Origin: Clytia hemisphaerica
Lineage: Eukaryota; Cnidaria; Hydrozoa; Leptothecata; Clytiidae
Assembly (NCBI GenBank): GCA_902728285.1
Contig: CACVBU010000871.1
Coordinates: 496,001-560,000, forward strand
Length of the DNA: 64,000 nt
Direction of reading: 5' to 3'
Positions 1 through 64,000 of this stretch are shown here, piece by piece. Both the position numbers and the translations under genes were made by a program. Under the pieces are notes generated by a model. That model had not been told where the DNA came from and ran no database searches. It saw only the letters and a program-made list of their open reading frames with translations. Each line of letters starts with the position of its first letter. Position 1 is the stretch's first letter.

Positions 1-160
1 GCGACTATGATCGAAAAGGTATATTTTCTTCATTTTCTTTGTACTCTGTTCCAGAGTGTATCTCAGGTTTATCCTTTCGTTGGACGGCAATGAATTCTGA
101 AATTAGCCGTAGATATCGGGTCCGTGTACAGGCTACTTTCTTTGTTGAAATGGCAAAAGT
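1..160 (+). CDS. possible exon pair of an unidentified gene
   Basis: Bases 1-18 end in AAG followed by GTATAT, a possible donor. A pyrimidine-rich tract ending in CAG at 54 could be an acceptor. From 55 one frame stays open to about 203, and GTGAGT after base 160 could be a donor in phase 0. Joining the two pieces in phase 1 keeps an open frame that includes the residues FRWTAMNSEISRRYRV. I do not recognise the protein. Its outgoing phase (0) does not fit the incoming phase 2 of the CCDC146 exon at 3676, so it is either a different gene or an intermediate exon is missing. Weak evidence. Confidence 0.25.
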
Positions 161-3100
161 GAGTATGATGGGAAAAAACTATCAGGGAATAAAATATGCT
201 CGGTAATTTTCTAATGAGATAGACCGCAGGGGCGTATGTAGGATTTTTAGGATACCCTGCAATAAAGATTCAGCTATATATAGTGATTCAGCTATATATA
301 GTGTCTAAGGAGGGCCCACCATGGTTGGGCCCGACGGGCCAGAAAATTTTTGAATTTCGACCCTCTAGATTGGCTAAAACAGCCACCTTTTTATGCCCAA
401 TGTACCATGAACCAGAGATAAAGAATTAAAATTCATTTCATTTAAACACAAAATGAAGCTGGTAAAACTAAGATAGTTTTTTGGGTTAAATTGTTTTAAG
501 AACCAAAAAAAGAGTGGCCTCTAAAATATGGAATAAATGAAGGAAAGAGAAAGGAGGTGTAAAAAAAATAAATAACTATCATGAATTTTTTAAAGAACTT
601 TTTGAACTTTATATACAGAAAAAAGTGAAAAATGATAGCAAAATAATACAATAGCACACAAAAGATTATAAATTATACAAAAATCTTTATCTGATCGTGA
701 TGATAGCAATAATAATAATATTACCAAACTGTCTAACATTTTTTATTATGATTTTGATTCTTATTGTGTCAAATTTATTTATCTTATTGCTGCCAAAAGG
801 TGACTTAAATAATTTCAAGCAGATTAATAATAAAAGCCTTTTGCCATTTCAAATGAAAATTTAGAGAAAAAGAGCAAAACTATTTTATTCAGACTGGTCA
901 AGAAAAGAGTATTTCATTAGAAAATTGATTAATGTGATGCATTAAAGTATCCAAAACTAGAATTTGTACTGAAGCTGAAATCTCTATAGTTGGTTCATCT
1001 TGAAATTGTAGTCTAGCCCCATTCTTGTGTCTCGTTTGGAACTGTTTGCCAAATCAAGCAGGGAATCCTGTACCAGGGGTAAAAAGCCCCCAATCCGAAT
1101 TGAAAACAAACCATGTCATCAGAAACTCATTTATTCATTATGTATATAATGCAGCATGTTTTATGTTTGGTATCAAAATTCAGTTGTTGTGTTATAAATT
1201 TTATACATTATGCATCCAAATTCATTTGCATTGGCAATTACATATCAAAATCAAATCAAGATGTACTTTCCATTACATGACAAATATTGATATCCAGTTT
1301 ACAGGGAAAATTTTGAATCCAAAAACTTTCAAGAAACTAAATGTTAGGTACACATCATCATTTTGATTGAATTATTCCATTCTGTTGTTTCCTTTAAGTT
1401 AAATATGGTTTCACTCATCTTATTAGCACTAGCAGACTTTGTCAGTGTTTACAAAGATTTTGTACCAACCACGTGAAGGTGCAAAATAATCCATTGATCT
1501 AGGGGCTACTGGAGAGTATGATGGCAACGGCAACTAACCTGAAAGTATATAATGAAGAGGGAATTAGGATCTTTGCAAGCTACACCTACATATTTAACAA
1601 ACACAAAACAACAAAATTTAAGTCAAACGACAACTGGATAACCAATGAAATTAATCTTATATAATAACCGGCTGACTGTGGGTAACCGCCAACCGCAATG
1701 CTTCATGACTGAGCCAATCTACTAAACTTATTGGATGGGTTTTTTTGGTTCTGAGAATAATACTTACAATTCAGGAAAAGTTCTGCACACGTGCAAGGCA
1801 TCGAAGTGTATCCATCAAAGAATTGTTGCCCACAAGATGGAGAGAAATGGAACTGTACAGGCAATTTCCATTTGGAAGAGAACTAAAACAAAATAGAGAA
1901 ATCATTTTTAAGATTGTCGTGCAGTTTTTATGACCAGTACTTGACTGGCAGGTGCTGGCCTGCAAACTAAACATAGTCAAATACAATATGTTTGTGTACC
2001 TCAAAATAGTGTGCGAAAGACCCACACAGATCTTTTTCTCTCCCCAGAAAAATTTTTTAACCGGCCAAAACATATTAAAAACATTAGGGTGTCAAGGTCA
2101 GAATCACAAAATTTTCAATGTTATTTTTTTTCTCTTATTTCAAAATAAAACCACAATAGGTTGGTTGTCCCTTTGCCTCTTAAATTGCCACATATTCATC
2201 TCCTGTCGTCAACTTTTTCTTAGCCAGAGTGATTGGCCAAACAAACAGTAAGTACGTACCCTGATTGATCAAATATCTTATAAATATTTCATGATTGGCC
2301 ACTCACTCACCACTCACTCACCACACACAACAAGTGGTTTTGTTGATTACCAAAAATTATGACAAGTCATAGGCCATAGGCAGATAAGTAGAGAAAGAGG
2401 GGGAAGGGAAGCAGTTTTTCCTGCACTTATGCTTATCAGATTATAATTGATAATTGATTATGATTGATTTACATACATGCAGGCATGAAAAATAATAGAA
2501 AAAAATACCACATACCTTACAGACTTGACTTTCCTTGTTGCAATTGATTTCAGAAGATAACCATAAGAAGAAAAACAAACATTGAGATGACCTTGATGGC
2601 AGCCCTCAGATGACGAATTTGGAGAAGATCGAAAATGTGCAGGCTTCAAATTCTTCAGAATTTGCGACAAAATAGATAAAATCAGGACTGTCTATTCTGG
2701 TTTTTCTTCTCCAAGCATCTAAAGCCATTTGACGAGTCTTGACTTTTAACGTTTTGACACTAACAGCCATCAAATCCCGGGCAAACCCTGCATTTTGACC
2801 TCATCCAGGTCTTTCTGCAAAATTTTGCAGGGTGCAGGCCTGCAAAACGCTTTTGTACACAAAATCTAAAATACAGACTCGAATTCACGCTTCCTGTAAC
2901 GCGACTTGATAAACAGTTTTCTTATATTTACCGCGGACTTTAAGTCAGTAAAATAAATCTAATGACACTAACGAATGATCCGGAAAAACAACTCCGGGTA
3001 GGCTAAAAACAAGCTGCGACAAAAAAGACTCCGGAGCATACCCTGCGAGTGCATGTTTTGCAGGGGTGTCGCACCGCCCCTGGACCGTCATTCGAATTCA

Positions 3101-3675
3101 CAAGGTAAAGACAGTGCTTTTTAAGGAAAATTGTACCTTATTCTGCTTAAAAAAACTCAGAGAAACTGAGCGTAATGAATTTAGGTTTATGCGGAACGGT
3201 ATGTAGTTTAAAATATTCAGAAATTGTAGAATAATTTATAAAAAGTATCAATTAAGAGATTTTTTAAGAGAGGTTTTTTATAAGAAAGAAGGCGCACTTC
3301 TATGCTGACAGAGTAGAATTTAAAAATAATTTCCCATGATTCACGACAGTGTTCAACGCAACGCTGCAAGTGGGGGGAGGGGGTTTCTATTTCTTTTGTT
3401 TAAAAATGCTTCATAAGTAAAGGGAAGGTGATGCATTAAATGCGCCGTTGACAAAACCAAAAGCTCCAATCTCAGAATTATTGCCTGATAAAACTAAAAA
3501 TATTTTTGTTTGTCTGGGCATAAATTTTTGAGATTGACCCTGTTTCATGTAGACGGGACACTCCTCACTATGTAAGAAGAGCCAATCAAATTTAAGGCTA
3601 CTAATTTTGTGATTGGACCTTTTGATTTGCCAACGGCGTGATGTCCTTCAACTTCTCAAATTTCTTTTCCCATAG
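161..3675. other. repeat-rich non-coding stretch with hAT-like remnant
   Basis: No exon of the downstream gene could be recognised here. At 229 a 'CAGGGGCGTATGTAGGATT' end and at about 3082 an inverted 'CACCGCCCCTG' end could be the two termini of an old hAT-like element, but no matching 8-bp target duplication is visible. Bases 310-420 carry the GGGCCCACCATGGTTGGGCCC-type near-palindrome that also occurs in the hAT elements at 29.7 and 57.4 kb. ORFs at 1025-1366 and 1745-1933 have no recognisable protein signature and I treat them as chance. Confidence 0.4.
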
Positions 3676-6600
3676 GATTTTAAAGAAAGCTGACGTTCAC
3701 TTAAAAGTCATGAAAGATGGCTTAGCACACACAAAGAATATTTACGACAAGATTAAAATCGAAGTTGACCTACAACCGCGTGACGATGGCACACTGATGG
3801 AGAAACGAAGAGAATTGCAGAGAGAAGTGGATATCGCTAAGAGAGCTTTCACTCAGCAGGTATCCGCTTAGTTTTAATCAGAATAACCTTTGCTCTAATT
3901 CCCGCCTTTTCACAATTTTGACGACAATTGGGCTTTTCCAGAAATGGTCCGTGTCTGCTGAGGATATCGAATATCTAGGGGGTTAACGATTTTTGTTCAA
4001 AAGTGGATATCCAGGGGGTTAAATATCTACAAGGGAGTGGATATCCAGGGGGTAAAGTGTCTTTTCAAGTAAAAAATACGATATCCAGGGTAAACATCTT
4101 TATGAGAGATATCCAGGGGGTCTTTACTGATAAAGCAGGATATCCAGGAGGGGGCTCGATACTTCGAAAAATCAATATTCATATGTACTACTGTGCTACG
4201 AAACAGTAGCCCGATTGACATGATTCAATTTTTTATAATCTCTCAAATGGTATGTTTTTTGCTTTTTCAGAACTCTTTGACCCTTCATGAAAAACAAGTA
4301 GTTGAAAAAGGTTGTCAAGAAGAAGACAGGCTACTGTGCGAACAAGGTCAATTACGAATCGATGTTATTGACTTGTCCAGGCTAAGTCAAATCAAGACAG
4401 ACGAACGAGAACAGAAAGCAAGAGATTTCTTGAAAGCTGAGTTGAGATACCATAAAGCAATTGAAGATCTCAAAACCAAAGAGTTATCTATACAAGATAA
4501 TGCCAAAAAATTGACAGAAGTTCAACGGAGGTATTGATCAGATTTCAATGGTGCTCCCCAAAACACACCTTAGGCCTTGGGGTTCTTCTTCAGTCACAAT
4601 GTATGCTTAGCATTATGCTTATTTTTTACCGAATTTGAGCCTAAGTATGCTTTGATAACGTTGATAACATTGATAATAAACCATTTGCTAAAGATCCAAT
4701 CGATGATTGGTCCTTTAGGGAGAGGTTGTTATGCAGTACAGTCTCTTTAACTCAAACCTCTTTAACTCGAACATCTCCTTATTATTATTATTATTATTAT
4801 TATAATGTAACAAAGTTCTAGGCGCACGAGGGCCTCTGGAACTGATCGTGATTATACGTATTTTACAATTGTCTTGTGTTGAATCTTTTCGGGTGTTTAC
4901 TCCATGCAGTGTTGAGTCTTTCTTTGAAGACTTTGACTGTCTTTGCCTCAGCGACATCTTTTGGCAATTTATTCCAGGTTGGTATAGTTCGATAAAAGAA
5001 GGAATTCGTTTGTACACCACGGAGTCCATCGCTTCCAAAGTTTGGAATCATCTCAAAGTTGTGCCTTCTGTTTGGTCGCGTTCGACGGGCTATCTGTTTT
5101 GGGATGGTATCTTTTTCGTAATAGTTGATGTGCTTGTAAAGTTGGACCATGTCACAAAAAGTGTCTTCTAAACTCGAGCGTAGGAAGATCTAATTCACGC
5201 AATCGTTCTTCATAAGACATATCACGACATTTTTGAACAAGTTTTGTTGCCCGTCTTTGTACTCCTTCAATCAGATTTACGTGTTTACGTAGAAACGGAG
5301 ACCATACTGACTGAGCGTACTCCAGATGCGGGCGAACAAACGCACAATACAATGTTTTAAATGTACTTGTACTCATATTTACAAATCCTCGATTGATTAT
5401 GCCAAGTATCGCGTTTGCTCTTTTGACTTGCTTTGCAATGTGTTCTTCAAATGTAAGTTCTGAGTCAATGAGGATTCCAAGATCTTTTTCTTCAAAGACG
5501 TGTTCCAATTGGCGTCCATCTAGGGAATATGGATGAGCATGTTTGATGTTTCCAAACTTTCCTAGCGTCAGAACGTGACACTTTTCAGGATGGAATAGTA
5601 ATAGCCAGTCTTTCGACCATTCTACAAGTGTGTCTATATCATTCTGAAGGGAAACAGAGTCTTCGATGCAATTGACTTCTTTGAAGATTTTGGTATCATC
5701 AGCAAACAATAGGATCAATGAGATGACCTTTTCAGGAAGATCATTGATGTATAGCACGAACAGCATTGGTCCCAGTACACTACCCTGTGGAATACCACTC
5801 ACTACAGGGTCTGTAGTCGAGAAGGACTGGTTCACTTTTACTGATTGAGTTCGACCTGTTAGAAATGACGTTATCCATTTTAAGATTGAACCGTTGATGC
5901 CATATGCTGATAGTTTCTTGCATAGTCGACGGTGGGGTACAGTGTCGAAAGCCTTCGCAAAATCGAAGTAGACACTATCAACAACGTTTCCTTTAGAGAT
6001 GCTCTCATAACATTTATCCAGATAGTACAAAAGCTGTGTCACGGTTGAACGGTTGTTAATGAAGCCATATTGTTTGTTCGATAAAAGATTATGATCAGAA
6101 AGGTGCTTCATGATGTGTTTCCTCAGTATTGATTCCATTAATTTGCACACTACTGATGTCAAACTAACAGGTCGATAATTGACTGCCAAATTCTGAGGTC
6201 CCTTGTTTTTGTAAATAGGTGTGACATGTGCCACCTTCCAATCTTGTGGTAATGAGCCTTCAACTAAAGATTTGTTCATGATTACAGCCAAGGGTAGAGA
6301 CAGATAGTCAGATAATTCCGCTAGTATCCTAGGGTGTATTTCGTCTGGACCGAATGACTTATTATGATTGAGCTCTTTCAATTGATTCTGTACCATCTCC
6401 TCAGAGATATGAATATCTCTGATGGATGAATCAGTTCTCTTTTCAAATGCAGGAAGCTCACCTACTGCTTCTTTTGTGAATACACTGCAGAACTGTCGTT
6501 GAAGTATATTAACTTTTTCGTGATCTTCATGCTTTAACGAGGTTTTGACATTTGGTGATTCAAGTAGCGATGAAACTGTACTAGAAGATTTCATCTTGTT

Positions 6601-9600
6601 ACGCACATGTGACCAGAAGATCTTCGGTTTGGTCTTTGCGTTATCACAAATTCTTTGTTCGTAGTTCCTGTGAGCTTGTCTCATCAATTTGCTCACTCTG
6701 TTTCTTACAGGGGTGTATTTTGCTCGATTGTATTCTTTTTCTTCGGGCGATGATTTCATCCATTTCCGATGGAGGCGTCTCTTCTCTGCTATTTCTTTCC
6801 GAAGTTGAACTCCAATAGGTATTTTACCTTTCTTCTTCCAGTTTTGACCACCGATGATCTTTATGGGTACAAAACGGTTTCGTATATCCAAAATCTTCTT
6901 TCGGAAAAGCTGCCAAAGCTCCTCGGTTGACTTAGAATTAGCCATCTCCGGGAATTGCTTGTACCAATCATCAGAGTTGAGATCTTGTTTCATTGCTTCA
7001 AAGTCTGCGTCCTCGTACTTGTATCTTTCTGATTTAGGTTTCAATACAGCATCACATTTGATAGTGAAGGTCAAGCAACTATGATCGCTTAAACACAAAG
7101 GACTGAGATACTCTAGACATAGAGCTTGGTTAGCTTCACCTGTTAGAATGAGATCGACTAAAGATGGGTCGTCAGTCCCACGGCATCTGGTTGGTTCTTC
7201 TACACTTTGGTGGAGAAAGGAGTCGCGAAGGTCATCAAGAAATTTTTCTTCTTTACTTTCCTCGAGATGTGGCGTCGTCCAATTTTTCCAATTGATTGTT
7301 GGGAAGTTAAAGTCCCCGACAAAGCATTTATGAGAGTATTTGTTGTTTGATGCGATATCTTTGATTAGATGATTCAACTTGTTGTTATTTTCAGCTGACG
7401 TGTCATTGTTCGTAGGGGAGCGATAGATACAGGAGAAGACCAGGAGATCGTTTCCGGATAGACGAATTTCGATTGTGGATACTTCATTGAAATTGACTTG
7501 GTTCATTGATTGGTTGACATCGGTGACCAAATGTTTGATCGATGAATGAGCAAGAATAATTATCCAGCGACCGATGCCAGTGGTCATGTTCGTATGACTG
7601 ACACATTTATAATGTTTAAGCTCGTGTTCGTGTAGCTCTCGCAGTCCACCGTGCTTTGGTTTCACCTCACATATCGCAATGATGTGGGGATGATGTTTCT
7701 CTACATCAAGCACCAGTTGTCGCTTCTTCTCAGGTGTTAGCGTGTCGGCGTTGCAATAAAAGATCCTGATTTCGTTTATCTTTATTTCAAAATCATCTAC
7801 TTGATTTACGTTATGGTTTTCTTGAATTATTGTTCTCCGATTGTTTTCGTTTGAGTAAGATTCTTGGCGAATACTACATTCTTCGTGTCTGTCTTCTTTG
7901 TTTGGGATCTGATTTTGACCTTGATGATGTCGAATCCGTTTTTTGAGTCCCCTCGAACTCTCCATTTATAGATATCAGAGTTATCATTCTCATTTCTAGT
8001 TTTAGCTTTGAACGATAGTTCCCTTACGTTCTTTCTTTCATCTGGTGTTAGATCTTCAGTTATGCTTGTTGTCTTGTATTTTTGGATGCCCTTGAGAGAA
8101 GGAAGGTTTCCGAGAAGTGAAAATTTTTCCTTTTCGCTAGATAGACAGATTAATAAAGGGCGCTTCTTTTCCTGGGATGGTTTTCCGAGGCGACTGACAC
8201 GTTTGATAGTAGCGCGTGTGTGAGTGTCTTTAACAAGACCTTCGGCCCATGAACTGTCATCTTCTTGTTCTTGTTCTGCTAAGCCATGGATGACGACGTT
8301 GCGAGATCTTTTGATTTTGTCATTTTCTTCTGCTTCTTCTTCACGCCATGCATCCCTAATAGCTTCTCTGATAGTTGTTTGCTTGGCAGATACCTCAGAG
8401 GTCTTTGTAGCGTCAGCGTAAGACTTTTCCGACAATGACTTCATTTCTGTTTTGATAAGTTCTTGCATGTTGTGCTTGAATTTCTCCATGTTGGTTTCAA
8501 TCTTTTGTTCAACATATTCCAAAGTGTGGAGTGCTGGATTGTTGTCCAGTTTCTTTTTGAGGTCAGCGAGTTCTTTTTCTCTGGCATCGGCCGCAATTTT
8601 GTCTGCTTTGAACTTCTTCAGAAGCTCTGCTTCTTTCTCAGCTTTGACCTTGATAATGTTTTCACAATTTGCTACGTCCCTCTGCAGAGATTTCACCTTT
8701 TGGTTTGGGGAAGTATATGCACCAATATTCTTGGTCATAGTCACGCAGTTCACGCAAATGAACTTTATTCCTTTCGTCTTTCCAACAATCAGCTGGATGT
8801 AGTATGGAGGAAGTTCAGAACACGAATAGTGAACACTTCTCTCGCACTCGGTGCATTCGAGTCGATCTTTTTTCCTGTCGGTGATACATCGTGATGGTGT
8901 ACAAGTCTCCAGATCTTGTGAGCTTGCACTCAATTCTTCCAATGATGATGGTGATTGCAATGGTGAAGGTGTGACTGTTCGACTGCTCCGAAGAATTCTC
9001 TTCATTATGATGGATATGAATGAGATTTCCGTTTAATTAGTCAAAAATGTTGTTTTTTTAAGGATTTTTGAGATTTTCTTGAAAAAATGTTGAGCTGTGA
9101 AAAATGCGTGTGCTCTAGTTGACGTCAAATAATTCGAACAAGTTTTCTCGTCCTTTTAAAAAGTTAACAATGCCTTATAAACCTTCCTTCATATTCATAA
9201 CTCGAGAAATTTAATAATAATAATAATAATAATAATAACGATATATTTCACAGTATCTCCAAAGTTTTACAATTGGCTCTTCACCTGGAAATTGAGTATG
9301 ATAAATATATATGTAGCGTATAAAAAATATGACGTTCATTAAAAATACTGAGACCGGTTGTAACTAGAGACTAGAAGGCTAAAAGTTGGTAAAGCCAAGT
9401 ACGATCAAATACCGTTGTAGAGTAATATGAGCTTTGCAAAAGTAGACTGAGTGAACGTAGTGCTAGTGGTTTGTGCAAGACCGGTGTAAAACCAAAGTTT
9501 GAATTTAGATTAAGCTATAAGATATAACAAAATTGATACAACTTTTGATAACAACTAATAGAACTAATTCCTCCATGGACAGTAAAATAAAGTACGACCA

Positions 9601-12600
9601 GACCAGGACGCTAGTAAGGCTGTTAGATCTAGGAAATTAGTAGAGTAAATACGATTGACGAGGGATGTAAGAGTGACACATGAGTATGACTTGGAATTGC
9701 AGGATGTCCAGGAGTAGTAAATATATAAAATATCATTAGAATAAATCAAAACTAATTAAAATCAAATAATTAAACAAATAGGGGATAGTTGCTCTAAAGA
9801 ATAATGACCGGAGTGTAACTACTGCTACTGGCTACGGAATAGGGATAAGTTGATCAATACGATGGAAAATGACTAAGAGATACAAGGCGTTAAAGGATTC
9901 GGAGTTAGATGTGGCAACGTCCCAGCTAAAAACGATAAGCAATATAAAAAAAATACTAAATAATGAAATATTTATTAAAAGTGCGAAAGTATGTTGTTAT
10001 TTCGTAAAGAATAGCAGAGTTGGTTATCACAAGGTAAAGACTCTCGCAAGTCTATTATTAAGTTATCAAAAGGATAGTTATTGTTAAATTGGAATCAAGT
10101 CATGAGCAGAGTAAAATCCCAAGGAAATAGCTGGACTTTGAGATTCAAGACATGAAATACTTTAAATTCATACTCTCGGGTGCCTAATAAACGTACATGT
10201 ACGTTTATTTTTTTCGTGTCAAATTTCCCGCCTGTACGCACCTTATTAGGAACTGTACGGTTATTTATTCTGAAGAATTTTCCCGCCTGTACGTTTATTC
10301 CCTCCTGTACGTTTATTTATTTTCACCCAATATCGCCCAATTTATACTGGAAAAATTTGTTATTTTTTGTCCAAGGAAGATATGTTGAAAGGCAGTTAAT
10401 TACATTCGAACGTATTGTGGGAGATTTCAAGTGTTACACGAGTAAATTCGAACGTTTTGCTTATTTAGTACTTGTCATTGATCTATAAGAGATATACCTA
10501 TACTTAAGTCAGTCGTTTTGACCTGGATGTTCTACTTTTGAAAAATTGGTAGATTATTCCCTGTACGTTTATTTTAGCCTGTACGTTTATTTATTTTAGC
10601 TCTGATTTCTCGCATGTACGTTTATTTCAGCCTGTACGTTTATTAATTCCAATTTTATTCTCTCCCCTGTACGTTTATTTTGGTCTGTACGTTTATTAGG
10701 CACCCGAGAGTACAAGGCTCCTAGCGAGGCCTTGATCCAAAAAATGCCTTTTAGTTTCACTACAAAATATGTTATAATTTAATTCATCCCGACATTTTTG
10801 GGGAAGTCCATTGAATATACGCGAAGAGTCGTATTCAAAACTACCCATAATGATATTCGGACAAGCCAACATTGTGCCAGCGTGAATAGGGTTTCTCAAA
10901 CCTTCTCGAGGTGTCATTTTTTCCGTCGGAAGGAAAGTTGGCCAGTTATTAGAGTTAATGGATTTCCATGCAAGTTTAGCCATGCTAAATTCTGCTCTCT
11001 CGCGTATTGGTAGCCATTTCAGCGAGATCACGTCTGATACGTTTGAGTAGCGTCTCTCACGAAACTGGCGGTTGCGTTTTGTATGTGTTCCCTGTGCGTG
11101 TTTGAGTTATGGAGACTTCACTATAGTATGCGGATTGTCTTGTTTGCAAAAGGAAAACTATCCATTCTCCCTTCATAGGCTAGAAGATTTTGCTAAACTC
11201 TATGACATCATCAAGAACGAGCGGAACAAGTGCGTCAATCTGATCCAAACTAGCACACAACGCGCAGCTGAGATGCAAGAGAAAATCAAAATCCTTCAAA
11301 ATGAAATCGAAATTTTGAGAACTGCAGCTGCGGCTAAAGACAGGTAAGAGAGAACAATTTTTAAATGCATGTTGTTCTTTTTCTCATTACAAGGAATAAT
11401 TTTTTCCGAAACTCAAGAACCTTTTTTCAGACTAACTTGGATTTATTAATTGTTACTTTGTTCCGAGGAAGGAAAATCGAGAAAAAAACCGAAATTTTGT
11501 GAATTTTGGGACCCTTACCGGGACTTTTTTCCTAAAATTTAGTCTCGGAGTTTTTGGTTGTTTTGTAACACTTTGGGGGACTAAAATTAGATATTGTAAT
11601 TTATACGAGAGACTTTAAAGGTTCAAAAAAGGCACCTTTAAAGGCGGCACATACCCGTATCCTTTATTTGCTTAAGTATTCCTTTCCCCGGGTACAAACT
11701 CTTCATAATTCGAACGATCACACATTACCCTTGTTGCTCGAGTTATGTAGACTTTGCATACTTTAAGATGAAGTTCTATGGCTTTTTGATTTCGGGTTTT
11801 CACGAATATGGTTAAAAAGAAACAGTGTTTTGGTAGTGCCGTAGGAAGCATTTTCATATTGGGGGGCTGAAAATTAGTGACACCGCGAGGGCCAAGCATG
11901 GTTTGGCCCGAGGGGGAAAATTTTGAAAATTTGAGCTCTAGATTGCTTAAAAATACACTCAAAACATGCACATAAAAGACAATTATGACAAATTAAAAAA
12001 GAAAAACTTAGCATTTTGCAAAATAACCATTTTTGAAAAAATTATTGGGGGGGCATACCCCCCCCCCCTTGCCCCCCAGTTGCTACGGCACTGTTTGGTG
12101 CTTCTTGCATATAGATCCGCCCGCTCTTGTGAAACACATATCGGGCTTTTCAAGGAACAGTCCGTTCCCCTCCCCCGCTGTTGAGGATATCGGATATCCA
12201 GGGGGTTAACGATTTTTGTTCAAAAGTGGATATCCAAGGGGTTAAATGTCTACGGAGCGGATAAAGTGTCTTTTCAGGTTAAAAATATGGGGTAAGCATC
12301 TTTATAAGAGAGGATATCCAGGGGGTTGAGTATAATTTTAAAAGTGAATTTCCAGGGGGTTCGATAATTCGAAAAATCAATATCCTCAACAGTGGGAGTG
12401 AAATTTTTTTCTGGAAAAGCCCATTGCGTCAGTGGTACTTAACTTATAGTGATTATTGATTTTACTCTCCTTTGATTAGACAATACCAAAAAGCTAAACT
12501 GAAGCACTCCAACGCGGTGGTGATACGTGACAGCCTTCGCAATGAAGTTAGTAAACAACAAATCTCCGCGGAGGAACTCAGAGAACAAATGGAACAACAG

Positions 12601-15445
12601 GTAATACACTTTTAATTCCCGTAAATTAATTTTCTCAGAATTGGCCTTGAAACAGATGCGACCTACTGTATTTTCGAGGAAGGTAATCTGGCGCATTTTT
12701 GCCTCAATCCTTCAAGAAATATATTGAGATTTTAGTGTATTTTAACGTTTTTCAGAATTTAAAGTTCGGGCGAGAATTACTATTTTAGCACTTCCACTTT
12801 CTTCCATTGAATGTTTCGATTTTAGAGGGGTTTGGTGGCTTCTAGGCTATATTCCAAGCCTCATTCGAGCAAATTTGAGCTTTTAAATCCTGAGATCCTA
12901 AGGTCCCAAGTCTTAAGTCTCATGTTAAAACTCAGAGTTAAAACTCTACTTTCCAACTGTAGTTTAAGGCGCCTAAAAATCAATTGTGGTGTTCAAAATT
13001 ACACCGGGAACTCCCCTTTGTCTCAAATATTTCTTGAAGGATTGCTGCAAAAGGAAAAAATGGGGTTTCGGCTTCTATTTTTCTAAACCGATCATTGATG
13101 CTCTCTGTCGAATAGCAAGTTGAGTCTTCTTGGCAAGGCTTAAAATAACATAGGTTTCTGCTCATCCTCTTGCGAAAAGAGTTAGGGATCTATAAAGGTC
13201 TGCGATTCAGACTAGAAATGACGGTCGGATATCGGACAGTGTCCGACCCAAATTGCTCTGCAGCTGACCCAAAAACCATAACTTTCAACCTAAACCAACC
13301 CTGATCAGACATTTTTCCAAACCCACTTAAATTTGTTATCAAACAAATAATTTAGCAAATACGATTATTCTTGACTGACCATGATTTATTCTTTCAGCGT
13401 TTGGCCATTTCAAAATTGAATGATATGATCAACAAAGCGGAAGAAAATATGGTGGAATTGAGAAGACAATATGAACTTTCGGTTCAAGAACGAAACAAGA
13501 GAGGTATGCTTTATCAAAAGTCTTTTGGGTTTTAAAGGGACATAAATGTAGTAAAATGTAAACAGTAAAATGTAAACCACGTGCCATTAAAGAGAACAAT
13601 TAAAATAACGTGTCCAAGGCTTGTAAAACAATTGAAACAATCAAAATCAGCCGTATTTGTTTTTATTTTGACATGTGGCATGTGACATTTGTTTTGATTT
13701 TGTATCCCGCTGCATACGGTTTGTTTAAAAATTTTGTCAGTACTTTTATGTCCCTTTAACTGGATTCTTAGTAGTCTACACAATAGACAGCTCCAGGCTT
13801 TTAGGCCTTACTCATGGTCTATAGGAACTGCTATATGCGGCCACTAGTAACACCACTGGGAATTACTTATTAATAGTTTTAAACATAATAGACTTTCACA
13901 AAAGATGTTTATCAATAGAGATTTTAAATTAAAGAATGTTTAAAACACAGCTGATTGTCTTAGGCTTCGAAACTCTTCGAAATATTGTTTCATCAAAACC
14001 TCAGTGCGCATGCGATTTACCCGGAAAATTTCAATATTCAAAACAGGAGTAGTGCTCATATCCCGAAGAGTAGGAGTTTTACGCTCGAAACGAAGGAAGA
14101 TATGACGTAGCCTAGATTCTTAGGCACAGAAACAATATGATAATTTTTTTTCTGATCTCAACGAGAAGTGGTTAATAAAGATTAATAGGTCCTTATGATA
14201 ACCCATAATTCATTGTGAGATTTTTAAAAAATTGGATGTTTTAGAGTCCATGAAGCCGTGAATTTTTATATAGTTTGTTTCAATAAAAAACGTGTACGTC
14301 ATCGTAATCTTTTAATCGTTATCGTTTTTTCTTTAGGTATCCAACTGATTGAAAGAAACGAAGAAGTCTGTGTGTTGTATGAGAAAATAAACGTTCAAGG
14401 ATCTGTGATACGCAACGGTGATATGGAAATGCAAAGTCGTGAAGAGGAGATGAGATTTCTCAAAATGGAAGCATCTGATTTAAGAAGACAGATCGATCTC
14501 TTGAAAGGTTTGTTAGGGCCGGTTTCCACTTGCGCGCGCTGCGATCTCACTTTTTGGCTTCAATTTTTTTTGCTTGGGAAAAAGATTACGTCATAGAAAT
14601 GTAGCGCGCGCTCGAAAAAAAAAGTTGAACACATTTCTACCTTTTTTCAACCGTTACGTCAGATCACGCCAATGGAATTGCTTCATTTTTATTTTGACCA
14701 ATAGCGATAGCTTTGCTCGAAAAAGTGCGATCGCAGCGCGCGCAAGTGGAGACCGGCCTTTACAAATGTCAGTACCAGTTCTAAAAAGGGATACTCTTGT
14801 TTGGCAAATATAGTCTAAATCAAGCTTGTAAGAGCAAAATAATCTGTAATTAAAGAGAATGCCAAAAAAGATGTCCAAATAAGGTCCGGAAAATTAACAA
14901 ACGTATGCCGCACCTTTTAGAGTAATCAGATGGTTTATGGCCCTGATCAGAAAATCTGATTTGTTTTTGTTGCTATAACAATTTTCTGGCATCAAAGCAG
15001 TATAATTTGCAAAGAAAGAACTGTGTAAAAAGCCTTTTAATTTTTAATCATCGAATTAGACAAAACCGACAAATTCGAGGCTTGTTCTTTGAACAGACCT
15101 TAAAAAAGAATAAATTTCCCATTGGAAAACTTGGGCTACTTTCAATTTTATTAGATGGTGGCCGCCCGGTACCCCAATACCTTGTCTGATACACCACTAC
15201 TGAACCTTCTACACTAGGTATCATACTTCTAAATTCGCTTATTTCCTTTTGTTCGTTCAGGATCTTTGCCGAACAAACAAGCATTAGATCGAGAGTTGAC
15301 GACGCTTCAAATTCAACTGGCGCAATGTCATGATTACATTGTGGATCTGGAGCACTCATTAGAAGATTCTGGCAATGTGGATAGAATGCGTTTCCTGGAT
15401 GGGAAGGATCCAACCAGGGATGAGTTAGCTACCAAAGTGGAAACG
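3676..15445 (+). CDS. ccdc146: CCDC146-like coiled-coil ciliary/centriolar protein, central exons
   Basis: Seven exons with GT/AG borders and consistent phases: 3676-3859, 4271-4530, 11179-11343, 12480-12600, 13398-13503, 14337-14507 and 15261-15445. The product is highly charged coiled coil. Landmarks that match the family from memory are 'LMEKRRELQREVDIAKR', 'REQKARDFLKAELRY', 'RLEDFAKLYDIIKNERNK', 'GIQLIERNEEVCVLYEKIN', 'EEMRFLKMEASDLRRQID' and 'LDRELTTLQIQLAQC'. The family is a microtubule-associated protein of centrioles and sperm flagella. The first exon enters in phase 2, so N-terminal exons lie upstream, probably outside the window. The last donor is phase 0, and I found no C-terminal exons downstream. 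Introns are packed with a LINE and MITEs. The family call is strong; the exact gene ends are unknown. Confidence 0.88.
3930..4182. repeat. GATATCCAGGGGG foldback element, copy 1 (right end truncated)
   Basis: It starts with 'GGGCTTTTCCAGAAATGG' and carries at least five direct copies of GATATCCAGGGGGTTAA. The matching right arm seen in copy 2 (12143-12422) is missing. It lies between the first two CCDC146 exons of this window. Confidence 0.6.
4863..7965 (-). pseudogene. LINE ORF2: AP endonuclease + reverse transcriptase, one frameshift
   Basis: The N-terminal third is an APE-type endonuclease: a 'FYCNADTL' start, 'AICEVKPKH' with the catalytic Glu, 'VGDFNFPTINW' and a terminal 'SDHSCLTF'. 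The reverse transcriptase follows with 'YRPVSLTSV', 'YFDFAKAFDTVPHRRL', 'GIPQGSVLGPMLFVLYIND' and catalytic 'LFADDTKIF'. The frame stops at 5152 after '...EFRRHFL'. The missing C-terminus ('DMVQLYKHINYYEKD...WNKLPKDV') continues at 5150-4863 in the next frame. One indel in a T5 run explains this. The start overlaps the end of ORF1 by about 139 bases in a different frame. Length and domain order fit the CR1/L2 group. It is otherwise intact, so the break may be recent or a sequencing error. Confidence 0.85.
7827..9005 (-). CDS. LINE ORF1 with PHD-like zinc finger and coiled coil
   Basis: 392 residues. Near residues 38-88 a Cys/His cluster ('LECTECERSVHYSC' and later 'FICVNC') resembles the PHD-type finger found in ORF1 of CR1-like LINEs. 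A Lys/Glu-rich coiled coil follows (about residues 100-200). The C-terminal half holds 'RNVVIHGLAEQE', like the RNA-binding ORF1 module of L1/CR1 elements. The role would be nucleic-acid binding and chaperoning in the retrotransposition particle (known of the family). The frame is intact from ATG to stop and overlaps the endonuclease/RT ORF. Confidence 0.75.
   Translation of the reverse strand: MKRILRSSRTVTPSPLQSPSSLEELSASSQDLETCTPSRCITDRKKDRLECTECERSVHYSCSELPPYYIQLIVGKTKGIKFICVNCVTMTKNIGAYTSPNQKVKSLQRDVANCENIIKVKAEKEAELLKKFKADKIAADAREKELADLKKKLDNNPALHTLEYVEQKIETNMEKFKHNMQELIKTEMKSLSEKSYADATKTSEVSAKQTTIREAIRDAWREEEAEENDKIKRSRNVVIHGLAEQEQEDDSSWAEGLVKDTHTRATIKRVSRLGKPSQEKKRPLLICLSSEKEKFSLLGNLPSLKGIQKYKTTSITEDLTPDERKNVRELSFKAKTRNENDNSDIYKWRVRGDSKNGFDIIKVKIRSQTKKTDTKNVVFAKNLTQTKTIGEQ
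9213..9239 (+). repeat. (TAA)n microsatellite
   Basis: Nine or so TAA units. The same motif tails both LINEs here, so this may be the 3' tail of another, + oriented LINE remnant, but nothing coding was recognised just upstream of it on that strand. Confidence 0.6.
10171..10712. mobile_element. MITE with TGTACGTTTATT subterminal repeats
   Basis: Perfect 27-bp terminal inverted repeats: 'TACTCTCGGGTGCCTAATAA' onward at 10171 and its complement ending at 10712. Inside, the 12-mer TGTACGTTTATT recurs at least eight times (for example 10288, 10306, 10562 and 10580), clustered at both ends. It carries no transposase. The TA at each tip could be the target duplication. It abuts a LINE fragment at 10715-11031. 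Confidence 0.85.
10715..11031 (-). pseudogene. LINE reverse transcriptase C-terminal fragment
   Basis: About 105 codons read 'SLKWLPIRERAEFSMAKL', then '...NPIHAGTMLACPN' and 'FNGLPQKCRDELN', ending 'LARSL'. This is the pattern of the extreme C-terminus of jockey/CR1-type LINE ORF2 ('LxWLPIxxRxxFKxA ... WNxLP'). No RT core is nearby on this strand. The MITE at 10171-10712 has inserted at its 3' side. Confidence 0.6.
11835..12092. mobile_element. hAT-like MITE, AGTGCCGTAG ends
   Basis: Left end 'AGTGCCGTAGGAAGC', right end 'GTTGCTACGGCACT'. The flanks GTTTTGGT and GTTTGGTG look like an 8-bp target duplication with one change. The interior carries the 'GGGCCAAGCATGGTTTGGCCC'-type near-palindrome shared with other hAT copies here. 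A left-end fragment of the same family is at 16931-16994. Confidence 0.65.
12143..12422. mobile_element. GATATCCAGGGGG foldback element, copy 2 (complete)
   Basis: Left arm 'GGGCTTTTCAAGGAACAG' leads to 'GCTGTTGAGGATATCGG'; the right arm is the near complement, 'TATCCTCAACAGTGGGAG' to 'TTTCTGGAAAAGCCC'. Between them are several GATATCCAGGGGGTT units. It ends 57 bases before a CCDC146 exon (12480). The same family is at 3930-4182. Confidence 0.7.
14516..14760. mobile_element. GGCCGGTCTCCACTT MITE, copy 1
   Basis: Inverted ends: 'GGCCGGTTTCCACTTGCGCG' at the left and the complement at the right, separated by about 185 bp. It starts 8 bases inside the intron following the CCDC146 exon that ends at 14507, so it sits almost on the splice donor. 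Related copies are at 37200-37450 and 40081-40330. Confidence 0.8.
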
Positions 15446-16489
15446 GTATGGGATATTGCTTTAGTTTTGTAATATAATGTTCTTCTAATGTGTTTCATGT
15501 CTTAGCAGAGAGGCGTTTCAGGATTTACCCACTTACCTTTCCCCCTAACGGTCTTTTCCTTACGGGCTGAACATCAAATACCGGCTAGAAACAGAACAGA
15601 CGGCCTTGCACAGCCATTAATTTTTGACTGATAGGATAAACAGATATTTTTTCCAGCCCTAAGATTTTTACCATTTTGGCTGGGATGCAATAAAAGACTT
15701 GGAGAGTACTATTTTCAATTTGGACTCTTTCATTATAACTAAATGCCCTGTTTTAAGACTTTTTTGTTCTGAAAATTAATCTGAAATTTTAGGCTGGTTT
15801 AGATCATCAATAAACCATATAATCAAATTGGTCTCACCTTACAGTATTATTATATTCTGGAATTTTCTGTTATTAAGTATTGATTTTATTTAATAAACTA
15901 AAACGTAAATCATAACCACAAAGAAGAACATGCGAGCGATTCGAGCAAATTTTAAGTTATAAGGATCGATGATGCGCAATTTGTAGTTGTAAAGTTCGTG
16001 CATTTAATTTGGCCGCCGAAAGGCTTCCCTTATTTTCAATAAGGTCTTATCTCAAAAGAGCACTGCTGTGGGACCGCACTGGAAGTAGTTCGAATCAATT
16101 CGAGCTGTTGTTGTTGGGGCCTGAAAATGCTGATTCCTGCTGAAGTACTAGCCAGCTTCTAACTAACCTCATAACAGATCATCTATTCTGCGAACACAAC
16201 GCTCTGCCCTTAGGGGATATGCCGAATGTGACGATTTAACTTGGTTGCTCAGCAAAGACATTCAAACCGCCTTGTTTTTGCCTAAAAATGAAAGTGAAAC
16301 CCCCAGGGTTTACAAAAAAGACAGGGCTAGATCCAGAGGCTACAGGGGAACGTTGTTTTTCTAGACTTTGTTTAGAGGAGGTGAAATTGAAAAAGAAAGA
16401 AAAAGAAAACATATATTAGATATTAAACTCATGTATCAGTATTTAGTTTAAGATAAAAACCGTCTTGAAACAAAATGAAAAGGTATGAA
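15446..16489. other. non-coding, presumed CCDC146 intron
   Basis: No exon, RNA gene or clear repeat was recognised. C-terminal exons of CCDC146 would be expected from here on, but none could be picked out by eye. Confidence 0.4.
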
Positions 16490-16803
16490 TTATTCGACTC
16501 TGCGATAGTCACAACCAACTCTTTCGATGTATGAAAATGATGTAATTGTTTTAAAATACTGTACAGCATTTCCATTTTTAAGACGGAACTCTTGTGTTGC
16601 TTTTGGGTACTTCTTCATAAGTTTTTTTATTTGTTTTTTTCGTTTTCGACCGCACATCTAATCATGTAATGAGGGTAGAACTCTGATGAATCGTTCTTCA
16701 AAAAGCTCACAAGAACCTCATTAGTGTTACTGCCGAATTCTTTGGTAAGTGTTTTTTCCATTTCGTCCACATCTTGCTTTATCATTTTAATAGTCTTCGA
16801 CAT
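16490..16803 (-). pseudogene. small unknown ORF (~104 codons) with one frameshift
   Basis: The first frame runs from ATG (16803) 'MSKTIKMIKQDVDEMEK' to 'PHYMIRCAVENE' and then stops at 16627. The adjacent frame continues with 'KLMKKYPKATQEFRLKNGN' and 'SYIERVGCDYRRVE', stopping at 16490. The shift falls between two A7 runs, so one indel would restore about 104 residues. Immediately 5' of the ATG is a pyrimidine tract ending in TTGTAG, which also works as a splice acceptor, so this may be the last exon of a larger gene. The protein is charged and I do not recognise it. It has no relation to the LINEs nearby. Confidence 0.45.
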
Positions 16804-16930
16804 CTACAAAAAAAAAAATAACTAATCAGAGACTCGAGTAGCCACGAGTTTAAGTTTATGGGGATCAAGGAATTAGAATAGGTGGGATTATAATCTCTTG
16901 TTGCTCCCAAGAGAGATTCGTTGTCTTCCC

Positions 16931-17180
16931 AGTGCCGTAGGAAGCATTTTCATATTTAGGGGAGGGGCTGAAATTTAGTGACACTGCGAGGGCCAACCTT
17001 TTCGGTCGTAGTCGCGCGGCCAGGTGCGTGCCATTTTATTATTTAATTTACCACCCTAAACTCGATCCAATCATTTTTTATACTTTTTCTATTGTCAATT
17101 GGCACGTAAATAAAACTGGGACGGTTTTAGGGTGGTAAAAAATGCCCACGCGTCAATTAGCGGCTACGGTTGAAAAGGTT
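16931..17180. mobile_element. nested MITEs: AGTGCCGTAG left end with AACCTTTTC element at its broken edge
   Basis: Bases 16931-16994 match the left end of the hAT-like MITE at 11835. It is broken off at GGGCC, where a second element begins: 16995-17180, with imperfect ~60-bp inverted ends ('AACCTTTTCGGTCGTAG', 'TTTACCACCCTAAA' and complements). No right half of the first element follows. Confidence 0.6.
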
Positions 17181-17310
17181 TATATCAACGGGAAAAAATG
17201 AGGCTTTTTCTTATTTGAATTATACCACATGACACGATATGACCAATGAAAATGCTAGAAAGTGCAACATTTTTTTACAACTTAGTAAATTTAGATTTAA
17301 TTCCATTAAT

Positions 17311-17685
17311 TTAATTCCGTATTCTGCGCGAAAATAAAAGGCGCGCGAAATAGGCCTATTTTTACGCACTTGGCCGCGCGAAAATAAAAGGTGTGCGAAT
17401 TAGTGATAGTTCTGAACGTGTAGAAATCTCATTTTAGGGCTCTTCTGATAAAATGGGACCTAGATCCATGATAAATATGCCTCTGGGGTGTAAAATCTAG
17501 CTTGAATACACACTGAAAGTGAGTAAAACCCACTTTAAATCGTCAAAAATACTCTATCCCAGAAATTGCAAGATGCGCGAAAATTAAAGGATGCGCGAAT
17601 AATCGATTTACGAGCTGCGCGAAAATTAAAGGCGAGAAAATTAGAGGCGCGAAAATAAAAGGCGCGCGAAAATTAACGGAATTAA
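17311..17685. mobile_element. MITE with CGCGAAAATAAAAGG repeats
   Basis: Ends 'TTAATTCCGTATTCTGCGCG' and inverted 'CGCGAAAATTAACGGAATTAA'-type. GCGCGAAAATAAAAGG recurs near both ends. The middle holds nothing coding. The architecture (inverted ends plus clustered subterminal repeats) is like the elements at 10171, 35838 and 38825. Confidence 0.6.
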
Positions 17686-18880
17686 GGTACTAGCATTGTA
17701 GCATGGAGGTAAGAAGAAAAACAGAAGTTGAATTTGTCAGTAATTGATCGTTAAAGTCTTTTGATTTCTTTTATTTTATTAATGTATCAAAAGAAATTCT
17801 AAGCTCGCCCGATAATCTCACGAAAAAAGTTTGTCGTCATCCGTTAAATTTTGTTTTGAAAATATAATTTCTTAATAATCTTTCGAAAAGAAATTTTTTA
17901 GTAACTTTTGAAATATCTATCCAGTTGACTTAAAATTTAGTAAGTGTGCATCAAATATGAATTGGTACATTTGATGAAAATCCGTCATCTGATGACGTCA
18001 TCCCCCTCTTACCCCCTCTAATTTTTTTTTACTTTAATTTTTTCTGCTAAAATTTTGTGAAGCAACTCCACCTGCTGACATGTATTTTTGGGCAGAGGAT
18101 CAATTTTTTGATACATTATTTTTGTCAAGTTTACATTCTGGTCTGTAAAATACTAACTAAACAGGTGGCCGAACCAAAATTTGCAAATCATCTTCAATTA
18201 TCCATATCTACCAGTAGTCAAAATTTCAAGGTCATAGTACTTGTCAATCTTGAGATTTTAAAGTTTTAAAGGGGGGCTCGAGCCCCCCCCCAAAGATACT
18301 TCCCTTAATAAAAAAGTAGGAAGATGCTCGAAAGGTTAAGCCAGAAAATGGAAAGTTCTTTAACTTTTTAACTTTTACTTTTTTAATTAAAGGGCGAGCT
18401 TCGTTATAATAATATATATCCTCGTTTTTCTTTATACCATGGTGGTTGTAGTAAACTCGTAAATGATAAACTAACATAAAATAGTTCGTGATGACATAAC
18501 GAGGAGTGCTTTATTACATATTCAGTTTTACACTCTTGACCCTCCCTGGCAAATAAACTTTTTTCAGGCCATACAGTAACTAAAAAAAACTAAAAAATAA
18601 GAACAACCATACTTTAAATTTCGCGGAGGTAAAAATTTAAAAAATTTTCACTGAAAATTAAATTAATGAAATAACGAATTGGTGGTTAAAAGTTTTTTGA
18701 TCAGCCATATTTAAAGCATGAAACTGCGCAAACAGTGAATTCTATTACCTTTTAATGTTTATGTAAACCAATTTTCAAAAACACAAACTATCAGACACCA
18801 ATAACACGTTAAGAAGTAGTACGCTACTTAAAAAAACAGTTTTGTCAGAAAGAGGGCAGATATATTATTTATTGTGACGT
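17686..18880. other. non-coding stretch
   Basis: AT-rich sequence with a short G7/C9 foldback around 18270-18293. ORFs at 18057-18269 and 18244-18477 show no protein signature. No gene recognised. Confidence 0.4.
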
Positions 18881-19002
18881 TACTCTCTTAAAAAAAATGA
18901 GAAATAAGACACCTAAACGGACTCAAAATTACTTTGTTTTTCTTACTATGTTTATTTTGTTGTGTAATGTAAGTAAAAGAAAAAAGAGGGATGATCTGAT
19001 CT

Positions 19003-19335
19003 AAGCCCCCCCCCCCCCCAGTGGTTTGCGTGAATGCGTGAATGGGCATTTTCTGTTGCGCGAATGCGTGAAAATTGAAAAAAAATGCGTGGATTGAAAA
19101 AACTTGCGTGAATGCGTAAATCTGGCTATTTTGTGCGTGAATACGTGAATTTTCCTTTTTTCCCACCAATTATGTGAAGTTTTTCCGATTTTCCAATGTT
19201 TCCCCGATTTTTCCCGAAAAACTTACCGATTTTCGGATATTGCCTGAAACTTGAGGAAAATTTGCGTGAATGCGTGAATTTTGAAAAAAGATTGCGTGAT
19301 TGCGTGAATTGAGGGTCCGCTGGGGGGGCCTCATC
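19003..19335. repeat. TGCGTGAATGCGTGAA repeat cluster bounded by G/C runs
   Basis: About ten imperfect copies of GCGTGAATGCGTGAA lie between a poly-C run plus AGTGGTTTGCGTG on the left and 'GGGTCCGCTGGGGGGGCC' on the right, which read as rough inverted ends. Probably a small non-autonomous element or its decayed copy. Confidence 0.5.
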
Positions 19336-20340
19336 TAACTAAAGTCTGTCTAGATATAATTGGCAGTGGAAACAAGAATGCCTGTAACTTTTGATAGTCA
19401 AATATAATTATGGAAATTGTTTTTGCTTGTTTTAGAAAATATATTTGAATATATTTTTGGTTGAAAAATTCGCGATTTTTAGCGGTTAAATTTGCGATTG
19501 CAAAAATTGAGCTTTTTTTCTACTTATGCTATAACTTTCATTTTTACACCAGTGGTAGTTCAACCTTAGATTAAGAAGTTTGTTAAATTTCAAGACCAAC
19601 AGAAAAGTCCTTCGGAGGATATGGGACCCGAAATACCCCTTGGTAGCACTTTTCTGTGAAATATCAAATCTCCAACTTATTACTAAAAAACGGGGGTAGT
19701 GATATGATTGATATAACAGTTTTTCGATCATAACACATTTTACGATCTTTTTAATGACCTCATAGCCAAACTGTGTTTAGTGTTTTTGGAATTAGCAAAG
19801 TTCTTTAATGACTTAAAAATAACAAAGGCAATATAAGTTTATGCTTATCTTTTCAATAAAAACAATTATACTGTGATTTCACTTCGTTTCGAAATAATCA
19901 ATGATACCAATAATACCAATGCACATTTTCCAACTTTTAATTGCACTGCTCAAAAAAGATAACATAACCCCCGTTTTTAGTTTGTATGCTTATTTCCAAT
20001 AAATATTTGTTTTTTTGTTAAGGCAGGCTGACTTCAACAAACTAGAAAGATTCTGCAGTTGTAATATAATTGTGTTTTGATAACTTTTCGATTCTTAAAA
20101 TTCCGAAAATTTTGGTCCAGATAACAGTTTCGGATTTTTCCTACACTAAAGTTTCAATCAGGGTTGGATATTAACAACTGAGACAGGTGTCAGATTATTT
20201 ATCAACAAAATGTTTTTTTCTCTAAAAGTCATATCAAGGTTTCAAAAAAACTCATATTACATTCTTGAAAGTCATATTACATTCCTGAAAGTCATATTAC
20301 ATTATAATTTGAAATCACTGAAAAATAATTCAGATTTTTA
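19336..20340. other. non-coding stretch
   Basis: Nothing gene-like. At 20225-20300 a ~26-bp unit (GAAAGTCATATTACATT) is repeated three times just 3' of the ORF that ends at 20348. Confidence 0.4.
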
Positions 20341-20347
20341 ATGTAGT

Positions 20348-20953
20348 TTATCTTCTTTCACCAACTCTTGGAAGATTGATGATCTCATGTTCATTGTCTA
20401 TGATCCTACAAAGACGAACATGCGGCCGGCCAGGTAAATTCTCCACCATTTCAAAAAAGCCATCCAAGTCAAATGTTCTTCTGACCTTCCAAAATTCATA
20501 GTATTGATCACCATGACCACCGCCTCGTTCTCTTCTTAAAGCACGAGTGTGTTCTCTCCCTCTGTCACCTACATCCATCAGATCAGTAGGAAAGTTTGTT
20601 GCTCGGCGTGGATCATAAGAATCTTGATCAATCATAAAGCCATTGATTCTTCTTGCTACTAGCTGACTGCTTCTTTCCAAAACATCAATATGGACATAAT
20701 AATCATTACCACCATCATCATTCCCAGCTTCATCACCTGGAGCAGCATCATCTTGGTTCGGTTCACCACCATCATCGTTCCCAGCTTCATCACCTGGAGC
20801 AGCCTCATCTTGGTTCGGTTCACCACCATCATCGTTCCCAGCTTCATCACCTGGAGCAGCCTCTTCTTGGTTCCCTAAATCTTCTTCATCTTCTTGTTCT
20901 TGGTTGTTTCTCAATGAGAGCTGTTCTACTTCATGAGCTAAGTCGGATGACAT
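20348..20953 (-). CDS. unknown acidic-repeat protein, 201 aa
   Basis: A complete ATG-to-stop frame. Residues 1-29 are Glu/Gln-rich. Then three near-identical 19-residue repeats (57 bp each) occur with the core 'APGDEAGNDDGGEPNQD'. The C-terminal ~115 residues look folded ('YYVHIDVLERSSQLVARRI', 'TNFPTDLMDVGDRGREH', 'FWKVRRTFDLDGFFEM'). I do not recognise the family; it could be a retrogene or an accessory ORF of a transposon. The LINE at 20970-23720 begins head-to-head within about 20 bp of its ATG, so any original promoter has probably been displaced. No introns are needed. Whether it is expressed is unknown. Confidence 0.5.
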   Translation of the reverse strand: MSSDLAHEVEQLSLRNNQEQEDEEDLGNQEEAAPGDEAGNDDGGEPNQDEAAPGDEAGNDDGGEPNQDDAAPGDEAGNDDGGNDYYVHIDVLERSSQLVARRINGFMIDQDSYDPRRATNFPTDLMDVGDRGREHTRALRRERGGGHGDQYYEFWKVRRTFDLDGFFEMVENLPGRPHVRLCRIIDNEHEIINLPRVGERR

Positions 20954-20969
20954 GACTGATTACTAAAGG

Positions 20970-23721
20970 ATTTTTGTTTTAATGAATTTTTTCCTTTATC
21001 GCTGCGACCGAATAACTGAAACAACAGCTACTTTGATCGATGTTATTTTAACAACTGACGCATCAAACATCTCGTGTTCCCAAGTTATTAATTGTAGTAT
21101 GAGTGATCATGATATTGTTGCTTGCTGTCGAAAATTGAACCATTTTAAATATGAACCAGAAACTATTAAGTGCAGAGATTTTTCAAAATACAATGTTGAC
21201 ACAATCAATAATGAACTGTTAAATGTTGATTGGAATGTCGTTTACAGCACTACATGTCCTGTCAATGCACTCACCCACCTTTTATCGATTCTCAAAGAAA
21301 CACTTAGCAACCATGCACCTATCATCACTAAACGCATCAAAGGTAAACCATCACCTTGGATGACAGAGGACCTCAAAAAACAAATGAATACTCGCGACCA
21401 GCTAAACCGACGTGCTAAAAAGTCTCGAAACAATTATGATTGGCAAAGTTATCGTCGAAAAAAGAACTTTGTTAAAAATGAAATCATACGAGCCAAAAGA
21501 AATCACTTTAAAAACGAACTGAAGGAGAATGCTAATAACCCAGACCGCTTTTGGAAAATCGTTAAGAAAATTTTTCCTGTCAATAACAAATCGAACGTTA
21601 TTACGAAAAGTTTTAATCTCTCTGATGGTAAAACAACGACTGACGAAGACACGATATCTGACGGATTCTGCAAGTTTTATTCTTCAATCGCGAAAAACTT
21701 AAAGGAAAAGTCTTTTCTTTTGAAAAACTTTCTGTGGAGCTATGCAACACCCAATAATAGATACTCCACATTACCAAATTTCAAACTTTCAAGAGTTTCT
21801 GATATTCAAGTACTCAAATACCTTAAAAACTTGAAACGGAAATGTGCTACTGGGTTAGATGATTTACCTGCATCTTACCTCAAAGATATTGCTTATGTCA
21901 TCGCAAAACCGTTAACCCACACCATCAACAACTCTATATCAACTGGTATTGTACCAAATGAGCTAAAATCGGCTCGGATTACACCGATTTTCAAATCAGG
22001 GAATAATGGTCAGTTCGAAAATTACCGCCCCATCAGTATACTTCCAGTTATTTCCAAGATCTACGAAAAATGCATTCACGTCCAGTTGATGAATTATCTA
22101 GAATCCAATCATCTCCTTGCTCCGAATCAATACGGATATCGAAGTAAAAGATCAACTGAACTTGCAACTGCTTACTTCTGTGATAGCATTCGACGTGAGA
22201 TGGACAATGGAAAGTTGACTGGTGCAATCTTTGTCGATCTCAGCAAGGCCTTCGATACCATAGGTCATTCGACAATCATCGATAAATTGTCGAGCTTCGG
22301 AATTAACGGATTAGCAAAGGACTGGATCTCAAGTTACCTCTTCGGACGACATCAACGTGTGCGCTACAATGGATCATTATCACCTCCATCTCAGATCTTC
22401 TGTGGCGTACCTCAAGGATCCATCCTGGGACCTCTGCTGTTTCTGTTAATCTTCAACGACTCAACAAAATCGATAACCACCTGTAAAATGATGATGTATG
22501 CAGACGACACTGTAATTTTCTATTCAGATAAGAATATCGCCCGAATCCACGAGAACCTGCAAAGTGACTTTAATAGTTTTGTCACTTGGTTAGAACACAA
22601 TGAACTTATCATCAACACAAAAATTGGTAAAACTGAAACGATGCTTTTCGGTACCGGGAAAAGGATCAGCATGACAGAAGATACTTCTCTTTCAATAAAA
22701 CATAAAGAGAATATTATCAATCAAACGAACAGTTACAAATACCTTGGTCTCTCACTATCAAACACACTCTGTATGTCACAACACATCACCTCGTCAATCA
22801 AGGTAGCATCATCAAGACTAAACCTTTTGAAGAAAATGAGAGCATTCATGCATACAGAAACTGCCATAGTCATCTATCGATCCATGATCCTACCATTCTT
22901 GACCAATTGCAACTTTGCAACATATGGTGCCACACCCAACTATTTGAAAGAAAGGACTGTTTCACTTGAGAATCGTGCTGCAAGAATAATTGGGGAGAAA
23001 GTAAACAGCACTGATAAGATCAAAATTAAGCGAATGTGTTGTTTTGTTCATCAATGTGTATTTGGTAATGTTTGTGAGCCCTTTCAAAAATACTTTGAAC
23101 TGAAGAAAAAGCAAACTGCTAGAAATTTATCTACAGTGAATGTTCCAAGATTCAAATTAGAATCTGCTCGATATTCTTTCTATGTTCAAGGGGCCTTGGC
23201 TTTTAACAAATTACCAAAGAACTTTCAAATTGAGAAAGACGAATCAAAATTTAGATCATTTTTGAAAAATATTAATAATTTTGTGCACCTGACACCTACT
23301 TTTAGATTTTTGCTACAAACATACGTTTTTAGTTTCTAGCTTTACTACTTAGTCTCTTCTCTCAGCCTCTTTCCACCTTCTAGTCTCTTGTGGCGTTTTA
23401 GCATTAGATTTTACCACCACTTCTCCGAGTCTTGTATTTTAGAGAATGTCCCATAAAATTTCATTCAAACAATAGTTCTTAATCTATTGTTTCCCGTGAA
23501 CTTTATGAGGCACGCTGTAGAATTCTTAATTATTCTAAATCTTTTAAAATGATTTTAAAATGAATGTTTTTAAGAAATTTTTTTATGGTATTTTTAATAT
23601 TTATTTTATATTTATATATAGTTATATTTCATATTTACAGGACCCGATGGAAAACAGTATATTTATATAACTGAGGTGTATATCCTGTATAAATATTCGT
23701 AATAATAATAATAATAATAAC
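20970..23721 (+). mobile_element. 5'-truncated CR1/L2-like LINE
   Basis: It starts within the endonuclease domain and ends in (TAA)n at 23701-23721, the usual outcome of incomplete target-primed reverse transcription. The coding part is 20982-23339. A target duplication was not found by eye. Confidence 0.8.
20982..23339 (+). CDS. LINE ORF2 fragment: endonuclease end + intact reverse transcriptase
   Basis: 785 codons without a break. The first ~60 residues are the end of the APE endonuclease ('TETTATLIDVILTTDA' and 'MSDHDIVACC'), so the apparent ATG is not the true start. The RT core shows 'FENYRPISILPVISKIYEK', 'IFVDLSKAFDTIGHSTI', 'GVPQGSILGPLLFLLIFND' and catalytic 'MYADDTVIFY', with the C-terminal '...LAFNKLPKNFQ' motif present. 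The frame is fully open, which suggests a young insertion. It differs clearly in sequence from the LINE at 4.8-9.2 kb, so two lineages are present. Confidence 0.85.
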   Translation: MNFFLYRCDRITETTATLIDVILTTDASNISCSQVINCSMSDHDIVACCRKLNHFKYEPETIKCRDFSKYNVDTINNELLNVDWNVVYSTTCPVNALTHLLSILKETLSNHAPIITKRIKGKPSPWMTEDLKKQMNTRDQLNRRAKKSRNNYDWQSYRRKKNFVKNEIIRAKRNHFKNELKENANNPDRFWKIVKKIFPVNNKSNVITKSFNLSDGKTTTDEDTISDGFCKFYSSIAKNLKEKSFLLKNFLWSYATPNNRYSTLPNFKLSRVSDIQVLKYLKNLKRKCATGLDDLPASYLKDIAYVIAKPLTHTINNSISTGIVPNELKSARITPIFKSGNNGQFENYRPISILPVISKIYEKCIHVQLMNYLESNHLLAPNQYGYRSKRSTELATAYFCDSIRREMDNGKLTGAIFVDLSKAFDTIGHSTIIDKLSSFGINGLAKDWISSYLFGRHQRVRYNGSLSPPSQIFCGVPQGSILGPLLFLLIFNDSTKSITTCKMMMYADDTVIFYSDKNIARIHENLQSDFNSFVTWLEHNELIINTKIGKTETMLFGTGKRISMTEDTSLSIKHKENIINQTNSYKYLGLSLSNTLCMSQHITSSIKVASSRLNLLKKMRAFMHTETAIVIYRSMILPFLTNCNFATYGATPNYLKERTVSLENRAARIIGEKVNSTDKIKIKRMCCFVHQCVFGNVCEPFQKYFELKKKQTARNLSTVNVPRFKLESARYSFYVQGALAFNKLPKNFQIEKDESKFRSFLKNINNFVHLTPTFRFLLQTYVFSF

Positions 23722-23858
23722 CGTTTAGTGTGTGAAGTTAAAAAATACTCTTTAAAAGTACTGTAAGTATTTATAATTTGATGCCAAACCTCAAAAATAA
23801 CAAATTTCTATCTAAAGAAATAAAAAAAAGATGTTCTCTCCTAATACAATACACAGCT

Positions 23859-24196
23859 ACACGCTTCTTTCTTTATAAGAATGGTATAAATCCATTTCAT
23901 CATGGATATTCTTAACTTTTTTGGGAAAATCATCCTAGAATATTCTAATCTTACAGCATTCTGATGTTAGGTTCCTAAATCAGACTAGATTTAACTTTTA
24001 GTACATACGTGTCAAGCATAAAATGGCATTTTTTGTGAAAGAAGTGAGCCTTGGGGGGTAATTGGCAATTTATAATTGAAAATGCTCTAAAAATGGCATT
24101 CTTAGCTTGAGTAACAAAATTCCATGATGGTGATATTCTTAGCATTATTCTTATTATTTTGGCCATTTTCATCATTCTTATTAAAAAAAAGCGTGT
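23859..24196. mobile_element. ACACGCTTTTTTATAAGAAT MITE, copy 1
   Basis: The left end 'ACACGCTTCTTTCTTTATAA' and the right end 'TTATTAAAAAAAAGCGTGT' are inverted repeats. A shorter relative is at 44382-44534. Confidence 0.5.
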
Positions 24197-25480
24197 ACTC
24201 TTTCTTGCCAAGAAGAAGGGGGAGAAGTTTATGTCTAATGTTTACTCTTCTTCGTATCACATATTTTTCAGAAGAACGAAGAACTAGTTACTGAGTTTCT
24301 TTCAGTGAGTCTTTTTATGCATGAGTAACTTCAACTTTGCAAAAAGACGGTTCGTGAAAATGCAGGGTTGGGATTTAAGGATTTGGATTCGGATTTCGGA
24401 TTCGAAATAAGCTTTGTCAAAAAAATCGAAAAAAGATATTGACTTCAAACCAAAAGATCTTGAAAGATTACATAACATAGAGCAAGTCTTGACAAAAACT
24501 GTTATCAAAATGGGCGTGGCCTTGACGCTAATTTGGGAAATTCCCCTTTTTGGACCTACTCCCGTGGAGGTCCTATAAATTACCCTCTGTTCGTTCGTCC
24601 GTCCGTTCGTTACCAACTTTTCTCGAGATTGGCTTATTAGTTTTTTCTGATTTTTTGCACAAAGATGTGTAATTATAAACCCTCGAATGTGACAGAGCCC
24701 GATTTTCAACAAAAAAATTTGGGGCAAATTTGGGCCAAAAAACGGCTAAAAAACGGGTTTTTTGGACGAAGAATTGGATCATTAATTTTTTCGGATTTTT
24801 TGCATGAAAGTTGGAAAAGATGGCTCAAGCAGGAGCCAAATTACTCAATTTTTTGATGAGATGAGTCTTAAATATGAAAGAATATTTTAAGAGCATGAAA
24901 TTTTGGTTTCTAAACGTTTTTTTATAAGAAACAAACGACTAATTTTAATAGATCGTCACTATTTGTGTTCTGAATGATTCTTTAACGGTCATGCTCACGT
25001 AGATATCAATTATTTACGTGTTAGATGCATAACCCGGTCCATAAAAGTATCACTTTTTAGGATTCAAATTTCCGGCTTATTACACACTTTGACTGCTGGT
25101 TCACAGTCCCCTTGTTGTACGACCTCAAACCAAAAACAAGAAGCCCGTTAGGCGTGAAGGCCCAGCAAAAGCGTAATTTACGCGATTTCCAAAAATTCCA
25201 AAAAATGTTTAACAAGATTTCAGGAAAGGGATGTCCAAAGGATTTAAAATTTTACTGCGTCGAGCAAAATAAAATGAAAAATAAGTCGACAAGGATAATT
25301 CTCCCTTTCTTCATTTCTTAGAACAGGGAAGTGAAAAAATAAACGAAACATAATGTACAGTAGTCAATCAAAAATAAATTGCATGTTGAAAGCTCGAAAC
25401 TTTCTACCCGAAGGTAAACAATCAAATTCAAAATATCATTAAATTCAACTTCCATAAGAAACAACATCATTGCATGAAAA
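24197..25480. other. non-coding repeat-derived stretch
   Basis: Bases 24540-24780 include the 'CGTTCGTCCGTCCGTTCG' stretch and the downstream 'GATTTTTTGCACAAAGATGTG' that recur in inverted orientation at 43560-44330, so this is a dispersed repeat. A 69-codon ORF at 25112-25321 begins next to a CAG acceptor, but no family was recognised. Confidence 0.4.
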
Positions 25481-25489
25481 AAGTTCTAA

Positions 25490-27310
25490 TCTTGTTCAAA
25501 TTTACACATGAGCTGCATTTTAGTCTACATTTACCATGTCCATATTCCATTTAAAATTAGTATTTTATAATAATTCTGTGTCGAGTTTGAAAAATCAAGC
25601 CGCCAATTCGTAAAACACAACAGATCCAGAAACAACCATATTCACATGTAGCATCATGGAAAAAGTTCCAATCTTGTTCAAATTTACACATGAGCTGCAG
25701 TTTAGTCTCCATTGCCATATTCCATTTAATCGGTATTTGAAATAATTCTGTGTCGGGTTTGAAAAATCAAGCCACCAATTCGTTGAACGAGACAGATTTA
25801 GAAATATATAACCATTTTCACACGTAGCATCATGAAAAAAGTTCCAATCTTGTTCAAATTTACACATGAGCTGCAGTTTTAGTCTCCATTGCCATATTCC
25901 ATTTAATCGGTATTTGAAATAATTCTGTGTCGAGTTTGAAAAATCAAGCCACCAATTCGTTGAACGAGACAGATCTAGAAATATATAACCATTTTCACAC
26001 GTAGCATCATGAAAAAAGTTCCAATCTTGTTCAAATTTACACATGAGCTGCAGTTTAGTCTCCATTGCCATATTCCATTTAATCGGTATTTGAAATAATT
26101 CTGTGTCGAGTTTGAAAAAATCAAGCCACCAATTCGTTGAACGAGACAGATCTAGAAATATATAACCATTTTCACACGTAGCATCATGGAAAAAGTTCCT
26201 ATCTTGTTCAAATTTACACATGAGCTGCAGTTTAGTCTCCATTGCCATATTCCATTTAATTGGTAATTGAAATAATTCTGTGTCGAGTTTGAAAAATCAA
26301 GCCACCAATTCGTTGAACGAGACAGATCTAGAAATATATTAGCCTGGGAATCCAAGCGTTAAACTTTTTTCACAGTCTAGTTTATGATATTTTTGCTGCT
26401 GGTTTAACGCTTGGTGCAGGTAACTCGCCTGCAGGGACATTTTTCCCTGCAATGCAGGTTCGGCCTGATTGGCCTGCTTTCGGCGTATTACTTAGCAGTA
26501 ATTTCGCGCGCATTTTGATAATTTCGATGCACGCGCATAATTTATGGAAAAAGCTGACTTTGCAGAAAAAAGGAAAACAAATGAAAATGAAAACATAGAT
26601 TCATTTAGAAACAAAATGGCTGTTGACTGGAAGTCTAAATACATGTGGCTGATGTTTTGATGTGGTTTTTAGTAGTTTTGAAAGTCTTTAGAGCTTGTGA
26701 AAGAGTTTTTATGGTAAGTTAATTATGTGTGTTTGCCTGGGTTTCCAAAGTTCAGAAAGTCTGTCAAGAAGGGTTCACACACAGACTGTTTATAACATTC
26801 TGTGTCAGACTAATCTACCTGCACCAAGCTCTATAATTTTAGAACTTTGTGAGGTGAGGTATTTTTTGTTTTTTCTAAAATTATGAGCTTGGATTCCCAG
26901 GCTAGAAATATATAACCATTTTCACACGTAGCATCATGGAAAAAGTTCCAATCTTGTTCAAATTTACACATGAGCTGCATCTTAGTCTCCATTGCAATAT
27001 TCCATTTAATCGGTATTTGAAATAATTCCGTGTCGAGTTTGAAAAATCAAGCCACCAATTCGTTAAACGAGACAGACTTAGAAATATATAACCATTTTCA
27101 CACGTAGCATCATGGAAAAAGTTCCAATCTTGTTCAAATTTACACATGAGCTGCATTTTAGTCTCCATTGCCATATTCCATTTAATATCGGTATTTGAAA
27201 TAATTCCGTGTTGTTGAGTTTGAAAAATCAAGCCACCAATTCGTTAAACGAGACAGATCTAGAAATAACCATTTTCACACGTAGTATGATTGAAAAAGTT
27301 CCAATCTTGC
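25490..27310 (-). repeat. ~177-bp satellite array A with an open reading frame
   Basis: Seven to eight head-to-tail copies with spacing of 175-182 bp (landmark CACATGAGCTGCA at 25506, 25688, 25863, 26040, 26218, 26967 and 27144). On the - strand the 177-bp unit equals 59 codons, and about four units read through openly (26248-25595). Each carries 'CKFEQDWNFFHDATCENGY' and 'DLSRSTNWWLDFSN'. The array is interrupted by a transposon at 26340-26904. A diverged array of the same family is at 46600-47640. The array has no signal peptide and no clear start, so coding status is uncertain. Confidence 0.8.
26340..26904. mobile_element. non-autonomous DNA transposon with 18-bp TIRs and 9-bp TSD
   Basis: Perfect inverted ends TAGCCTGGGAATCCAAGC / GCTTGGATTCCCAGGCTA, flanked on both sides by GAAATATAT (26331-26339 and 26905-26913). 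A 9-bp duplication is typical of Mutator-like elements (family knowledge). It split satellite array A, so it inserted after the array formed. No transposase is encoded in the 565 bp. Confidence 0.85.
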
Positions 27311-28850
27311 TATAATTTACACATGAACTCCATTTTAGTGTTCATCAGCAAATTCCAGAATCAAGTCTTTTTGAAAACAAGAAACTAAAAGTGAAAGTCA
27401 GAAATTGATTTAAGGTATAGAATTTTCACTCAGAAAGCTTTATGAAAACTATAACATATGACAGAATGTTGAAAAAGTTTACAAAAAAAAATCACTACAA
27501 AGTTTCTTTTGTTTGAAAGTCTCTTGACCACTAAAGCAAAGAAAATGTTCAAGAAAATAAGAATCAACACATGAAATCAATCTCCTCGCTTCAACCGCCA
27601 TCTTGTATCTGTTTTGTTTTGAAAACGTTTGTTGTTTAAGGAGCGCGAAATCAGAAAATATATCTTTTTTAGCCAGTACCCGACTTTCGCAAGCTTTTCC
27701 CTCTCCAGACGGCAAAAAGTGTGTTACTGGTATAAAGCGCCGTTTCTACCAAAACGGACACACAGAAGGAAACACGGAAAAAAAATAGTGACACTCTCTT
27801 TAAAGGCCCACTCGCTAGCGCTGGGCCAACAAATGCAAGCTTACATGAATTTATTTGAATTTTTATATATCAGAAGTTTTTTCCCCGCTAATATTACGAT
27901 AAAACAAGAGCCGCAAAGATGCGGATAAATATTTCCTTTACAAATGTTAAAATAATAATTGATGTCCTCAAAAGATTTCAAAATGCTTTAAATCTCAGAT
28001 AACATCAAGCAACACAAGTCCCTAAGAATTTCAAAATTCCATTTATGTTATTGCCAGTATTTACAGGATTATTCATAAGATGACTGTAGGTTCAAAGCTA
28101 CGGATCACGGAATATATCCAAGCTGAACCCGACTGAGAACAACAATGCAGTAATCAAATTGGCTGGAACTTTAATTTTCGTTAGGTGGACTTTAAATGGA
28201 TTTTAGTATTATACTAGCGGTCACCCGGCGTCGCACCGCCAAAGTAAGAGTGTTGTTGAATACATCAAAAGACCTGATCATATAATTATTATTTTAAGCG
28301 CTGATTTCCAGAAATATTATATAGCCAAAAAGGGCTAATATTTAAAATGAAAGAATGACAAAAAGGAGAATATTTCACAGTAAGAAAACCAAAGAAAATT
28401 TTTATATATTTTCAAAATGAGATGAAAATATTTGCATTATACTTTCATATATAAATATTGTAAAAAATGTAAAATTTAAAGTAACTTTTGGAGTTTTGTG
28501 AAATAATGTATGTGCTAAAAAGTAAAAATCTTTCAAACAGGGAAAAAATTTCATATTATCCGACAGAATAATCTCATTTTTATATACAGTACAGGGAAAC
28601 ATTTCATAATCTGAAAGAATGTCGATAGGAAAAAATTCCCCTAACACAGAAGCCATTTTATGATTTTCCAAAAGCATGCTGCAAGAGCAAAAAATGTCAC
28701 ATACTTGGAAACAATCAAAACTTCCAAAAAAATGTCAGAAAATAAATAAATTGTCATGCAAGGAAATCACTTGAGTTTTCTTCATTTTTTAAATGCATGT
28801 GGAAGAAAATGTCAAGTTCACGACAAAAGTTTCCACGTTTTAAATGTACA
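27311..28850. other. non-coding stretch
   Basis: AT-rich. A short GC-rich island at 28213-28245 ('CTAGCGGTCACCCGGCGTCG') resembles the 5' edge of some dispersed retroposons. Imperfect ~60-bp repeats (TTTCCACGTTTTAAATGCA) start at about 28780. No gene recognised. Confidence 0.4.
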
Positions 28851-28851
28851 T

Positions 28852-29265
28852 ACCGTCAACTGCTTTAACTTGGGACGATTGGTCGAAACATGGGACTGTT
28901 TTGATATCTGGTCTGTATTTTTCACTAACTTGTTAAATCTCTTTGACAACAAATTTGTTTTGATAACTCCACAAAGTTTATCAATCATACTTCCTTTCAT
29001 AACATGTCACGATAACTTTCACTGATAGCGAAGATTGGAGAATTAGAGAATGCCCGCTGCCTAACCGCCTATCGCCCGATGGGATTAACAAATAACGCGT
29101 GTGTAACTTGCCCGCATGAGTGACGTCAAATGCTTCATCGTTTTGCCATTTTTTAATACGCCGTTCATTAACTCAAATCAAATGACTTTGGAGGTTCGGT
29201 GAAATGGTGGCCAAATTGTTGTCCCATGTTTTGTCAGATAGTCCCAAGTTGGAGCAGTTGACGGT
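28852..29265. mobile_element. ACCGTCAACTGC MITE
   Basis: Inverted ends of about 45 bp: 'ACCGTCAACTGCTTTAACTT' at the left, the complement of 'ACCGTCAACTGCTCCAACTT' at the right, both continuing to AAACATGGGAC. It lies within a direct ~60-bp repeat (TTCACGACAAAAGTTTCCACG on both sides). Confidence 0.6.
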
Positions 29266-30306
29266 AAAAAAATCTCCAAATTCACGACAAAAGTTTCCAC
29301 GTTTAAACACAAGTTGCAAAAGATTTCTAAATTCAAAACTAAAGTTTTCCACGTTTTAAAATGCACGCGGGGAAGAAAATCTCCAAGTTCAAGAAAAATT
29401 TTAATTGTACATGTGAGGTGATTTCAAATTATTTATATCCATATCATGCGTAAAACCTTTTAAGAAGTAACAAACCTTCATATGGGGCCGTGGTTCCAGA
29501 TCGGTTAGTTAAATTGAAATTTATACAACGAGTTTTCACTAACTGTCAATAGCAGTTACAGCTTAATATGTGTAATAAAAACCAAGCGAAATCAATCATA
29601 CCATCAATTTTCAGTGGTCAAAGCAGTTTTTTTCTGTGAGACGGAAAATTTCCTAACAGAGATATTTTGTTATATAGTGACACCCGCAGGCCCCACCATG
29701 GTTGGGGCCGAGGGCCAGAAATTTTTCAGATCTTTTACCCCCTAGATTGGCTAAAATGGCACTAAAATTCGTTAATTAAAACAACTCAGAATGTTCTTAA
29801 AATGCCTATTATACAGCGAAAATAGGCTGAAACATGAACGTTATACTATGTATATACAAGGTATATATAAATTTTTAAAACTTTGATAGAAATGTTAAGA
29901 TGAAAACGAGGCTGCAACGTCATCCTATACAATTTCATACAGCGAAAATATGTCTTAAATCGCTGTAAAATGAATAGAAAACAAAATATAAAAGTAGATA
30001 TGAACGTCATATTGCGTATATACAAAACTTGAAGATGCTCAATTTGATAGAAATGTTAAGATAAAAACGAGGCTGCAACGTCATCCTATATAATTTCAAA
30101 CTGTCAACTTGCGATAGACTTTTCGGTTTAGCATTTAAGTAAACAAAAAAACTATGAAACTAATCAGCCCTGTCGTAGACATTTTAAATGGAGTGAACAA
30201 AACAAAATACGATCCTCGTTGCGGATAAAGAACAAGCAATTGGATTTAAGAGCACTTGAAATAGCTAGAGACTAAAGTTTGTTTTTGCTGCTTTTGAGGG
30301 GAAGAT

Positions 30307-30570
30307 TTGTTTCCAGGGTTAATCTTTTGTTTTTGTTGGCAAACTTCTAGCTCGGTTTCTTTCGGATTTGAAACAGATTCTGCTGTTACAGTGGAGCTTT
30401 TCTTTCGTTTTCGCTGGCAAACTTCTGACTCGGTTTCTTTCGAATTTGAAACAGATTCTGCTGTGTTACAGTGGAACTTTTCTTTCGTTTTCGCTGGAAA
30501 ACTTCTGACTCGGTTTCTTTCGGATTTGCAACAGATTCTGCTGTTACAGTGGAACTTTTCTTTGTTTTCG
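30307..30570 (-). repeat. three ~80-bp tandem repeats in transposase C-terminal exon
   Basis: Units share CAGATTCTGCTGTTACAGTGGA on the + strand. One unit carries an extra GT ('GCTGTGTTACAG'), which shifts the frame of the last unit, so the C-terminal residues differ between units. Confidence 0.7.
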
Positions 30571-33500
30571 ATCTCATGGATTTCTTAACCTTTTCACAAA
30601 TTTCTTCCCGAATGGTTTCAACAACTTTGTGCACGCTTTGCTTCTTCCTTTCAACTGGAATTTTCTAATATGAAACAATAACTCATTCAAAATAAGCAAA
30701 ACAGTACAGAGAAAAATTGAAAGTTTTGATCACGTCATTCTTAACAATTATTAATTGTAGTCATCTCCTTATTCAACATATTCATCGATTCAGTAAAATG
30801 TCAGTCGGTAATCAGTTAGTCATACTGTCATGCTGTACTGTAGATAAAGTCACTGTCAGTTGCCGCTTGTTGAAATTTAATTTTACCTTTGCCCCTAAAG
30901 CTTTATTGGAATCACTCTTCTCTTTACGTTTTTTGGCGATTCGAGTTTTATATCTTGCGTTTGCAGTGCGAACAAAATAAACGGCGTTTGAGTTGATGGG
31001 ATCATACAAGGGGTCTTTGCGATGGTAAATTTCAGAGGAAGATTTCGACTGTAAGCTGTATTTTACGGTCATGATACCATCGTAAGTTTCCACATTCATG
31101 CGGTTTGATTTGCGGTCGATGATGTCATTCATTTTGCTGAAAGATGACTCCACTTGAGGGCCGGTAAAAATTGACAGACAAGCTTTCACTACTTTCGATA
31201 AAACACAGGGTATTTCTTGGTTAAAAAAACCTTGTTCCACCAATGATCAAGACGAATATCTTTTCCTGCTTCGTCGGTAGTTGATGGAAGACCATCGTCC
31301 AATTGAATGCGGGAAACTTCATTTAGATACAATTCTCGATCTTCTTCGCTGCCAAGGATTGTGGGAAAGAAGTCGGAAAGGGTTTTAAGGTGAATGTAAG
31401 ACTTTCCAGATACGATGTGGTTAGGATCAAGCCCAGCCAAGCATTGTAAAACACGATTAGATAATGGAAAGTTCTTCTGTATGTACATTGCTGTTTCAAC
31501 GTAGGCTTCCTTAACACATGCTTTGAATTCGTTGAGAGTCTCAATCTTTTTTTCTTCTTTTAATTTCTTACCGAGCGTTCTCGTCATTGTGCCTGTATAG
31601 ATGTGCTTGCTTTTTCGTAAATTTCCCTTCACGTCAACTTTCTGAAGCTTTGACCCGGTGAGACCTTTAAAAAGAATTCGATTCATTTTCTTTAGGGAAT
31701 GTCATGAAATCAAATCCTAAACACAATTCTTTAATTTCTAACCCTTAAAAGTAGCTTTAAACAGACTGATTTGCCAAAATATCTTACTGGTGAAATCAAA
31801 TCATTTAGATATCCGGGTCAAAAGAAGTTAGAGATATGCATTTTAAGGATATCAACCATTTTGGAAAAGAATAGATATACCTTTGATAGTGCTGTGCTCC
31901 ATGAAACATGCAAAGAATTCGCGAGTGACAGAGGAAATACTGCTATGAAGTCTATGCACTTGTGGTGACTTCTGTTGAAAGATCAGGACAAAAGATTTGA
32001 ACAAAGGAAGCACTGCTTGATAGAATTCAGCCACAAGCTTAGTCATGTCACATCTATGTATCAATTTTCCAAAGATGCGTTGTTTTCGTTCCTTGCCTTT
32101 TTTAGTTAGACCTTTCTTTCGCATTGTGCTTTGAATTTCAATGATATTTTGTTTGCCTTCCTTGCTGGCATCAACTGTGAGTAGTTCTTTCTCATCTTTG
32201 TAAAGAAGGCGATCTTCTTTGGTCATCCAACTGAAATACAACAACCAGAGTGCACTAAACATAGGATAATTTTGGGTTGTTGAATTATATGATGATAACC
32301 ACCGATGTGCAACTGGTTCGCTAGGCTTGTGGTATTCAGAACCAATGATAAGACAAATATGTTGGAGAGCCTGCTTAATATCCGCACTGAACTTGACGTC
32401 ATTGTGAATATCACGCCATAAACTTTCAATGTGTTGTTTGAAGGGTTTGCAAAACACTTTAACAGCATTGTGAACTTTGTGGCATAAATCTCCGTCAATA
32501 TCAAGCAAATGCAGGGCCTTATCACGGAGCCTAAAAAGATGAAACATGAAGCATAGTCTAAAACAAATACTGTATTGAATAGAGTTGAATGATTAGCCAT
32601 ATAAGATAAATTACTCGAAAATGACGTGATTAACTTTTTCTTCAAACAACCGAGAGGAAAATTATCAATAAGACAAGACGAAACCATACACCTTCATAAG
32701 ACATGCACCTTCATAAGACATACCTTTTCTCGATTCCACTTTTTACACCACGCATGTAAGCTGCTGAATCACTGAGGTCGGAAATCAGATTATCAAATGG
32801 AATTTGGTCTTTGGCAAATACATCACAGATTCCTTCGAACAACTCTAAAGCATTGGTTTTGATACATTCGAAAGAGCAATAATGTTCTACAACACATTCA
32901 CCAATCGATTCATCAAAATACGAGACAAGAATTGTAAAGACTTTCATACCACTTGATGCGGTGCATTCATCAATGTTAATGGAAAAAGGTGATTTTCGTA
33001 GATTACTGATTATTTGTCTTCTTTTATGAACACCAAGACCATCCACAATCTTGTAAGTTGCTGAAGTCGCACTGATATTTACTGCATTCAGAGCTTTTGA
33101 ATCTACACTCAAGTCTTTGCATAATTGTGTTAAGTGAGGAGCAACCGAGAGTGGTAAATTGTGTTCACAAATAAACGATACTATATACGCTTCTATATTA
33201 CATTTCCGGTCGAGAAGACTTACAAGGGGTTTCTTCACAACAACCTTTCCAGAGTCGCAAAGTTCTTTGTCATGAACATTATCGGCTGCTCCGTAAGGCA
33301 ATTGGCATGTGGGTTGTTGATCAGTGTTCGTTACAGGCTCGTAATATGATACTGGAAGGGATGTATTACTAACTCTAACTTCTCTCTCCTTCTTATGTTT
33401 TTCCTTAGTCTGTGCGTGTTTTCGAAGGTTATTTTTACCCGCAGAACCGTATGATATTGGCGTTTTGCAATATGTACAATATGCATAGCCTGGTTTATTT

Positions 33501-33673
33501 ATCTTGACGATGTAATCTGACAAAAAGTCTTTGTGCGGTCCCAAGTCTCTCTCCTCTAACCAGCACCAACGCCATTTGTTTTTTACTGTACCTTCCAAGT
33601 CGCATTGCTCTCCTTTACGCTCTAAAACTTTGTATGTCACGTTCTCTAACACTATGTACTTTTCTGAATCCAT
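30386..33673 (-). pseudogene. hAT transposase with BED zinc finger (4 exons, one frameshift)
   Basis: Exons on the complement: 33673-32724, 32530-31881, 31664-30887 and 30664-30386, with consistent splice phases (2, 1, 0). Exon 1 has a BED-type finger ('YCTYC...LRKHAQTKEKH', residues ~60-90) and the catalytic-core start 'SINIDECTAS'. Exon 2 carries 'PSEPVAHRWLSSYNST', a hAT-like motif. Exon 3 ends with the dimerisation region 'LDHWWNKVF' and 'VLSKVVKACLSIFTGPQVES'. These last two are in different frames: one base is missing in a T7 run at 31223-31229. Exon 4 encodes a Lys/Ser-rich tail made of three ~80-bp repeats. The product would be a nuclear cut-and-paste transposase. It is otherwise intact, so recent activity or an assembly error is possible. 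Confidence 0.8.
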
Positions 33674-34126
33674 TCTTCAAACTTCCGTTAGTAGATATTT
33701 AATATAATTTATATTCATCACTTTTTCGTAATTTAACTCTAAAAAATAAATAGAAATGACTGTTATAATATTTCGTGGATCAAAATAACTTTTGCTTACC
33801 AACTTACCATAAATCAAACATAAAAAGCCAAGGTTGTGTGAATCAGGAAATTTCAAAACAAAAGATACATATTTATTTAAACGATATTTCGATCTTTACA
33901 GATCTTTATCAAATTACCAACTTACCATAAATACTAGAAAACAAATGTATATCAGCCATAAACAGTTTTAATACGAGATTTCTTTCTGAAGGAATTATCA
34001 GGGAGTAAAATCACTATTTCTTGCTAAATAACTATTTCTAACTGAGACGGAAAACTTTGACAAAATTTCTGTGAGACGGAAATCCGTCTGAGACGGAAGA
34101 ACTTTGATCACTGAAATAAGATTTCA

Positions 34127-37100
34127 CTAATTAAGAAATACCTTATCATATTGACAAACAACAACATTATCCGTGTCAAACAAATCAGCTTGTTCTTCAT
34201 CATCAGTGACGTCATCTTCAGAATTTAACGGTTCCTCTTCCTTAACATGATAATAAACAAAACACATGTGTGGAAATTTTGAATTANAAAAAAGCTAGTG
34301 GAAAACACCCGTAAAAAACATTACGTCATGAATATCATGAATAATGATATGCTACGACCACACAATATTTTAAAGAAAGCCTTACCTCTCCCTCTGAGGA
34401 TGTGGTAGCAGTATTTGATGTGGAAGGTTCCACATGGACCATCTCCCAATTTGAATGTTCTTCTTTGTCTTGTTGTTCTACACCACAAATACCTTCCGCC
34501 TGGAGAATAACAAAGATTTCGGGTGAAATGCTAGTCTAGACCTTCAAATCATGCTAAAGCTGACACGAAATCAGATGACTAGTTAGGTTTTCCTCTATCC
34601 CTGTACATTACACTTTACAGCAACTTTTGTAGGTATGCAACGAATTGCTAAATGCCTTTAAAAACATTTCTCATACGCAACAAAGTGTTGTGGTGTTTGT
34701 GGTTTGGAGTAACTTTTCATAGCCAAATTCTTCATTGAGCTCCGAAGATTGGTAGAAAAACATGGATAATAAACCCGGGATAGGAAGTACTAGGCAAAAT
34801 TTGTATCGGGTCTGTGAGTGCCATAGGGGTACCTTTTTTACAACCTCGAAAGTTTCTCACAGGGGTACAAAAACCATAAAACATTAATTCAGTCTCTTAC
34901 AGGGTCCAAAAATTACAACATATCAAAAAATGACTCTCCATAAATTCCCGTAATTTAGACAAACATTTGAAAAATTGCCTGAAATTTGAGATAATAAAAG
35001 GGTTTCATAGGGTCGTAAAAAAGGCAAAAAGGAGCAATATTTTCGAAATTTAGTCTCCCATGACGTCGATTTTCGAATTTGACTCGAACATACCCGTCAC
35101 CACGCAAATCTAGTAAACCCCAGGATATTAAATACCCCACAAGCATGAGTGTGACAAATAAATACTTAACAAGCAACCCCTTACATGATATTTGAGGTAT
35201 GCAAAATTGACAGCATCGTGAGTGGTGAGGAAGATATTATCCATTTTGCACAATGAGGTGAAACCACCATGCTCAAGTGTTTGAAGCAGATTTCCTATAG
35301 TCAAGAAATGATTCAGAAAAAGTTTATGACCTATTCGATGGCGTATAACATTATACAGAATAAGTGATATTCCAAATGAAATTTGCAGTCCGTAGTTTTT
35401 TAACATTGCTCTAGAGAGAAAAAGTACCTTGTTGGAAAGATAATTTTGTGAGTACATTAATATGAATATTTTTAAAGCCTGTGATATAACTGTTTGCCAG
35501 GAAAACAAATACTTGGGAATAAATACTTGGGAATAAATACATGGGAATAAATACCTGGGAATAAATATGGAATAAAACGCTGGAATTACCTGGACAATGC
35601 GATAACAGAACATCCACATTATGTTTTCTATATTCGTTGCAAACCTGAATAAATAAAAATTTTAAGAATGGTTTAAAAAATAATTTTTCAAAACACCAAC
35701 ATGTTAACTTAGAATTTTGAAAACTGCTGGTGTTTTGGTTTTGAGCCCCGAATCTTATGCCAAAATAATAACTAACTGTCATGACAGAACTACAATATTT
35801 ATGGTCATTATCTACCTAAGTAAATCGCATTAGTGAATACCTTATTGGTATATATTTTCGCGTGTTACAAATTTTTGCGAATCGCGAATTTTTTTCGAAA
35901 AAACGTGTTTCACGTGTATTAAATTTCACGATTGCCGACTTCTGGAAAATTTTCGTGTGTATTAAATTTCGCGATTCACTAAACTAGGTATTTTAAGAAA
36001 GTGGGAATATAAAGCAAGAAAAAGATACGAAGAAAAAATTTTTCGCGCGTATTTAATTTCGCAATTTTGTAATTTTGAAAAATTTAAACAGTATTAAATT
36101 TCGCGAAAATTGATAAAAAAACTCGCGAAATTAAGTACCCGCGAAAATTTGTAACACGCGAAAATATATACCAATAAGGTAGATTCCATTGGATCTTTTA
36201 ACTTTGGAAATATGGAATTTCTATCCCCATTGGGATCTCAATAGGAGTTTTTATCCCCACTGAAGAAAAAAATTCCACCGGGCCTTTAAAACAGGGGTGT
36301 ACAAAGATAATAAACCTATTAAAAAGCATATTAAAAGTGTTCTGTCGTTCAATACGGGTAATATTAACCTTAACCAACGCACATAATATAATTTAACAAA
36401 AAAAAAAAAGTGAACATTGTATAAATACATACTGCTATGAGACATCCGACACCCATCGAATCTGCATATGAAATCTGTGAACAATCTAAGATGATAGTAT
36501 GTATTGGACAAAAAGGTGGCTTGCTTTGCGGTATGGTCACTTTAGTAATACTGATCTTTGATTCCGTTCTTTTTTCGTTTGGTAAGTGGCCATTTGCATT
36601 GTCTTCCATAAGTGAAATATCACCACTCGTCTTTGTATATGAAGAAAGAAGAAGGATTTTTCTGATTGGGTAAGATGTTGGTCAAATGAAAATGTTTCGT
36701 ATAAATGAATAACTTACAAGATTTTTTTTGAGGGATAAAAAGAAATGTCTGTACGATAGTGTAAGATTCAATTATTAAGTTTATTAAGTTTAAGCTTTAA
36801 GTAAGTAATATTTCAAAAAACTATGCGGTACGTTTTTCAACTTACATTATCTGCATCCAAGGGATTCTTAGGTGGTACATAACCGTTGATCTGTGAACGT
36901 TTAAAAAAAGGAGAAAATAATTGAAAAAAATTGTAGTCCTGTATGTTCATTGGTTATTTGATCAGTAGAAAGCAACCGTTTAATATTTCTCATGTTAGGG
37001 TTTAGGGTTAAACCCACAGCCAGGCCTTACAAGGGACTTCCTTTCATATCATATATCATATAAGGATCAAGGGTAAGTTTAAATTGGAAAGCAAATATCC

Positions 37101-40100
37101 ACCATCTTTATTGGATTTTTTAATATGCTCCAGAAGAAGTCATTCTGAAAACATTAACGTCAACCCGCACATCACCAAATTGGAATTTGAAAAAAGTAAT
37201 GGTGCGCTATCATGCACTTTAACGCGCGCTTCACTTTGCGCGCCTTCAATCGCACTTTTTCGAAAAAGCTTCCACGATGGTCAAAGAATGAAGCAACTCC
37301 ATTGGCGCGATCTGCCGTCCACGGTTTAAAAAAGTTGAAATGTGTTCAACTTTTCTTTCGAGCGCGCGCTACATTTTTATGATGTAATCTTTTTTCCAAG
37401 CAAAAAGGATTGAAGCCAAAAAGTGCGATTGAAGGGGAGACCAGCCTTAACTTCGGGTAGAGAGATAGTAAAAAGAGAGCTTCCAGGGCGTCTTCTTCTT
37501 AAGTCTATTACTACTGATACAATTCCGAATGTAGAGCATGCAATGAAACCTCTTTGCTTTTATAAACATTTTCTAATACCTGATTTTGATCTTTAGGATT
37601 CGGTGTATGTAACTGGTAGCATTTTGGAACTGCCCATTTAATGCAATGTAATGGAGAAACAGTGGCTTTGTATAATGTCTTCTGGAAGAATTCTGTGTTG
37701 GCGTAAAACAATGGAGCGTGGAAGCGGAAGATTTTGATACCTGGCATCTCGTTGGCCTAAAATATCAATTAAGTTTAAACTAAAACTGTAAAAATTAGTA
37801 ACATTTCTCAAAAACGCCCTAACATCTTAAAAAGACTGTTCTCAGCCTCATTTCAACCTTCGTACCGTGTTCAGCCTTATTTTTCGTCAAATTTCATGAA
37901 TTCTATACCAACAGAGAAAATAGAATTTACTGGCACTAAAGTCATTCCATTGAAATTTCGACCTTAGAAAACTCGTACTTGATATTCTTATCAACTCTAA
38001 GTAACTGGTAGTTGTCTTCGTTTTCGGGTTCGGTAAAAGAGAATATTTAAATGGAATTCAAATAAGACGAAGGATTTTTCGATAAATCTTACAGGTTCAA
38101 TGCCAATAGTTGTGTAAATTTCTGTGTCTTTTATATTCCCCATCAATGAACTACTTGGCCTAAAATGATAAATATAAAACAATGTAGAAAGCAGTTTCCT
38201 ATGTGTTTATGGACCTTCGTTGTAAAACATGCATCAAAATACATCATAACTAGTTGTTCCAGACTAGTATGGATTTTCTCCAGCAAAAATGTGATAAGAA
38301 AATCGCTCGGTGGGATATATCATAAGTCCATACCTAGATGCCCTTACAACGGTGGCTAAGAGATTGAGAACAAATCCAATACCGAGACCATAATCAACAC
38401 CACAACATATCACGGCAATGAAACTGCTTATCCAGATGGCCTGTATAATATTGAGAAAGAAGAAACAGTTAAAACGCACACACATACATGCACGCACGCA
38501 CGTAAACAAGAGAATAGCTAATTCGGGGAGTATAGTGACTATAGTATATAGTATAGTAACTATGTTGGATTTAACGTTTTGTTATAACAATTTTGAGAGC
38601 ATTTCTAAAGTGCAAAAAAGAACAAATACGTTATAAGGTAATTGTTATTTAAGCAATTTAAGATCTATTATAAAGACATGTGAAAGCGAAATGTACTCAC
38701 AGCATCGATTTTGGAGACTTTGAACAAGACTTTCACAACACCAAATTGACGTAGTAATCCCTTCAACGCAACCATGATGATAGAAGCTAGAATTGCCTAG
38801 CAAAAATAACATTGGAATTAACTTAAGGAAAGAAATTTTCGCGGAAGTTAATTTCGCGGTTCACAGCTCAAAAATTGGGAAGTTTCACGGTTTAATTTGA
38901 TTTCACGGTTGAGAGAATTTTTTGTTTACAAAATGGCCTCTTTTGCCCTAAAAAGACCAATTTTAGATGTGATCTTTTTAAATCCTGAGAATATTCGTGT
39001 TTCGCGGAATTTAATTTAATTTCATCAAATTCCGCGAAAATTTCTTCCCTTGAATAAAAGATTATCATGACCTGCTGACTAATAAAGTACTCATGAAAAA
39101 GGTGTGGTCAGTACCTGGGGATTCAACATGTGGAATACAACCATACTTACATTAGGTAAAAATCGAAATATTGGCGCCAAAACCGTTAATGTTAACAGAA
39201 TCAATGCTACAGCATAGACGTTGGCAACCTAGAAATATACATTGAAAGCCAAATGATGCTATCCGTCACCTGTTGGGGTTTTTTAAGCGATGTCGATTTT
39301 ATGTTTGCAAAAAAGACAACTTTTGAAAAAAAAATTCAAAAACTTCTGCTTAAAACACTTGTGACCTGGGTGTTTTATAAAACCATAACACTTGTTTGGG
39401 TTAAGGAGCCATTCGAGTTATAGAGGTTCGAGACTTCATGCTGTGTTTACCTGTGTGCTACCCAATTGTTCTTGAAGCAAGGATCTTGACAATGAACCAG
39501 CAGATACGAAACATGAAAAGAAGCTGCTTACGATATTACTAAAGCCATACGCATACAACTCCTGTAGATCAAAACAGTTTGATTAAAAAAACATAGCTCA
39601 ATGGTCAGAATTGGTGGTTGTCACGATACAGCTATCAACCACTAACATTTATATACCCTGGACGAAGTTTCTCAATCACAGCTAAGCAAAATCTTTGATC
39701 GGAGTTTTTTTTTGAAAGTTGTATTGTAAATGCATTGAAGCACTAGATCTACTTTCTCTGGAATTATTTTGATGATGTAGCGCCGTTAAACGTTAATTTT
39801 TAACGCTGAAATGGCTTATTTGCGGTTATCACTTTCAAAAAATACCCTAATCAAAGATGGCGGAGATAGCTCTGTCCAGGGATATACAAAGGTCAGTACT
39901 ATCATCAACCCTTACCGGCGGGGTCGGCTTAAGAGGGGTCTGATAATGAATTTACAGGAAATGATTCAAAATTCTTTGTTTTATGAGAATGTCAATGCAA
40001 CGACTTCAGACATTTTGACGTCATTCCTTCCTGGTAAATTCGAACCTAGTCTCCTCACGTCTTAAAGGTTGATAGGTGTATTAAGGCCGGTCTCCACTTT

Positions 40101-43100
40101 CGCGCGAAATGAGCGACAGTTTTCTGCATAACCTTTTTTGCCTGAAGAAAAGATTACATCATAAAAAAGTTTCGCGGGAACAAAAAAAAAGTTGAAGGAA
40201 GTTCTACTTTTTTCATCCGTTACGTCAATTTCTACCAATGGAATTGCTGCATTTTTCAACCGCCCAATGACCTTACAAAAACGTCAAAAAGTTTTCGCTC
40301 ATGTCGCGCGAAATTGGAGACCGGCCTTTATACAATTAATACTTCCCAATGATGTTTAAAGTTATTAAAGGATCTCAGTTTTAATAAAGGTAAATGGGCT
40401 AATGAAGTTGAAAAGGAGATCCCACTTAAATAGAAAGCTTTATTGTAACAAACAAACGAACGAGTAACTTTTAAGTAATCCTTAAAGGAAGCAAGTTGGA
40501 CTGGCTTCTTTTTGCGTCTATTTGATACTATTCAAGAATTCAGAAAAACACTGTTACTTGTGCATTATTACTTTAGTAGGACATATTTTAAATAGAAATA
40601 CTTAAAACGAGCAAATGAGGATTTGTTACCACGTACCTGATTGACATCAATGATATCACCATTTTTCTTGGCGAACGCTTTAGATATGGATACACTGATA
40701 GCGTAACTAACCAAAGCTATGGTTAGCGAGTCCACCAACATTTCTTTGATCAGATCCGAGTTGAATGAAGGATATGTAATTGGTGGCATTCTAAAGGGTT
40801 ACAAATGTATAATATAATAAGTGCAATGGTTCGATAGGGTAAAAAGGATGGGCCTAAGCCCCCGGGGAGGGGTACTTAGGTAAAAATGGGTGCTGGGTAT
40901 GTTCGGACGGTAAGGGTCAGTTTTTTTACCCTTCAAAGTCTTTCTAAGGGTCCCGTAAGAGGTCCCGTCTGCACATACCCCTTATCCGCCAACCGTAGTA
41001 CCCCCCCCCGGGGCTTATGTATAATAAAACCATGGCCTTTAGAGTGAATACGTACCATACACGTAGTATCAGAATCTGTTTGGAGATTAAGTACCTTGCT
41101 GTTTAATTTGAAAAGTAAGTAAAGTTATGAGTAGTATGAGAGAATTGAGAGAATGAGAGAATTCCATGCATTTATTTTAAACTGAATAAAAATGTTTTGA
41201 AAATCCTTCTACAAAACAATTTCTAGAACTTCATTCACCCGGAGGGGGGGGGTACTTAGGCAAATAGAGGGTACGGTATGTAATTTTGGATTTCCAAAGT
41301 CCCGCTAAGGGTCGGGAAAATTAGAAAATCAAATTTCAGTCCTACTAAGGGTCGGAAAAATGGGAAAATTTCAACTTTTTACCCCCGGGAAGATCGAAAT
41401 TTGGTCAAAATTGGTCAAATTTGTCCCGCTAAGGGTCGTAAAATTCCCTAAATGTTCCTTTGTTTTCTCCTTTCACAAGGGTCAAAAGTCGGGCGGCACC
41501 CCCCTCTATCAAGCCTAGTAAACCCCACACTTATTTCGAGGTAGTAAGTTGCCGATAGCATAATCACTTACCCTTTAGGAACATTTTTCAATATGATGAC
41601 ATCATATCTATGATGAAAATCAAAACCATATGATAAACCAAGTCCCAGTGATATCTAAAAGCAATCAAAACGTTAAATCTGTGACATAAACAAAGTTGTT
41701 AGATTTAGAATTTCCAGTCTTAAACTTGGCTATGGGTTGTTAATTGTACATAATAAGAAGTCTGTTACTAAAGTTTATTCATCTTGGCAACCGGAGTACT
41801 GATAACTGAAAAATGACACTGTAAAGTAGCGATAGAAATGGTCGGGTGAGTGGCACCTTCCCCTACCTTTCGGTAGATAGCCATCGAAAGATGAGCCCTC
41901 GGGTCGCGTTAGACCACAGTCGCAGACTTCCTTATTTTAATCATGAACCCTGTGATTGATACGTGAGGATCTCCCGACGTGAATTCACATATCCGAGCAT
42001 AATATACTTACAACAATAAGTTCAGCTGGTATAGGGATTTTGATCTTCTCTTTATACTTTTGAGCGAAATGTTTCACCACAAGTAGAATAATAAATGCAA
42101 CCAACCCAATCAAAAAAGAAACGTAATTCGCTTGTTTGATATTGTAAAATATATAGCCGTAAATCTGAAAATGAAAAAAGTTTAAAAATAAATCGTTTTC
42201 TAACTGAGAAGGCAGAAGCTTTGTAATGAGCCGAGTGATTTAAGCCGTTAGCTCGCTAGAATCCAGGAGTCCATTCTGTCAATAGATAAACAAGTCAGCT
42301 GGTTTTGGACAATGATCGAAATTTAGCTTACTGAGCTATTCACGTAAAATATCGACTATAACAACACTACAGGGCCAATAAATAATTCGGCCGGGGAATA
42401 TGAAAATATCAGTTCTAAACTTGCTAGATGATGCATTTAAAGTCTAATATTAATAGTACATCAGAGCCCCCGTCCCGCCAATTTCAGTTGAAGCGTGGCT
42501 GAAACATAAAATTCTTTATTGTCAACACAGTCCATGATATTCATTACGTAATGCTTTCTACGGAAACAACCCAGTTTTGGCCATTAGCAGCAAATTTCAA
42601 ACAATTTTTCTCTACCTTAGATTTGTCTTTACTGGCAAAAACCAGGGTATCTTCGCAAAAAACAACAACATTGCGTCATAAATCAGGCCCGTAGCATCCG
42701 GGGGGGGGGGGGGGGGGGGCAAAAAAAAGTTGGTAGCTTTGAAAAATCTTGTATTACTGGCTTCATTTTGAACATTAATCCGTTTTCCAAAATCTAGCGA
42801 AATTGCGAAATTTTTTCTTGTTGTAAATTTACGAAAACAAATTGCCGAATAATTTTAAATAATCACAAAGTGATGTTCGGGTTACAGCCAAAAAGTTTGA
42901 ACAACCAAAGTTCACCGGGATTTACTAATCAAAATGTAATCATAATTAACGCTAGCCAAGATTGGAAGTAATCGAATTTGAAAAACCAAGTCCTGCTGTC
43001 AGATATCAGAAAGAAATATATAAACTCACCTTAAATAAACTGAAGAAACCACTTGTGTCTGCTCTTGGTATGTTCATTCCCACTAAATGTTTGACTTGAC

Positions 43101-46100
43101 TGGTGGCAATGTGAAATGCTGCACCAGTAGTGAAGCCACTGATCAATGCATCTGACAAAAAGATGGTGATGAAGCCAAAACGAAGAAGACCAAATATCAC
43201 CTATGGAATGAATTGAAACCTAAGGTCAAAAGATGCGGATTTTTGCCTGATAGCTAATTGGTTTGGACAGCTTATGTCCTGAAGCTTGTGAAGCTAAAAC
43301 GAACAAGCTAGATGCTGAATGGACCTACCTGATGATGAAAATTAGATAGCAATGACGAGAAATAAAAACAAAATCAATCAGAAAATATAGCGGTTAGCGA
43401 AAATGCATTCAATTTCATCATTGATTGTTGATGGGGGAAGAGGGAAAACTCCCTACTCCCCGTAGGGAAAAAAGAAATAGAAAGTTCCGGTTGCAAAATT
43501 GCAAAAGTTTTATTGACAATCATGCTTCATGACATGGCATTGTTATCAATAATTTTTTTTAAGTGAAAAAACAAAGAAATATAAGGAAAAAGCCCAATTC
43601 AAATCTGCAAAAACGGCGATTTCCGGCATACTTCCGGCATTTTCGGCCAGAAAAATATGATTCTCAAAAATCCGAATCGGCCACACTTAGGGCATTGCTG
43701 ATACACATCTTTGTGCAAAAATCGGGAAAAACGAATAATGAAATCTCGAAAAAATGGCAACAAACCGGTTTTGACGGCATATTTCCGGCATTTTTGTCCG
43801 AAATTTTTTTTCTTCAAAAAATCAGGCTCCGTCACATTTTAGGTATTGCCATTTTGCATCAGTGTGCAAAATTTCATAAAAAAAGATAAAGTACAGCTCG
43901 AGAAATTCAAGAAAATTCGAGTCTTTCCGGGGAAATTAGGTTGTTCCAGCGATTTTTAAATAGTTCCGGCTTCAAAAATCAATTTTATTGAAAGTTGAAA
44001 CATGCTTGATGGTGGGCATTGCTATTAATAATGTTTTTGAATTAAAAAACAACCAATTATAAGGAAAAAGTCCAATGAAAATCCAGAAAAACGGCGATTT
44101 CCGGCATATCTTTTTTATTTTTATTTTTATTTTTTATTTATTTTTATTTTATTTTTATTTATTTTCATTTTCGGCCGGAAAATTTTTTTCTTCGAAAATT
44201 AGGCTCCGTCACTTTTTAGGAATCATCATTTTGCATCTTTGTGCCAAAAATCAGAAAAAACTAATGAGCCGATCCCGAGAAAAGTTGGTAACAGACGAAC
44301 GAACGAATGGACGGACGAACATGGGTTAATTCAAAGGACATCTACCAGGGTACCCGGAGGTAGGTCCAAAAGACCAAAAATACACGCTTTTTTATAAGAA
44401 TAGTGTTTTTTTTTTGGCTGAGGGTGAGCATTATTCTCATTTTTCTATTGTTCTAAACAATAGGCATATTGTTCTAACTCCGAAATCTCACCTTGATATT
44501 CTTATAGAAGTTATTCTTATAAAAAAAGGCGTGCATCAATTATTGAAGAAGCTGGAAGAAGTGTAAGCTAAGGTCAAAGCTTAGGAGGACCTTCGCAAAC
44601 ATGTTTGTTATAAAAATACTTTTTTTTGCAAAAAAAAGAACTCGTGAGGGTGAGTCGAGAAGAAAAAACCGGGAACGGATTTGACAAAAATACTGAATTC
44701 ATTTGCTATTTTTGAGATTTTGAGATCAACTTCCTCGTATATTTTTTAATTGAAACATTTGGACATCTTTCACTCGCTTTCAATATAAGAAAAGGTGATA
44801 TTCAATGTAGTATAGTAGCAGGAAGTTGCTGACCTTTACTTCCTTTACTTCCTCACGCACATCTTGTAGTACTCATTCGCCCTCACGCCCCAATAACCAA
44901 ACTATAACCGCTTCAATAAAGCACACATTTCCGTCCTAGATACACGTTGTTTTTTATAAGAACAAACTATATAAGAACATAACGCTTCGAAGACCAAAAT
45001 AATAAGAACAAGTTACGAACGATCTGAGGCTCCCAGACTCATCCAATTTTATAGGAAATTGCACAAGAATAACCGCAAAATGGTGAAAATAAGAACATCT
45101 TAAGAACATCTATAGGCTTAAAACTTAAAAAGTTAAAAATATTCTGAAGGCTTCAGAAATTTTGGATGTTCTTAAAGAGAAAGGTGTACATTTGGAAGTT
45201 GTTTTTAGAACATACCTTTCCTTCATCTAAAAACACTTTTGGTAGTTTTAAAAGTAATATAGTATCAATTTAAACTGCTTTTAACGCCTTATTGAAGTAG
45301 TTAAGGTTTAAGTAACTAGGGGTGGGTGACATCCGACTAAAAGTCTTCATCTCGTAAAATAGAGGGAGAAAGGGGGACTTCCTTTAAAGTTGTTAAGGGA
45401 GTGAGGGAGGAAGGAAGAGGGGGTTCCTTTTAAAACGGTTAAGGGAGTATGTATCATTTGACCTACTACGCCTATGTAATTGAACAATAACGTACGCAAT
45501 CTTCCTAGGTTTAACTGATATAAAAAGACGGCTTGCCACGGAGAAAAATCATTCTCAACACTTAAGAACCACACTAAAAGAGCAAATTCTTCTATATTAA
45601 TTAAATCGATGAAAATGTTGAAAGCTTTATTGTTTATCTCATTCGTTATTTATGCTGTCCAAGGTAAGTACAATAAACCAGCTGCGCTGGAAGCTCTGGC
45701 TCAAGAGAATAAAAGATGTGAAAGATGAGTTTGTTGAGTAAGCTGTGTTAGAACGTTGCCCACAAACTAGAATCAGAACAGATCAGAAAAGCAAAGTAAT
45801 AATTCTATTGCAGAACGAGTATGAGAAATAATCTTAACGAATATAAATCCGGGGGGGGGGTACTAGGGTTGGTGAATGAGGGGTATGTGCGGACGGGACC
45901 TCCGAAAACCGACCCTTAGAGAGACCAAATTTTAGTGAAAAAGTGACCCTTAGAGAGACTTTTTCGAAAAATTTTCTCTGATTTTTAAAAATTTCCTACC
46001 CTTAGTGAGACTTTTTTGTATTTTTTTCTCTCAAAATCAAATTTTTTTTCTAAAAATCGTGATTTTTCCCACCCTTAGAGAGACTACTTTGAAATTTCCT

Positions 46101-49100
46101 GATTTTTGTAACCCTTAGAGAGACTTTTTTTAAAAGGTGAAAAACCCGAACCTTACCGTCCGCACATACCCAGCACCTATTTTTGCCTAAGTACCCCCCC
46201 CGGATATAAATAAACCAGCTGAAAATTTAGCTCTTCTAAGTGATTACACGTGTACTTTCTTGCCTAAAGAACCCCAACCCACCCCCCCCCCGCCCACTCA
46301 TCCTCGACTAAAAAGTTCAAAATTGGAGCTAAAGGAGTTAAACATTTAGGAGTCGATATTTCCAAGTTCTTATAAATTTATGTTTTTCTAAACTTGCCAA
46401 TAGTGAAGCCATGATGCGCCGTTGATTAGATTGTCCGGATAAAATTTTGGGGAGAAATATAGCCTAAATTAGAGGCCACGGCTTTTAGCTAAGCATTATT
46501 TTTTCTGCTGGGATAATACTTGGGGGAAAGTAGGATAAACCAAATAAAATGGTACAATAGTGTGTATGTAATAAATAGTGGTATATTTGGAAAAAACCTG
46601 TTTCGGGTTTGAAAAATCTTCAAAAGGAACGGTCGCCCCAGCCAATGAAATTAAGACAAAGTTCAAAAAATATCATTTTCAGTTATAACACTGTGAAAAT
46701 TTCTCCGATCTTGTTAAAATTTACACAGGAATTGTGTTTTAGTATCCTTTACTGAATTCTGATATGTTTGTAAAAAATCTGTGTCGGGTTTGAAAAATCA
46801 AAAGGAACGGTCGCCAGCCGACGACAAAGTCCAAAAACGATCATTTTCAGCCATAACACTTGAAGATTTCCCGATCTTGTTCAAAATTTACACATGAATT
46901 GTGGTTTTAGTCCTTTACGGAATTCTGATTGTTTGTAAAAAATCTGTGTCAGGTTTGAAAAATCAAAAGGAACGGTCGCCAGCCGACGACAAAGTCCAAA
47001 AATGATCATTTTCAGCCATAACACTGTGAAAATTTCTCCGATCTTGTTCAAATTTACACAGGAATTGTGTTTTAGTATCCTTTACTGAATTCTTATAGTG
47101 ATATGTTTGTAAAAAATCTGTGTCGGGTTTGAAAAATCAAAAGGAACGGTCGCCAGCCGCGATGAAATTACGACAAAGTCCAAAATTTCTCCAATCTTGT
47201 TCGAATTTACACAGGAATTGTGTTATAGTATCCTTAATGAATTCTCATAGTGATATGTTTGTAAAAAATCTGTGTCGGATTTGAAAAATCAAAAGGAACG
47301 GTCGCCAGCCGACGACAAAGTCCAAAAACGATCATTTTCAGCCATAACACTGTGAAGATTTCTCCAATCTTGTTCAAATTTACACAGGAATTGTGTTTTA
47401 GTATCCTTTATTGAATTCTCATAGTGATATGTTTGTAAATAATCTGTGTCAGGTTTGAAAAATCAAAAGGAACGGTCGCCAGGCAGTCAACAATGTCAAT
47501 GATGAGAATACAAAACAGGATCATTATCAGCCATACACATAACACCATAAACATTACTCAGATCGTTTTCAAATTTGCACTGTAATGTTGTGATTTTAGT
47601 ATTCTCTTTTGAATTCCAATGGCTATGTGTTTGAAAGTTTCATTTCCAAGTTACAGAGTTTTATGGTTTTGTGCGTCGTGCGTCTAGAAGAGAAGTTAGC
47701 CATATGCAAGATTTAAGCACTCGATCAGCTGACGATTCATGGCCAAAATTTCTCCAAAGTCTTTCCACATTGTTAGAGAACCAGTATGCATTAAACTTCT
47801 CATAAATCATGTCCAAAATATCATGAATAATGATGAAAATGATCAATTTTTCACTGAGATTTGCTCATTCGCTACACAGTCAGCTAGCCCACTATATTAT
47901 CGGAATCCAGATAATCCGTTTTTATTAAATCGGAATAGATTATCGGATTAGATAAACAAGCAAAAAATGTCTTGACCGTCGTCGGACGAGAGAGAATTTA
48001 AGGCTCCTAGGCCGGAGCAATTATACCATAAAGTGTTTTTACCACTGAGTAAAGAAAAGATTGATAAGGTACGCATTTAATGTTTTTCACTGACTGTCAG
48101 AAGATTTAAATCAACCATCAACAGTTTTGACTGTCAAATACAAAATATTGACAATTGAAAATGTAAAGTATACATTAAGAGTAATATTCTTTTAATTGAC
48201 AGTCCATAAAAACTGTTGATCGTCAGTCGAAGTTACCGACAGTCAGTAAAAAAAAAGTACCTAATCGATCATACAAGAAGTTTTAATGATAGCTGAGAGT
48301 CGAACCTTAATCCTTTCACAAAGTTACCTAATGCTTTGTCAGTCCTAATTCAATGAAAAATGTTACCATTTGATTTTGTCCGTCTTTTAGCCACCAATTC
48401 TCATGAAGATGAACAAGAAGATCCACATAAATGGGGTATGATCAAAACCAAACATCACGGACGAAATCATCCATACCGTCAGCAAATCAAAAAATACCGA
48501 CAAAACCATCACGATGAACAAAATGTCGAGGACCAAGACGCTTTTGTCGGGCGAATGGCCAATTCAAAAGTTCTCAGAGCGTTTGGCCTAGCCTCAAGTT
48601 TGGCCAAAAAATTCGGAGATGAAAAAGAAGACCCACATAAATGGAGTATGATCAAAACCAAACATCACGGACAAAGTCATCGACATCGACACCAAATCAA
48701 GAAATACCGACAAAACCATCACGACGAAGAAAATAACGAAGATCAAGACGCTTTTGTCGGAAGATTAGGAAGCAGTAAACTATTCAGACTTTTAAACGTT
48801 GTGCCCAAAGTTGCAAGTAAATTTGGAGACGAGCAAAAAGGTAGGATTTCATTAAAACATTTACATCATAAATAATCAAATGTTATAACCGATGCAGCGT
48901 CAGAATTTGGCACGAGAACAAAATAGCAAAATTAAGCTATTCCCTTCCAATAGATCTTTGAATGTAAAAAATTGTACATAAAAACCATCCCCACTGTCTT
49001 TTTTAAGCTTGGAACAAATGAATTCCTATTTTCATTGGGAATTCGATAGAAATATTACTTCACCCCTCCGTGGTATAAAGTTTCACCGGGACTGTGGGAC

Positions 49101-52100
49101 AGGGGTGTGTTCAATGTTTTTCACTGACTTTCAGAAAATTTAATCCACCATCAACAGTTTTGACTGTCGAATACAAATTATTGACAATTGAAAATTGAAA
49201 GTGTAAGATTTTTTGTCAAAAATCTTTTATTTGACAGTCCATAAAAACTGTTGATCGTCAGTCAAAGTTACCGACAGTCAGTAAAAAACAAGTACCTAAT
49301 CGATCATACAAGAAGCTTTAATGATAGCTGAGAGTCGAACCTTAATCCTTTCACAAAGTTACCTAATGCTTTGTCAGTCCTAATTCTATGAAAAATGTTA
49401 CCATTTGATTTTGTCCGTCTTTTAGCCACCAATTCTCATGAAGATGAACAAGAAGATCCACATAAATGGGGTATGATCAAAACCAAACATCACGGACGAA
49501 ATCATCCATACCGTCAGCAAATCAAAAAATACCGACAAAACCATCACGATGAACAAAATGTCGAGGACCAAGACGCTTTTGTCGGGCGAATGGCTAATTC
49601 AAAAGTTCTCAGAGCGTTTGGCCTAGCCTCAAGTTTGGCCAAAAAATTCGGAGATGAACAAGAAGATCCACATAAATGGGGTTTGATCAAAACCAAACAT
49701 CACGGACGAAATCATCCATACCGTCAGCAAATCAAAAAATACCGACAAAACCATCACGATGAACAAAATGTCGAGGACCAAGACGCTTTTGTCGGGCGAA
49801 TGGCTAATTCAAAAGTTCTCAGAGCGTTTGGCCTAGCCTCAAGTTTGGCCAAAAAATTCGGAGATGAAAAAGAAGACCCACATAAATGGAGTATGATCAA
49901 AACCAAACATCACGGACAAAGTCATCGACATCGAAACCAAATCAAGAAATACCGACAAAGCCATCATGATGAAGAAAATGGCGAGGACCAAGACGCTTTT
50001 GTCGGAAGATTAGGAAGCAGTAAACTATTCAGACTTTTAAACGCTGTGCCCAAAGTTGCAAGTAAATTTGGAGACGAGCAAAAAGGTAGAACTTCATTTA
50101 GTTATTTAGATAATAAATAATCAAATGTTAACGAAATGCCAAAATTAAGCCATTACAATAGATCTTTGAGTTTGACACCACTTTTTCGAAAAAGAACTAA
50201 GTGAAAACCCAACGTCACAGAAAAGAAGCCTGAGTGTAGTTTTGTCAATATAATTGCGAAATTCTCAAAATTCGGTGTAAACGAGTTTTTTTACTCAGAG
50301 TTAGCTTATCCTGGCTAATCTATAACATACCTGAAAATGAAAAATTAAAGCGGAACTTCAGACAGACAGACAAATGCCTTTCACAGCACCGCCTTTTTTC
50401 TCGGCAATTCGAAGGCTTAAACGCCCCAACTATAATTATCTCAATAATGTATGCCTGCATAGTTTCCTCCCGCCCCCCTTTTTGCTGGGGGATTCTTTTT
50501 CAAAAAATTTTCCAAAAGGGGGGTGATATCCAGGGGGGTTTAAAAAGGTGCAACAAAATATTTCTGGGAACAGAAAGTCTTCTATCAATTTTTTAGTTTT
50601 TTTTTACATATGCATGTTTCTCTTCTTCAAATCACATATTAAAAACAATCCACTTCGCTATTTGCAGTATTAACGTTTATGTTGGACGAATTAACAATTT
50701 ACAAACACTCAGAGCTTCTAAGTCCGTCTAAGATTATTTTAAAATATTTAATCAATCGAAAGATATAGGAGATTACAATTAAATAATTTGCATTTAAATT
50801 TTCTTATTTCAGAAAAGTGAGGAAATGTTACCTGGAAAGAAGTATCAAAATCAAAGCCACAAAACACCAAGATGATGTAATCTGGAAATTTTTGTTAAAT
50901 CTATTCGCCATAGTAAAAGCTTTTCGGCTACGCCATCGTCAGTACAAAACTGGAATTTTTTAATTTTTTTGTTTTTTTGATTAATTTTATTGAAAGATAA
51001 TTCTCATCTTGAATAATCTGCTTTTTATTCTATCTTAAGAATAAAATTGTACTCGAATCGGATTAGTTTTTGCATGAATCTAATTTCGCGAATCATCATC
51101 ACCTCGTGCGATGTTGCAATAAATTTCTCGAAAAACGCGAAAATTTATTCCGCAAAAATTAATTGGAAAATCGGCCTCCTTAAATCTGCCTTATATCTTT
51201 TTCTTAGCCATTTTTGACATATGAGGCTCAAAAGATTCTTATGCTTTATCTAAATTAAATTAGGTCCTGTTAGGTCTCGTGTTCTTAAAGAATTAATAAT
51301 TCAGCGTGTAATCCGATAGCTGTTAATATTACCTGGAAGATGCCGACCATGAATGATAGAGTAACAGCATATTCAACTTTTTGTGTTATAAGATACTGTT
51401 GTTGGTCGAAAAGCGTTGCGTTCGGCCTGTCCAAAGTCACAGGGTAGTTCTGAAAATGTCCCTGCACCGATTCGCCAACCATTAGTGAGATAATCGCAAA
51501 GGTTCCTGTAAAATAGAGAGATTCGTTATACTTTGGCGATTCGTCGACCTTTTATTGATTGAAATCCCAGATTTCAGCTGTTTTTTGTTGCGAGACGCTT
51601 GCGAGAAAAATGACACACCATTAACAACACTATTCAACCTAAAATTACTTTTAAAAGTTTTTACGAAAAGAAATTGTTACGGCAAATGGTAGATCGTTAG
51701 AGATTTCAATTTTTCGGCATAAAAGACTTTCGTGCGTGTTTGTCAAAGATTCGCGGAAAGCGAAAGTTTCTCTTTATATCATAACTATTTTGACCTTCAT
51801 TATACCAAACAATATGACTGACTATCACTTCTTCAAATGACAATCGAAACCTTGACCCCATAGGCGTAGCGAGATACCCTGCAAAATTTATGAGGGAGTG
51901 CAGAAGTATATGACATATTTATTATCTTTTGATAAAACAAAGACAATAATTACAGTGTCGTAAAAACCGCTCTCATCCATAAATTTTGCAGGGTATCTCG
52001 CTACGCCTGTGTTAACCCCGAGAAGTAAGAGCCGAACTTAATATTTTTCTGGATGTTTTGAACATACCTATGTTAAGAAATCTTGATGTCCCCATGAAGA

Positions 52101-53522
52101 AATAAACAATCACAGGAACGAGTGATGTATAAAGACCATAAATTGCCGGTAATGTTGTTAACATCCCATACGCCATTCCTAGAAATGAAAATAGTCAGTT
52201 ATTGTGCAGGTGGGACAATCCATAAGCGTCCTAAGCGTACCACTTACAACATATCCGAACTAGAACCTTAAAAGGAATATCGACTAAACTGTATTACGAG
52301 GCTAAAGAGTTTTTCACGCATAACAAGGCTCAAAGAAAATGAAAAATAGATAAAAAACATGTACCAAATCAAATCATGAAGAACGGTGAAGAAAATAGTG
52401 CTCAATAACAAGTAGAGCTAAATCATTTCATATATTTCTTTTCAAAAATTAAAAACAAATATTACACTGTGTTTCACATAAAACATGTATAAATATTAAA
52501 TCGATTGCCATGTTTGACAATCTTCATCAAAATCAAATTTCAAGGGAAAAAGACTGATGACTTTCTTTTTCGATTATGGTAAACTAAATGGTCTTAAAGC
52601 TACAAAAAGTAGGTAAAAGAAACATCTCTTAAATACCTCTGTATGCAACACATCTTCACACTTATTTCTACTTATGCGCATGCGTAATTTATCGTTCTTT
52701 TAAACCACACGCAGTTAATTCCCGTGATAAACAAAAAGGAATGAAAGGGGTGGTACAGTCACTTTCGGTCGGGGTTGTGGACGGCAAAATATGTCGTTTC
52801 GTTCTTTGATAGTCGTTTCGTTCTTTGATAGTTAGGGTTAGGATTAAATTAATGTTAAATTGTCTGAAAACGTTACATAGTTAGGGTTTAGGGTTTGAAA
52901 TATGTCGTTCTTTGATAGTTAGGGTTAAGGCTTGTCGTTCTTTTTGTCGCTTTTTAATAGTTATTTGTCATTCTTTTTTAGATTGTTTGGATAGTATTTA
53001 TACCGTAACTACTAATATGGTAGATTTGTGGATTTTTACATATCATATGGTAGATTTACAATATCTACACATATAGTAGATTTACGAATTCGAATATCTA
53101 CACATATTGTAGATTTACGATTTTTACATATCTACACATATGGTAGAAATAAGTGCGAGATTGGTCTGCTGTATGTTAAAAGTTAAACGACTGTTAAAAG
53201 AAAATATACCTTGTGGAATTTGAAAAACACCTAGTGTGAACCCAGCAACCAAATCTTTAGTGATATAATCTTTCTTATATTTCGGTAGCCAAGATACAAA
53301 TGGAAAAAAAGACAACATTCGTTTCCCTACATCAGTACATGAGCATTTTGAAGCTTTTTCTTTCCATTTAGACACTGTTCGAGTGAGAAGTGGCTCTTTT
53401 GTACTGTCTTTTTCGGCGGCAAGTGCCCCGACATCTTCTTCAGTGTATATCGGTCTGTTGATTGTCACTCGTCGCCGAGGTGTAAAGTTCTCGATCGAAT
53501 CTGGTACTTTTCCGGCACTCAT
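34127..53522 (-). CDS. SLC26: SLC26-family anion exchanger/transporter (19 exons)
   Basis: Exons (complement): 53522-53210, 52178-52068, 51505-51333, 43200-43030, 42164-42012, 41654-41572, 40790-40637, 39561-39451, 39228-39151, 38796-38701, 38440-38334, 38159-38093, 37756-37580, 36890-36846, 36630-36433, 35644-35590, 35294-35185, 34499-34386 and 34240-34127. They sum to 2430 bases: 809 residues plus stop. An in-frame TAA 9 bases upstream supports the ATG. The protein has a cytosolic N-terminus, the signature '[20 protein letters not shown]' (~90-109), many membrane helices ('[18 protein letters not shown]'), then a STAS domain (~540-735; '[19 protein letters not shown]') and an acidic tail. 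The family exchanges chloride, bicarbonate, sulfate or oxalate at the plasma membrane; the substrate here cannot be read. The last exon could instead splice at AAG|GTATTT. Intron 3 hosts an antisense gene. Confidence 0.9.
34287..34287. other. ambiguous base (N)
   Basis: Single undetermined base in an A-rich intronic stretch of the SLC26 gene. Confidence 0.95.
35838..36181. mobile_element. MITE with perfect ~38-bp TIRs and TTTCGCGAA motifs
   Basis: Ends 'TACCTTATTGGTATATATTT' and the exact complement 'AAATATATACCAATAAGGTA'; inverted identity continues through TTCGCGTGTTACAAATTTT. Several ATTAAATTTCGCGA motifs lie within. It is in an SLC26 intron. TA at both tips may be the duplicated target. 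Confidence 0.85.
37200..37450. mobile_element. GGCCGGTCTCCACTT MITE, copy 2 (inverted)
   Basis: The right end 'GGGGAGACCAGCC' is followed by TTAA. The interior matches the complement of the 14516 copy (GCGCGCTACATTT, TTGGCGCGATC). The left end is eroded. SLC26 intron. Confidence 0.6.
38825..39051. mobile_element. MITE with AAATTTTCGCGGAA ends
   Basis: Inverted ends 'AAGGAAAGAAATTTTCGCGG' and 'CCGCGAAAATTTCTTCCCTT', one mismatch. Short TTTCGCGG motifs repeat inside. Located 28 bp upstream (+ strand sense) of the exon boundary at 38796 in an SLC26 intron. Confidence 0.7.
40081..40330. mobile_element. GGCCGGTCTCCACTT MITE, copy 3
   Basis: Left 'TTAAGGCCGGTCTCCACTTT', right 'TTGGAGACCGGCCTTTA'. 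TTAA at the left here and at the right of copy 2 suggests a TTAA target (piggyBac-like, inference). SLC26 intron. Confidence 0.75.
40856..41016. mobile_element. G-rich GGGGTACTTAGG MITE, short copy
   Basis: Ends 'AAGCCCCCGGGGAGGGGTAC' and inverted 'GTACCCCCCCCCGGGGCTT'. The interior keeps the family motifs GGGTATGTTCGGACGGTAAG and CTAAGGGTC. SLC26 intron. Confidence 0.7.
41237..41515. mobile_element. G-rich GGGGTACTTAGG MITE, degraded copy
   Basis: Left 'GGAGGGGGGGGTACTTAGG', repeated CTAAGGGTCG in the interior, right end 'GGCGGCACCCCCCTC'. It lies 57 bp from the SLC26 exon at 41572. Confidence 0.5.
43560..44345. repeat. dispersed repeat with two direct sub-copies
   Basis: The segment 'AAGGAAAAAGCCCAATTCAA' plus 'CGGCGATTTCCGGCATA' occurs at ~43580-43635 and again at ~44060-44110. 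A TTTTTATTTTTATTT simple repeat and 'CGAACGAACGAATGGACGG' follow. The same material, inverted, is at 24540-24780. Confidence 0.5.
44382..44534. mobile_element. ACACGCTTTTTTATAAGAAT MITE, copy 2
   Basis: Left 'ACACGCTTTTTTATAAGAAT', right 'TTCTTATAAAAAAAGGCGTG', about 150 bp in all. In SLC26 intron 3, upstream of the antisense peptide gene. Confidence 0.6.
45519..45555 (+). promoter_or_regulatory. TATA box and initiator of the nested secreted-peptide gene
   Basis: TATAAAAAG at 45519-45527. A perfect YYANWYY initiator (TCATTCT, A at 45551) lies 32 bases further on, the canonical spacing. The ATG of the signal-peptide exon follows at 45609, giving a 5' leader of about 58 bases. Confidence 0.65.
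45609..50820 (+). CDS. secreted multi-cassette peptide precursor, nested in SLC26 intron 3
   Basis: Proposed exons: 45609-45663 (signal peptide '[18 protein letters not shown]', donor CAAG|GTAAGT, phase 1), 48391-48840 (exon A), 49426-50085 (exon B) and 50813-50820 (last codons and TGA). All junctions are phase 1, so A, B or A+B all keep frame, giving 170, 240 or 390 residues. Cassettes are ~70 residues: an acidic spacer ('[11 protein letters not shown]'), a His/Lys/Arg-rich stretch ('[18 protein letters not shown]'), a second acidic spacer ending 'DAFVGR', and a cationic amphipathic helix. Acidic spacers alternating with cationic segments are typical of multi-peptide precursors, including antimicrobial and cytolytic ones; that role is inferred. 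No Cys, so no disulfide fold. I do not recognise a named family. Confidence 0.75.
45849..46203. mobile_element. G-rich GGGGTACTTAGG MITE with 8-bp TSD
   Basis: Ends CCGGGGGGGGGGTAC and GTACCCCCCCCGG, extended by inverted GGGTATGTGCGGACGG. It is flanked by identical ATATAAAT (45841-45848 and 46204-46211), an 8-bp duplication as made by hAT transposases. CCCTTAGAGAGAC repeats fill the interior. It lies in intron 1 of the nested peptide gene. Confidence 0.85.
46600..47640. repeat. ~170-bp satellite array B
   Basis: Five to six tandem copies, each with TCTGTGTCGGGTTTGAAAAA, GGAACGGTCGCCAG and ATCTTGTTCAAATTTACACA (near 46711, 46872, 47040, 47194, 47366 and 47563). The last motif is identical to array A (25.5-27.3 kb), and on the - strand both spell 'CKFEQDW', so the arrays share an ancestor. 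Here the frame is broken by a stop in each unit. Confidence 0.75.
48068..48262. repeat. foldback element upstream of exon A
   Basis: Inverted arms 'TTTTTCACTGACTGTC' and 'GACAGTCAGTAAAAA', with inner arms CAACAGTTTTGACTGTCAA and TTGACAGTCCATAAAAACTG. The outer tips are GGTAC/GTACC. A second copy lies at 49113-49297 as part of the exon duplication, lacking the left tip. Confidence 0.65.
48391..48840 (+). CDS. peptide gene exon A (two cassettes)
   Basis: Bounded by GTCTTTTAG acceptor and AAAAG|GTAGG donor; 450 bases, phase 1 to phase 1. It encodes one type-1 cassette (helix '[18 protein letters not shown]') and one type-2 cassette (helix '[18 protein letters not shown]'). Reading past the donor reaches a stop at 48873, but that extension diverges freely from the matching part after exon B, as expected of intron. 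Confidence 0.75.
49113..49297. repeat. foldback element upstream of exon B
   Basis: Duplicate of 48079-48262, with the arms TTTTTCACTGAC and GACAGTCAGTAAAAA retained. Homology to the upstream copy begins inside the left arm, so this arm marks a duplication breakpoint. Confidence 0.6.
49426..50085 (+). CDS. peptide gene exon B (three cassettes)
   Basis: 660 bases, phase 1 to phase 1, exactly 210 bases (70 codons) longer than exon A. The type-1 cassette is present twice in a row, followed by one type-2 cassette with a few changes from exon A. Near-identity of the two type-1 units (GMIKTK versus GLIKTK) shows a very recent internal duplication or gene conversion. Confidence 0.75.
50813..51045 (+). 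promoter_or_regulatory. terminal exon and polyadenylation signal of the peptide gene
   Basis: Acceptor TTTTCTTATTTCAG ends at 50812. Joining in phase 1 gives Glu-Lys-stop, with TGA at 50818-50820. AATAAA at 51040-51045 is a plausible cleavage signal; another lies at 51117. Confidence 0.5.
51862..52018. mobile_element. 157-bp MITE with AGGCGTAGCGAGATACCCTG ends
   Basis: About 31 bp of perfect inverted repeat at each end (through GCAAAATTTATG). It lies 50 bp from SLC26 exon 2 (52068). The GATACCCTGCAA motif recurs near 248-268, suggesting relatives. Confidence 0.8.
52760..53150. repeat. TTAGGG-type telomere-like runs and a TACACATATGGTAGATTT repeat
   Basis: At 52838-52935, GTTAGGGTTAGG, GTTAGGGTTTAGGGTTT and GTTAGGGTTAAGG are interspersed with GTCGTTCTTTGATA. 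From 53015 a ~35-bp unit containing ATATGGTAGATTTACG is repeated about four times. All lie within SLC26 intron 1. Confidence 0.6.
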
Positions 53523-56500
53523 AATGTGTTTTTAATACCATCAAGTATTAGTTAGTCATCTGGAATATTGAGAAAAACGCTATAAAAATGTCAGAAGCAA
53601 TATAATATTAGTACAGTTAAATCGTCATTATTTCGAACTTGAAAATGCATCAATCTAAGTTATGGACAAAATGGTAGAACAGGGTTAAATACATCAGCGT
53701 TCAAACCATGAGTTGATGGTTCGAATCACCACTCCGTAAAATATCGATATCTATCTATCTATCTAAAACCATAGCTTGAATAGTGTTTCTGATTCGGCTT
53801 CATTTTAACAATATAATAATTATTGTTCCCCGTTTTTGCTTTTGTCTTACTGTGTACACCCAAAGTCATTTATCAACCAACACTTAAGTTAAGTTTTTAC
53901 TGTTTTTTAACATGTTGTCTTAAAGGCTTGACTTCAATAATTGACTATTTTGAGCTTTCTTCTAAATCAAAACATACTTACAATCGTGTAAAACCAAAAA
54001 AAAATATACAGTCCAAGAAGGTTAGCAAATTTCGAATCAGAATCAAACTTAATAAGAAACAATTCGATTGCAACAAGGTGTGTTGTGATTAAAACACGTT
54101 GTGAGAAAAATGTAGAGATTAAATGATATCTGAAATATTGCAGCTTTTGCTCGTGAGTGATAAGGAAAATTCAAAACTGAGAAAATTCTTAAAAAGACAA
54201 TGAATAATTTGAAAACAGCTAATCAATATTTAAATGTATTTTTATCATCTTATTATCTAGCTTAAAAAAAAACCTAATCTAAGATGCAATGTATGTAATG
54301 CAGGTTAATATTGAAAGGCTAAATGAACTTTACAAATTCATCCATTTTAACAAAATAAAGGTTTTTATTCAAATACCAAAGTCATCAATAGAACTAACAT
54401 AACCTCGCGACCTCAATTTGCGAGATGTTTATTTCTGTTCAACTTTGGTTTATTCCCTGTACCGATTCGAATTACTTGTGGCTTTTATCAGAACATGTCA
54501 TTAGATCAGGATAAATTTTAAAAAACAGTTATCAAATGGAGGCTGATTTAATACTTGACAGAAATGCAATCATGCATAAACTCAATGTGACTGATAAGAA
54601 CGAAAAAAGTGAAGAATATTTTTGTTAATTATGTAACAGTGGAAATTATATATAGTGAAAGATTATAATCTGAGAGTTGAAATCCACAGAGAATGCAACT
54701 AGAAAGCTTCATTTATTAAAGTTTAGGTCAATCGTTGGTGCACAACGGCTAACAACAATGGAATAGGGATTACATATTGATCACAAAGGATCTCCTCAGG
54801 ATCCACAGTGAAATCAAAATGAATACACAATTTATCATAATGCTAAAGCACATTATTTCAAAGTAGTAAAGATTTAAAAAACAATCTTAAAAACGATTTT
54901 TATTTAAAAAAAGTTCAAAGGATTGACTTCTCAACTTGTATGTCTATGACAAACTAACACTCTGTTTCTTTAATGGTGAGGATGGCAGCATGTTTATATT
55001 TCATTACACAATCTCTCACATTTCAAGAAAAATTCTGCGGCTGAAACAAAGAAAATTCCTTGTTTGTTGTTATATAAAACCCAAACTTCAAGCAGAAGTT
55101 CTATCTTCTTACATGTATCAATTTACTTTAAAAACGGTTGTAGTAAAACCACAAGAGTCACAAGGTTATGGAATTAAAAAATCTAAACATAGACCTAAAA
55201 GCTCATTTTTCAATAAAATATTTTGTCTATTTGTGTATCCTGAGCACATCTGTGAAGAACAAAGATGAGTTATATAACTATAAGTAGTCACCCGCTCTTT
55301 TATTTTTTACAGTCCTCTTTTGTATTTATATTTTAGTTGCTCGGAAAGACTCAGCAAAGACGGTCATAAAGACCTATACTATCTCAAATTATTAGTCTGA
55401 ACATTTTGGTCCACCGTATCTCCGATGATAGAGGCTTTAAACAAAACAAAAGAGATGATGAAACTACAAGCATTTTTAAGATTTCATTTTTGTTACATTA
55501 TTTAATTTCAATATCTAGAAAGATTATACCATAAGGTCACATTGGGAATTATCCATGACAATCTGCTGTACAAACCATGAAATCTTTTTCTTTCCTGGAT
55601 AATTCCCTAAGATAATCTGTATGATATTATCATAAGCAACAAAGAGTTGAATCCAAAATACACCATTCTTATCAAGTTCTTAATAATTTCATTCAGTTAA
55701 ATATTAAATGCATTTTTTATAAATACAATAGTACCATACCTTTTTACCCTAATTTTCAAAAGAGAGTATGTAAAGGTTTAATAGAATTTATTTGTAGGGG
55801 AAGCATCTTGGGTGGTGAATATGGATAAAGGTTTAATAATGGTTTCGGCCGCCTGTTCAGTTTGTTAACAGACCAGGATGTAAAATTTGCTTGTCAAAAT
55901 CTAAACGTATTGAACCATTTCCTCATTCCATTTGACTTTAACTTGTTTCCTAGGTCTGGTTTGTTAAAAAGAACAGACTAGCAACAGAAATAATAACAGG
56001 TTGAACATAGTGGCTCTGAGGGATCAAAGAAAGTGACCTGTGACTTTACCTGTCATTTTCTCAACAAAGTGACACTTTTTGATAAAAAATATTGAAAGGG
56101 CACTTTTAAGTGTGATACCTGTAAGCTTTATTACACCAGGCAAAATTCCAAGCACTTTGGTTACTGGATGATTTTCAATCATCATAGAGCTGCATAGAGA
56201 AAATACATTTTGATTTTGCTCACTATCATCATCTTTTTGACATTTTTTGACACAAAATAAATATTCTCCAAATATTGACTTTTAAAACTCAATTCAAAAT
56301 TGAGTATTTTGGCCGTATAACGACCACAAAAATGTGCTTGGAATTTTCACTGTACACCAACACAAATTTTTTAATTGTACCAAAAGGGGCTCCTTTGATA
56401 TAAATGGATACAAATTATTAGGAGGCAAACGCTGGGAAGGGCAGTTTTGGAGATACGATTCTCATCAATCATTCTATTGTCCTTATGTTGACAAAATAAC

Positions 56501-57340
56501 TTATTTTTGCAAAACAATGATCTGACGATCAAATATAAAGCTTCTTTGATCTATACCAGCAAAGGTTTTGTCACTATTAATTTGATGCTGATAATACAAA
56601 AAGATACACCCTAATTAAGCTTCAATAGCTTTCAAATGGCTGTTTTACACTTTTTGTACGTGGTTTTATAACTATTGTAGGCAAAACAGGGATGAGCTTC
56701 ACTATTCACTTTCAATAAAATTGAGTTTTAATACATTGTCTGTGTCCTTTGTTTTAGACCCCCAACAGACCTCTTGTTACAGGATTATTGATAATGCAAA
56801 GAATTAAAATGAAACAAAAATAGTTTCTTATCATAAACAAAGTTATAAAGAATCATAAACTTATCATAAACAAAGCTATAATAGAATAATCACTTGGGGA
56901 ATTTGAATTAGTTTTCATCAATGATGAATGAATACCTTAAGTAGTGGAAAGATTTCTCGTAAATACCTTTATATACTTCAAATGGAATTAGAGAATGAAA
57001 AGCCATTCAGGGACTTAAAATTTTTCAATCAGGACAGGATCTTAGCAAATAACAAACCACTATTTATGAGAGATTTTTCAGGAAATTTTAAGGTAATTTC
57101 AAAGGGTAAGGTAATTGAAAACAGGAACTTATCGAACAGTAAAATGTCTTTTGGAGAGCATCAACTCAGTGTATAAATAAAAAAGAACGGTAAAAAATCT
57201 TACTATTTTTACAAGTTTTGAGGTTGATGCGCCTTAACAAATAATAAATACTTTAAGTTCAAAACAATCATTGGCATACCACAACTTATGAGAGGGCAAC
57301 TCATCTATATCTTGTGTGGAAGAAATCAGTTTTTAAATTA
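53523..57340. other. intergenic region 5' of SLC26
   Basis: AT-rich sequence with a (CTAT)n run near 53752-53765. ORFs such as 54936-55268 and 56334-56525 have no recognisable domain. The SLC26 promoter should lie at the low end, but no TATA box or initiator was convincing. Confidence 0.4.
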
Positions 57341-57664
57341 CAGTGGTCAAAGCACTTTTTCTCTGTGAGACGGAAAATTTCTTGATAAGATATTTTGGTA
57401 TACAGTGACACTCGCAGGCCCCACCATGGTTGAGGCCAAGGGCCAGAAAATTTTCCGATTTTTTACCCCCTAGAGATTGGCTAGAAAGGCACTAAAATTT
57501 GTTAATTAAAACAATTCAGAATGTTCTTAAAATGCCTATCGTACAGTTTTAATACAAGATTTCTTTTTGATGGAATTATTCTAGAGAATAAAATCACTAT
57601 TTCTTGCTAAATAACCATTTCTAACTGAGACGGAAAACTTTGACAAAAATTTCTGTGAGACGGA
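57341..57664. mobile_element. internally deleted hAT derivative
   Basis: The left ~205 bp match 29612-29816 ('CAGTGGTCAAAGCAC', near-palindrome, 'AATGCCTATCGTACAG'). The sequence then jumps to the equivalent of 33962 onward ('CAGTTTTAATACAAG', GAGACGGAA motifs). The right tip is missing after GAGACGGAA. The whole transposase gene is absent. Confidence 0.8.
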
Positions 57665-58082
57665 ATCAGTTTTATTTATGTCAAAATGATCAGTTGAACT
57701 ACACTACTACTATTTCAAACAGAAAAGACTTGGGAATCTTTGCCTTTTTTGTTCAGCCAGTGTTTAGTGATTTTCATGTAACACGCCTGTTTTACTGGAA
57801 AATTGTCCCATCCCATTTCTATTTTCAAGGTTTAAATAATTTGTAAAAACTTTACTCTAATTGCAGATAATTGACCTATTTGAACTTTTTTCTTACCATT
57901 AGATCTTGCTGATAATTTCCTGAATGTTAAACACTCATTTTACTATAAATTGAAAGATATTTGAAAAAATTATGATTTCAAACGAGACAAGTGATTTCGA
58001 ACGGGACATTTTTTTCTAGCACCCCTAAAATCAAATATAATGTGCTTTGAATCTTAACTTTTATCAATTAAAATATGGTCTA

Positions 58083-58400
58083 CCTTATTAATAGCCGTAG
58101 TAAGCCGTAGTAATATGTCTGTATTCTGTTTTCTGTGTGTCACTTTCGTTTTCGCAAGCAATGGTTTTGTTCTCGGTCAGTTTGTTTTGATTGATAGATC
58201 GGATAGAGCCTGGTTTAGACTTTATTAGACCATCTGCATTTAGTAATTTTAATTTCTGCCCGTCCCTTTGTTTTTCTCTTTTCTTTTGTTTGAAATGTTT
58301 TCGAATGTATTTAACGATCGTATTTATTAATGACATTCGAATTCTTTTCAAAACAAAACAAGTTTCTTTTATAGAAAAGAACGAAGATCTTCGAAAACAA
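58083..58400. repeat. inverted dispersed repeat, copy 1
   Basis: Contains TTATTAATAGCCGTAG, GTGTGTCACTTTCGTTTTCG, TTGTTTTGATTGATAGA and GACATTCGAATTCTTTTC. The same series, complemented and diverged, is at 61860-62235. Confidence 0.6.
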
Positions 58401-58653
58401 CTCAAACAATTCTGGTGTAATTGGCATAAATTTTACTCCCAAAGAAGGTTGAAATATCAGTTGGCGTAAAGAAATAGTTTCAACTGGCGCATTAATCAGT
58501 TGGGTGTTTAAGATAAAAACGGCAATTATTGCTCTTCTCGGCAATTATTGAAAAATTCAATCCTGGTTCAAAAGAAGTTTCGCTTGGCGTGAGATTTTTT
58601 ATTTGGAAAAATCTTCAGTGTAAGTTTTCATGGAATCCATACTGGGGTCTGGA

Positions 58654-58980
58654 GGACCCTGCCGACACACCGGACTGTCCGGTGTATTTGTTCGGTCGCA
58701 AAAAGTATCCTTTCGCTACACCGGACACAATAAGTCCGGTGTCAGTCCGGTGTTACATACAGGGAATTTTGGACGCCGGACATTTATGAACAAAAAATTA
58801 AGAAACACCAGACACACCGGACTGGTCATGTCCGGTGGGAAAAAATATCCTTCTCCGACACCGGACATACGACTTCCTTAAGTCCGGTGTAGAAATTGTC
58901 CGGCTGGTAAAAAAATTCTCATTTTACACCGGACTTTCGCGTGTCCGGTCTTCGTTAAGTCCAGTGCGTCGGCAGGGTCC
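58654..58980. mobile_element. MITE with ACACCGGAC repeats
   Basis: Ends 'GGACCCTGCCGACACACC' and inverted 'GTGCGTCGGCAGGGTCC'. ACACCGGAC/GTCCGGTGT recurs about ten times in both orientations. Open frames here are by-products of the repeat. Confidence 0.8.
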
Positions 58981-59555
58981 TGGCCTGGGTCTGGGGGTGG
59001 TCTGGGGCGGCGTAAAATAGTCCCCCACTGCAATGCCCTAAAAAGAGTTCCCATTTTTTCTTGCCACTTAGGGTTTCAAATTTAGTATTCTAAATTTCGC
59101 TTGCCTTTTCATGTTCCCGCTTAGAAAATTAGAATATATACCTATACTTTCGCTTCGTTCATTTTTTATACCTTTCTCGCCAGCTTCCTCCACCACAGCA
59201 CTTGAATTTTTATTTCAAAATCAAAACAAACCTTTTTAAATGTCATATTATGTACAGGAGAATATAGGTTACACCGCCTTGGGGTGACCTTTTAATTTTG
59301 ACCCGTAAAGACCTGTACATAATTTTATTAGAAAAAGCATGATGAAGAAAGATGGCGTCCCGAAGCGATGATGCCTTATGATATGATATGTAGGTATGAC
59401 AGTATGATTTCTTTTCTGATAAGTTTCCGAAATATGTCTATGTACACAAGTCAACCCTTTTGAGTTTTGGTTCTATGTACATTCAGAGGTATCAAAATGG
59501 TGGAGATAAAGTTAAACCTTGGTCATTATCAAATGGCAAAATCTGTCAAGTTTTT

Positions 59556-60041
59556 AGGGGCGACGTCCATATTCAAAGTCGCCACGCGTAACGGGAAAAG
59601 ACCGTTAGTGGGTAGGTATATCGGAATGTTGAGAGTTAGCTGTGGCATTGATGACCAAAATGAAACTCCACTAAATATTCCAAGGAAAAAATCAAAAATC
59701 GCTTATCGTAGTGCTCACTTCTTCGCTTTTTCCTTTAGCATGCTATCCAAAATCCTTTCCCTGAGCAATTTAGGGATGGTTTCAGAGTATAAAATTCTTG
59801 CTTTGGGAGTTTTAAAAACAAAGGCCGTTTAAAAATTGTGATGGAATTTGGCCGTTGTAAACCTCTGAAAATGGCGACCTTTGTAGCGGGCCGTTTGTTT
59901 ATGATTTTATAGCGGGAATGAAAGCTTCGGTAAAATTTTGGTCAAATCATGAAGACCGTTAAGGTGGTGGGTAGGTATGTTTGAAAACTAACGGTCTTTT
60001 CCCGTTACGTGTGGCAAGATTGAATATGGACGTCGCCCCTT
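59556..60041. mobile_element. MITE with long AGGGGCGACGTCC inverted ends
   Basis: About 60 bp of imperfect inverted repeat: 'AGGGGCGACGTCCATATTCA' and 'CGTAACGGGAAAAGACCGTT' at the left, complements at the right. The 121-codon ORF overlapping it (59467-59832) is not credible as a gene. Confidence 0.75.
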
Positions 60042-60230
60042 AGGCTGAAACATTTTTTAAATTTCTGTTTTTTATGTTTTTAGAGCCTTTATTGACATAG
60101 GTATCCAGACTCCAAATTTGAAAAATATTATATCAGTTTTAGCGCACGCCGGTTTAGCTGTTGCTGAACGCATTTAAAGTCCTTTGCCTTTGGATGTTGG
60201 GAAGGTGGCTTAAACACGATGAAATCAAAA

Positions 60231-60436
60231 TTAAAGAGAAGAATAGACCTTTTTTCAAAGAGGCCCCCCTGTTGAATAATTATGTAGTCCAGCAGAAAAA
60301 CAATGATAAAATCATGCATAATTATTACAATATGCATGATTGATACAGTATGGCTCTATCATTTTGTTTTTATAGCTGGACTACATAATTATTCAACAGG
60401 ACGTCCTCTTTGAAAAAAGGTCTATTCTCTTCAAAG
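60231..60436. mobile_element. large near-perfect palindrome (foldback element)
   Basis: Arms of about 70 bp: 'AGAATAGACCTTTTTTCAAA' and 'TGTTGAATAATTATGTAGTC' with exact complements at 60360-60436, around a ~65-bp centre. The RNA or single strand would form a long hairpin. Confidence 0.75.
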
Positions 60437-61380
60437 TTTGACTCTATCCCTCCCGGCAGTGTAGACCTAACTCTTCATACAAAAATTACGGGAAACGCAT
60501 ATTTGGACTTTGTACCCTATGCTGCACTCAAGCACTTGAGTCAAAATCCCGCAAAAGCGGAACAAAAATCAGTTTTTTGAAGTTTGCAAAAAAACGCCAC
60601 ATAGAAGATCTTTCAAATTCAGTATGTGAATAGAACAGTAAAGAATACAACTTTTCTATTTTTCCTTTTTTTTGCAAAAGTTCTAGGAATGAAAATAAAG
60701 GGATAATGATAATTGAATACTATCCATTGATGATCCGCGGCACTATCGTAAAGCTAGAATCGCTCCGCGTACTCTTCGCTTGAGAAAACGATTGACAGAT
60801 TGAAGTTTTTCATCCCCGCGGTGCGTGCCCCGCGGGAGCTTGGGCGCTCTGCGAGAGTTCTCGGCTCAATCCTCGGGCCGCGCTAAAAATGGTAGACTGA
60901 GCTGTGACAGATCATTTTGATGGAAGTTGTTGGAATGTTTACAAGGCTCTTGACAGAATATTGTTTGTTTTATTGTTAATGATGACAGTGCCGTTATAAA
61001 TTTTGTTAGATCTGACAAATTGATGTTTGTAAGTGCACTTTATAGTTTTGATTCCCATTGAAGAATCATATTCTGGTTTTCATGTTATTAGATGCTGTTT
61101 TAGAGCTTTAGAGCTACACTGCCCGGGTGACGTATCTTTTAACCATATTTCGAAAAAGATTTTTGTGGCAAAAATGATCAGAAAGCAGAAAAAGGGCGTC
61201 ATTCCCAAATTACACCATACCGGCGACCAGCGACGTCCAAAACGGCTCTGCAATTAGATTATTTTTCTCGCTTCGCTCGCGTTATATTTGCCGTAGTTCT
61301 TGATGTTTAGGAAAACTTTGATGTCAAGATAAGCGGAGTGAAATAATAGACATGACACAAGATTCGTCGAAAAAAGACAG
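60437..61380. other. non-coding stretch
   Basis: GC-rich patch at 60800-60890 (CCCGCGGTGCGTGCCCCGCGG), otherwise AT-rich. No gene recognised. Confidence 0.4.
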
Positions 61381-61670
61381 CCGGGGGGGGTACTTAGGCA
61401 AGAGAAGGGTATGGGTATGTGCCGGCCTTAAGGGTGCCTTTTTTGAAACATGGCAGTTTGAAAAATCGGAAAATCAACTTCAGTCCCACTAAGAATCAGA
61501 AAAATAGGAAAATTTCAACTTTTTGCCCCAAGAAAGATAGAAATTCAAAATTCAAAATTCAATCAAAATTCACACAATTTCCAATGTTTCTTCTCCTCTT
61601 TATTCTGCTAAGGGTCCGAGGGGCAGGGCCGAAAGTCAGCCCGCAACCATAGTCCCCCCGGTAGGCAGCT
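61381..61670. mobile_element. G-rich GGGGTACTTAGG MITE, fourth copy
   Basis: Left 'CCGGGGGGGGTACTTAGG'-type end, interior GGGTATGTGCCGGCCTTAAG, right 'AGTCCCCCCGG'. Diverged from the 45849 copy. Confidence 0.6.
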
Positions 61671-61859
61671 AGGACACGCAGACAAAAAAGCGTGATAGCG
61701 CAATTTTATGTGGCTTTTTATAAAATAACTTCGTCATAACTTCAATAATTTTTCAAATTCAACAATGACTTAGATTTACAGCAAAACAATTATCGACATA
61801 CATGTTTAAAGGTCCCTTTTTACGAAGAAAGAATTCTAGTTTTTACCGCCTTTTGAATG

Positions 61860-62235
61860 TATTTTTAATGTTGCTGTTGTTCTAACAAACTTGTCTTGTG
61901 ATTCTTGTGCTTTATTTTATAATTGTTCTTTTCTTTAACAGAGATTCTGTTTAAAAGATTTCTTTTGTTTTGAAAAGAATTCGAATGTCTCAAATCAAAT
62001 AAGGTCGTTAAAATTACATTCGAAAACATAAAACAAAAAAAAAGAAATAAAAAAAAGAAAAAGTCTATCAATCAAAACAAAGTCTTTATAAAACGGCGCG
62101 AATCTGATTTAACACATTTGTGGAGCAAGAAGCAAAAGTCATCTTTTGAAAGAACAAAACATTGCTTGCGAAAACGATAGTGACACACAAAAAACAAACA
62201 AAATGACACACAGACTACGGCTATTAATATATAGA
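61860..62235. repeat. inverted dispersed repeat, copy 2
   Basis: Complement of the 58083-58400 series, with shared CTACGGCTATTAATA at its right edge. The two copies could be ends of one 4.1-kb unit or independent insertions. Confidence 0.55.
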
Positions 62236-62239
62236 TAAT

Positions 62240-63242
62240 AATGCTTCTTTTTTGAAAATTGGTTTTTGACCATTTTGAGTTTTTTTTTTTTTGCTGCTAG
62301 CGCTGTCTGCTGCTGGTGCTGGCAGTCTAAGCTTAAACTCTTATATCAGGTGTTTATCGTTCTACATCTGCAATTTGAGCTTTACTAATCTCATTTGACG
62401 TCAATCGATACTTCGATTATCAGCCGGATTGAGAGAGAATGACATGTGAGTGAAGGTAGATCCTAGGTATATGTACCGCAAAACCCACACTAAATTTCTG
62501 ACCTAAATAATTATTTTTTGGGCTGTCTTTATCAAGAAAATTGTTTGATGGTGCGAGGAGTCCCATGAAAGGAGTTCTTCCTGATATTTTTCAATGTTAT
62601 ATGTTAGATTGTTTTTATATCATTGCTTTTTAAAATTTTCACTTTTTTTGAATACGTACCTCAAAACCCACATTTATATTATTGATGATATCTTTAAGTC
62701 CACTGGGTCAATCAAGGTAAAAATTTGCACCTGTACATCTAGGTAAGTTTGTTGTAGAACTGTTCATATGATCATAAGTTAGTCCCAATAGAATTACCTA
62801 TTACACCACATAACCCACAATAGATGTACCTCAAAACCCACAAGGGAGTTTTGCAAATTATTTCTCCCCTCGTTATATTTCTACCTGAAACTTTTTGACA
62901 ATTGATTTTGTATTTCATATAGGTATTTTGTATGTAAAAATTAAGGCTTACATGTCTTCCTAATTGTGTTGAAAAGATTTGGAAACTGCATTGACTATTG
63001 TTAGCACTCATGAAAGTTACAAAACATCCGTACATAGTTATTTATTGCAAATGATAGAAACTTTTTTGCATCGTCTGGATAGTGAATCAAACTGATTTAG
63101 GCATTAATTGAAGCAAATGAAACTATTATTTACTATGAAAAGAAGACTTTGCAAAGCATTTGAGGTTGTTGAAATTACAGTGCAATTACAGTTAAATCTC
63201 CACCATGAATATCGAAAAGCTTAAGAACCCCTTTTTAATCCC
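62240..63242. other. non-coding stretch
   Basis: 'CTCAAAACCCACA' recurs at about 62480, 62661 and 62831. No gene recognised. Confidence 0.4.
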
Positions 63243-63803
63243 ATGCAAAACATAAATCGTGAGGCTTTTATGACTAGCTTGGGAGAGATATGGCCTAAAT
63301 GTGCAGATAAAGATACATTAGTTTCATGTGCCAAGCGGGTTGGAATAACATCAAGTGGATTGAGCGTAAACTTCATGCAGCAAGATAAGTTTGACAGAGC
63401 AGTAGCATGTATACGAGAAGAAATGCCTCCATCAACATCTACATCGACTCCAGACTCATCACTCATCATGTCTCCTTCTGACAAGAGAAAAGGTTCTCAT
63501 GATTATTGGAAGGCTAAATTTGACCAGGCTCAGTCCCTGATAAGGGAGATGGCAGAAAAAAGCATCCAGCTGGAGGAAATTCCTGGCCTTCTGACAATAA
63601 AAAAGGTTAAGCCAAATGAAGAAAAGAAAGCAACCACAACTACAAGGGTGACTCAGGTACACGACACAATGAGGGCTAAAGATGTAGCAACCAAGGTCAA
63701 AGAAATCAGGGATGAGAAACTGAAGAAGGAAACTGAAAAAGAAGAAGCAAAGAAGAAGAGAGAGAGGAGATCAGAGAAACATTCATCAAATGCAAAAACT
63801 TAA
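63243..63803 (+). CDS. unknown 186-aa protein, possibly DDE transposase C-terminal type
   Basis: ATG to TAA without a break; an in-frame stop at 63222 lies upstream. Residues ~8-55 ('FMTSLGEIWPKCADKD', 'AKRVGITSSGLSVNFMQQ') recall the region after the DDE catalytic core in pogo/Tigger-like transposases, where a helix is followed by 'F..xGIxPxN'; this likeness is by eye and weak. A Ser/Thr-rich linker follows, and the last ~60 residues are a Lys/Glu coiled coil ('KLKKETEKEEAKKKRERR') that looks nuclear. It could be a solitary domain of a decayed transposon or a host gene. An exon of a longer gene is also possible, since the window ends 200 bp later. Confidence 0.5.
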   Translation: MQNINREAFMTSLGEIWPKCADKDTLVSCAKRVGITSSGLSVNFMQQDKFDRAVACIREEMPPSTSTSTPDSSLIMSPSDKRKGSHDYWKAKFDQAQSLIREMAEKSIQLEEIPGLLTIKKVKPNEEKKATTTTRVTQVHDTMRAKDVATKVKEIRDEKLKKETEKEEAKKKRERRSEKHSSNAKT

Positions 63804-64000
63804 TGTATCTGTTTACAACAAAAATGCTTGGCTTTGGGATTTAAAAGCAGTTCCCAGAGTATGTCTATGTTCTTCGTTCAGTTTGCAGCAAAGCAAGCTA
63901 TAAAGTTAATGGAATCAAACCACTGATATTACCAACCAAACAACATTCAATCTCTAAACGATTGTTTGAGGAGGATTCGTCATCATATGAGGAAGGTGAG

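Follow-up and report, generated by a model that had tools for sequence, protein, structure and literature searches.

A gene nested in an SLC26 intron of Clytia hemisphaerica and its leader-exon family of putative cationic defence-peptide precursors

A long intron in an SLC26 gene of the hydrozoan Clytia hemisphaerica raises the question of whether a second gene lies on its other strand and, if so, what that gene would make. Within the window, the 64,000-nt stretch of genomic DNA analysed here, a sequence-only reading had proposed a secreted multi-peptide gene at this place, built from a signal-peptide exon, two cassette exons and a terminal exon. Sequence evidence, as far as it goes, shows the gene to be real and to be one of a family. 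It looks like a spliced gene coding for a secreted protein of repeated positively charged peptides, and we interpret the locus, with a probability of about 0.62, as a divergent gene in a jellyfish family whose members encode precursors of secreted cationic host-defence peptides.

Exon structure of the nested gene

The proposed nesting, antisense to SLC26, stands now that the host exons have been placed. On the minus strand, SLC26 exon 3 (51333–51503, the coding stretch placed) and exon 4 (43030–43200) bound an intron of 8132 bp (43201–51332), and four SLC26 exons joined together match prestin with E = 3.5e-55. This antisense position within a host intron is probably incidental. On the plus strand, the coding part of the signal-peptide exon runs from an ATG at 45609 to 45663, encodes 18 residues plus a G and ends in a phase-1 donor (45663|gtaagt), just as first described. 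Cassette exon A (48391–48840, 450 nt) and cassette exon B (49426–50085, 660 nt) follow on the same strand, each open, in phase 1-1, preceded by an acceptor and, as had been suggested, in one shared reading frame with the leader. Cassette A contains two units of ~70 residues and cassette B three, B being a near-identical duplicate of A with one extra unit. The intron flank of cassette A (48183–48390, plus strand) is duplicated as well, at 49218–49425, with ~98% identity, and the first intron harbors a tandem repeat (46569–47606; direct repeat families D2, D4 and D7) whose copies lie 152–195 bp apart.

Both cassettes are coding, because their repeat-unit types differ at a dS of 0.8–1.0 (0.81–1.01 over six non-independent comparisons) with a dN/dS of 0.20–0.28, a pattern of purifying selection; between the two units of cassette A the ratio is 0.20. 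In-frame ATGs at 48360 and 49395 were considered as gene starts and rejected, since the leader exon and its promoter recur at 18 other loci. The sequence-only reading was therefore right to call these ATGs intronic, and all family genes that we read start with a separate leader exon behind a common promoter.

At the 3′ end we infer a terminal exon, for which the candidate is 50813–51045 on the plus strand. Its acceptor and phase fit, it contributes only EK-stop to the protein (50813–50820), and an AATAAA lies at 51040; no homologue or transcript of this exon was seen. The cassette donors, gtagga and gtagaa, look weak, and read-through to stops at 48873–48875 (A) and 50118–50120 (B) stands as an alternative. 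Between donor and stop, 8 of 32 bases differ between the two cassette copies, seven of them non-synonymously by hand count, whereas the last unit has 9 differences in 207 bases (p = 0.0005). By these counts constraint is much weaker on the tail beyond the donors than on the exon, which argues for the candidate terminal exon. The window protein is accordingly predicted to end in either QKEK or LHHK/LDNK.

A leader exon and promoter common to nineteen loci

Using window positions 45490–45680 as a DNA query against the Clytia genome, we found 12 further places with 81–90% identity, where the match extends over the exon and the start of the intron. Ten of these span window 45608 or 45609 to 45670, while one of the others ends 2 bases short and one starts 18 bases further upstream. 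In all, the leader exon is present at 19 loci including the window, 18 of them readable and one decayed; four of the 19 loci are visibly broken. The leader frame, the phase-1 donor and a CTTCCT-TATA-TCATTCTCAA promoter are common to the family loci. The sequence-only reading knew of no named family with this cassette, and we also found no name for it, but with this many related loci the gene is not isolated.

The TATA box and initiator marked in the earlier reading are supported by comparison across the family. In the window gene, a CTTCCT element (45501–45506), a TATA box with the sequence TATAAAA (45519–45525) and the initiator TCATTCTCAA (45549–45558), the probable transcription start, all lie on the plus strand, with 18 bp from CTTCCT to TATA and 30 bp from TATA to the initiator. 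Among the 18 loci tabulated, TCATTCTCAA is exact in 15 and a TATA-like box is located 28–31 bp before it in 17; CTTCCT is found 15–25 bp upstream of that box in 17/17 measurable loci, and the eighteenth (C291) also carries CTTCCT. The nineteenth locus has both TCATTCTCAA and a TATA-like box. Further, the predicted spliced product of one paralogue (C1:117483) is identical, letter for letter, to P0002 (EukProt protein TCONS_00021886), which is named like a transcript model and contains a leader junction of the same phase as in the window gene.

In the paralogues, the encoded acidic region closes with HDP, RDP, NDP or EDP, and a cationic peptide comes next. The window gene fits this acidic-DP-cationic pattern, with SHEDEQEDP and then a 29-residue segment of net charge +8 (His not counted). 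In type 1 paralogues, which end in SGKK, PF08024 (‘Ant antimicrobial peptide’) aligns from a point no more than two residues away from the DP; one of 8 type-1-like proteins scanned passes the cut-off (26.3 vs 25 bits), five score 18.5–22.6 and two have no match. On the contig that holds the window, the leader of a sibling locus (C599:717537) is followed by ten 40-residue units in tandem, built of EDP + ILPALFGAASLAPFVIKAGKKIFRG + DMPKNLKELVDQ; when all ten are compared over their first 25 codons (acceptor CTGCAG), the non-synonymous/synonymous ratio is 0.15.

The mature sequence of the window gene stands apart. No homologue of its cassettes was found in the protein collection, and a search of its own genome recovered, at that search's sensitivity, nothing beyond cassettes A and B themselves. 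There was no sensible Pfam, NCBIfam or PDB match for the cassettes, and an Rfam scan gave nothing at gathering scores. Models of antimicrobial peptides (AMPs) did not match the window protein, type 2, the C228 form, C889 or the ten-unit peptide, and the mature parts of the window gene and C889 show no sequence homology (100–381 of 500 shuffles score as high). A GP63 match to cassette B (30 vs 25 bits), made up of three short repeat stretches of which the best has 26 residues, was taken as chance, as were all weaker matches. With no homologue of the window mature sequence found in these searches, the function proposed for the window gene rests on the leader exon and architecture. We know of no antimicrobial activity for any family member. 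The family, of about nineteen loci and apparently unnamed, most likely encodes antimicrobial defence peptides.

Predicted products and rival readings

As defence-peptide precursors, members of this family would combine a leader module (the promoter and the signal-peptide exon with its phase-1 donor) with at least one mature-peptide exon, these exons being of quite different sequence. In the window gene the mature exon is present in duplicate (A and B), with two or three ~70-residue units per copy, and within the units acidic spacers are interleaved with two kinds of positively charged segment, one basic and His-rich (HKW...NHH), the other cationic and partly amphipathic (DAFVGR...KKFG). Once the signal peptide is removed, the charge of the cationic parts would be balanced by the acidic spacers; cleavage at acidic and basic residues, as described for cnidarian prepropeptides, would then yield several peptides acting on microbes. 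We infer that the window locus is expressed and its precursor processed in such a manner, and that the products would be antimicrobial. When segments were compared with their shuffles, 490 and 451 of 500 were as high as the His-rich segments, so these are not amphipathic helices, while two other window segments gave 9/500 (clear) and 63/500 (marginal). Both type-2 peptides likewise did not stand out from their shuffles (260 and 443 of 500 as high).

One motif in the units could suggest a neuropeptide precursor instead, in which the invariant DQDAFVGR would give rise to several copies of pGlu-Asp-Ala-Phe-Val-amide. DQDAFVGR is identical in 5/5 units (two in A, three in B) even though 22 of 69 residues differ between the two unit types, and its acidic residue, Q, peptide and G plus basic residue follow the cnidarian pattern; cnidarian preprohormones are described with acidic residues before an N-terminal Q and with a C-terminal G plus basic residues (PMC9545775, PMC8638164). 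The ten-unit sibling has the same pattern around a longer peptide in 8/10 units (DQ-EDPILPALFGAASLAPxVIKA-GKK), but given the length, positive charge and amphipathic character of that peptide, amidated defence peptides could just as well be what the pattern marks. Further, EDPHKW, IKTKHHG and QIKKYRQ are just as invariant as DQDAFVGR (5/5 units), neither QDAFV nor DAFVG appears in the main text of a survey of hydrozoan neuropeptides for which Clytia transcripts were used, and DQDAFVGR matches no neuropeptide family named in the cited portions of the cnidarian neuropeptide literature. A neuropeptide precursor seems unlikely to us. We give little credence to a mixed scheme in which a portable leader module was repeatedly joined to unrelated mature exons, multi-unit members such as the window gene release cationic defence peptides together with a short amidated signalling peptide (from DQDAFVGR), and the mixture is set by which cassettes are used, A, B or A+B, each of these being in frame.

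The 6–8 histidines in each 29-residue basic segment would also suit an unprocessed secreted protein, whether structural, mucus-forming or metal-binding, with its His-rich composition and its acidic and basic blocks. Its leader and promoter are, however, common to genes for cationic-peptide-like products, one of them above the Pfam AMP cut-off, and we find such a protein rather improbable here. Another reading is that the window gene is a member that is no longer expressed, a young or dying copy in which the measured constraint would date from its past. The weak-looking cassette B donor and the broken family loci would be in keeping with this, as would the protein collection, which has a transcript-type model of a paralogue and no protein of the window gene; nor did we find a transcript of this gene. 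Yet its absence from the collection says little, because among the matches listed no protein other than P0002 is identical to a family product, in a collection of 90% clusters for which one of the searches scored only 7995 candidates. The window gene moreover has intact frames, acceptors, leader and promoter, and loss of expression seems an unlikely explanation. Single-sequence structure prediction for cassette A gave a mostly helical model (mean pLDDT 60.3, pTM 0.18), whose confidence is too low for a fold search and which favours no reading in particular.

If the defence-peptide reading is correct, Clytia would have its own defence-peptide family, recognisable by the leader exon and not by its products, and such a leader-defined family would be easily missed by homology searches. 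It would also provide a defined peptide set for animal-microbe work in a genetically tractable medusa, and an example of a single leader exon used by mature exons that have no detectable homology to one another.

Comparison with known precursors

We read the family as one that would work like the Hydra arminins and apidaecin-type multipeptide precursors, with homology to either not implied. Hydra AMPs are described as having a signal peptide, bipartite charge and paralogous clusters, and the arminins and periculins resemble the Clytia family in being hydrozoan and taxonomically restricted, with a signal peptide, strongly biased charge and clustered paralogues (PMC10945409). Some Hydra AMPs are also reported to be produced by neurons. 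According to the same 2024 study, the Hydra families occur only in Hydra and lack homologues even in Hydractinia and Clytia (PMC10945409). By description, the window precursor is set apart from arminins and periculins by its multiple units, its duplicated cassette exons and its lack of cysteine; it also lacks the C-terminal Gly for amidation of Hydra arminin, whereas the SGKK of type 1 would allow amidation. Placozoan arminin-like AMP precursors come from a different phylum but are likewise described with a signal peptide, an acidic N-terminal and a basic C-terminal region, and DE cleavage motifs of a kind reported as frequent among cnidarian prepropeptides (PMC12013895).

The multi-unit layout has parallels in the hymenopteran apidaecin and ant hymenoptaecin precursors, which are described as having a single leader ahead of repeated, spacer-separated peptides, with several exons in the apidaecin gene and a distinct peptide in each (PMC3415428). 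The reported spacers there are EAEP with RR sites, whereas the window family has DE-rich spacers and DP boundaries. Frog skin AMP precursors (temporin, brevinin, palustrin) share with the family, by description, a conserved signal peptide, an acidic propiece and a hypervariable mature peptide but, unlike the window gene, have one mature domain per precursor (PMC7106915). Cnidarian neuropeptide preprohormones, as described, share with the window gene multiple copies, acidic residues before the peptides and G plus basic sites, although no neuropeptide family named in those descriptions was recognised in the window units and most window products would be long and cationic. Within Clytia itself, the PF1 proteins of planulae are reported to be abundant, small and secreted, with antimicrobial activity mentioned as possible, and, compared by description, they differ from the cysteine-free window protein in having cysteines indicative of disulfide bonding (PMC12225738).

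The leader-exon family and its shared promoter

We searched the Clytia hemisphaerica genome (417 Mb, 951 contigs) at the DNA level with window positions 45490-45680, which hold the leader exon of the plus-strand candidate gene, and the resulting counts are lower bounds. The query matched the window itself and at least 12 further places, with identities of 81-90%. Ten of these 12 alignments cover window 45608 or 45609 through 45670; another stops two bases short, and the last starts 18 bases earlier. After added searches with paralogue queries, the family comprised at least 19 leader-exon loci including the window: nine on contig C1 (82146-124107, three of them damaged) and four on C228 (63259-70148), both clusters of mixed orientation, one each on C195, C722, C889 and C291, and two on the window's own contig, C599, namely the window gene and C599:717537. 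Eighteen of the 19 leaders are identical or close to the window's 18-residue leader, that of C291 being decayed. Of the 18 tabulated loci, 17 share a phase-1 donor gtaag in the same place, with C291 out of register, and the donor of C599:717537 is gttag. Four of the 19 loci are visibly broken (C1:124107, C1:95751, C291 and C1:113371, whose start reads ATC).

The sequence-only reading had proposed a TATA box and an initiator for the window gene, and these elements are supported because they are common to the family loci. The initiator TCATTCTCAA is exact in 15 of 18 tabulated loci and variant in three, and a TATA-like box lies 28-31 bp upstream of it in 17 of the 18 (TATA proper in 14, CATAAAA or TACAAAA in 3), preceded in those 17 by CTTCCT at 15-25 bp. 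The window spacings are 30 bp from TATA to initiator and 18 bp from CTTCCT to TATA. At the 19th locus, C599:717537, the initiator is again TCATTCTCAA, and the upstream elements read TATATAA and TTCCT. The leader exon is the decisive evidence on the window gene.

Structure of the nested gene

The leader exon was found where it had been predicted, with its ATG at 45609 and a donor (CAAG/gtaagt) after 45663, as was the near-identical pair of cassette exons, A (48391-48840) and B (49426-50085), each preceded by TCTTTTAG. A and B, compared together with roughly 200 bp of the intron before each, are about 98% identical, so the exon must have been duplicated or converted recently; B has one unit more. 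Cassettes A and B are coding. Together they hold five units of about 70 residues that fall into two types, differing at 22 of 69 residues; six between-type comparisons, which are mutually dependent, gave dS of 0.81-1.01, dN of 0.21-0.23 and ratios of 0.20-0.28. The mature sequence matched its own genome at A and B only and had no match in the protein collection.

Less settled is the terminal exon proposed at 50813. Joined with the leader, A and B, it yields a single frame of 390 residues with no cysteine; the splice adds EK and a stop, and without it A ends at a stop at 48875 and B at one at 50120. A pyrimidine-rich acceptor is present, and the tails following the donors of A and B differ at 8 of 32 bases, whereas the last unit differs at 9 of 207 (p=0.0005); 7 of the 8 tail differences are non-synonymous by hand count. 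This favours an intron there, and by eye a gtgagt also occurs near the array end of the sibling locus C599:717537. However, the donors of A and B look weak and the remaining family members that were read terminate in their own stop, so use of this exon is only somewhat the likelier case. The first intron contains a tandem repeat at 46569-47606, with copies 152-195 bp apart and a translated pattern similar by eye to repeat-coded frames at 25595-27243, and a short, interspersed and repeated CCCTTAGAGAGACT motif at 45900-46140.

Paralogue products and a candidate defence function

Searched against the protein collection, a C1 paralogue retrieved P0002 (eukprot:TCONS_00021886-protein), which is identical to the predicted spliced product of C1:117483. 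We take its TCONS label to mark a transcript model and, if so, the leader exon and phase-1 junction are in use in one paralogue; TCONS numbers designate C. hemisphaerica transcripts (PMC9525680), and the label thus agrees with the species. Four other proteins in the collection, P0001 and P0003-P0005 (ENA and JGI sources), are additional relatives. The window-gene protein was not found in this collection although one paralogue's protein is present, so that expression of the window gene is unproven.

Paralogues fall into classes by their mature part. Type 1 (C1, C195, C722) has a long acidic region closing in ELHDP, then IWGLAAKVAAKAIPSAVRLLSRRRSGKK or a near variant. In type 2 (from C1), as in the C228 form, acidic regions are followed by DPKPIFSFVKSLFSRRR... 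or DPQPIFSFVKRLFKRK... and by another basic peptide. Another fragment like a type-1 mature exon, with one internal TGA, lies on the minus strand at C291:671937-672065, far from all 19 leader exons. On C889, a single leader is followed by seven tandem exons within 1.5 kb (388436-389941, minus strand), five of which end in FGLSK and a stop, four of those five beginning EDPKGG; of the other two, one stops early and one contains a change of frame. The seven are apparently alternative terminal exons, the five being intact and each carrying its own stop. The sibling locus (C599:713039-717537, minus strand, 153-158 kb past the window end) has a leader, a short acidic exon and an open frame of ten 40-41-residue units, EDP-ILPALFGAASLAPFVIKAGKKIFRG-DMPKNLKELVDQ, each with a cationic amphipathic segment. 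The ratio of non-synonymous to synonymous change over the first 25 codons of its units is 0.15, and the locus is probably a second multi-peptide precursor.

The window gene shares the family's plan (acidic, DP, cationic, acidic, cationic), and from its relatives we infer that it is probably a precursor of host-defence peptides, built of several units. Each of eight type-1-like proteins was scanned separately against PF08024 'Ant antimicrobial peptide' (curated cut-off 25 bits): C1:83581 exceeded the cut-off at 26.3 bits, five others scored 18.5-22.6, and C195 and P0001 had no match. The match starts within two residues of DP. The antimicrobial-peptide models gave no match for the window protein, type 2, the C228 form, C889 or the ten-unit peptide. 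Amphipathicity was compared with 500 shuffles of the same residues, and the number scoring as high was 2 for the ten-unit peptide, 12 for C889, 20 for type 1, 22 and 45 for C228, 260 and 443 for type 2, and 9, 63, 451 and 490 for window segments. Parallels in the literature also point to a defence precursor: Hydra antimicrobial peptides are described as small and bipartite in charge, with a signal peptide and with paralogues in clusters (PMC10945409), cnidarian preprohormones carry acidic residues at peptide N-termini and basic ones at C-termini (PMC9545775, PMC8638164), and bees and ants have repeated antimicrobial units with spacers (PMC3415428).

A second possibility within the defence reading arises because DQDAFVGR (5 of 5 window units) and DQ-EDPILPALFGAASLAPxVIKA-GKK (8 of 10 sibling units) both match the pattern by which cnidarian amidated peptides are recognised: an acidic residue, a Q-peptide and G plus a basic residue. 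For this reason we keep a neuropeptide precursor as a less likely rival and a precursor of both kinds as a less likely mixed case. The product of this pattern is a long cationic peptide in the sibling and would be a pentapeptide in the window gene. The host-defence reading does not conflict with the published statement that searches of Hydractinia and Clytia yielded no homologues of Hydra antimicrobial peptides (PMC10945409), because the leader-exon genes carry no demonstrated homology to them. Among the matches listed, titles and abstract openings of open-access literature on C. hemisphaerica or on cnidarian antimicrobial peptides, arminin and innate immunity named no such family. The PF1 secreted proteins of Clytia planulae, for which one paper raises antimicrobial activity as a possibility (PMC12225738), bear cysteines, unlike the window protein.

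Host gene, mobile elements and the mitochondrial contig

The plus-strand gene had been described as nested in an intron of SLC26, which is encoded on the minus strand, and this is borne out: a join of four SLC26 exons matches the structures of prestin and further SLC26 proteins, the best at E=3.5e-55, and the intron measures 8132 bp (exon 3 end 51333, exon 4 start 43200). By eye, LINE elements lie at window 5152-9032 (minus strand) and 20967-23339 (plus strand), where extended open frames resemble endonuclease and reverse transcriptase, and hAT-type transposase-like open frames lie at 30812-33676 (minus strand). C900 is a 14,551-bp mitochondrial contig with cox1, in which TGA is read through, at one end and cut there, followed on the same strand by cob, nad4, nad1, nad4L, nad3, nad6, nad5, nad2, cox3, atp6, atp8 and cox2 (named by eye), a hydroidolinan hydrozoan order.
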